Assembly (NCBI RefSeq): GCF_029866045.1
Contig: NZ_JARXAB010000181.1
Location: 1-35,772 of the forward strand
DNA from: Ramlibacter sp.
GTDB lineage: Bacteria; Pseudomonadota; Gammaproteobacteria; Burkholderiales; Burkholderiaceae_C
Reading direction: 5' to 3'
DNA: 35,772 nt
The notes beneath the pieces are model-generated. The model ran no database searches. It saw only the letters and a list, made by a program, of their open reading frames with translations, and was not told where the DNA came from. Positions 1-35,772 of this stretch are shown here, piece by piece (the first letter of the stretch is position 1; each line of letters opens with the position of its first letter). A program made the position numbers and the translations under genes.

Positions 1-1
1 C

Positions 2-205
2 GAGCTGGCGCCGCTCACTGGCCGTACGCACCAGCTGCGGGTGCATCTGCTGGCGCTGGGCCATCCCATCCTGGGTGATGCACTCTACGGCGACACCGGG
101 GTCCGGGAGCGGTCTCCCCGGCTGCTGCTGCACGCCAGCCAATTGGCGATTGCGCACCCGCAGGACGCAAAGCGCTGTGCCTGGGAGAGCCAGCCGCCCT
201 TCTGA
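2..205 (+). CDS. rluA: RluA-family pseudouridine synthase, C-terminal part (gene begins outside window)
   Basis: The window opens inside this reading frame, and 67 codons remain before the stop. The visible part begins with the family motif TGRTHQLRVH followed by ALGHPILGDALYG, the conserved C-terminal core of RluA/RluC/RluD enzymes, which isomerise uridine to pseudouridine in 23S rRNA or tRNA. The ending (PRLLLHASQL, then HPQ and a short tail) matches the compact RluA branch better than RluC or RluD, as far as I can recall those sequences. The catalytic aspartate lies upstream and cannot be checked. The next gene follows after 66 bases on the same strand. Confidence 0.85.
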   Translation, partial: ELAPLTGRTHQLRVHLLALGHPILGDALYGDTGVRERSPRLLLHASQLAIAHPQDAKRCAWESQPPF

Positions 206-271
206 CGCGGCCTCTGCGAGGGCCGGGTTTTCGCCGTGCCACCCCGCCGCTCACGCCGCTAGGATGGACGC

Positions 272-1033
272 ATGAACAACCGCCCCCTCACCCTGATCAC
301 CGGCGCCTCCCGTGGCATGGGCCAGGCCATGGCCCACCAACTGCTGGCGGCCGGCCATGAGCTCCTTTGCATTGCCCGCCACGCAGACGAAGAACTGGCC
401 ACCCGCGCACGCGCTGCAGGCCTGCCCTGCGAGCAATGGACCGTCGACCTGGCCAACCCGGCGCCAGTGGCCGAGCGGCTTCGCCAGTGGCTGGCCCAGC
501 GCGCCGGCGCCCTCCCGGCCTCGGTCACCCTGATCAACAACGCCGGCGTGATCCCGTCCATCGCGCCAATCGGCCAAGTCCCGGCAAGCGAGCTGGCAAG
601 TGCCCTGCGGGTAGGCCTCGAGGCGCCAATGCTGCTCACCGGCGTATTTCTGCAGGCGACCGCAGACTGGTCCTGCCCGCGCAAGGTGCTCAATATCTCC
701 TCCGGCTTGGGCCGTCGGGCGATGGCCTCGCAGGCCGCCTACTGCGCGGCCAAGTCCGGCATGGACCATTTCAGCCGCTGCGTGGCGCTGGAAGAGGCGC
801 TACGGCCTAACGGTGCCAAGGTGTGCTCGCTGGCGCCCGGAGTGATCGCCACCGACATGCAAGCGCAGTTGCGCGGCGCCCCAGCCGAACTCTTCCCCGA
901 CCGCGGCAATTTCCATGCGCTCAAAGACCAGGGAATGCTGCTGTCGCCGGAAAACGCCGCCGCGCGGGTGCTTGCCTGGTTGGCGCGGCCCGACTTTGGC
1001 GCCAACCCGGTCGCCGACGTCCGCGACGCCTAA
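272..1033 (+). CDS. Short-chain dehydrogenase/reductase, sepiapterin-reductase-like
   Basis: This 253-residue classical SDR has the NAD(P)-binding motif TGASRGMG at residues 10-17, NNAG near 89-92, and the catalytic set Ser144, Tyr157 and Lys161 (YCAAK). Length and motif spacing are normal for the family, so it should be an active cytoplasmic NAD(P)H-dependent oxidoreductase. The lack of the usual C-terminal DGG motif and the overall pattern recall the YueD/sepiapterin reductase branch, but the substrate cannot be read from sequence. The ATG at 272 is preceded by a weak AGGATGG ribosome site. It follows the rluA-like gene on the same strand and converges on the oxygenase gene with about 50 bases between. 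Confidence 0.85.
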   Translation: MNNRPLTLITGASRGMGQAMAHQLLAAGHELLCIARHADEELATRARAAGLPCEQWTVDLANPAPVAERLRQWLAQRAGALPASVTLINNAGVIPSIAPIGQVPASELASALRVGLEAPMLLTGVFLQATADWSCPRKVLNISSGLGRRAMASQAAYCAAKSGMDHFSRCVALEEALRPNGAKVCSLAPGVIATDMQAQLRGAPAELFPDRGNFHALKDQGMLLSPENAAARVLAWLARPDFGANPVADVRDA

Positions 1034-1084
1034 GCCAGCGCGGCTGGGCCTCACAGCCACCAGCCCTTGGCCCTCTCTAACCCC

Positions 1085-1822
1085 CTATCGCGGCGGGTCC
1101 TGAAAGCCGCCTCGCCGCAGGGTCACCACCAAGGTGTCGCGGTGGCCCACGTGCGCGGCCTCCAGCGGCTGGATCGGCGTGCTCTCGTGGATCACCCGCG
1201 CGTCGTCGAGCAGCATCAGGCTCCAGGGCTCGGTGAGGGTAAAGCGAATGCCTGCCGGCCCGTCGGCATCGAAAACGCGCGTCTCGCCGCCCTTGATACC
1301 GGCGCGGGCGACCAGAAACACCGCCACCAGATCCACCCCGTCGCGGTGCGCGCCTTCGGGCGTGGGTCGGCCAATGCCGTCGGTGGTGTCGATGCGGAAC
1401 TGGTGCGCCTCGGCGAACCAGGGCTGTAGTCCGCGCAGCGCCGAGGCCGCGCCGCCAAGCGCGCGCAGCATCGACAACCAAGGAGGCGAGGCGCAAAGCG
1501 CGGGGTCAATCGGCTCGAACCAGCGCTCGAGCCCGCCATGCAGCGCGTTGTAGTCCACCGGCTGCCAGTGCGCCCGGTGCGGCACGGGAGTGACCTGCTC
1601 ACCATCGATACGGTAGCTGGCATGGCGCCGGCGCCGGTAGTGCCCGCCATCGCGCAGGTAGTTGTCCGCAGGCAGGTCACTCCAGCGCTCGGACAGGGCC
1701 TGCAACTCGGCCAGCGGCACCCCACTCCAGCGCGCCACATCGGGGGCGCCGAGCACGGCGTAGCCAGGGCCACGCAGGCGCTCGGCCAACTCGCCCAGGG
1801 GTGTGAGAACGGGATCAGGCAT
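1085..1822 (-). CDS. 2-oxoglutarate/Fe(II)-dependent oxygenase family protein
   Basis: The product is 245 residues from the ATG at 1822 (MPDPVLTP...). The frame stays open further upstream, but this is the first start that gives a sensible N-terminus. The fingerprint of the 2OG-Fe oxygenase family containing isoleucine dioxygenase and BsmA is visible. An HRDGVD motif supplies iron ligands His159 and Asp161, a distal His212 sits in VIHESTPI, and Arg228 in HRDTLVVT is a likely 2-oxoglutarate contact. Such enzymes hydroxylate free amino acids or related small molecules, and the substrate here is unknown. It lies 78 bases downstream of the lipoprotein gene on the same strand, but no functional link is evident. 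Confidence 0.8.
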   Translation of the reverse strand: MPDPVLTPLGELAERLRGPGYAVLGAPDVARWSGVPLAELQALSERWSDLPADNYLRDGGHYRRRRHASYRIDGEQVTPVPHRAHWQPVDYNALHGGLERWFEPIDPALCASPPWLSMLRALGGAASALRGLQPWFAEAHQFRIDTTDGIGRPTPEGAHRDGVDLVAVFLVARAGIKGGETRVFDADGPAGIRFTLTEPWSLMLLDDARVIHESTPIQPLEAAHVGHRDTLVVTLRRGGFQDPPR

Positions 1823-1900
1823 GGGGGGATTGTCGCCGCTCACGGATGCAGTGAACCTAGCGGCATGCCCTTGCGAGTGCCGACCCGCTGGGAGCAAGCC

Positions 1901-3253
1901 TCAGCGCGTGAACAGTGCGAGCCCGACGGGCGAGGTACCGGTACCACCGGAGGGCGAACCAATCAGGGCCAGTGCGCCGCTGGTGATACTGAAGATGGAC
2001 AGCGTGTTGGACTGCTTGTTGGCCACGTAGAGAAACCTGCCGGCGCCGTCGACCCGGACCGCCGAGGGCTCGAGACCCGTGCTCCAAGGAGAGCCAGAAA
2101 TCTCGGTGAGTGCGCCGGTGCTGCTATTGATCTGGTACGAGGCAATCTGGTTGCTGCCGTTGAACACCGCATAAACATGGGTGCCGCGCGGATCAACAGC
2201 CAAATCGTAGGGCGCGTTGGCAAGCGTCTTGACCTCCACCTGCGTGAGCGCCCCGGTGGTCTGGTCGATGGAGTAGGCGGTCAACTGCGTGGCTCCGACA
2301 TTGGCCACATACAGCCAACGGCCCCCCGGATCGACAGCCAAGCCCTGAGGCTGGCTGGCGGTCGCCCGCGATGTGCCCGTCGTCAGGCCGCCCGTCGTGG
2401 CATCCCGCTGGAAGACGCTGATCGTGCTGGAGGCGTTGTTGGCCACGTAGACAAAGCGCCCCTTCGGATCCACGGCAACGCCACGCGGCGTGGTGCCCAC
2501 CGAGAAGGGGCTGCCGCTCACCACCGACAAGGCGCCGCCGGACTGGATCGAGAAAGCCCGCAGTTGCCCGGCTCCACCGCTGGTTCCGGCGGCGTACACA
2601 TGCTGGCCGTCCGCACTGACCACGATGCCCGATGGGCTACCGGCGGCAGTCACCGTGCCGGCGCTGGTCAAAGTGCCCGTATTGGCGTTGATGGTGTAGC
2701 GAGAAATCGCCGCGGCGCCGCTGCTTCCGGAATTGGTGAGGTAGAGGTTTGCACCGGTGGAATCAACCGCGATGCCCGTCGGGGTCGAGAGGTCCGCCTC
2801 ACTTCGGGTGTCGACGAGGGAGAGCGTGCCGTCACTGGCATTGACCGAAAAGGCGGTGACCTTGTTGCCCGCTGCACCTGCTGAAAACAAGTACGGGGTG
2901 GAAAGGGAGGTGCAGGTCAGCGTGATCGTTGTCACGTCGACATTGGCCACCGTTCCGGTGGGGTTGCTGCGCGTGCAAGTCTGGGTGAGCATGGTCGGCC
3001 GGGTCTTGACCGTGACCGAGTAGGCGGCACCCGTAGCCAATCCTGTTGCGAATTGCACCGACCCATTGGCGCTAACGCTGAGGTCATCGCCGCCGTTGTT
3101 TTGCAGCACCAGGCCCGAGCCGTCGAGCCCGGAGACGGTCACTTTGATGGCGTAGCGAGTTCCGTCGCCGCCGCTTGCACCAGACCCACCGCCACAGCCT
3201 ACGAGCAACAGGGTGGACAACAGGAGCGTCATCCACGCCCAAAGGCGGGTCAT
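1901..3253 (-). CDS. Beta-propeller (lactonase/YVTN-type) lipoprotein
   Basis: This is a 450-residue exported lipoprotein. The ATG at 3253 gives MTRLWAWMTLLLSTLLLVGC, a signal peptide ending in a lipobox (LVGC, lipidated Cys20), followed by a Gly/Ser-rich linker. Residues of about 35-130 carry a small beta domain with paired cysteines (TCT...LTC). The rest is a run of about seven blades with the recurring pattern G-x-x-VYVAN or LYVAN-x-x-S/N, each preceded by AVDP-G-R, which is typical of the 6-phosphogluconolactonase/YVTN propeller family. Its location should be a membrane-anchored periplasmic or surface position. A true lactonase activity is not implied, since these propellers often bind ligands or partners. 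An upstream in-frame start at 3283 is less likely because it would push the signal peptide inward. Confidence 0.85.
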   Translation of the reverse strand: MTRLWAWMTLLLSTLLLVGCGGGSGASGGDGTRYAIKVTVSGLDGSGLVLQNNGGDDLSVSANGSVQFATGLATGAAYSVTVKTRPTMLTQTCTRSNPTGTVANVDVTTITLTCTSLSTPYLFSAGAAGNKVTAFSVNASDGTLSLVDTRSEADLSTPTGIAVDSTGANLYLTNSGSSGAAAISRYTINANTGTLTSAGTVTAAGSPSGIVVSADGQHVYAAGTSGGAGQLRAFSIQSGGALSVVSGSPFSVGTTPRGVAVDPKGRFVYVANNASSTISVFQRDATTGGLTTGTSRATASQPQGLAVDPGGRWLYVANVGATQLTAYSIDQTTGALTQVEVKTLANAPYDLAVDPRGTHVYAVFNGSNQIASYQINSSTGALTEISGSPWSTGLEPSAVRVDGAGRFLYVANKQSNTLSIFSITSGALALIGSPSGGTGTSPVGLALFTR

Positions 3254-3327
3254 CGGTCCACTCCATGAGGTCCAGCGCAGCATTTGCGGGTTTTATCAGA
3301 TGGAGGGCACTGGGCTCGATGACCCTC

Positions 3328-4374
3328 TCAAGCCGCCACCTCAGCTACCGCTGGGGTATCAGCACTTGCTCCCTTCAGACCAAAAGCCTGCGCCAGCAAT
3401 TCACAGGAGCGCCGCTGCGCCGCCGGGTCCCAGGTCCAGGTGATGACCGCCAGCTCCTGAACCTGCAGCGACTCGGCCAACGCTGCCAGCTTTTCCTTGA
3501 CCTGCTCGCCGGTCCCGACAAACGCGTTCTTGGCGATGCGACCGGCCTCGGCCGCCTCGGCGTCGCTCCAGGGGCGGCGCGCCTGATCGGGCGGCTGCAG
3601 GGGGCCAAAGCGACCGGACAGGCGGTCTACCCGCGCCCGCTCACGGGAGCGGAACTGGAACCACGCCTCCTCCTCGGTGTCGGCTGCCAGCGCCCACACG
3701 CACACCGCAGCCTGCGGCGCGTCAATCACGCCGGGCCGGAAGTTGCGGCGGTACAGGTCCAGCGCCTCTTGCGCACCGGCGCCGTCGGTGATGAACCAGG
3801 CAAAGGCATAGGGCAGGCCGAAGTGCGCGGCCAGTTGCGCGCCGTAGGCGCTGCTTCCCAGCATCCACAGGTCGGGCGTGGTCGTCCCCTGCGGGAATGC
3901 GGCTACGCCTTGGCCCGGATGGCCCGGCGGCATGGGCTCCCCGGTGACCCAGGCATGCAACTCCAGCACCTGCTGCGGAAAATCATCCGCGCTGCCGCCC
4001 GCGGGATTGAGCAGGCGGGCGGTGCGCATGTCGCCGCCCGGGGCGCGGCCCACGCCGAGGTCAATGCGGCCGGGGGCGAGCGCGTCCAGCACCCGAAACT
4101 GCTCGGCCACCTTGTAGGCCGCGTAGTGCGGCAGCATCACCCCGGCACTGCCGATGCGGATGCGGCGGGTGCGCGCCGCAATGGCTGCCATCAGCACCTC
4201 GGGTGCGCTGCCCACCACCGAGGGAAGGTTGTGGTGCTCACTGACCCAGAAACGGTGGTACCCCAACGCCTCGCAGAGCACCGCAAGGTCGACCGTGGCC
4301 TGAATGGACTCCTGGTGCGGACGGCCGGCGCGGCCGACGGACTGGTCAAGGACGGAAAGACGGGGCAGGGTCAT
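3328..4374 (-). CDS. LLM-class flavin-dependent oxidoreductase (luciferase-like)
   Basis: This is a 348-residue member of the luciferase-like monooxygenase superfamily. It begins MTLPRLSVLDQS and contains WVSEHHN near residue 54, GSAGVMLPHY near 88, and DLGVGRAPG near 114, all characteristic of the YhbW/TIGR03558-type branch, which uses FMNH2 or F420-like flavins. The substrate is unknown. The ATG at 4374 is chosen because upstream in-frame sequence overlaps the preceding gene and lacks family similarity. It lies 23 bases downstream of the NAD-binding epimerase-like gene on the same strand, so the two probably form an operon. Despite the LuxA-like fold, there is no positional link to the LuxC/LuxE-like genes 24 kb away. 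Confidence 0.88.
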   Translation of the reverse strand: MTLPRLSVLDQSVGRAGRPHQESIQATVDLAVLCEALGYHRFWVSEHHNLPSVVGSAPEVLMAAIAARTRRIRIGSAGVMLPHYAAYKVAEQFRVLDALAPGRIDLGVGRAPGGDMRTARLLNPAGGSADDFPQQVLELHAWVTGEPMPPGHPGQGVAAFPQGTTTPDLWMLGSSAYGAQLAAHFGLPYAFAWFITDGAGAQEALDLYRRNFRPGVIDAPQAAVCVWALAADTEEEAWFQFRSRERARVDRLSGRFGPLQPPDQARRPWSDAEAAEAGRIAKNAFVGTGEQVKEKLAALAESLQVQELAVITWTWDPAAQRRSCELLAQAFGLKGASADTPAVAEVAA

Positions 4375-4397
4375 GGGTACTACGGAAATCAGAATGC

Positions 4398-5324
4398 CTA
4401 GGGTACAGGGGATGCAGAAGATTGAGAGGCTGCAGGGACCGGGGGAAGCAGAAATTCGGCCACGCTGCGCGGCGCGCGTCCGAGCAGGCGCTGAAAGTCG
4501 TCCACCGGCGCGGCGTTGCCACGCAACAGCATACCGGCGGTTTCGGCGTCGAGCACGCTGCCCGGAATAAGGCCGGCCACGCGGGCTGCGGTCATGAAGG
4601 CGAAGGTGGGCATCCACAGCACTGGCAGGGGCCAGCGGTTGCCGCGCGCAACGCGCAACTCGCGCAGGTAGCCGGCCATGGTGAGCGCACGCGGACCGAC
4701 AAAGGCCACGGTGGCCACCGGCTTGGGCGGTGCCGCCAGGAGCGCCAGCAGGCCGGCGACTACATCTTCCACATGCACCGGTTGCATCAGCATGCGGCCG
4801 GCCTGCGGCATGGCCAGCAGGGGCAAGGCCGACATGAAATTAAACATCGCTGCGGCGTCGCTCCCCGGACCGTAGACCGCAGAAGGCTGCACCACCGCGC
4901 CGGCCACCGGGAGGGACCGCAGGCAGTCGTCTGCCTGCTTTTTGCTGCGGTGGTAGCGGCTCTCCGCGCCCTCGTCGGCGCCCAGGGCCGAGACCTGCAG
5001 CACGGTGGGTACGCCGGCGCGGGCAGCGGCCTCAAAGAGGGCGATGGGCGCGCGCGCGTGCAAGGCCTCAAAGGTTTGGCCGCGGGCCTCACGAAGGATC
5101 CCAACTGCATTGATCACCGCGTCGATGCCCGCCAGATGGGGCTGCCAGAAGGCATCGCCGGGTACCGCGGCCAGGTCACAGGCCAGGGCGCTCCAGCCGT
5201 CACCGGGCAGCTGCAGGCGCGCCGGCTCACGCACCGCACACACCAGCTCGTGGCCCTGGGCCAGCAAGGCCCGGGCGAGGGCCCCACCAATAAAGCCGGT
5301 CGCGCCGGTCATGAGTACACGCAC
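4398..5324 (-). CDS. NAD(P)-binding atypical SDR (NDUFA9/complex I-like epimerase family)
   Basis: This is a 308-residue extended or atypical SDR. It starts with the Rossmann motif TGATGFIG and has the later conserved stretches QVSALGAD, YHRSKKQAD, and QPSAVYGPG, as in the NDUFA9-like NAD(P)H-binding proteins of proteobacteria. The Y-x-x-x-K pair (YHRSK) is present. The GTG at 5324 is taken as the start because a GGGAG site sits about 6 bases upstream and the Rossmann fold starts directly after it. The in-frame ATG-type start at 5369 would add 15 unrelated residues. Probable roles are quinone-related or sugar-nucleotide chemistry, but no specific substrate can be assigned. It is the first gene of a pair with the LLM oxidoreductase. 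Confidence 0.85.
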   Translation of the reverse strand: MRVLMTGATGFIGGALARALLAQGHELVCAVREPARLQLPGDGWSALACDLAAVPGDAFWQPHLAGIDAVINAVGILREARGQTFEALHARAPIALFEAAARAGVPTVLQVSALGADEGAESRYHRSKKQADDCLRSLPVAGAVVQPSAVYGPGSDAAAMFNFMSALPLLAMPQAGRMLMQPVHVEDVVAGLLALLAAPPKPVATVAFVGPRALTMAGYLRELRVARGNRWPLPVLWMPTFAFMTAARVAGLIPGSVLDAETAGMLLRGNAAPVDDFQRLLGRAPRSVAEFLLPPVPAASQSSASPVP

Positions 5325-5513
5325 AAGGTTCTCCCGAAAGAATCGAAGTGGCCGGCAAGGCGCTGGCATTCAGCGCACTTTCGGCACAAGCCAGTCTAGC
5401 CTTGGCCGGGTACCCCGTGTGGGGTTGGCCCCCGCCCTCCGCATCCCCGGCTGTTAGAGGTACCAGTCGGCCTGCGCCAGCCTGCGGGACGGCGCCACTT
5501 ATCATCCTCCGCC

Positions 5514-6293
5514 ATGAACATCTCTACCGTCCCCTTCGATCCCGTCGCCCTGGCCAGCCGCCTCGCGCAGGCATTCGCCCAAGGCGGCCGCATTCCCGCC
5601 GCCCAGGTGCACGTGGCCGACTCGGCCCAGGCCTACGCGGTGCAAAACGCCTGGGTGGACCAAGTGCTCCGCAGTGGCGGCGCAGTCGGCGGCTGGAAGG
5701 TGGGCGCGCCCAACAACGAGACCGAGCCCAACGCGGCCCCCCTGCCCAACGCCTGCCTGCACCCGAGTGGCGCGCCGCTGGGCACACCTGCCGCAGCGCT
5801 GCGCGGGGTTGAGCTGGAATTGGCCGTGCGCCTGAAGGCTGATCTGCTGCCCGGCGACCGTTTGCCGTCACGGGAAGAAATCGCAGCCGCCATTGGGGAT
5901 GTGCTGCCGGTGGTCGAGATTCTCAACAGCCGCCTGGTCGAGACCCTGAAGTCGCCCCCGGCCACCAAACTGGCCGACCTGGGCAACCATGGCGCCCTGG
6001 TGCTCGGCGCCCCAGCTTCCGGCATCGATCCGCTCACCCTGGACCTGACCCGCCTGCACACCCGGCTGTCCGTGGCCGGGCAGGAGGTGGTCAATGTGAC
6101 CGGCGGCCACACCTCGCCCGATTTGTGGCGCCTGCTGGCCTGGCTGGCCCGCCATGCCCAGGCCAGGGGCTTGCCGCTGCGCGCAGGGCAGGTGATCACC
6201 ACCGGTTCTTGCACCGGCCTGGTGATTGCCGAGCCAGGTAGCTTGGTCGAGGGCGAATTGACTGGCATTGGGCAGGTGTCGCTCAGGGTCTGA
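5514..6293 (+). CDS. 2-keto-4-pentenoate hydratase / FAH-superfamily hydratase-decarboxylase
   Basis: This is a 259-residue protein of the MhpD/4-oxalocrotonate decarboxylase branch of the fumarylacetoacetase fold. Features include GGWKVGAP near residue 60, the metal-binding ELELA segment near 101-105, VVEILNSR near 136, LADLGNHGALVLG near 155 and TTGSCTGL near 238. These enzymes hydrate or decarboxylate 2-oxo-dienoates in the cytoplasm, usually in meta-cleavage of aromatics. Here no dioxygenase or aldolase partner flanks it, so the pathway is not evident. The upstream 190 bases separate it from the divergent epimerase-like gene and presumably hold both promoters, although I could not assign clear boxes. 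Confidence 0.85.
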   Translation: MNISTVPFDPVALASRLAQAFAQGGRIPAAQVHVADSAQAYAVQNAWVDQVLRSGGAVGGWKVGAPNNETEPNAAPLPNACLHPSGAPLGTPAAALRGVELELAVRLKADLLPGDRLPSREEIAAAIGDVLPVVEILNSRLVETLKSPPATKLADLGNHGALVLGAPASGIDPLTLDLTRLHTRLSVAGQEVVNVTGGHTSPDLWRLLAWLARHAQARGLPLRAGQVITTGSCTGLVIAEPGSLVEGELTGIGQVSLRV

Positions 6294-6446
6294 ACTAATT
6301 CAAGGCTAGGGAAAGGCGCAGGCGCCTTGGCCTTGTAGGACAGAGCCGCTGATTGATATCGCCCTTCGTCGACGGGCGCACGCAGTGACGGGCCACGGGG
6401 CATCATCCACGCCCCGCCCGAACGGGCACCTGACCCGCCCTGCCCC

Positions 6447-7043
6447 ATGACCCCCACGGATCCCGACGCCCAGACCACCACCTCCGGCGAGCCGCGCAAC
6501 TCCTTTCTGGAGGAAAAGGCCTTCCGCTCGCGCACCGTGCTGATCTTCGGCCCCATCAGCGACGCGCTGGCCGGCGACGTGGCCCGGCGACTGATCGCGC
6601 TGGACGCGGACGCCGCCTCGCCGATCGACATGTTCGTGAGCTCGCCCGGCGGCCACCTGGAGTCGGGCGACGCGATCCACGACATCGTGCGCTTCATCAC
6701 CGCGCCAGTTCGCATGATCGGCACCGGCTGGGTGGGCAGCGCCGCCACCCATCTCTACCTCGCGGTCCCCCGCGAGCGGCGCTTTTGCCTGCCCAACACC
6801 CGCTTCCTGATCCATCAGCCCAGCGGAGGTACGGGCGGACAGGCCAGCGACATCGCTATCCACGCGCAGGAAATCATCAAGGCCCGCGAGCGCATCGCCC
6901 GTACGATTTCACGCGAGACCGGCAAGGGCTTCGAGTCGGTCATGACGGACATCGAGCGAGACCGCTGGTTGTCGGCCAGCGAGGCCGTCGACTACGGCCT
7001 GGTGGGGCGGGTGATCGCGCACAAGACGGAACTGCGGGGGTAA
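6447..7043 (+). CDS. ClpP-like serine peptidase (divergent ClpP paralogue)
   Basis: This is 198 residues, the usual ClpP length, with the whole triad in register with E. coli ClpP: Ser98 in GWVGSAATH, His123 in LIHQP and Asp172 in IERDRW. The spacings of 25 and 49 residues match E. coli Ser97/His122/Asp171. SSPGG (64-68) and GGQASDI (130-136) are also conserved. The residues just after the catalytic serine differ from canonical ClpP (GSAATH instead of an ASM-type motif). There is no clpX or tig neighbour, so this is more likely a second, specialised ClpP than the housekeeping copy. It converges on the small membrane protein gene. Confidence 0.85.
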   Translation: MTPTDPDAQTTTSGEPRNSFLEEKAFRSRTVLIFGPISDALAGDVARRLIALDADAASPIDMFVSSPGGHLESGDAIHDIVRFITAPVRMIGTGWVGSAATHLYLAVPRERRFCLPNTRFLIHQPSGGTGGQASDIAIHAQEIIKARERIARTISRETGKGFESVMTDIERDRWLSASEAVDYGLVGRVIAHKTELRG

Positions 7044-7151
7044 GGGGTCGGGGGCACAACCTCCGCATGCAGGGGTGCGTCTGACCGGCTTTTGCCGGCG
7101 CGGTGATGCCGACGTAGGTATTCCAGCGCAAAGATGCCAGCACGCCTCCCA

Positions 7152-7478
7152 TCAAGGCGCAAAGCCGCTCAAGGACCAGGCCGCCAGCATCAGCAGCAGC
7201 TCCAGGCTGCGCACCTGACCCAGCGCCAGCAGCGCTCCAACGAGCAAGGCCCATAGCAGTCGCACGCGTAGCCGTGCCGGCGCCAGGCGCACCAGCACCA
7301 CACCGGTGATCAGGCTGGCCAGGCCCAGTGCCCAGAGCACCCACCAGCTGTTCTCGCTCCAGGCCGGGTGGCCTTCGCTCCACGCCAGGCTGGCGGCGGT
7401 GAGCAGCAGCAGAACCAGGAACGCTCCCCAGCGTGCCCGCCGGGGCGACCTGCAGGCCGAACGCAGACCGCGCATCAT
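7152..7478 (-). CDS. Small polytopic membrane protein, putative immunity protein for the RHS-PLA2 toxin
   Basis: The product is 108 residues from the first of two adjacent ATGs at 7478. It has a basic N-terminus (RSACRSPRRAR) followed by hydrophobic segments of about 17-33, 45-64 and 72-106, giving three or four inner-membrane helices. Its start overlaps the stop of the RHS gene in an ATGATG string, so it should be translated by coupling with the toxin. I recognise no family. Position directly behind a polymorphic-toxin C-terminus is the classic place for an immunity gene, and an integral membrane protein would fit a phospholipase toxin. That role is inference. A longer in-frame start at 7553 lies inside the RHS gene and is unlikely. 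Confidence 0.6.
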   Translation of the reverse strand: MMRGLRSACRSPRRARWGAFLVLLLLTAASLAWSEGHPAWSENSWWVLWALGLASLITGVVLVRLAPARLRVRLLWALLVGALLALGQVRSLELLLMLAAWSLSGFAP

Positions 7479-7795
7479 CGGAACCACAGCAAGGCGCCCG
7501 AGCGAAAGCGCAGTGTGTCCGCCTCGGTGCCCGGCCGCGGCGGCTGCGACCAAAGCTGCACTTCCTCAGGCAGTTCGCGCAACTCCTTGACCAGCTGCGC
7601 GTCACAGCGGGACTTGTCACCACCGGCGTCGTAACAGAGGTCGTGGCGCATGTAGCAGGCGTCGGCGCTGTCCGTCGGTGGCGCCGGGCCGATGGTGCCG
7701 CCGCCGATACCGCCACTCCAGTGCTTGCCACCCCAGTTACCGTTGCGCGGACCGTCGAAAAAGCTGCGCTGTGCGCCGGGCCACCACCGGGTAGC
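7475..7795 (-). other. PLA2-like C-terminal toxin domain of the RHS protein
   Basis: This part of the RHS gene follows the DPWGL motif that ends RHS cores, the point where exchangeable toxin tips begin. It encodes about 107 residues with the three hallmarks of secreted phospholipase A2: a glycine-rich loop after a Trp, a C-x3-HD-x-C active-site helix, and a following CD motif. Cys1537, Cys1544 and Cys1554 could form disulfides after export. The predicted activity is hydrolysis of the sn-2 ester of membrane phospholipids. The match is to motif order and spacing, not to a computed alignment. Confidence 0.72.
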
Positions 7796-10700
7796 GTCAA
7801 GTCCCCAAGGGTCTTCTCGCGAGAGCGGGTCGCCCTCGGCGTAGAGGTAGCGGTTCCAGCCACCGACCAGACCCAGCGGGTCGGGCTGGAGAAACCGGCC
7901 CTGGCTGGGCAGATAGGTCCGCCAGGGGTGGTGGACCCAGCCGGTCTCAGCGTCGGCGTACTGACCGGGAAAACGCAGAGGCAAGCGGATCTGCGCCTCC
8001 ATCGGACCCAACTCGCCAAATCCCGAGTAAGGCCACTGCCAAAGCAAGCGGCCCTCCGGGTCGGTGACCTGGCGCGGCGAGCCCAGGCCGTCCGTGTGGA
8101 TGGCCAGCAGGCGCTCGCGGCGCCACATGCCCACCGCGATGGCGCCACCGTCTTCGGTGGGCAGCCAGATGTACTCGGCGTCGCCCTCACCGCGAACGCT
8201 GCCACCGTCGTACTCGCCCAGCAAGGCCCAGGCGGGCACTGGCCCCTCGGGTTCGCCGTGAATGAAGGCAGTGCCGGTGCTGCCCGCGTCGCTCTGTCCG
8301 CTTGGCTCTGCTTCGCTCTTGAAGACACGCTGCCCCAGGGCGTTGTGCAGGTAGCGCACCTCCAGTTGCCGGCCGTCATGGGGCATGCGCACACGCGACA
8401 GTCGGCCCCAGGTGTCGTACTCAAGTTGGCGAAGACCATCGCTGGCGGGGCGACCATCGGGCCGCATTGGGAACGTGATTCGCGTGGTTTGCGTCCAGCC
8501 ACCCGCAGCGGAAGGAGCGGATGGCGCTCTCGCTTTCGGGGGACGGCGCGCCAGGGTCTGGGTCACGCCCTGAACCTGGTTGCTGCCCGGCACCAGGCGG
8601 TAGGCGCGCGCCACCACGGCTGGCGAAACGGCTGGCGAAACGGCGGCTGTCATGGCGGACAAGCCCTGGCCCCGCAATTCCCGGACGAAGGACAGGCGGT
8701 TGCCGTTGGCGTCGTAGCGGTAGCGATATTCCTGGTCCGTTCCCTGCAGGGCGACAAGGCGGTGGCGGGCGTCGTAGGTGGCCAACAGGCGGTGGGTGAA
8801 GCGCGTGGGCGCGGCGCTCTGGCGGCTGTGATGGCCAAAATCATGCCCCCTCTGACGACCCCTGTGATGGCCCTCATACTGTCCGTCGCGATCGCCTTCG
8901 CTGCGTCCCTCGTGCGGGTGGTCGTGATGGCCTTCGTAGTGACCGGTGCTGTCGTCATCTGAGCGCCTCCGGCCCGGCCAGGAAAAGAGGTCTTGCTCGA
9001 TGGTGGCCAGCCGGCCAGCGGCGTCATAGCTGTAGCGGGCGAACTCGGTCGCTAGCACACGGCCGTCGGCGTCAAATTGGCGCTGCGCGGCATCAAAACG
9101 GCGATGCTCACCGAAGCCACCGTCGCTGCGGTTGCCACCGTAGCTGTCGTCGCGGCCCCCTCGGTCGCGGCTCTCGCCGCTCCCGCCGCTGACCCAGCGC
9201 CAAGCCTGTGGCTGCCCCAGGGCGGTATGGACCAGGTCGGTGAGCCAGGGCCGCAGCGACTCCCCCGACTTACCTGAGGCAGGCGTGCGCACATCGATTC
9301 CGATGATGCGACGCCCCTCCCGCCGGTACACCACCTCCAGGCCGCTGGGGTAGGTGATAGCGGCCAGACCGCCCGGGCCCCAGGTGTAGCGCAGGGTGAA
9401 GCGGCGCGGTCGGGTGGGATGGTCGTTCACCTGCACCGCGCGTTGTGTCACGCGGCCCAGCGCGTCGCGCGTCCAGCTGCTGCTGCCGGAGGCGTCTTCC
9501 AGCACAAGCAAGCGACCCATCGGGTCGTATGCCAGCCGCACCTGCTGGCCGTCGGCGAGGTGCAGGCGAACCGGGCGGCCGAGCAGGTCGCGGTCCACGG
9601 TGCTGCGTCTGCCCAGCGCGTCTTCCATCGCCACCAACTGTCCCCCGGCATCGAACTGCCAGCGCAGCCGGCCGATGTCGGGGCTTTCTTCAGCCACCAG
9701 TTCGCCCAGGCCGTTCGCGTGGTAGCGGGTGCTCACGCCGAGCGGGTCGGTGGCCGCCGCAAGCTGCCCACGCTGGCCCCACGCCAGGAGGGCCTGCGCC
9801 TGATCGGGCCAGACCAGGCGGACGACGCGGCCCTGTGCGTCACGCTCCCATTGGGTCAAGCCGCCCAAGCTGTTCACATGACCCACGACACGGCCATTCG
9901 CATCACGACGCAGGCTCTCCCCTACATCGGCAGCACCCCACCAGGCCTCGGCTTGACCGTAGGCATCGTTGCGTTGCCGACGTACCAGGGCCTGCTGGCC
10001 TTGCGCGTCGGTCACCGTCTCGGCTGTGACCGCGCCGGCGCTGTCGCGGGTCACGCTACGGGTGTTGCCCCGGCTGTCGCGGATGGCCACCCACTGGTCG
10101 GCAGCGTCATAGTCAAACCATGTCGACTCGCCCTCGGGCGTCAACACCGAGGCCAGGCGGCCGGTGGGGGTGTAGGAAAAGGCGGTGCGCTCACCGCCAC
10201 GATCAATCTGGGTGAGCCAGCCCCGGGGGTGGTAGGTGAAGCGGGTCTCGACCCCGTCGGGGTCAATGCGCGACAGAACACGGCCCACCGCGTCGCGGCT
10301 GTAGCGGGTCACCTGACCCAGCGGATCGGTACGCATGAGCAACTGGCCCCAAGCATCCCGCGCATAAGACCAGCGCCCGCCGCGCGGGTCAACCTGGCTG
10401 ACCAAACGGCCCTGGGTGTCGTAGCCCCACTCCCAGCGGCGTGAGCGGCCACTGGCGAGATCGGTCAGCACCTGCTGCACCAGGCGCCCCGCCTCATCGT
10501 AGAAAAACTCCGCGCGGCGATCGGCGTCGGTGATGCGCAGCGGCAGACGCCACTGCGGATGCCACTCCACCTGCCGCAACTCGGCCTCGGTGCGCCCTGC
10601 AGCTTGGACGCGGGCCAGGGGCAGGCGACGCGCCGGGTCCCAGGTGGTGAGGTGGCGGATGCCCAGGAAATCTTCCTCTTCCACCGCCAGGCCGCTGGCG

Positions 10701-12265
10701 GCGTCGAGCGTACGGCGCGCCACATTGCCCCGGCAGCCGATACAGGGCCCTGCCTGCGCAACCAGCCGCAGACGCTGGCCTTGGCGCTGGTAGGACTGGC
10801 GGGTGACCAGGCCACTGGCGAGGGTGATGCTGACCTGCCCCTCCCCCAGTGGCTCGATGCGGGCAGGCGCCAGGCCAGGGCGCTCCGAGGACACCGCACG
10901 CCCTTGGGCGTCGTAGCGCCAAATGGCGACGCGCTGTCCGCGCTCATCGATGAGACCCGTGAGCGCAAGCGGAAAGGTCGTGTCCTCGTAGAGGTACTGA
11001 CGCGAGGCGCCGTCGGCAAAGCTCACTTGCGCCAGGCGACCCGCCGCGTCATAGCCATAGGCCACAGCGGCACCATCGGGCGCCTCGGCCTGCACGATGC
11101 GCCCGGCTGGGTCATGGCGAAAGCGCAGGCTGCGGCCGACGTCGTCGGTCATGGCCTGCAAGCGACCGTCTGCACCCCGCAGGGCCCACACCGAAGGCCC
11201 GCCGCGCGGAGTCACGCGCAGCAGCCGGCCCTGGGCGTCGAAGTCCTCCTGCGTGTCGTCGTTGCCGAGGAAGCGCCATCCGCCTTCCACTTGAACCAGA
11301 CGGCCACCCACGCCGGGCCCGGCGCTCCAGACGCCGTCTACACCGCGGGTGAAACGCAGCACGCGGCCATCGGGCCGCGACACCTGAGCGCGATCCCCTT
11401 GGGCAATGACCTGCATGCCTTGGTTGTGCACCCATCCGGGCAAGGACGAGTTGTAGTGGCGCACCAGAGCCAGGCCGGGCGGCCCGTCGAGATCGGGCTC
11501 ACGCTGGTACTTGTTGCCGTTGCCGGCGAAGACCGGGTTGCCCACCGCCTCGGCCGCGGGCGGGTCGGCACGGCACATTCCGCTGCCGTTACCGGCGCCG
11601 GCGCTGGACCCGGCTGGGCCCGCTCCACCCGCCAGGGTCTCATCGACCTCCATCTCATCGCCCCCCGGGGCGCCCGCGTCGGCCGAGGGACCACCGCCCA
11701 AGGGCGTGCCCGAGGGCAAGGCGGCGTCGACCTGGGGTACCGCGGCCGGGCAACTGCTAAAGCCTCCCGCCCCCAGGACGCAGCCCAGGGGTGGTGTCGG
11801 ATTCGGCAGGCACAGCATGTGAATGTCGCGCTGCGGCCAACTCATGAATCGACCGCCCTCCGCCGTGGCGTGGGAATAAGTCCAGCCCACACCGGGCGTG
11901 CAATGCTCGACCCGGTAGGGCAGGCGCCAGGTGAGGGGGTCGGTGGCGTTGGCCCAGACGGTGCTGACGTGGACCGGGTCGCACCAACTGCTCCCGCGCA
12001 GGTGAGGGAGGTCGCGCAGAAGGAAGAAGTACCCCAGCTGTTGGCCCTCCGGGCAGGCCAAAAAGGAAGTGTTGAAGTAGATCACCGGCGCGGGTGGTGG
12101 TGCGGGTGGTGGTGCAGCCGATGCTGGCGGCGTCTGGGCCATGGTCATCGGGGCTGCCGCCAGCAGGAGCAAACCAGCCATAAGCAGCGCGTGCAAAAGG
12201 CAACGGGGCACGCGGGCAGCACGGACCGCATGGGCCTGCAGAAAAGCGAATGTGGTGATGGACAT
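7475..12265 (-). CDS. Secreted RHS/YD-repeat protein with C-terminal phospholipase A2-like toxin domain
   Basis: This is 1596 residues from the ATG at 12265. An upstream TTG at 12298 is possible but would bury the signal peptide. Residues 1-43 form a long Sec signal peptide (AGLLLLAAAPMTMA, then QT). Residues 50-235 are a Pro/Gly-rich, Cys-containing region, about 241-330 resemble the N-terminal DUF6531 module of RHS proteins, and about 340-1480 are YD/RHS repeats (GYDAAGRL, YSRDAVGRVL and many variants). The core closes with DPLGL, RYLYAEGDPL, DPWGL. The last 107 residues are a separate domain with a glycine-rich putative Ca-loop (GNWGGKHWSGG), CYMRHDLCYD (His1541-Asp1542) and RCDAQL (Asp1555), the PLA2 pattern. 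Residues of about 1100-1148 are a His/Asp-rich insert. Confidence 0.9.
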   Translation of the reverse strand: MSITTFAFLQAHAVRAARVPRCLLHALLMAGLLLLAAAPMTMAQTPPASAAPPPAPPPAPVIYFNTSFLACPEGQQLGYFFLLRDLPHLRGSSWCDPVHVSTVWANATDPLTWRLPYRVEHCTPGVGWTYSHATAEGGRFMSWPQRDIHMLCLPNPTPPLGCVLGAGGFSSCPAAVPQVDAALPSGTPLGGGPSADAGAPGGDEMEVDETLAGGAGPAGSSAGAGNGSGMCRADPPAAEAVGNPVFAGNGNKYQREPDLDGPPGLALVRHYNSSLPGWVHNQGMQVIAQGDRAQVSRPDGRVLRFTRGVDGVWSAGPGVGGRLVQVEGGWRFLGNDDTQEDFDAQGRLLRVTPRGGPSVWALRGADGRLQAMTDDVGRSLRFRHDPAGRIVQAEAPDGAAVAYGYDAAGRLAQVSFADGASRQYLYEDTTFPLALTGLIDERGQRVAIWRYDAQGRAVSSERPGLAPARIEPLGEGQVSITLASGLVTRQSYQRQGQRLRLVAQAGPCIGCRGNVARRTLDAASGLAVEEEDFLGIRHLTTWDPARRLPLARVQAAGRTEAELRQVEWHPQWRLPLRITDADRRAEFFYDEAGRLVQQVLTDLASGRSRRWEWGYDTQGRLVSQVDPRGGRWSYARDAWGQLLMRTDPLGQVTRYSRDAVGRVLSRIDPDGVETRFTYHPRGWLTQIDRGGERTAFSYTPTGRLASVLTPEGESTWFDYDAADQWVAIRDSRGNTRSVTRDSAGAVTAETVTDAQGQQALVRRQRNDAYGQAEAWWGAADVGESLRRDANGRVVGHVNSLGGLTQWERDAQGRVVRLVWPDQAQALLAWGQRGQLAAATDPLGVSTRYHANGLGELVAEESPDIGRLRWQFDAGGQLVAMEDALGRRSTVDRDLLGRPVRLHLADGQQVRLAYDPMGRLLVLEDASGSSSWTRDALGRVTQRAVQVNDHPTRPRRFTLRYTWGPGGLAAITYPSGLEVVYRREGRRIIGIDVRTPASGKSGESLRPWLTDLVHTALGQPQAWRWVSGGSGESRDRGGRDDSYGGNRSDGGFGEHRRFDAAQRQFDADGRVLATEFARYSYDAAGRLATIEQDLFSWPGRRRSDDDSTGHYEGHHDHPHEGRSEGDRDGQYEGHHRGRQRGHDFGHHSRQSAAPTRFTHRLLATYDARHRLVALQGTDQEYRYRYDANGNRLSFVRELRGQGLSAMTAAVSPAVSPAVVARAYRLVPGSNQVQGVTQTLARRPPKARAPSAPSAAGGWTQTTRITFPMRPDGRPASDGLRQLEYDTWGRLSRVRMPHDGRQLEVRYLHNALGQRVFKSEAEPSGQSDAGSTGTAFIHGEPEGPVPAWALLGEYDGGSVRGEGDAEYIWLPTEDGGAIAVGMWRRERLLAIHTDGLGSPRQVTDPEGRLLWQWPYSGFGELGPMEAQIRLPLRFPGQYADAETGWVHHPWRTYLPSQGRFLQPDPLGLVGGWNRYLYAEGDPLSREDPWGLDATRWWPGAQRSFFDGPRNGNWGGKHWSGGIGGGTIGPAPPTDSADACYMRHDLCYDAGGDKSRCDAQLVKELRELPEEVQLWSQPPRPGTEADTLRFRSGALLWFR
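8820..8972 (-). other. His/Asp-rich low-complexity insert within the RHS repeats
   Basis: Between two YD repeats the protein carries about 49 residues rich in His, Gly, Asp, Glu and Arg, with an imperfect internal repeat (GHYEGHH then GQYEGHH). A smaller Gly/Ser/Arg/Asp-rich stretch occurs about 55 residues earlier. The RHS repeats resume normally on both sides and the frame is intact, so this is an insertion within the shell rather than a frameshift. Clustered His-His and Asp residues suggest metal binding or a flexible surface loop. Confidence 0.7.
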
Positions 12266-12510
12266 GGTCTGCGAATCCGGGAATTCGCAGCGATTCAAGA
12301 CCAGCGCGCGCGTCTTCGGCGGCCAGCCTCGTCGTCATTGACAGGGGAACCCGCAAAGGCGTCAGGCTCGTGTGAAGCTGGCGCGCAGGAGCCTCACTCC
12401 CCCAGGGCGACCACAAGAAAGCCGATGGCGCCCACGCTCAAGGCCTATCCACACGGTGGAAGTTGCGCCTGTGGCGCTTTCGAGCAGCAGCGCCTTGGGC
12501 CGCTGGATGC

Positions 12511-12801
12511 TCACGGGCGAGGCGGCGGGCCGGGCCGTGAACGGCGGATCCAGCGCAGAAAGTCCAGGGTGAGAGCGGACACGGCGACGGCGGTGAGGGC
12601 GACGGGGAAAAACGTCACCGCCATCAAGGGGTCGACATAGCCCAATTGCCAGTAGCTGTAGGCCTCCATCGTGAACCCGGTCCCAAGCGCGACAGAAGCC
12701 ACGATGGTGACGCTTGAGCGGACGAACCAGCTGACCACAAACGTCACGAGGGCGATGCACAGAAGCGAGATGAGCACGGGGACTGTCATTTCGTCGTTCA
12801 T
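12511..12801 (-). CDS. Small membrane protein of unknown function
   Basis: The product is 96 residues from the ATG at 12801 (MNDEMTVPVL), preceded by GAGGT-like sequence. It has three predicted membrane helices at about 6-26, 30-47 and 57-80, and a basic, Pro-rich C-terminus (RWIRRSRPGPPPRP) that should face the cytoplasm. I recognise no family. It lies about 245 bases upstream of the RHS gene on the same strand and is divergent from the peptidase gene. That distance is too large to claim an operon, so any part in the RHS system is speculative. A longer frame reaching 12897 lacks a good start. Confidence 0.6.
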   Translation of the reverse strand: MNDEMTVPVLISLLCIALVTFVVSWFVRSSVTIVASVALGTGFTMEAYSYWQLGYVDPLMAVTFFPVALTAVAVSALTLDFLRWIRRSRPGPPPRP

Positions 12802-12895
12802 GAGGTGACCTCGGGCGGAGTGGATCAGCCATGCTAGAAACGAGGGACGGACACGCCACTGACGGCGAGACTGATCCGTCAACCTGCCAGACGCC

Positions 12896-13921
12896 ATGCC
12901 TCACACCCTCCCCCGCCCTGATCAACGTCCTGACCTCAGCGCTATCACCGACGTGGCCGGTATTTCGGTCGGTCACTTCACCGAGCCCCGCCGGCCCACC
13001 GGCTGCACCGTCGTGCTTGTGCCCGCCGGCGCGGTCGGCGGCGTGGACGTGCGAGGCGCTGCGCCCGGCACCCGCGAGACCGACCTGCTCTCGCCCGTCA
13101 ATACGGTGGACGTGGTGCATGCGGTGCTGCTATCGGGGGGCAGCGCCTTTGGCCTGGACGCGGCCGGCGGCGTGATGCGCTGGCTGGAGGAACAAGGCGT
13201 GGGTGTGGATGTGGGCGCTGCGCGTGTGCCCATCGTGCCCGCTGCGGTGCTGTTTGACCTGCTGGTGGGTGATGCGCGCATCCGGCCGGGCGCCGATGCC
13301 GGCTACGCCGCCTGCGAGGCCGCCTCACACACGCCCCCCGCCGAGGGCAATGTGGGTGCCGGCACGGGGGCCTGCGTGGGCAAGGTGTTTGGCCATGAGC
13401 GCGCGATGAAGGGTGGCATCGGCACGGCGTCAGTGACGGTCGGCGGCGTGACGGTCGGCGCACTGATTGCCTGCAATGCGCTGGGCGACGTGATCGACCC
13501 CGACACCGGCCGGGTGCTGGCCGGCGCGAGAACGGCCGACGGCCAGGGCCTGGCGGACATCCGCCGCAGCCTGCTGGCGGGCGAGGCGCCCATTCCCATT
13601 TTGGCGGGCAGCAACACCACCATTGGCGTGGTGGCCACCGATGCCAAGTTGACCAAGGTTCAGGCCAACCGCCTGGCCCAGGTGGCGCACGACGGCCTGG
13701 CGCGCGCGATCAACCCGGTGCACACGGTGGCCGACGGCGACACCCTGTTCGCTTTGGCGACCGGCCGCCACGACAAGCACCCGGGAATGATGGTGCTGGC
13801 CACCATGGCGGCCGAAGCAGTGGCCCGGGCCACGGTGCGGGCGGTGCGGGCGGCGCAGAGCCTCACCGCGGTGAATGCGCGGGGGCAGACGCAGCACCTG
13901 CCCGCGGCGCGGGATCTGTAG
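12896..13921 (+). CDS. P1/S58-family peptidase, NylC/DmpA-type N-terminal-nucleophile hydrolase
   Basis: This is a 341-residue member of the DmpA/BapA/NylC family. The family cores are clear: ITDVAGISVGH at the N-terminus, LLSGGSAFGLDAA near 78-90, GNVGAGTGA near 151 and AGSNTTIGVVATDA near 237-250. In NylC the precursor cleaves itself between an Asn and a Thr that becomes the nucleophile. The equivalent bond here would be Asn240-Thr241, leaving a large and a small subunit. Members act as aminopeptidases, beta-aminopeptidases or oligoamide hydrolases, and the substrate here cannot be told. The end of the gene overlaps the end of modC by 59 bases in convergent orientation. Confidence 0.85.
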   Translation: MPHTLPRPDQRPDLSAITDVAGISVGHFTEPRRPTGCTVVLVPAGAVGGVDVRGAAPGTRETDLLSPVNTVDVVHAVLLSGGSAFGLDAAGGVMRWLEEQGVGVDVGAARVPIVPAAVLFDLLVGDARIRPGADAGYAACEAASHTPPAEGNVGAGTGACVGKVFGHERAMKGGIGTASVTVGGVTVGALIACNALGDVIDPDTGRVLAGARTADGQGLADIRRSLLAGEAPIPILAGSNTTIGVVATDAKLTKVQANRLAQVAHDGLARAINPVHTVADGDTLFALATGRHDKHPGMMVLATMAAEAVARATVRAVRAAQSLTAVNARGQTQHLPAARDL

Positions 13922-14797
13922 CGGCGCGGCCAAGCGGCAGCACGCGCAGCCAGATCCGGGCGCCCAGCGCCTGCCCCTCGTCGGGCAGCCAGAGGCTGCC
14001 GCCCTCAAACTGCACCCGCAGCCGCTGTCCGTCTGCGTCGCGCTCGGCCACCTCGGCGCTCACCAGCGTACCGGCCTCGATGCCGGCAAGCACCGCCAGA
14101 GACTGATCGACCAGCACCGCGTCGGCAGGCCCCTCGGTGCGCACCTGCCCCGCCTCCAGCACCACCAGGTGGTCCGCCAGACGCGCGAGCTCACCGACCG
14201 AATGGGTGACATACAGCATCGGAATGTGGAGCTCGTCGCGCAGGCGCTCCAGCCAGGGCAGCACCTCGCCGCGCCGCGCCGGATCGATCGCCGACAGGGG
14301 CTCGTCCAACAGCAGCAGGCGCGGGCGGGTGGCCAGGGCGCGGGCAATGGCGACCCGCTGACTCTCCCCGCCAGAGAGCTGGCCGATACGGCGGTCCATC
14401 AGGTGCCCGATCCCCAGCAAGGCGACCGCCTCGGCCAGGGCCTGCGCGGCCCCCGGCTTGCCGGCTCTGCGAAGCCCGAAGTCGAGGTTGCGGCGCACGT
14501 CCAGGTGCTCGAAAAGGCTGGGCTCCTGAAACACATAGCCCAGGTCACGGCGCCAGGCCGGCAGGCACACACCTGCGGCATCGTCCTGCCAGGCCTCCCC
14601 CAGCACGCGCACCTCGCCCCGGGCGGCCGGCTCGAGCCCGGCTACGCAGCGAAGCAGCGTGGTCTTACCCGAGCCCGAAGGGCCGAACAGCACGGTGATC
14701 CCCCGGCCGGGCAAGCGCAGATCCACCGAGAGCCCGAAGTCCGCGCGCTGCAATGACAGCTGCAGATGCAGCCCTGCGTCCGGTTGAAGGCGGTCAC

Positions 14798-14801
<4 letters not shown>
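13863..14801 (-). CDS. modC: Molybdate ABC transporter ATP-binding protein ModC
   Basis: This is a 312-residue ABC ATPase with Walker [10 protein letters not shown] near 40, a Q-loop (VFQEP), signature [15 protein letters not shown], Walker [13 protein letters not shown] and an H-loop (YVTHSVGE). A C-terminal segment (VSAEVAERD, then [12 protein letters not shown]) is the start of the ModC MOP/TOBE molybdate-sensing domain. The domain appears cut short: after [11 protein letters not shown] the protein runs into an Ala/Pro-rich tail, while ModC is usually about 350 residues. The lost part falls where the gene overlaps the convergent peptidase gene. Its ATG overlaps the modB stop by 4 bases, so translation is probably coupled. 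Confidence 0.92.
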
Positions 14802-16521
<1,720 letters not shown>

Positions 16522-16923
16522 TTAGTCACCCGCCTGCCGACGGCTGGCCTTGAGCAAACCCTGCTTGGCCTTGCCCGCCAGCCGCCTTTGTACCGACGCC
16601 CGGGTGGGCCGGGTGGCCTTGCGCGCCTTGGGCGCCCGTTCGTAACGCGCGAGCAACTCGTACAGGCGCGTCCAGGCATCCTGGCGATTGGCCTCCTGGG
16701 TGCGATAGCGCTGGGCTTTGAGGACCAGCACGCCCTCGGGTGTGAGGCGGCTGTCGGTATCGGCCAGCCAGCGGGCCTTGACCGCATCGGGCAGGCTGGA
16801 GGTGCCCACGTCAAACCGCAATTGGATGGCGGTGGACACCTTGTTCACGTTTTGCCCACCCGGCCCCTGGGCGCGCACGGCGGTGAGTTCGACTTCGGAT
16901 TCGGCGATGTGCAGGCGGTTCAT
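16522..16923 (-). CDS. arfB: Alternative ribosome-rescue factor / peptidyl-tRNA hydrolase ArfB (YaeJ)
   Basis: This is a 133-residue protein with the release-factor catalytic motif GGQ (residues 22-24, in AQGPGGQNVNKVSTA). It has the short RF-like domain and a long basic C-terminal tail (RAPKARKATRP...KAKQGLLKASRR) that in ArfB inserts into the empty mRNA channel of stalled ribosomes. Length and tail fit ArfB rather than a full release factor. It hydrolyses peptidyl-tRNA on non-stop ribosomes. It follows ettA on the same strand after about 108 bases, so both neighbours act on the ribosome, although a shared transcript is uncertain. Confidence 0.92.
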   Translation of the reverse strand: MNRLHIAESEVELTAVRAQGPGGQNVNKVSTAIQLRFDVGTSSLPDAVKARWLADTDSRLTPEGVLVLKAQRYRTQEANRQDAWTRLYELLARYERAPKARKATRPTRASVQRRLAGKAKQGLLKASRRQAGD

Positions 16924-17031
16924 GGCGCAGGTCGATAGTCGATGGAACCTGGCGCCTGCGCAGAACGCTGGCCCGGCGCAAGCGAATCAGCGACCGCAAT
17001 CGCAACCGCTGGCGTTGCCGGACCCGCGCGC

Positions 17032-18693
<1,662 letters not shown>

Positions 18694-19142
18694 GGCGTGA
18701 TTATCGCGGCTGAGGCAGGCTCCTGGTATGAAAGGGCCATGTGAAGGCCGTACCAGGGCCATACGAGAGCCGTACGAGAGCCGTACGAGGGTGATGTGAG
18801 GGTGATGTGAGAGCCATGTGAGGACCCTGCGAGGGCCAAGGGCGGGCCGGCAGCCCCCTTCGGTCAGCCCGGGCCAGACCCCGACCGCCCGGCCCCCAAA
18901 CCGTGCGACAATGCCCTCGCCCCGCAACCAGCAGGCGTGGCACCGGCAAGTTGCCGGGGACCGAACGGACCCCCTCGCCCTTCCAAGTTAAGCGCTCCCA
19001 GCGGGCTGCTTCCCGAAGAAACCCGCGAGACAGATCCGACGGCTCCACCTCCCAAGAATCGAATCAGCCTTTGACTGGCTCGGCGCCTCCGGCGCCGGAC
19101 AGGCCGATTCCCAGCGCCGCGGAAATTCGGCGCAAAACATTG
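18694..19142. other. Divergent intergenic region between ettA and rhlE, no gene seen
   Basis: These 449 bases hold promoters for both genes. The ettA-proximal part is a phased 11-base repeat array (separate entry). The rhlE-proximal part, 18900-19142, is probably leader RNA. It contains a perfect short hairpin GGCGCC-TCC-GGCGCC at 19082-19096, about 47 bases before the rhlE start. A frame open across the leader has no start codon or family similarity supporting translation. Confidence 0.5.
18734..18832. repeat. Nine tandem 11-base repeats upstream of ettA
   Basis: Nine consecutive 11-base units run without gaps: GGGCCATGTGA, AGGCCGTACCA, GGGCCATACGA, GAGCCGTACGA (twice), GGGTGATGTGA (twice), GAGCCATGTGA and GGACCCTGCGA. 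The loose consensus is GRGCCRTRYGA. The array ends 41 bases upstream of the ettA ATG. The 11-base period is close to one DNA helical turn, so each unit would present the same face of the helix. Confidence 0.9.
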
Positions 19143-20939
19143 ATGACATTCGACGAACTCAATCTGGCACCCGCCATCCTCAAGGCCGTGCACGAGCAGG
19201 GCTACGAAATCCCCACCCCCATCCAGGCCCAGGCCATCCCGGCCGTACTCGAGGGCCGAGACCTGCTGGCAGGCGCCCAGACGGGCACCGGCAAAACCGC
19301 CGCCTTCACCCTGCCCCTGCTGCACAAGCTCTCCAAGGGCGAAGGCAAGATCAACAAATTCGGTAAGGACGGCATCGCCGCCCTGGTGCTCACCCCCACC
19401 CGCGAACTCGCGGCCCAGGTGGAAGAGTCTGTCCGCACTTATGGCAAATACCTCCCGCTCACCTCCGCGGTGATCTTCGGCGGCGTGGGCATGAAACCGC
19501 AGATCGACCGCATTCGGCGCGGCGTCGACATTCTGGTGGCCACCCCCGGCCGCCTGCTCGACCTGCAACAACAGGGCCACTTGGACCTGTCCACCGTCGA
19601 GGTGCTCGTTCTCGACGAAGCCGACCGCATGCTGGACATGGGCTTCATTCATGACGTGAAGAAGATCCTGGCCCTGATGCCCAAGGACAAGCAAAGCCTG
19701 CTGTTCTCGGCCACCTTCAGCGACGAGATTCGCGACCTGGCCAGCGGCCTGCTCAAAGACCCGCAAAGCATCCAGGTGACCCCGAGCAACACCACGGTGC
19801 AGCGCATCACCCAGGTGGTACACCCGGTGGGGCGCGCCAAGAAGAAGGCGCTGCTGGCGCACATCATCCAAAAGCATGAGTGGAGCCAGGTGCTGGTCTT
19901 TGTGCGCACCAAGTTCGGCGCCAACCATGTGGCCGAGTTTCTCGAGAAGAACGGCATCACCGCCATGGCCCTGCACGGCAACAAGAGCCAGGGTGCACGC
20001 ACCCAGGCGCTGGCCGGCTTCAAGTCGGGCGACATCCGCGCCCTGGTGGCCACCGACATTGCCGCCCGCGGTATTGATATCGAAGACCTGCCGCACGTCG
20101 TCAACTACGAAATCCCCAACGTCCCCGAGGACTACGTGCACCGCATCGGCCGCACCGGCCGCGCCGGCCGCGAAGGCCAGGCGGTGAGCCTGGTGTGCCT
20201 GGACGAAGAGGGCTTCATGCAGGAGATCGAGCACTTCACCAAGCAGCAGATCCCCTCTGAGCCGGTCGAGGGCTTCGGCCCCGACGAAGGCGAGCGCGCC
20301 GAGCCCATCGCCATGGGCCGTCAAACCCTATGGGGCGGCGCCGGCAAGCCACCCTCCCGTGACGTGATGGCCGCAGCCGCCAAGGCGGCACGCTCGGAAA
20401 TGATGCAACGCATCCGCGACAACAAGGTCGGCAACGGCAACGCTTCGAATGGTGGCGGTGGCGGTGGCGGACGCGGCGGCCGTGGCGGCGGTGGCGGCCA
20501 GCGCTCCGACCAGGGCGGTGGTGGGGAAGCTCAGCGTCCCCGCCAGGGCCAGGGGCAAGGTCAAGGCCGTTCGCAGCCGCAGGGCCAGCGCGCTGGCGGC
20601 GGCGGCGGTAACCGCGGCTTCGGGGGCGGTCAGCAGGGCCGAGGCAACCGCCAAGGCGGTGGCGGTGGTTATGGCGGTGGCCAGGGTGGCGGCGGTGGTA
20701 ACCGCGGCTACGGCGGCCAGGGCGGGGGCGGGCAAGGCGGCGGACAGGGCGGCGGCGTTCCGCGTCACCTGATGGACGACGACGAATACCAACCGCGCAT
20801 GGGCGCACACAACCCCAGCAGCCCCTTTGTTCAGCGCGAGCCGGCCCCGGTTCGCAACAACGACGGCCAACCCGATCCGCTGCGCACCAGCGTGGATGTG
20901 ATGGGCGGGGGGAAGAAGAAGAACTTCTGGCGGAGGTAA
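19143..20939 (+). CDS. rhlE: DEAD-box ATP-dependent RNA helicase RhlE
   Basis: This is 598 residues from the ATG at 19143 ([10 protein letters not shown]). All helicase motifs are present: Q motif (YEIPTPIQ), AQTGTGKT (45-52), PTRELA, DEAD (158-161), [18 protein letters not shown] and [11 protein letters not shown]. The tail of about 437-540 is a Gly/Arg/Gln-rich disordered region built of GGGGG, RGG and QGQG units, followed by a basic C-terminus ([11 protein letters not shown]). RhlE remodels rRNA during ribosome maturation and contributes to RNA turnover, and the RGG tail likely binds RNA. The start is chosen by family alignment, since the ribosome site is weak. An 80-codon upstream extension is open but lacks similarity. 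Confidence 0.94.
20451..20760 (+). repeat. Gly-codon-rich low-complexity repeat encoding the RhlE RGG tail
   Basis: This is a run of GGC/GGT codons with irregular units (GGTGGCGGT and CAGGGCGGC-like) inside rhlE. It encodes the RGG/GQ-rich disordered tail. The repeats are imperfect, so slippage could vary the tail length between strains. Confidence 0.8.
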
Positions 20940-21017
20940 TCTGATCAGCCGGACTAAGGTCTCCAGGAGGCGTGGGCTGGGTGACTCCAGAGGCAGAGGT
21001 GCCGAACTCGGTTCCGG

Positions 21018-22913
21018 CTAGGAACTGTTGACCGAAGGAGTACCGTAGAGGGCATCGACTTCCTTGGCGAGTGTTGCGCCCTCCCCTTTCAGGGCTTCCA
21101 TTCTTTCCGTTAGATCGGTGATCTTGGTTGAAAGCACGCCGCTCCGAACTGATGCATCGATGTTGTAGTTTGAACCTTCGGGCTTTGATGCCAGTCTTTC
21201 CTGCTCCCTCACCGCAGCTTCTCGCTGGCTCTTAAGTTTGGCGAAATCCCTGACCTTTGCCAGGTAGGCGTCGAGCGCATCCTGCTTGGCCTCGAGCGCG
21301 AGGATTCGGTTCTGCGATTTACCGATCAATGGGTGCAGTGCCTGAGCGGCATTCGTATAGGCGGTCGCCGTCTCATCACTCTTCTTCTTGAACCAAGTCC
21401 CTCGCTCGTACGCACTGGCCTCTTGGAGTCCGCGCTCAACTTGACTTTTGAGCTTGGCTAATTCTTTACGCTCGGCTCTGAGCTCACTCTTGATCCGCCG
21501 AAGCTCTTCCGGTGTAAGGAGGGATGACTTCGATGCCGCCACTGAAGCCAATTCAGGGGCGGAGGCGGCGCCCTTAGCAGAGACCAGTTGAACCCTAGGC
21601 AGACGATCGGATTGCGGCGATGAATTCCGAATAAAGGCCTCCGCAGACGCGATTGTCAGATCACGCTGATTTTGGTCAGCAGAGCTGAAATCTTGGATGT
21701 ATTGATTCAGCCGCATCGCGATCACCTCGGCAGTCAGCGCCGGCTCTGCAGCCGAGCTTGAGGCAAATGCAGCGTCGATCGCTGCGACGCAGAGCGGGCC
21801 GCAGCCGTTTGCAGCCATACCATCCTGAATAGAGCCAAAAGCGGTATACACCTCGTAGCCGGCTTCCTTGAGAGCGGCAGCAATTGTTGGACCGACTACC
21901 TGAGAGGGAGTCCCGTCGCCATGAGGCTGTTTGGCATTGCTATCAAAAATGACCAGGCTTGGCTTGGCGTTTTGAATGTCTGCGGCTGGGGGCATCGCAA
22001 TGATAGCCACCCAATGTTCTGCCTGATGATAAAGAGTGACAGCCGGCTTATTCTGGTTGGCGAATGCTGATCTGACCATACCTCCCACCTGGTCCGTCAC
22101 ATTCCCCTGCGATGGAAAGGTCGTCCCCCCCCCTCTGCTCAGGACCTTAAACCGGTCCCCCTTCAACCGCAACATCGCTGGTAAGAGCTGTTCATCAGAG
22201 AAAAAATTCCGAGTTGGACGGCGGACCTCAGAAATTTCAGGTGTCTCGGGCCTTCGATTGACGGCCTCCCCAGCCGGTTGCGACGCTGCGGATGCTCCAA
22301 CTGAAGCGCGCCCCTGCGCGGTCGGGATTTGCGCTTGTCGATCCGACAGAGGCATGCGAAGAGCGCTGTCGACCCACTCCTTCGTCCCATCTCCCATATG
22401 GGCCCCATATGCTTCCTGGAGACTGCTAATTGCGGTTCGAATCGTGTCTGCAGAATTGGATGCGGCACCAGTTTTCGCTGCAGAGGAATGCGTTATTTCG
22501 TCTATGGCTTTACGGGCCTTAGCCGCCAAAGCGCCCACCATGCCGTCTGCTGCCGCGATGGTGACGAGTGTCTTAACTGCCTCGCCATCCCCTCGCTCCG
22601 CAGCGGTAATCGCATCGTCGAGGCGGGTATCCAGATGATATTTGAATGGGTCGGCGTCATTGCGCAGAGATAGTTGGGCCGAGCGATCCTTCGTCGCTTT
22701 AGCTGCGAGCTCGGTGTAGTAGTGGAACGCTGAAATAAGCTGCTCTACATCCATTGACTCGGCATTCAGACCCTGTTCCGGACCATTTGCGCGCTTGGCA
22801 GAAGTTTCGGCCGAAGCCGCAGAGGCAGTGTTTGGTGCGCCGGTGGGACGCAGAGGAATTGCAGCATTTGAGCTGGGCTGAGCAGCCCATTTGGATGAGC
22901 GGGCGCGTTCCAT
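21018..22913 (-). CDS. Candidate secreted effector: CE-clan-like cysteine protease with coiled-coil C-terminus
   Basis: This is a 631-residue protein encoded by visibly AT-richer DNA than its neighbours. The ATG at 22913 is backed by an AGGAGT site 9 bases upstream. Residues 1-50 are Ala/Ser/Pro-rich with no signal peptide, like type III effector N-termini. About 55-220 is mostly helical with disordered ends. About 230-390 shows a protease pattern: EHWVAI (His300), SLVIFDS (Asp324), SIQDG (Gln363), NGCGP (Cys371). Order and spacing resemble YopJ (SLILFEP, EMDIQ, CGIF) and Ulp1/XopD proteases. About 440-625 is charged helix with coiled-coil character. No secretion genes or chaperone are nearby. 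The exact family is not certain. Confidence 0.6.
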   Translation of the reverse strand: MERARSSKWAAQPSSNAAIPLRPTGAPNTASAASAETSAKRANGPEQGLNAESMDVEQLISAFHYYTELAAKATKDRSAQLSLRNDADPFKYHLDTRLDDAITAAERGDGEAVKTLVTIAAADGMVGALAAKARKAIDEITHSSAAKTGAASNSADTIRTAISSLQEAYGAHMGDGTKEWVDSALRMPLSDRQAQIPTAQGRASVGASAASQPAGEAVNRRPETPEISEVRRPTRNFFSDEQLLPAMLRLKGDRFKVLSRGGGTTFPSQGNVTDQVGGMVRSAFANQNKPAVTLYHQAEHWVAIIAMPPAADIQNAKPSLVIFDSNAKQPHGDGTPSQVVGPTIAAALKEAGYEVYTAFGSIQDGMAANGCGPLCVAAIDAAFASSSAAEPALTAEVIAMRLNQYIQDFSSADQNQRDLTIASAEAFIRNSSPQSDRLPRVQLVSAKGAASAPELASVAASKSSLLTPEELRRIKSELRAERKELAKLKSQVERGLQEASAYERGTWFKKKSDETATAYTNAAQALHPLIGKSQNRILALEAKQDALDAYLAKVRDFAKLKSQREAAVREQERLASKPEGSNYNIDASVRSGVLSTKITDLTERMEALKGEGATLAKEVDALYGTPSVNSS

Positions 22914-23084
22914 TCCGATTCACTCCTGAAAAATAACCCGGGTAGGTGACGGGGGGTGGGTAACTACTGCAACAAGCCCGTTCCCCTGCCCACCGCGCGT
23001 CTGCCGCCTACTCATCCGCTCCGGCTTTTTTTGAACCTACTGCGTGCCGCAGGGCCCAGCACGACGGGCGCGATAATCCCCCCC

Positions 23085-23474
23085 ATGCGCTTCCTCCACA
23101 CCATGCTCCGCGTCGGCGACCTGCAGCGGTCGATCGACTTCTACACCCGCGTGCTGGGCATGACCCTGCTACGCACCACAGACCGGCCAGAGCAGAAGTA
23201 CTCGCTCGCTTTTGTGGGCTACGGCAGCAACCCGGACCATGCCGAATTGGAGCTCACCTACAACTATGGGGTGGAGCAGTACGAGTTGGGTACCGCCTAC
23301 GGCCACATCGCCCTGGGTGTTGCTGACGCCTACGGCGCCTGCGAAAAAATTCGTGCCGCCGGCGGAGCCATCACCCGTGAGCCGGGGCCGGTCAAGGGCG
23401 GCACGACGGTGATTGCCTTTGTCACCGATCCGGACGGCTACAAGATCGAGCTCATCGAGCGTAAGAACAGCTGA
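23085..23474 (+). CDS. gloA: Lactoylglutathione lyase (glyoxalase I)
   Basis: This is 129 residues with the metal ligands of E. coli-type GlxI at identical positions: His5 (FLHTML), Glu56 (AELELTYN), His74 (GHIALGV) and Glu122 (YKIELIE). It converts the methylglyoxal-glutathione hemithioacetal to S-lactoylglutathione in the cytoplasm, and its size fits the Ni-dependent bacterial class. The ATG at 23085 matches the family start ([13 protein letters not shown]). The frame extends 43 codons upstream without similarity. It is followed after 9 bases by a second VOC-fold gene, so the two are likely co-transcribed. Confidence 0.95.
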
Positions 23475-23483
23475 GCTTTGCAA

Positions 23484-23909
23484 ATGACCGCTGCCCTCAC
23501 GCCTTTCCACCTGGCCTTTCCCGTTCACGACCTGGATGCCGCGCGCCGCTTCTATGGCGGGGTTCTGGGTTGCGCCGAGGGGCGCAGCTCGCCCGACTGG
23601 ATTGATTTCGACCTGTTCGGCCACCAGATCGTGGCCCACCTGTGCCCCGGCGCCTCCGGCGCGGCGTCGGTGAGCAAGGTCGATGGAGCGGGGGTGCCGG
23701 TGCCGCACTTCGGCGTGGTCTTGCCCATGCCCGCCTGGGAGCAGCTGGCCGAGCGCGTGCGCGCGGCGGGCGTGAAGTTCGGCGTGGAGCCGCATGTGCG
23801 CTTCAAGGGCCAAGTGGGAGAGCAAGCCACCATGTTCTTCCTCGACCCCTCAGGCAACGCGCTGGAGTTCAAGGCCTTCCACGACCTGGGGCAGTTGTTC
23901 GCGAAGTAG
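23484..23909 (+). CDS. VOC-family (glyoxalase/bleomycin-resistance fold) protein
   Basis: This is 141 residues with two beta-alpha-beta-beta-beta modules: [23 protein letters not shown] at the N-terminus and [15 protein letters not shown] at the C-terminus. The likely metal ligands are His9 (FHLAF), His76 in the central PHFGV segment and Glu130 (ALEFK). It resembles the dioxygenase/glyoxalase-like proteins often found singly in betaproteobacteria. The substrate is unknown. It directly follows gloA, so a detoxification role is possible, but the proteins are not closely similar. The ATG at 23484 is preferred over a TTG six bases earlier. Confidence 0.85.
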
Positions 23910-23955
23910 GCGAGCGGGCCGGCGCTGCTGCCGGCAGGCGGAAAAGCCTAATGCC

Positions 23956-24159
23956 TTAGTGTGGGGAGGTGGTCACAGTGGCCGGCGCCGATGACCACTT
24001 GTTTCCAACCTGAGCGACGACGCCCAATGCATGGGTGAGCTCAGCGGCGTCACCCGCTTCGAGCACTAGGGAGAGGTACAGAGCCATGTCCTCTTTTGAC
24101 CAAAGCGACTCCGCCATGTCGAAGTCGGGCAGTTCTGAGATTCGGGTCTTGGGAGTCAT
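23956..24159 (-). pseudogene. Truncated HI1420-type addiction-module antitoxin remnant
   Basis: This frame encodes 67 residues from the ATG at 24159, preceded by AAGGA. The first 45 residues (ISELPDFDMAESL, then EEDMALYL-like KEDMALYLSLVLEAGD, LTHALGVVAQ) match the N-terminal helices of the antitoxins paired with RelE/HigB-like toxins. The helix-turn-helix half that should follow is missing and is replaced by an unrelated tail (VGNKWSSAPATVTTSPH). No toxin gene lies next to it, and the DNA downstream does not encode the missing half in another frame that I could find. The upstream 24160-24307 holds no gene I recognise. It is probably a decayed remnant. An alternative start exists at 24201. 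Confidence 0.55.
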
Positions 24160-24307
24160 ATCTAGCGAATCCTTGGGGGTCAGGGCCAATCCGATCGTCA
24201 TTCTGATGGCGGTGGTCTAGGTTCGGCGGAAACCACCACCAAACGTCAACGCCATGTACCTTCGATGAACTGACGACGCAGATTTCACCCGGGCCTCAAG
24301 GGCAGCC

Positions 24308-25111
24308 TCAAAGCACGAACGGCCGGCCCGTCACCGGCGTGCTCGGCACGGCCATGTCCTGCCGGGCCATGATGCCGGCCTCCCAGGCCAGGCGGCCGGA
24401 CTCGACGGCCAGCTTGAAGGCCAGGGCCATGGCCACCGGGTCGCGGGCCTGCGAGACAGCGCTGTTCAGAAGCACCGCGTCGTAGCCCAGTTCCATCGCC
24501 TGCACCGCGTCCTTGGGCGAGCCGATGCCGGCGTCGACCACCAGCGGCACGTCGGGGAAGCGCGCGCGCAGGGTGCGCAGTGCCGTAGGGTTGAGTAGGC
24601 CCTGGCCCGAGCCGATGGGCGCGCCCCAGGGCATGAGGATGCGGCAGCCCGCGTCCAGCAGGCGCTGGCAGGAGACGATGTCGTCCATGCAATAAGGGAA
24701 GACCTCGAAGCCGTCTTTGGCCAAGGTGCGCGCGGCCTCGACCAGTTCGTAGGGGTCGGGCTGCAGGGTGTGCTCGTCGCCCACCACCTCGAGCTTGATC
24801 CAGTGCGTGCCGTAAAGCTCACGCGCCATGCGGGCCAGCGTGACCGCTTCGCTGGCGGTGCGGCAGCCGGCGGTGTTGGGCAAGAGGTGAGCGCCAGTGG
24901 CGCGCACCAGGGCCATGAAGTCGTTGGGCTTGCCATCACCGGCCAGCTGGCGCTTGAGGCCCACCGTCACCACCTGGCTGCCGGATACAGCCACCGCCTG
25001 CTGCAAGACAGCGGGCGAAGGGTAGCCCGCGGTCCCGAGGAAGAAGCGGCTTTGCAGGGTGACGCCGCCGATCGTGAGCGGCGCAGTGGCGGGAGAAGAA
25101 GCAGCGGACAT
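24308..25111 (-). CDS. thiG: Thiazole synthase ThiG
   Basis: This is a 267-residue TIM-barrel enzyme that builds the thiazole phosphate of thiamine from 1-deoxyxylulose 5-phosphate, dehydroglycine and ThiS thiocarboxylate. Conserved segments are [32 protein letters not shown] (Schiff-base Lys106), [18 protein letters not shown] and [12 protein letters not shown]. The family length is normal. It is third in thiO-thiS-thiG, 3 bases after thiS. About 150 bases separate it from the antitoxin remnant, with no clear terminator. Confidence 0.96.
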
Positions 25112-25114
25112 CGC

Positions 25115-25318
25115 TCAGCCTCCGGTGATGGGTTGGAAGGTAAAGACCTGGTCACCTGGCTTCAGCAGGTGGGCGGCGCGGAGGTCGCGGGCCACGAAGT
25201 CGCCGTTGACGGCGGTGGCCAGGGCCTGGGGGGATGCGGCCAGTTGCGCGACGAGGTCGGCCAGGGTGCTGCCTTCGGCCACTTCACGGGCCTGGCCGTT
25301 GACGGTGATGGCAATCAT
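25115..25318 (-). CDS. thiS: Sulfur carrier protein ThiS
   Basis: This is a 67-residue ubiquitin-like beta-grasp protein ending in Gly-Gly (PITGG), the tail that is adenylated and converted to a thiocarboxylate donating sulfur to ThiG. It has the family opening MIAITVNGQ and the late motif LLKPGDQVFTFQP. The start overlaps the thiO stop by 4 bases (ATGA), so the two are translationally coupled. Confidence 0.95.
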   Translation of the reverse strand: MIAITVNGQAREVAEGSTLADLVAQLAASPQALATAVNGDFVARDLRAAHLLKPGDQVFTFQPITGG

Positions 25319-26445
25319 GCAGAGGTCTCCGAGGGAGCCGGCTCGCTGAGCGCGGCGAGGGCTTGTTCCACCAGCGCCGGCCCGATGAGCCAGCCATGCC
25401 GGAACAGGCCGTTGACCTGGGTGAGCCCGGGCTGGGTGTGCAGCACGGGCAAGTTGTCGGGCAGCGCGGGACGCAGGTTGGTGTCGGTGAACACCACACG
25501 TGCCTCGGCCAGTGCCGGCAGCACGCTGTGCGCGGCGGCCATCAGCTCGACGCTGGTGCGCAGGGAAATGGGCGAGCGGTCTTCGCTTTCGATCTCGCTA
25601 GCGCCGACCAGCACCCGGTCGCCCGCGCGCGGCACGATGTAAACGCGGTGGCGCGGATGCAGAAGCCGCAGCGGCCGGTTCAGGCGCAGGCCGGGCGCGT
25701 GCAAATGGACGATTTCGCCGCGTACCCCGCGCACCGACAGTTGCGGCCGGGCGCCGGTGCCACGGACATCGAACACCCAGTCGGCTCGGACAACGCCCTG
25801 GTCGGTGTGGAGGGCGCCGGGCTCGGCCCGCTCCACCGTCCGGCCCCAGTGAAAACGCGCGCCAGCACCCTGGGCGCCGAGGGCCAGCGCCGCCATGGCC
25901 TGCCAAGTGTCGATCTGGCCCTCGCCCTCGAGCAGCCAGGCATGGGCGGGGCCGCGGATGTCGGGCTCGAGCGTGGCGAGTTCTTGCAGGTCGACGCGGC
26001 GCGGCGCGTGGCCTGCAGGCGCCTTGTCGGCCAGCAGGTCAACCACACGTGCGGCGGCGCCTTCGTCACCCCGGTGAGCCAGCAGCAGGGAGCCCTGCGC
26101 GCGCAGGTCTACCGGCCGCAGCGGGCCGCCGTCTTCACCGGCGAAGGGAGCGACGGGCACCGCCGGCAGGCCAGCGAGCAGCTCGGGCCACAGTTGCAGG
26201 GAGCGCAGGCCGAGCTGGTAAACATTGGCGTCGGCACATTCGAGTTCAGAGACAGGGGAGAGCATGCCCGCTGCGGTCCAGCCGGTGGCGCCGCGCACCT
26301 GGGGGCCGGGGGCCAGGTCAAAAACCTCGACCACATGGCCCGCGCGCGCCAGCTGCCAGGCGAGCAGCCGACCCAGTAGGCCAGCGCCGGCTATAGCGAT
26401 ATTCAGGGGTGGCCGTGGGGTGGCCGGATGGGACTGCGCAGACAT
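25315..26445 (-). CDS. thiO: Glycine oxidase ThiO
   Basis: This is a 376-residue FAD-dependent DAO-family oxidase that supplies dehydroglycine for thiazole formation under aerobic conditions. The ADP-binding motif IAGAGLLGRLLAWQLARAGH begins near residue 16. Other family segments are GWTAAGMLSP, RGVRGEIVHL, YIVPRAGDRVLVGASEIE and FRHGWLIGPALVEQAL. The ATG at 26445 is chosen because it lies just beyond the TPP riboswitch. The further in-frame start at 26475 would lie inside the riboswitch. It is first of thiO-thiS-thiG. Confidence 0.94.
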   Translation of the reverse strand: MSAQSHPATPRPPLNIAIAGAGLLGRLLAWQLARAGHVVEVFDLAPGPQVRGATGWTAAGMLSPVSELECADANVYQLGLRSLQLWPELLAGLPAVPVAPFAGEDGGPLRPVDLRAQGSLLLAHRGDEGAAARVVDLLADKAPAGHAPRRVDLQELATLEPDIRGPAHAWLLEGEGQIDTWQAMAALALGAQGAGARFHWGRTVERAEPGALHTDQGVVRADWVFDVRGTGARPQLSVRGVRGEIVHLHAPGLRLNRPLRLLHPRHRVYIVPRAGDRVLVGASEIESEDRSPISLRTSVELMAAAHSVLPALAEARVVFTDTNLRPALPDNLPVLHTQPGLTQVNGLFRHGWLIGPALVEQALAALSEPAPSETSA

Positions 26446-26450
26446 CTCTT

Positions 26451-26547
26451 CTTTCGCCGGTACGAACCGGATCAAGTTCGCGGGTTTGGACTTGCCATCT
26501 CAGCGAGGACCCGCGCGATTTGCGCCAGCCTCCCGCACCCCGGAGCG
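26451..26547 (-). promoter_or_regulatory. TPP riboswitch (THI box) upstream of thiO
   Basis: Reading the minus strand, the conserved THI-box blocks appear in order: CCGGGGTGC, then CTGAGATGG, then ACCCGCGAACTTGATCC and GGTTCGTACCGGCG. These form the pyrimidine- and pyrophosphate-sensing helices. The aptamer ends about ten bases before the thiO ATG, and the purine-rich ribosome site (AAGAAGAG) directly follows its last helix. There is no room for a terminator, so control is most likely at translation initiation. Confidence 0.93.
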
Positions 26548-26668
26548 TGGCCGCATTGTAGGCGGGCCGAGCGCGACGCCCGGTGGCGCGACGCCAGATC
26601 GCGAGGTGGCTGGAGGGCGGGGCGGCCGAGCGGCAAGGCCAGCCCGAGCTCGTGCGACAATCCGCCTC

Positions 26669-26750
26669 GCTCCGGGGTGCACGCCTGATTCGCAGGCCGT
26701 GCTGAGAAACACACCCGAGAACTTGATCCGGTTCGCACCGGCGTAAGGAG
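26669..26750 (+). promoter_or_regulatory. TPP riboswitch (THI box) upstream of thiD
   Basis: A second THI box lies on the plus strand: GCTCCGGGGTGC, then GTGCTGAGA, ACACCCGAGAACTTGATCC and GGTTCGCACCGGCG. It is a compact version, with a short variable arm around 26681-26700. The ribosome site AAGGAG (26745-26750) follows the last helix at once, 7 bases before the thiD ATG, which again points to translational control. By polycistronic coupling it should also govern the genes behind thiD. Confidence 0.93.
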
Positions 26751-26757
26751 AGCCTGC

Positions 26758-27618
26758 ATGCACAACGCCTCGTCTTCGGGCCTTATCGCCCGCTCCCTGC
26801 GCTACCCGCGCGTCCTCACCATCGCCGGCTCGGACAGCGGCGGAGGCGCTGGCATCCAAGCCGACCTCAAAACCTTCTCTGCCCTGGGCTGCTTTGGCAT
26901 GAGCGCGATCACCGCCCTCACCGCCCAAAACACGATGGGCGTGCGCGCCATACATCCGGTGCCGCTGGACATGCTGGAAGCCCAGATTGCGGCGGTGGTC
27001 GAAGACATTGGCGTCGACGCGGTCAAGATCGGCATGCTGCATTCATCGGCGACGGTACGCAGCGTGGCTGCCGCCCTGGACCGGCATGGCCTCAAACAAG
27101 TGGTGTTCGATCCGGTCATGGTGGCCACCAGCGGTGCCACACTGATCGACCGCGAGGCGATTGCGGTGCTGGTGGACATGATGTTCCCCCGGGCCCTCCT
27201 CATCACCCCCAACCTCGATGAAGCCGCCCTGCTGGTGGGCCGCCCCCTGGCCAGCGAGTCCGACATGGAGGCTGCGGCCCAGCAACTGCTGACCATGGGC
27301 GCGCGCGCGGTGCTGCTCAAGGGCGGGCACCTGGCTGGCGATCAGGTGAGCGACCTGCTGCTGACCCCGGGCGCCGGGCCCCTGTGGATGCGGGCGCCGC
27401 GCCTCCACAGCGCCAATACCCACGGCACCGGCTGCACGCTGTCAAGCGCCATTGCTTCGCACCTCGCCCTGGGCGCGGCGCTGCCCGAAGCGGTGGCCCT
27501 GGCGCGGGACTATGTGCGCGGCGCGCTCGAAGCCGGCGCCGCCGTACGCACGGGCGAAGGCAGCGGTCCACTCAATCACGGCTGGCAGCCGGTGGTGACC
27601 CGGACCTTCGCACTGTGA
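26758..27618 (+). CDS. thiD: HMP/HMP-phosphate kinase ThiD
   Basis: This is a 286-residue ribokinase-fold kinase that phosphorylates hydroxymethylpyrimidine and its monophosphate. Family motifs are [20 protein letters not shown] near 20-39, [43 protein letters not shown] and the catalytic loop [14 protein letters not shown] 15-residue N-terminal extension precedes the first strand. It is the first gene under the plus-strand TPP riboswitch, and its stop overlaps the ATG of the LuxE-like gene by one base (TGATG). Confidence 0.96.
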
Positions 27619-28712
27619 TGAAGGCAGAGGCATCCACCCAGACGCAGGTGCCTGCGCTCCTGGCCTTCATTACCCAGGACGGTTGCAGTGACGCCGAGTT
27701 CGACGCCATGGCGCTGCGGCTCTTTGAGCACCAGTACGCACACAACGCGCCCCTGCGGCGCTTTTGCCAGGGACGCGGCGTGACGCCCAGGCGCATCCGC
27801 CATTGGCATGAAATTCCGGCGGTACCGATCAACGCCTTCAAGGAACTCACCTTGAGCTGTGAGCCGCCCGAGGCCTGCGCGCGGGTGTTCATGACCAGCG
27901 GCACCACAAGGGCCGAGGTGAAGGGCAAACACCACCACCCCAACATCGCGGTGTGGGACCTGTCCATGCGGCGCGGCTTCGAGCACTTCTTCATGCAAGG
28001 GCTGCCGCCGCAGGTGCCGATGGCCCTGCTGTTCCCGCCCGAAGAAGAACTCGGCAACTCCTCGCTGGGCCGTTACCTCTCGCAGGCGAAGCGCCTGTTT
28101 GGCGCACCCGGCAGCGGCCACTTCGTGAGCACCCAGGGCATGGACCTGCCGGGGTTGATGGACTTCCTGCACCGCGCTGAAGCGGGTAGCGAGCCGGTCG
28201 CCCTGCTGGGCGCCAGCTACGCCTTCGTGCATTTGCTCGACGCTCTGGCCGCCGAAGGCCGGCAGGTGAAGCTACCCGCCGGGAGCCGGCTGCTGGACAC
28301 GGGCGGCTACAAGCGCCAATCACGCGAGCTCGCGCTGGATGATTTCTACGACCAGCTCTCGCAAGCGCTGGGCCTGCCCCGCGCGCACTGCGTCAATATG
28401 TATGGCATGACCGAGCTGAGCTCGCAGTTCTACGACGCGGGCAACGACACCGTGCCTTCGGTCAAGCGCGGCATGCACTGGATCCGCTCGCGGGTGGTAA
28501 ACCCACTCACCGGCGCAGAGATGCCGCGCGGCCAGGTGGGCGTTCTGGTGCACTGCGACCTGGCCAGCTTCAATTCGACCACCACCATCCTCACCGAGGA
28601 CCTGGGGCGCGCAGTACACGGCGGCTTTGAACTCTTGGGCCGGGCCGAAGGCGCGCAAGCGCGCGGCTGCTCGCTGGCGGTGCAAGAGTTTCTGCAGGGG
28701 GCGCGGGGATGA
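27618..28712 (+). CDS. LuxE-like acyl-protein synthetase / acyl-adenylating enzyme in a thiamine operon
   Basis: This 364-residue protein of the LuxE family (an ANL-type adenylating fold) has FMTSGTT (phosphate loop, 91-97), LLDTGGYK near 225-232, YGMTELS (262-268) and LTEDLGRAVHGGFELLGR (325-342). Cys351, in ARGCSLAV near the C-terminus, corresponds in position to the LuxE cysteine that accepts the acyl group. LuxE activates a carboxylate with ATP, carries it as a thioester and passes it to LuxC. It is translationally coupled on both sides, to thiD and the LuxC-like gene, so it belongs to thiamine metabolism by context. The natural acyl substrate is unknown. Confidence 0.85.
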   Translation: MKAEASTQTQVPALLAFITQDGCSDAEFDAMALRLFEHQYAHNAPLRRFCQGRGVTPRRIRHWHEIPAVPINAFKELTLSCEPPEACARVFMTSGTTRAEVKGKHHHPNIAVWDLSMRRGFEHFFMQGLPPQVPMALLFPPEEELGNSSLGRYLSQAKRLFGAPGSGHFVSTQGMDLPGLMDFLHRAEAGSEPVALLGASYAFVHLLDALAAEGRQVKLPAGSRLLDTGGYKRQSRELALDDFYDQLSQALGLPRAHCVNMYGMTELSSQFYDAGNDTVPSVKRGMHWIRSRVVNPLTGAEMPRGQVGVLVHCDLASFNSTTTILTEDLGRAVHGGFELLGRAEGAQARGCSLAVQEFLQGARG

Positions 28713-30304
28713 ACCCAAGCGCCGCCAATTCCGCAGCCGGGCAGGACAGCGGCGCCCACGCGCGCACAGGGCAGGCGCGTGCACGCTGGGCCGCCGGCCA
28801 CCTGCCGCCCGTTTTTGCCGGCCAGGTGGGGACGCGCGATCTCAAGTTCGGCGACCTCACGGTCACCGTGCCCGCACCCGATGCCGCGCAGATGCAGGCG
28901 CTGGCCACCCATGTGGCGCGCGCCACGCGCGAGGTGCTGCGGCCCCTGCCCGTCTCCAACCTCGTCACCCACATTGACCGGGCGGTGGGTCGTCTGCTCG
29001 ACCCGCAAGACCCGTGGCGGCGCCTGGCCGACGACCTACTGCCACGCGTGACCGGCTACGACGCGCAGATGGTGCAGGTGGCCCTCACGGGCTACCTGCA
29101 GCAGTTCCGCGCGCCGCAGCTGCACCGCTTTGTGACGGAGGACTTTGCCAACCCCAAGGTGCTCGACGAGTTCCAGCCCAGCGCCAAGGGCGGCGCGGTG
29201 CGCGCGCTCGGCCCCACGCTGCTCGCCCACTCCTGGGCCGGCAATGTGCCCGGACTGCCGCTGTGGAGCCTGGCCTGCGGCCTTCTGGTCAAGGCGGGAG
29301 GCATCGGCAAATTGCCCAGCGCCGAGCCGGTGTTCGCCTCGCTCTTCACGCAGCTGCTGGCCGAGGTGCATCCCCCGCTGGCCGAGGCCCTGGCGGTGGT
29401 GTGGTGGAAGGGTGGCGAGGCCGAACCCGCCGCCAGCCTGTACCGCGCCGCCGACTGCGTGCTGGCCTACGGAAGCAACGAGGCCATCGCCCAGGTGCGC
29501 GAGCAGGTACCCGCCAACACCCGCTTCTTGCCCTATGGCCACAAGCTGGGCGTCGCCCTGGTGGGCCGCGACGGGCTGGACCGCCAGCGCGGGCCTGCGC
29601 TGGCGCGCGCAGCCGCCCACGACGTGACCCGCTACGAGCAACAGGGCTGCTACTCGCCGCATGTGGTTTATGTCGAGCGCGGCGGAAACCTGTCTCCACG
29701 CGAGTTTGCGCAGCACCTCGCCAGCGAGCTGGCCGCACTGGCCCGCCAGCATCCGCGCCGCGCATTGGGCCTGGCCGAAGCGGCGGCGGTTGGCGGCTGG
29801 CGTGAGGCGGCCGAGATGCGGGCACTAAGGGGCGCGGGACATGAATTGTTGGGGCATGCCGGCGGGGCCACCCTTGCCTCCACACCCTCATCCACACCCG
29901 CACCCACATCTTCTAACACCCCTGCACCCGCCCCAGCTGGCTGGTCGGTGGCCTATGCCGACCAGCCCCTGCCCCTGGCGCCCAGCACCGGCTGGCGCTG
30001 CATCCAGGTGGTGGCGGTGGACTCTCTGGAGCAGGCCGTCACGCTGATCGCGCCCCACGCGCTCTTTTTGCAAACTGCCGCCGTGGCCGTCGGGCCGGCA
30101 GCGCTCTACCCGCTGGCCGAGCGCTTGGCCGAAGCGGGCATCACACGCGTCACCGCGCTGGGCCGCATGACCGCCCCCGAGGCCGGCTGGCACCACGACG
30201 GCGGCTTCAACCTCGCCAGCCTGGTGCGCATGGTCGATCTGGAAATGGCCGCCGAGCGCGCCGCTGACCGGCTGGCGCCGTATGCGCAGGAGGATGGGCC
30301 GTGA
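28709..30304 (+). CDS. LuxC-like acyl (thioester) reductase in a thiamine operon
   Basis: This 531-residue member of the LuxC acyl-CoA reductase family is related to aldehyde dehydrogenases. The catalytic cysteine is Cys314 in YEQQGCYSPHVVYVE, and an NADPH-side segment (VRALGPTLLAHSWAGNVPGLPLW) is near 165-186. It reduces an activated acyl group to an aldehyde. About residues 386-411 form a Pro/Thr/Ser/Ala linker encoded by repetitive ACACCC/CACCCGC DNA, probably explaining the length above the usual 480 or so. It overlaps the LuxE-like gene by 4 bases and the ATPase gene by 4 (GTGA). No LuxA, LuxB or LuxD is present, so bioluminescence is not the role. Confidence 0.85.
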   Translation: MNPSAANSAAGQDSGAHARTGQARARWAAGHLPPVFAGQVGTRDLKFGDLTVTVPAPDAAQMQALATHVARATREVLRPLPVSNLVTHIDRAVGRLLDPQDPWRRLADDLLPRVTGYDAQMVQVALTGYLQQFRAPQLHRFVTEDFANPKVLDEFQPSAKGGAVRALGPTLLAHSWAGNVPGLPLWSLACGLLVKAGGIGKLPSAEPVFASLFTQLLAEVHPPLAEALAVVWWKGGEAEPAASLYRAADCVLAYGSNEAIAQVREQVPANTRFLPYGHKLGVALVGRDGLDRQRGPALARAAAHDVTRYEQQGCYSPHVVYVERGGNLSPREFAQHLASELAALARQHPRRALGLAEAAAVGGWREAAEMRALRGAGHELLGHAGGATLASTPSSTPAPTSSNTPAPAPAGWSVAYADQPLPLAPSTGWRCIQVVAVDSLEQAVTLIAPHALFLQTAAVAVGPAALYPLAERLAEAGITRVTALGRMTAPEAGWHHDGGFNLASLVRMVDLEMAAERAADRLAPYAQEDGP

Positions 30305-31062
30305 GTGCCGGCGAGGGTGCTTTCCTGGCGATGGACGGCGTGGGCCTGGACTACGGCGGCGTTCGCGCGGTCGATGCGGTGCAGTTGCGCGTCGCCGAGG
30401 GCGAATTTCACTGTCTGCTCGGGCGCAGCGGCTGCGGCAAGACCAGCTTGCTGCGGCTCGCCGCGGGACTGCAGGCGCCCACCCGCGGCGCGGTGTGGGT
30501 GCAGGGCCAGGCACCGGCCGAGCGCCGCGCCGAGATCGGCTTTGTGTTCCAGGCGCCCACGCTGCTGGAGTGGCGCAGCGCGCTGGACAACGTGCTGTTG
30601 CCGATTTCTCTCCTGCGCCGGCCCACCGCGCAAGACCAGGCGCAGGCGCAGAACTTGTTCGATCGAATGAGCCTCCAAGGCTTGCAGCAACGGCGGCCGC
30701 GCCAACTGTCGGGGGGCCAGCAAAGCCGGGTGGCCATCGCGCGAGCGCTCGTCACCGCGCCGCGCCTGCTTCTGCTCGACGAGCCGTTTGCCGCCCTCGA
30801 CGCCATCACCCGCGAAGAACTGCAGCAAGACTTGCTGCGCGCCTGCCGCGAAGCGGGCACCACGGTGCTCTTTGTCACGCACGACCTGGAGGAGGCGCTG
30901 TTCCTCGCCGACGACATTCACCTGATGGCCGAGGGCCGACTGACCCAGACCTTCCGGCCCGAGTTGCCCCAGGCGCGTGGAGCCGACCTGCGCGCCTCTG
31001 CCGGCTTCGCCGCCTGGGGCGGGCGACTGCGTGAGTGTTTGCGGGAAGGAGTTGCCCCATGA
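30301..31062 (+). CDS. ABC transporter ATP-binding protein (TauB/SsuB/ThiZ-type)
   Basis: This is a 253-residue cytoplasmic ATPase with GRSGCGKTS, Q-loop FVFQAPTLLEW, signature [15 protein letters not shown], Walker B LLLLDEPFAALD and H-loop VTHDLEEA. The WRSALDNVLLPI segment is typical of ATPases serving NMT1/TauA-type importers. It starts at a GTG that overlaps the LuxC-like stop and ends overlapping the permease ATG (ATGA). From context it energises uptake of a thiamine precursor. Confidence 0.9.
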   Translation: MSAGEGAFLAMDGVGLDYGGVRAVDAVQLRVAEGEFHCLLGRSGCGKTSLLRLAAGLQAPTRGAVWVQGQAPAERRAEIGFVFQAPTLLEWRSALDNVLLPISLLRRPTAQDQAQAQNLFDRMSLQGLQQRRPRQLSGGQQSRVAIARALVTAPRLLLLDEPFAALDAITREELQQDLLRACREAGTTVLFVTHDLEEALFLADDIHLMAEGRLTQTFRPELPQARGADLRASAGFAAWGGRLRECLREGVAP

Positions 31063-31901
31063 CGCGGAACGCAACCTCCAGCAACCCGCGCAGCGACGTG
31101 CCAGGGGACATGCCCGCAGACATCGTCCGCAGCGCCCCACGCCATCAGGGCCTGCTGACCGCCTTGGCCTCCCTCGCCCTGCTGGCCCTGGCGTTGGCGC
31201 TGTGGGAACTGGCCTCGCGCCGGCTTGGGCTGCCTGCGCTGGTGCTGCCGCCGCCCTCCTCCGTGGCCGCAGCGCTGTGGAAGGGGCTGGCCAGCGGCTA
31301 CTTTCGCCCGCACCTGCTGGCCACCACCTGGAATCTGGCGCTAGGTCTGGCACTGGGCTGCAGCATCGGCTTCCTGGCTGGCATTGCCCTGGCCGAATCG
31401 GCTGCCCTGCGCCGGCTGCTCTGGCCCTGGGTCGTGGTGAGCCAAGTCATTCCGAAGCTGGCGCTCATGCCCCTCTTCATCCTCTGGTTTGGCTTTGGCC
31501 ACACCTCACTGGTGGTGATCACCGCGCTCATTTGCTTTTTCCCGCTGCTGGAGACAACCGCTACCAGCCTGCGCCAGGTGGCGCCCGAGCGACTGGAGCT
31601 GTTTCGAATGCTAGGCGCAAGCCGCTGGCAGACGCTCTGGCAATTGAAGCTGCCCACCGGCCTGCCCGGCGTGCTTGCCGGCCTGCGGGTGGCGGTGATG
31701 CTGGCCCTGGTGGGCGCGGTGGTGGGCGAGTTCATCGGCGCGAGCCAGGGCCTGGGTGCCTTGGTGATTGCGGCGCAGGGCAGCATGGACACGCCGCTGA
31801 TGTTTGCGGTGCTGGTGCTGATTGCGCTGCTTGGCGTCGTCGCCTACCAACTGACCTTGTGGTTCGAGGCCACGCTGCTGCGACGGCATGACCTGAGCTG
31901 A
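31059..31901 (+). CDS. ABC transporter permease (TauC/SsuC/ThiX-type)
   Basis: This is 280 residues from the ATG at 31059, with a GGAAGGA ribosome site upstream. A polar N-terminus of about 35 residues precedes six predicted membrane helices. The ATPase-contact loop is RMLGASRWQTLWQLKLPTGLP, and the preceding VSQVIPKLALMPLFILWFGFG is the conserved core of the BPD_transp_1 permeases for sulfonates, nitrate and pyrimidines. It forms an importer with the ATPase before it and the binding protein after it. Confidence 0.9.
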   Translation: MTRNATSSNPRSDVPGDMPADIVRSAPRHQGLLTALASLALLALALALWELASRRLGLPALVLPPPSSVAAALWKGLASGYFRPHLLATTWNLALGLALGCSIGFLAGIALAESAALRRLLWPWVVVSQVIPKLALMPLFILWFGFGHTSLVVITALICFFPLLETTATSLRQVAPERLELFRMLGASRWQTLWQLKLPTGLPGVLAGLRVAVMLALVGAVVGEFIGASQGLGALVIAAQGSMDTPLMFAVLVLIALLGVVAYQLTLWFEATLLRRHDLS

Positions 31902-31978
31902 GATCGCCCACCTGATTCAACGCCGCCTTGCCCCACCCGCCGAACGATCAAAACGGACTCTCCTTGCTCTCCCTGCCC

Positions 31979-33007
31979 ATGAAGAAAACTCTCACCGCTC
32001 TCCCCTCGCTACGCCCAACACGGCGTGCGTTCCTGGCCGCTCTCGGAGCTTCAGGCCTGGCAGCCTTGACCGCGCACCCACCCGCTCTGGCGCAGGCGCG
32101 TGACCGACTCGTGGTCGCCGGCTGGAGCAAGCCCATCTCGGAAGTGACGCCCTTGCTGGTGGACCAGGACAAGGGCTTCTACCGCGCCCAAGGCCTGGCA
32201 CTGGAGTACCTGCCAGGAGCTGGTGGCGGTGACGCGATCCGCAACATCCTCTCCGGCCAGGGCGATGTGGCCTTCACCGACCCGGGCTCCCTGTTCGCGG
32301 CGCTGGACAAGGGCGAGAAGCTGCGCGCCGTCTACGACATCTACCCGCAGAACGTGTTCAACGTGGTGGCGCTCAAGTCCAGCGGCATCAGCAAACCCGC
32401 CGACCTCAAGGGCAAGCGCATCGGTGTCTACAGCCTGGCCTCGGGCACGCGCCAAAACCTGCTGGTGCTGCTGCACCAGGCGGGCCTGGCGGAGAGCGAT
32501 GTGACCATCGTGGTCACTGGGCTGCTTAACTTCGCGCCGCTGATGCAGGGCCAGGTGGACGCCACCGCCGCCACCGACACCGGCCTGGCGGTGGGCCGCC
32601 TTCGCGGCCTGGGGGAGGTCAATGTCATCGAAGTAGGCAAGAGCCTGCCCGTGTCGAGCGACCTGTTCGTGGTGCGCGAGGAGGTGTACCAGCAGAAAAA
32701 GCCCCTGCTGCGCCGCTTTCTGCGGGCCTACCGGGACGCGTCAGCCTGGATGATCGCCCAGCCCGAGGAGGCCGCGCGCCTGGCCGCTGTCCGCGCCATC
32801 GACGGCAGTGACCCGGCGCTGAACCTCACGATCATCAAGCTGCGCAATGCGTCAAGCCAGTCGGCCTTGACTACCCGCCAGGGCCTGGGCGCGCTCGACT
32901 TGGCCTCGCTGCAGCAGGCTGCCGATGTCTACCGCAAGCTGGGCATGATCGAGAAGCCGCTGCGTATGGCCGAGGTGGTGGCGACCGACCTGCTCCCCGG
33001 ACGCTGA
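31979..33007 (+). CDS. NMT1/TauA-type ABC substrate-binding protein with Tat signal
   Basis: This is 342 residues from the ATG at 31979. The N-terminus has a Tat motif (TRRAFLAALGASG), then a hydrophobic stretch and a probable AQA cleavage site near residue 40. This implies export folded, or with tight quality control. The mature part has the NMT1/SsuA layout: DKGFYRAQGLALEYLPGAGGGDAIRNILSGQGDVAFTD in pieces, then KSSGISKPADLKGKRIGVY and a two-lobed fold. The aromatic-Asn motif (DWTPNTNH-like) that marks classic ThiY proteins binding HMP or formylaminopyrimidine is absent. The ligand is probably related to, but different from, that of ThiY. Confidence 0.85.
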   Translation: MKKTLTALPSLRPTRRAFLAALGASGLAALTAHPPALAQARDRLVVAGWSKPISEVTPLLVDQDKGFYRAQGLALEYLPGAGGGDAIRNILSGQGDVAFTDPGSLFAALDKGEKLRAVYDIYPQNVFNVVALKSSGISKPADLKGKRIGVYSLASGTRQNLLVLLHQAGLAESDVTIVVTGLLNFAPLMQGQVDATAATDTGLAVGRLRGLGEVNVIEVGKSLPVSSDLFVVREEVYQQKKPLLRRFLRAYRDASAWMIAQPEEAARLAAVRAIDGSDPALNLTIIKLRNASSQSALTTRQGLGALDLASLQQAADVYRKLGMIEKPLRMAEVVATDLLPGR

Positions 33008-33083
33008 GGGGACAGGATACCAAAAGCCAAAAGCGATAAGCAGACAAGCCCTCACTTCTCATCCCGCAGCAAGGACGCACACC

Positions 33084-33875
33084 ATGGATTTCAAAGGCCA
33101 AGTGGTTCTGGTCACCGGCGCTGGTCGGGGCATTGGCGCGGCGATCGCGCGCGCTTTTGCCGCCGAGGGTGCTGCGGTGGGCATCAACTACCTGCAGGAT
33201 GAGGCCGCCGCTGCACTGACCGTGGATGAATGCCGCCGGGTCGGCCAAGCCCACGGCGGCGACGCGATTGCCCTGCGCGGCGACGTCACCCGGCCGGGGG
33301 ACTGTGCCCAAATGGTGGAGGCCCTGGTCAGCGAGTTTGGCCGCCTCGATGTGCTAGTGAATAACGCCTTCCGCCCTTATGCCTTCGACCCCGAAACGCG
33401 CAAGCCCCTGGAGGCCCTGACGCTGGCCGACTACCAGGCCCAGTTCGAGGGCGCGGTGGGCGGCGCCCTGCACATGACGCAAGCGGCCCTGCCGCATCTG
33501 CGCCGGCAGGCGCTCGGCGCGGGGGCCGGGGCCATCGTCAATGTGGCCACCAATCTGGTGGAACACCCCGTGGTGCCTTATCACGACTACGCCACCGCCA
33601 AGTCGGCGCTGGTGGGCTTCAGCCGCAACCTGGCGGCCGAACTGGGGCCGCAGGGCGTGCGTGTGAACTGCGTGGCGCCGGGCCTGGTGCACCCAACCCG
33701 CGGCAGCGAAGGCACGCGCGCCAGCTTCCGCGACGAGCTCGCCGCCGCTACCCCGCTGCGCCGCCTGGCACGCCCGGAAGACGTCGCCGGCCCGGTGCTT
33801 TTTTTGGCCTCATCCTGGAGCGGCTTCCTGACCGGGCAGGTCTTGATGGTCGACGGTGGTTTGGTGATGCGCTGA
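33084..33875 (+). CDS. Short-chain dehydrogenase/reductase in the thiamine operon
   Basis: This is a 263-residue FabG-like SDR with TGAGRGIG (11-18), GDVT near 67, NNAF (93-96, where NNAG is usual), Tyr169 and Lys173 (YATAK), and a terminal VDGGLVMR. The residue 13 before the catalytic Tyr, normally Ser, is Thr156 (NVATN). Threonine occurs in some active SDRs. A GCAAGGA site precedes the ATG. It lies 76 bases after the binding-protein gene and 72 before thiE. The best guess is reduction of the aldehyde made by the LuxC-like enzyme to an alcohol, but this is inferred only from context. Confidence 0.85.
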   Translation: MDFKGQVVLVTGAGRGIGAAIARAFAAEGAAVGINYLQDEAAAALTVDECRRVGQAHGGDAIALRGDVTRPGDCAQMVEALVSEFGRLDVLVNNAFRPYAFDPETRKPLEALTLADYQAQFEGAVGGALHMTQAALPHLRRQALGAGAGAIVNVATNLVEHPVVPYHDYATAKSALVGFSRNLAAELGPQGVRVNCVAPGLVHPTRGSEGTRASFRDELAAATPLRRLARPEDVAGPVLFLASSWSGFLTGQVLMVDGGLVMR

Positions 33876-33947
33876 GGCTGCACGATAGACGCCCCAACGA
33901 CACGCCCCACACGGCTCAGACGGCCCCACACTTCAGACGCATTCACG

Positions 33948-35045
33948 ATGTCACTCTCCATCACCCAGCCCCTGCCCCTCTCCAGCAGCCGACTCACGCT
34001 GCTCTCGCCGCCCACAGGCATGGCCCTCGAGGCAGTCCCGGCCTGGGCCGCTTCCCGGCGCCAAGCCACGGGTGACGCGATCTGCGTGGCCGGCGTGGTG
34101 ACGGCAAACCATCCCCTGCACTGGATGGAGACCAGCTATGCACGCGGCTGGGTGTTGCTGCAACCGAGCATTTCGCTGGACGGCGCCTCGCTGGCCAGCG
34201 CCTTCGCCGAGCAGCGTGCGCGCGGCTTCGTCGACGCCGATGCGGCGCTGCTAGCCCTGGCCCGCGCCAGCGGCGTCCTGCCCCGCCTGTCCTGGGGCGA
34301 GGCGCCCGACTTTCCGGTGCTGCGTACGGCGTCCTCGGGAGCAGCCCCGCGCCGCCTCGGCCTGTACGCCATCGTCGACAGCGCCGAGCGCTTGCAAGCA
34401 GTGCTCGATGCCGGCGTGAAAACAGTACAAGTGCGCATCAAGCGTCCCGCCCATCCCGACGCGGTCTGGGAATCGTCACTGCGAGAGCAACTGGCGCGCA
34501 GCATCGCAGCGGCCCGCGCCGCAGGCGCCGAGTTGTTCGTGAATGACCATGCAGATCTGGCCCTGGCGCTAGGCGCCAGCGCCATTCACCTCGGGCAGGA
34601 AGACCTGCTGGCCCTGGGCGACGCCGGCCGCGCCGATCTGGTGGCCACCGGCCTGGCCCTGGGCGTGAGCTCGCACAGCGTGTGGGAGCTGTGCCGCGCG
34701 CGAGCGCTGCCCCTGCGTTACATCGCCTGCGGCCCGGTGTGGGCGACCATCACCAAGGACATGCCCTGGGTGCCGCAAGGCCTGGACAACCTGGCCTGGT
34801 GGGCGCGTCATGCCGGCGCGCCGGTGGTGGGCATCGGTGGAATTCTCACGCCGGCACAAGTCGAGCAGGTAGCTGCCTGCGGCGCAGATGGCGTCTGCCT
34901 GGTGCGTGGCCTGGGCGATGACCCGTCGGCCACATTGCCAGCCTATGCGGCGGCGCTCGAGCGGGGTCGTAAGCGAGCCAGCGATGTGGCGTCAAATGCG
35001 GCACTGATCCAGGAACTCCATCCGAGTCTGGCTCAGACGCAGTAA
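33948..35045 (+). CDS. thiE: Thiamine-phosphate synthase ThiE with a long N-terminal extension
   Basis: This is a 365-residue protein whose last 230 residues are a ThiE barrel: RLGLYAIVDS near 139, VKTVQVRIK, ELFVNDHADLALALGASAIHLGQEDL, GVSSHS, ACGPVWATITKDM and VVGIGGILTPAQ. ThiE joins HMP pyrophosphate and thiazole phosphate to give thiamine phosphate. ThiE is normally about 210-220 residues. The first 135 or so are extra (ICVAGVVTANHPLHWMETSYARG, ARGFVDADAALLALARASG), and I cannot assign them to a family. In the phosphate/pyrophosphate loop the usual RDK is RIK. It is last in the plus-strand thiamine operon, and its end overlaps the convergent membrane protein gene by 13 bases. Confidence 0.9.
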   Translation: MSLSITQPLPLSSSRLTLLSPPTGMALEAVPAWAASRRQATGDAICVAGVVTANHPLHWMETSYARGWVLLQPSISLDGASLASAFAEQRARGFVDADAALLALARASGVLPRLSWGEAPDFPVLRTASSGAAPRRLGLYAIVDSAERLQAVLDAGVKTVQVRIKRPAHPDAVWESSLREQLARSIAAARAAGAELFVNDHADLALALGASAIHLGQEDLLALGDAGRADLVATGLALGVSSHSVWELCRARALPLRYIACGPVWATITKDMPWVPQGLDNLAWWARHAGAPVVGIGGILTPAQVEQVAACGADGVCLVRGLGDDPSATLPAYAAALERGRKRASDVASNAALIQELHPSLAQTQ

Positions 35046-35746
35046 GCGAGGATCTGCCGGCCCATGTCCATGCCCAGGGCGGCCAATGCAGCGAACACCA
35101 GCACCGCGCCGGCCAGGCGGGTGCCCCAGTCCTTGCCGGGGCCCTGGGCGCTGCGCAGCCGGGCCATCAAGACGGGCATGAGGACCAGCCCGATGCTGCT
35201 GGCCGTGGCAAACAGCCCCATGGCCAGCGCCCCCTCCCAGGGTGAGGCGGTGAGCGAAGCCACGAGGAGCGCGGACCACAGCAGGCCACAGGGCATGAAG
35301 ACCCACAGCAGGCCGGCGGCGAACAGGCTGCCTTGGCCTTGCACAGCAGGCCGGATACGCGCCCACAGTTGCAGGCTGGCCCGCTGCGCCCAGTCGGGCT
35401 GGTGTGCGAGCACCAGCAGCGACAAGCCCCAGGCCAGTACGAGCAGGTGAAACAGGGTCCACAGCGGCCGCAGGGCGCCCCCCTGCGCGGTGAGCAGCGC
35501 CAGGCCTTGCGTGGCGAGTGCAGCCAGCGCGCCGACCGCGCTGTAGCCGGTGAGGCGACCCACGTGGAAAGCGATGGTGCGGCGGTCGGTGGCGACCTGG
35601 CGCAGAACGAACACGGTGCCCGCGCCGGCCTCACGCCCCTGCCCTGTGCCGGTCAACCCGGCGCAGGCTGCGCCGCACATCGCCGCGCAATGCGGGGTGG
35701 CGGCCAGACCCATGGCCAAGGCGGTGAGCAGGAGGGTGACAGACAT
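35033..35746 (-). CDS. TauE/SafE (UreH/DsbD_2-like) family membrane protein
   Basis: This is a 237-residue polytopic protein with about six membrane helices. The N-terminal signature PHCAAMCGAACAG is the H-C-x-x-M-C-G motif of the sulfite-exporter/UreH-like family often linked to copper or cytochrome oxidase maturation. VFMPCGLLWSALLVA, the second conserved segment, carries a Pro-Cys-Gly motif. The ATG at 35746 lies 26 bases from the window edge, so the upstream neighbour cannot be seen. In betaproteobacteria such genes commonly lie beside fixNOPQ/ccoS clusters, but that cannot be tested here. Confidence 0.85.
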   Translation of the reverse strand: MSVTLLLTALAMGLAATPHCAAMCGAACAGLTGTGQGREAGAGTVFVLRQVATDRRTIAFHVGRLTGYSAVGALAALATQGLALLTAQGGALRPLWTLFHLLVLAWGLSLLVLAHQPDWAQRASLQLWARIRPAVQGQGSLFAAGLLWVFMPCGLLWSALLVASLTASPWEGALAMGLFATASSIGLVLMPVLMARLRSAQGPGKDWGTRLAGAVLVFAALAALGMDMGRQILAYCV

Positions 35747-35772
35747 CGGCTGACGCAGCGACTCAAAGAATG

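What the first reader, a model, noticed from the sequence alone, without database searches (positions are those of the whole stretch)
26669..35045. TPP-riboswitch operon joining thiamine genes to a LuxE/LuxC carboxylate-reduction pair, an importer and an SDR: a possible unrecorded precursor-salvage pathway
Seen: thiD, LuxE-like, LuxC-like, ATPase, permease, binding protein, SDR and thiE lie in one direction behind a THI box. Overlaps of 1-4 bases link the first five genes. Known: LuxE activates a carboxylate and passes it to LuxC, which reduces it to an aldehyde, and SDRs reduce aldehydes to alcohols. Inferred: the importer brings in a carboxylate relative of a thiamine half, and the three enzymes convert -COOH to -CH2OH. 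Because ThiD leads the operon and thiazole is made separately by thiOSG, the pyrimidine side is the simplest fit: 4-amino-2-methylpyrimidine-5-carboxylate to HMP, then ThiD. A thiazole-acetate to hydroxyethylthiazole route is the alternative, but no ThiM is seen.
Basis: partly seen in the sequence, partly recalled or inferred. Interest (0 to 1): 0.88.

Follow-up and report, generated by a model that had tools for sequence, protein, structure and literature searches.

The report
Vitamin B1 precursor salvage by carboxylate reduction
A vitamin B1-sensing RNA switch sits in front of genes related to the aldehyde-making enzymes of glowing bacteria, and comparison across many bacteria suggests they rebuild the pyrimidine half of vitamin B1 from an oxidised breakdown product, a salvage route that appears not to have been described.

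Summary
The operon is real and not peculiar to one strain. The order luxE-luxC-ATPase-permease-binding protein-SDR stands in 88 of 102 related loci; three others lack the importer and eleven are cut by contig ends, one of these without a detectable luxE. A TPP riboswitch precedes it in 20 of 20, 73 of 80 and 10 of 10 loci of three sets. It occurs in alpha-, beta- and gammaproteobacteria and in Bacillota. LuxE, LuxC and SDR are the constant core; the importer is an NMT1/THI5-type ABC system, absent, or, in Niallia and two lactobacilli, an NCS2 nucleobase symporter.
In the window's family 7 of 11 genomes that make thiazole but lack ThiC carry it, against 15 of 157 with both. Of 70 carriers 66 have ThiG, 10 a full-length ThiM, none TPK. 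This favours the pyrimidine half.
Best explanation: imported 4-amino-2-methylpyrimidine-5-carboxylate is reduced to HMP for ThiD; the substrate is inferred. ThiC absence alone does not correlate with carriage, 49 of 70 carriers keep ThiC, and three draft-genome carriers lacking ThiC, ThiG and ThiM are unexplained. Eight paper searches showed no description.

The parts
26663..26766 (+). TPP riboswitch (THI element) in front of thiD; 3' strand of P1 (GGAG, 26747-26750) overlaps the Shine-Dalgarno AAGGAG 7 bases before the thiD ATG, so TPP binding would hide the ribosome site
   Evidence: RF00059 53.6 bits, E 1e-9 (gathering score 54.3); letters read; the single-sequence fold does not show P1, so occlusion is inferred
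26758..27618 (+). ThiD, HMP kinase / HMP-P kinase
   Evidence: PF08543 1.6e-93; TIGR00097 313.7 bits over cut-off 204.95
27618..28712 (+). LuxE-like carboxylate-activating protein; nucleophile candidate Cys351
   Evidence: PF04443 8e-16; Cys351 invariant in 35 of 35 and aligned with KGCS of LuxE 7xc6_E; model has an ANL/PaaK-type fold
28709..30304 (+). LuxC-like acyl-thioester reductase; nucleophile candidate Cys314
   Evidence: PF05893 8.3e-81; Cys314 invariant in 35 of 35 and aligned with QQAC of LuxC 7xc6_A
30301..31062 (+). ABC importer ATPase
   Evidence: PF00005 1.1e-32
31059..31901 (+). ABC importer permease
   Evidence: PF00528 1.6e-30
31928..33007 (+). Binding protein of the NMT1/THI5 type; start TTG 31928 or ATG 31979
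   Evidence: PF09084 2.5e-48; PDB relatives include THI5 and ThiY (FAMP-binding) at low scores; 62% identical to the Priestia protein
33084..33875 (+). Short-chain dehydrogenase/reductase, proposed aldehyde reductase; Tyr169 and Lys173 (YxxxK)
   Evidence: PF13561 9.2e-57; Tyr169 invariant in 35 of 35, Lys173 in 15 of 15
33948..35045 (+). ThiE, thiamine-phosphate synthase, with about 140 residues before the domain
   Evidence: PF02581 3.7e-39 over residues 144-321
26432..26552 (-). Second, divergent TPP riboswitch, in front of thiO
   Evidence: RF00059 49.4 bits, E 1.1e-8; model R1 finds its counterpart in L077, L078 and L084
25315..26475 (-). thiO-like ORF, first gene behind the divergent riboswitch
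24308..25111 (-). ThiG, thiazole synthase: the organism makes its own thiazole
   Evidence: PF05690 match at 24335-25075, E 9.2e-103

Best explanation
It is a TPP-repressed salvage operon for the pyrimidine half of thiamine. The binding protein and ABC importer bring in a pyrimidine carboxylate, most simply 4-amino-2-methylpyrimidine-5-carboxylate, an oxidised breakdown product of thiamine. The LuxE-like protein adenylates it and takes it as a thioester on Cys351. The LuxC-like protein takes it over on Cys314 and reduces it to the 5-aldehyde. [quoted passage not shown] ThiD phosphorylates HMP twice and ThiE couples it to thiazole phosphate from the ThiG pathway; TPP then shuts the operon. Shown by computation: the genes, order, riboswitch matches, conserved candidate catalytic residues and phyletic pattern. 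Inferred: every reaction, the substrate, the importer's ligand and repression by TPP.
Against: 49 of 70 carriers also have ThiC, and ThiC alone shows no association (15 of 23 vs 145 of 227). Three alphaproteobacterial draft carriers (L120, L140, L146) have ThiE but neither ThiC, a real ThiG nor ThiM, and only Thi4 fragments of at most 72 of 235 residues, so their thiazole source is unknown; their completeness is not told. One family member counted as carrier, G093, has a distant LuxC (38% identity) and no detectable luxE. One locus, L153, has no riboswitch. The aptamer in the window is just under Rfam's gathering score. The p values ignore relatedness. NCS2 permeases also carry purines, and the best subfamily match is xanthine permease, below its cut-off. 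Absences rest partly on draft genomes. No result fixes the ring or the position of the carboxylate.
Confidence: 0.62

Rival explanations
1. Pyrimidine side, but another substrate or another last step: for example a carboxylate elsewhere on the ring, a conjugate, or an aldehyde used for something other than reduction to HMP.
For: The phyletic and transporter evidence points to the pyrimidine half but not to the atom carrying the carboxylate.
Against: The SDR stays with LuxE-LuxC even where the importer is lost, which fits carboxylate to aldehyde to alcohol; ThiD, which takes HMP, heads the operon in the window and its near relatives.
Confidence: 0.17
2. Thiazole side: thiazole acetate (or another thiazole carboxylate) is reduced to hydroxyethylthiazole.
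For: The chemistry would be the same; a full-length ThiM is present in 10 of 70 carriers; Niallia has ThiW in the same operon.
Against: 60 of 70 carriers lack a full-length ThiM and 66 of 70 make thiazole with ThiG. No carrier lacks ThiG while keeping ThiC, whereas 17 lack ThiC while keeping ThiG. If ThiW brings in a thiazole precursor (recalled), a second thiazole route beside it in Niallia would be redundant.
Confidence: 0.07
3. Intact-thiamine side: thiamine acetic acid is reduced to thiamine.
For: It would suit the three draft carriers without ThiC, ThiG and ThiM.
Against: Thiamine pyrophosphokinase is absent in 70 of 70 carriers while 7 of 14 control genomes ring, so free thiamine would need another kinase (a ThiK type was not tested); the importers are of the NMT1 or NCS2 type, not a known thiamine importer (recalled).
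Confidence: 0.07
4. A fatty-acid reductase pair as in luminous bacteria, placed by accident behind a TPP riboswitch.
For: Public annotation names the genes long-chain fatty acid--CoA ligase and acyl-CoA reductase.
Against: Far below the fatty-acid equivalog cut-offs (LuxE 55.1 vs 550 bits, LuxC 72.5 vs 750). The riboswitch association holds in two phyla and was not seen in 8 short loci with other LuxC-matching genes.
Confidence: 0.03
5. A TPP-regulated detoxification or antivitamin-handling route that needs aldehyde or carboxylate reduction of a thiamine analogue.
For: Nothing specific; 49 of 70 carriers already have ThiC for HMP.
Against: Enriched in genomes that lack ThiC but make thiazole; bacterial TPP riboswitches repress when TPP is plentiful (recalled).
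Confidence: 0.04

Closest known systems
LuxC-LuxE fatty acid reductase of luminous bacteria (PDB 7xc6)
   Same: Acid activated by LuxE, handed as thioester to LuxC and reduced (mechanism recalled); the cysteines align
   Different: Far below the fatty-acid equivalog scores; TPP riboswitch, importer and SDR in place of the luciferase genes
EhpF/EhpG of phenazine (D-alanylgriseoluteic acid) biosynthesis
   Different: No profile match at E 0.1; antibiotic biosynthesis
ThiXYZ/ThiY importer with TenA: FAMP and AmMP pyrimidine salvage
   Same: NMT1/THI5-type binding protein for a degraded thiamine pyrimidine (ThiY recalled; its structure 3ix1 is a weak relative); FAMP, AmMP and HMP are the pyrimidine vitamers listed in PMC10881298 (passages)
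   Different: Here the importer is tied to a reductase chain; TenA matches at E under 1e-30 occur in only 26 of 70 carriers (32 at E 0.001) and 4 of the 17 ThiC-minus ThiG-plus ones
TPP-riboswitch regulons reconstructed in PMC3766115
   Same: Same riboswitch family controlling thiamine synthesis and precursor transport

Membership tests
TPP riboswitch (RF00059) | Significant covariance-model match over the whole aptamer | tested here: met
   53.6 bits, E 1e-9, model 1-105; relatives 48.6-61.1 bits and up to 85 bits
TPP riboswitch (RF00059) | Rfam gathering score 54.3 reached | tested here: inconclusive
   Window 0.7 bits short; 11 of 20 near relatives reach it, as do 9 aptamers in 8 of 9 plasmid loci; Priestia 49.0 bits, E 1e-8
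TPP riboswitch (RF00059) | Binds TPP and represses the genes | not testable with these tools
   Needs in-line probing or a reporter
LuxE superfamily (PF04443) | Pfam score over the cut-off | tested here: met
   58.3 vs 24.9 bits
LuxE superfamily (PF04443) | Nucleophile cysteine near the C-terminus | tested here: met
   Cys351 invariant in 35 of 35 and aligned with LuxE 7xc6_E; that this cysteine is the nucleophile is recalled
Long-chain fatty acid LuxE/LuxC (NCBIfam equivalogs) | Equivalog cut-offs 550 and 750 bits | tested here: not met
   55.1 and 72.5 bits: it may work like LuxE/LuxC, it is not the fatty-acid pair
LuxC superfamily (PF05893) | Pfam score over the cut-off; catalytic cysteine | tested here: met
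   272.3 vs 21 bits; Cys314 invariant in 35 of 35
ThiY / FAMP-binding proteins | NMT1/THI5-type binding protein | tested here: met
   PF09084 2.5e-48
ThiY / FAMP-binding proteins | Closest solved relative is ThiY; binds FAMP or HMP | tested here: inconclusive
   ThiY 3ix1 E 4.7e-6, THI5 4h6d E 2.5e-9, best is an unnamed exported protein 3qsl E 8.6e-16; ligand not testable
EhpF-type heteroaromatic acid activators | ANL fold lacking the C-terminal domain | tested here: met
EhpF-type heteroaromatic acid activators | Adenylates an N-heteroaromatic carboxylate | not testable with these tools
   Needs enzyme assay

The most novel reading that the evidence does not exclude
A second, so far unrecorded way for bacteria to obtain the thiamine pyrimidine: reductive salvage of an oxidised thiamine breakdown product through an enzyme-bound acyl thioester, carried by a mobile three-enzyme cassette with exchangeable importers in Pseudomonadota and Bacillota, which in some lineages stands in for ThiC.
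Probability: 0.55. Interest if true: 0.88.

Novelty: new variant of a known kind. Interest (0 to 1): 0.8.

Why it matters
Pyrimidine (HMP) auxotrophy is called the most common form of vitamin B1 auxotrophy (start of the abstract of PMC11452348, in the listing), and the pyrimidine vitamers listed for salvage are HMP, AmMP and FAMP (passages of PMC10881298). A reductive route from the carboxylate would add a new vitamer to the B1 cycle, explain how some ThiC-less bacteria make TPP, and give a function to LuxE/LuxC-like proteins now annotated as fatty-acid enzymes in Azospirillum, Pantoea, Priestia and lactic acid bacteria.

Tried and rejected
The reason is that 79 of the 90 ThiC-less genomes in that sample also lack ThiG; the test works only among thiazole makers.

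Rows left out: A1 used 18 of 23 LuxC proteins, A2 20 of 22 LuxE, A4 18 of 20 binding proteins, A5 15 SDRs (14 of the first set and the window, one of L140); A3 16 aptamers, two of them from the window. The 70 genomes are 25 of the 31 distinct genomes (six hits near E 1e-40 dropped as a different family) plus 45 of the 80 loci (38 isolates and seven alphaproteobacterial drafts; the other drafts and L121, the genome of L035, left out). luxE beside luxC was shown for 69 of the 70; G093 shows none. L054's upstream stretch was left out for lack of room and read by eye. One search kept the best 80 of 360 relatives; 10 of the 27 plasmid records were opened. The thiD-in-front count used the threshold; at the looser threshold L100 also shows a weak thiD match. 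Paper listings were capped (20 of 61; 12 of 16; 15 of 31).
Full report
What is in the window. Eight genes lie in one direction behind a TPP riboswitch: thiD, a LuxE-like gene, a LuxC-like gene, ABC ATPase, permease, an NMT1/THI5-type binding protein, an SDR and thiE. The first four junctions overlap by 1, 4, 4 and 4 bases. The riboswitch is RF00059 at 53.6 bits, E 1e-9, just under the curators' 54.3. The 3' strand of its P1 helix contains the GGAG of the thiD ribosome site, seven bases before the ATG, so translational control is the simplest reading (inferred). A second TPP aptamer faces the other way in front of thiO and thiG. ThiG is at 24335-25075, so the organism can make thiazole itself. 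ThiC was not found in its draft genome (93% complete).

Conservation. Searching 250 genomes of the family with the LuxC-like protein found 23 with a match at E 1e-20; in one of them, G093, the match is distant and no luxE lies in the 863 bases before it. A scan of named genome contigs found 360 relatives and kept 80: Ramlibacter, Variovorax, Acidovorax, Polaromonas, Comamonas, Achromobacter, Bordetella, Azospirillum, Bosea and others. Over these 102 loci (at least three of them the same record twice) the full order luxE-luxC-ATPase-permease-binding protein-SDR stands in 88. Eleven of the rest are cut by contig ends (L056 of G093 among them), and three (L120, L140, L146) go straight from luxC to the SDR, as does G563 (L160). 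Across 397 genomes of the phylum 6 carry a close LuxC (E under 1e-200), so the cassette is scattered, not universal.

Regulation. Of 20 upstream stretches from the first set, all 20 hold a TPP aptamer (48.6-61.1 bits, 11 of 20 over the gathering score). With a model built from 16 aptamers, 73 of the 80 named loci have one on the sense strand in front of the cassette. Six of the other seven begin at a contig edge and one (L153) has none. Eight loci of 3.2-4.0 kb with other LuxC-matching genes gave no match better than 8.2 bits, E 1.1. In most loci luxE follows the riboswitch directly; in Ramlibacter-like genomes and Schlegelella thiD comes between.

Spread and exchange of the importer. In the plasmid collection 27 records carry a LuxC relative over at least 80% of its length: 13 Pantoea, 9 Azospirillum, and one each of Priestia, Pseudomonas, Niallia, Lactiplantibacillus and Levilactobacillus. 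Ten were opened. Priestia megaterium (Bacillota) has the same six genes in the same order, with a binding protein 62% identical to the window's. The four Pantoea records opened have luxE-luxC-SDR without the importer between or beside them. Lactiplantibacillus plantarum and Levilactobacillus brevis have the same cassette (99.8% identical LuxC): an NCS2 nucleobase:cation symporter, then luxE, luxC and SDR. Niallia taxi has two TPP aptamers in tandem, then ThiW, an NCS2 symporter 59% identical to the lactobacillar one, luxE, luxC and SDR. So the NCS2 replacement is seen in two lineages. A TPP aptamer lies in front of the cassette in all ten records opened (Priestia 49.0 bits with Rfam). The constant core is therefore riboswitch, LuxE, LuxC and SDR, with importers that differ. 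Pairwise identities of LuxE, LuxC and SDR over 35 loci correlate at 0.87 to 0.92, as expected of genes inherited together.

Which half of thiamine. In the family of 250: ThiC and ThiG both present 157 (15 carriers), ThiG only 11 (7 carriers), ThiC only 3 (0), neither 79 (1, the doubtful G093). Among thiazole makers the odds ratio for the cassette and ThiC absence is 16.6, p 6e-5; counted by genus 6 of 10 against 9 of 87, p 7e-4 (genus counts mine, some genera on both sides). ThiC absence without regard to ThiG shows no association. In 70 carrier genomes ThiC is found in 49 (one in fragments), ThiG in 66 at E under 1e-90 (69 at E 0.001), ThiM in 10 at E under 1e-70 (12 over the cut-off, 29 at E 0.001), thiamine pyrophosphokinase in none, and TenA in 26 at E under 1e-30 (32 at E 0.001). 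Seventeen carriers lack only ThiC and none lacks only ThiG; of those 17, 1 has a full-length ThiM and 4 a strong TenA (recount). Where thiD heads the operon, ThiC is missing in 8 of 10 genomes, against 13 of 60 elsewhere (p 6e-4; mostly Ramlibacter, so not independent). The missing kinases argue against a thiazole alcohol or free thiamine as product, the phyletic pattern points to the pyrimidine, and the nucleobase symporter agrees with it.

Substrate. The acid that would give HMP is 4-amino-2-methylpyrimidine-5-carboxylate. [quoted passage not shown] the paper itself was not seen). Pyrimidine vitamers named for salvage in PMC10881298 (passages) are HMP, AmMP and FAMP.

What does not fit. Three alphaproteobacterial draft carriers lack ThiC, a real ThiG and ThiM yet have ThiE, and only Thi4 fragments of at most 72 residues match. 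Most carriers keep ThiC, so the route is usually an addition, as precursor transporters often are in prototrophs (discussion passage of PMC3766115). L153 lacks the riboswitch. Many genomes are drafts, so single absences are weak.

Literature. Eight searches listed no paper describing LuxE/LuxC in thiamine metabolism; for most papers only the listing and the start of the abstract were seen, and three listings were capped. Subscription papers are not in the library. The passages seen of PMC3766115 and PMC6478431 name no such genes. Public annotation calls the genes long-chain fatty acid--CoA ligase (or acyl-CoA synthetase), acyl-CoA reductase and 3-oxoacyl-ACP reductase or SDR.

Verdict. A TPP-regulated reductive salvage of the thiamine pyrimidine is the best explanation (about 0.62 for the stated route). 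It is a new variant of a known kind: precursor salvage under a TPP riboswitch, with enzymes not linked to thiamine in the papers searched.

Noticed in passing
26432-26552 (-): A second TPP aptamer back to back with the first, in front of the thiO-thiG set; the same pair occurs in L077, L078 and L084.
   Followed up: partly
L182:4540-4836: Niallia taxi megaplasmid: two TPP aptamers in tandem in front of thiW-NCS2-luxE-luxC-SDR.
   Followed up: no
L153 and genome G674: The only well-covered locus without a riboswitch; ThiC of the same genome reads in pieces in several frames.
   Followed up: partly
L186:5688-8429: Pseudomonas silvicola plasmid: riboswitch present, luxE and luxC reading frames interrupted.
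   Followed up: no
L140:6470-7573 (-), L146:2066-3262 (-): A flavin monooxygenase nearest SfnG and RutA, below both cut-offs in L140 (L146 not scanned), lies divergently next to the importer-less cassette in two alphaproteobacterial drafts.
   Followed up: partly
L163, L165-L168: Open frames of 822-833 residues with a distant LuxC match (E about 1e-37 to 1e-41) in five genomes of one genus (g246) of the phylum, no TPP aptamer in the 4 kb held; perhaps a fused LuxE-LuxC.
   Followed up: no
L056 (genome G093): A distant LuxC relative followed by an ATPase relative but without a detectable luxE in front: perhaps a diverged or different system.
   Followed up: partly
33948-34376: ThiE carries about 140 residues before its domain with no Pfam match.
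   Followed up: no
7475-12298 (-): A 1607-residue RHS-repeat protein.
   Followed up: no
13863-16425 (-): An ABC importer set with an SBP_bac_11 binding protein, possibly for molybdate (recalled).
   Followed up: no
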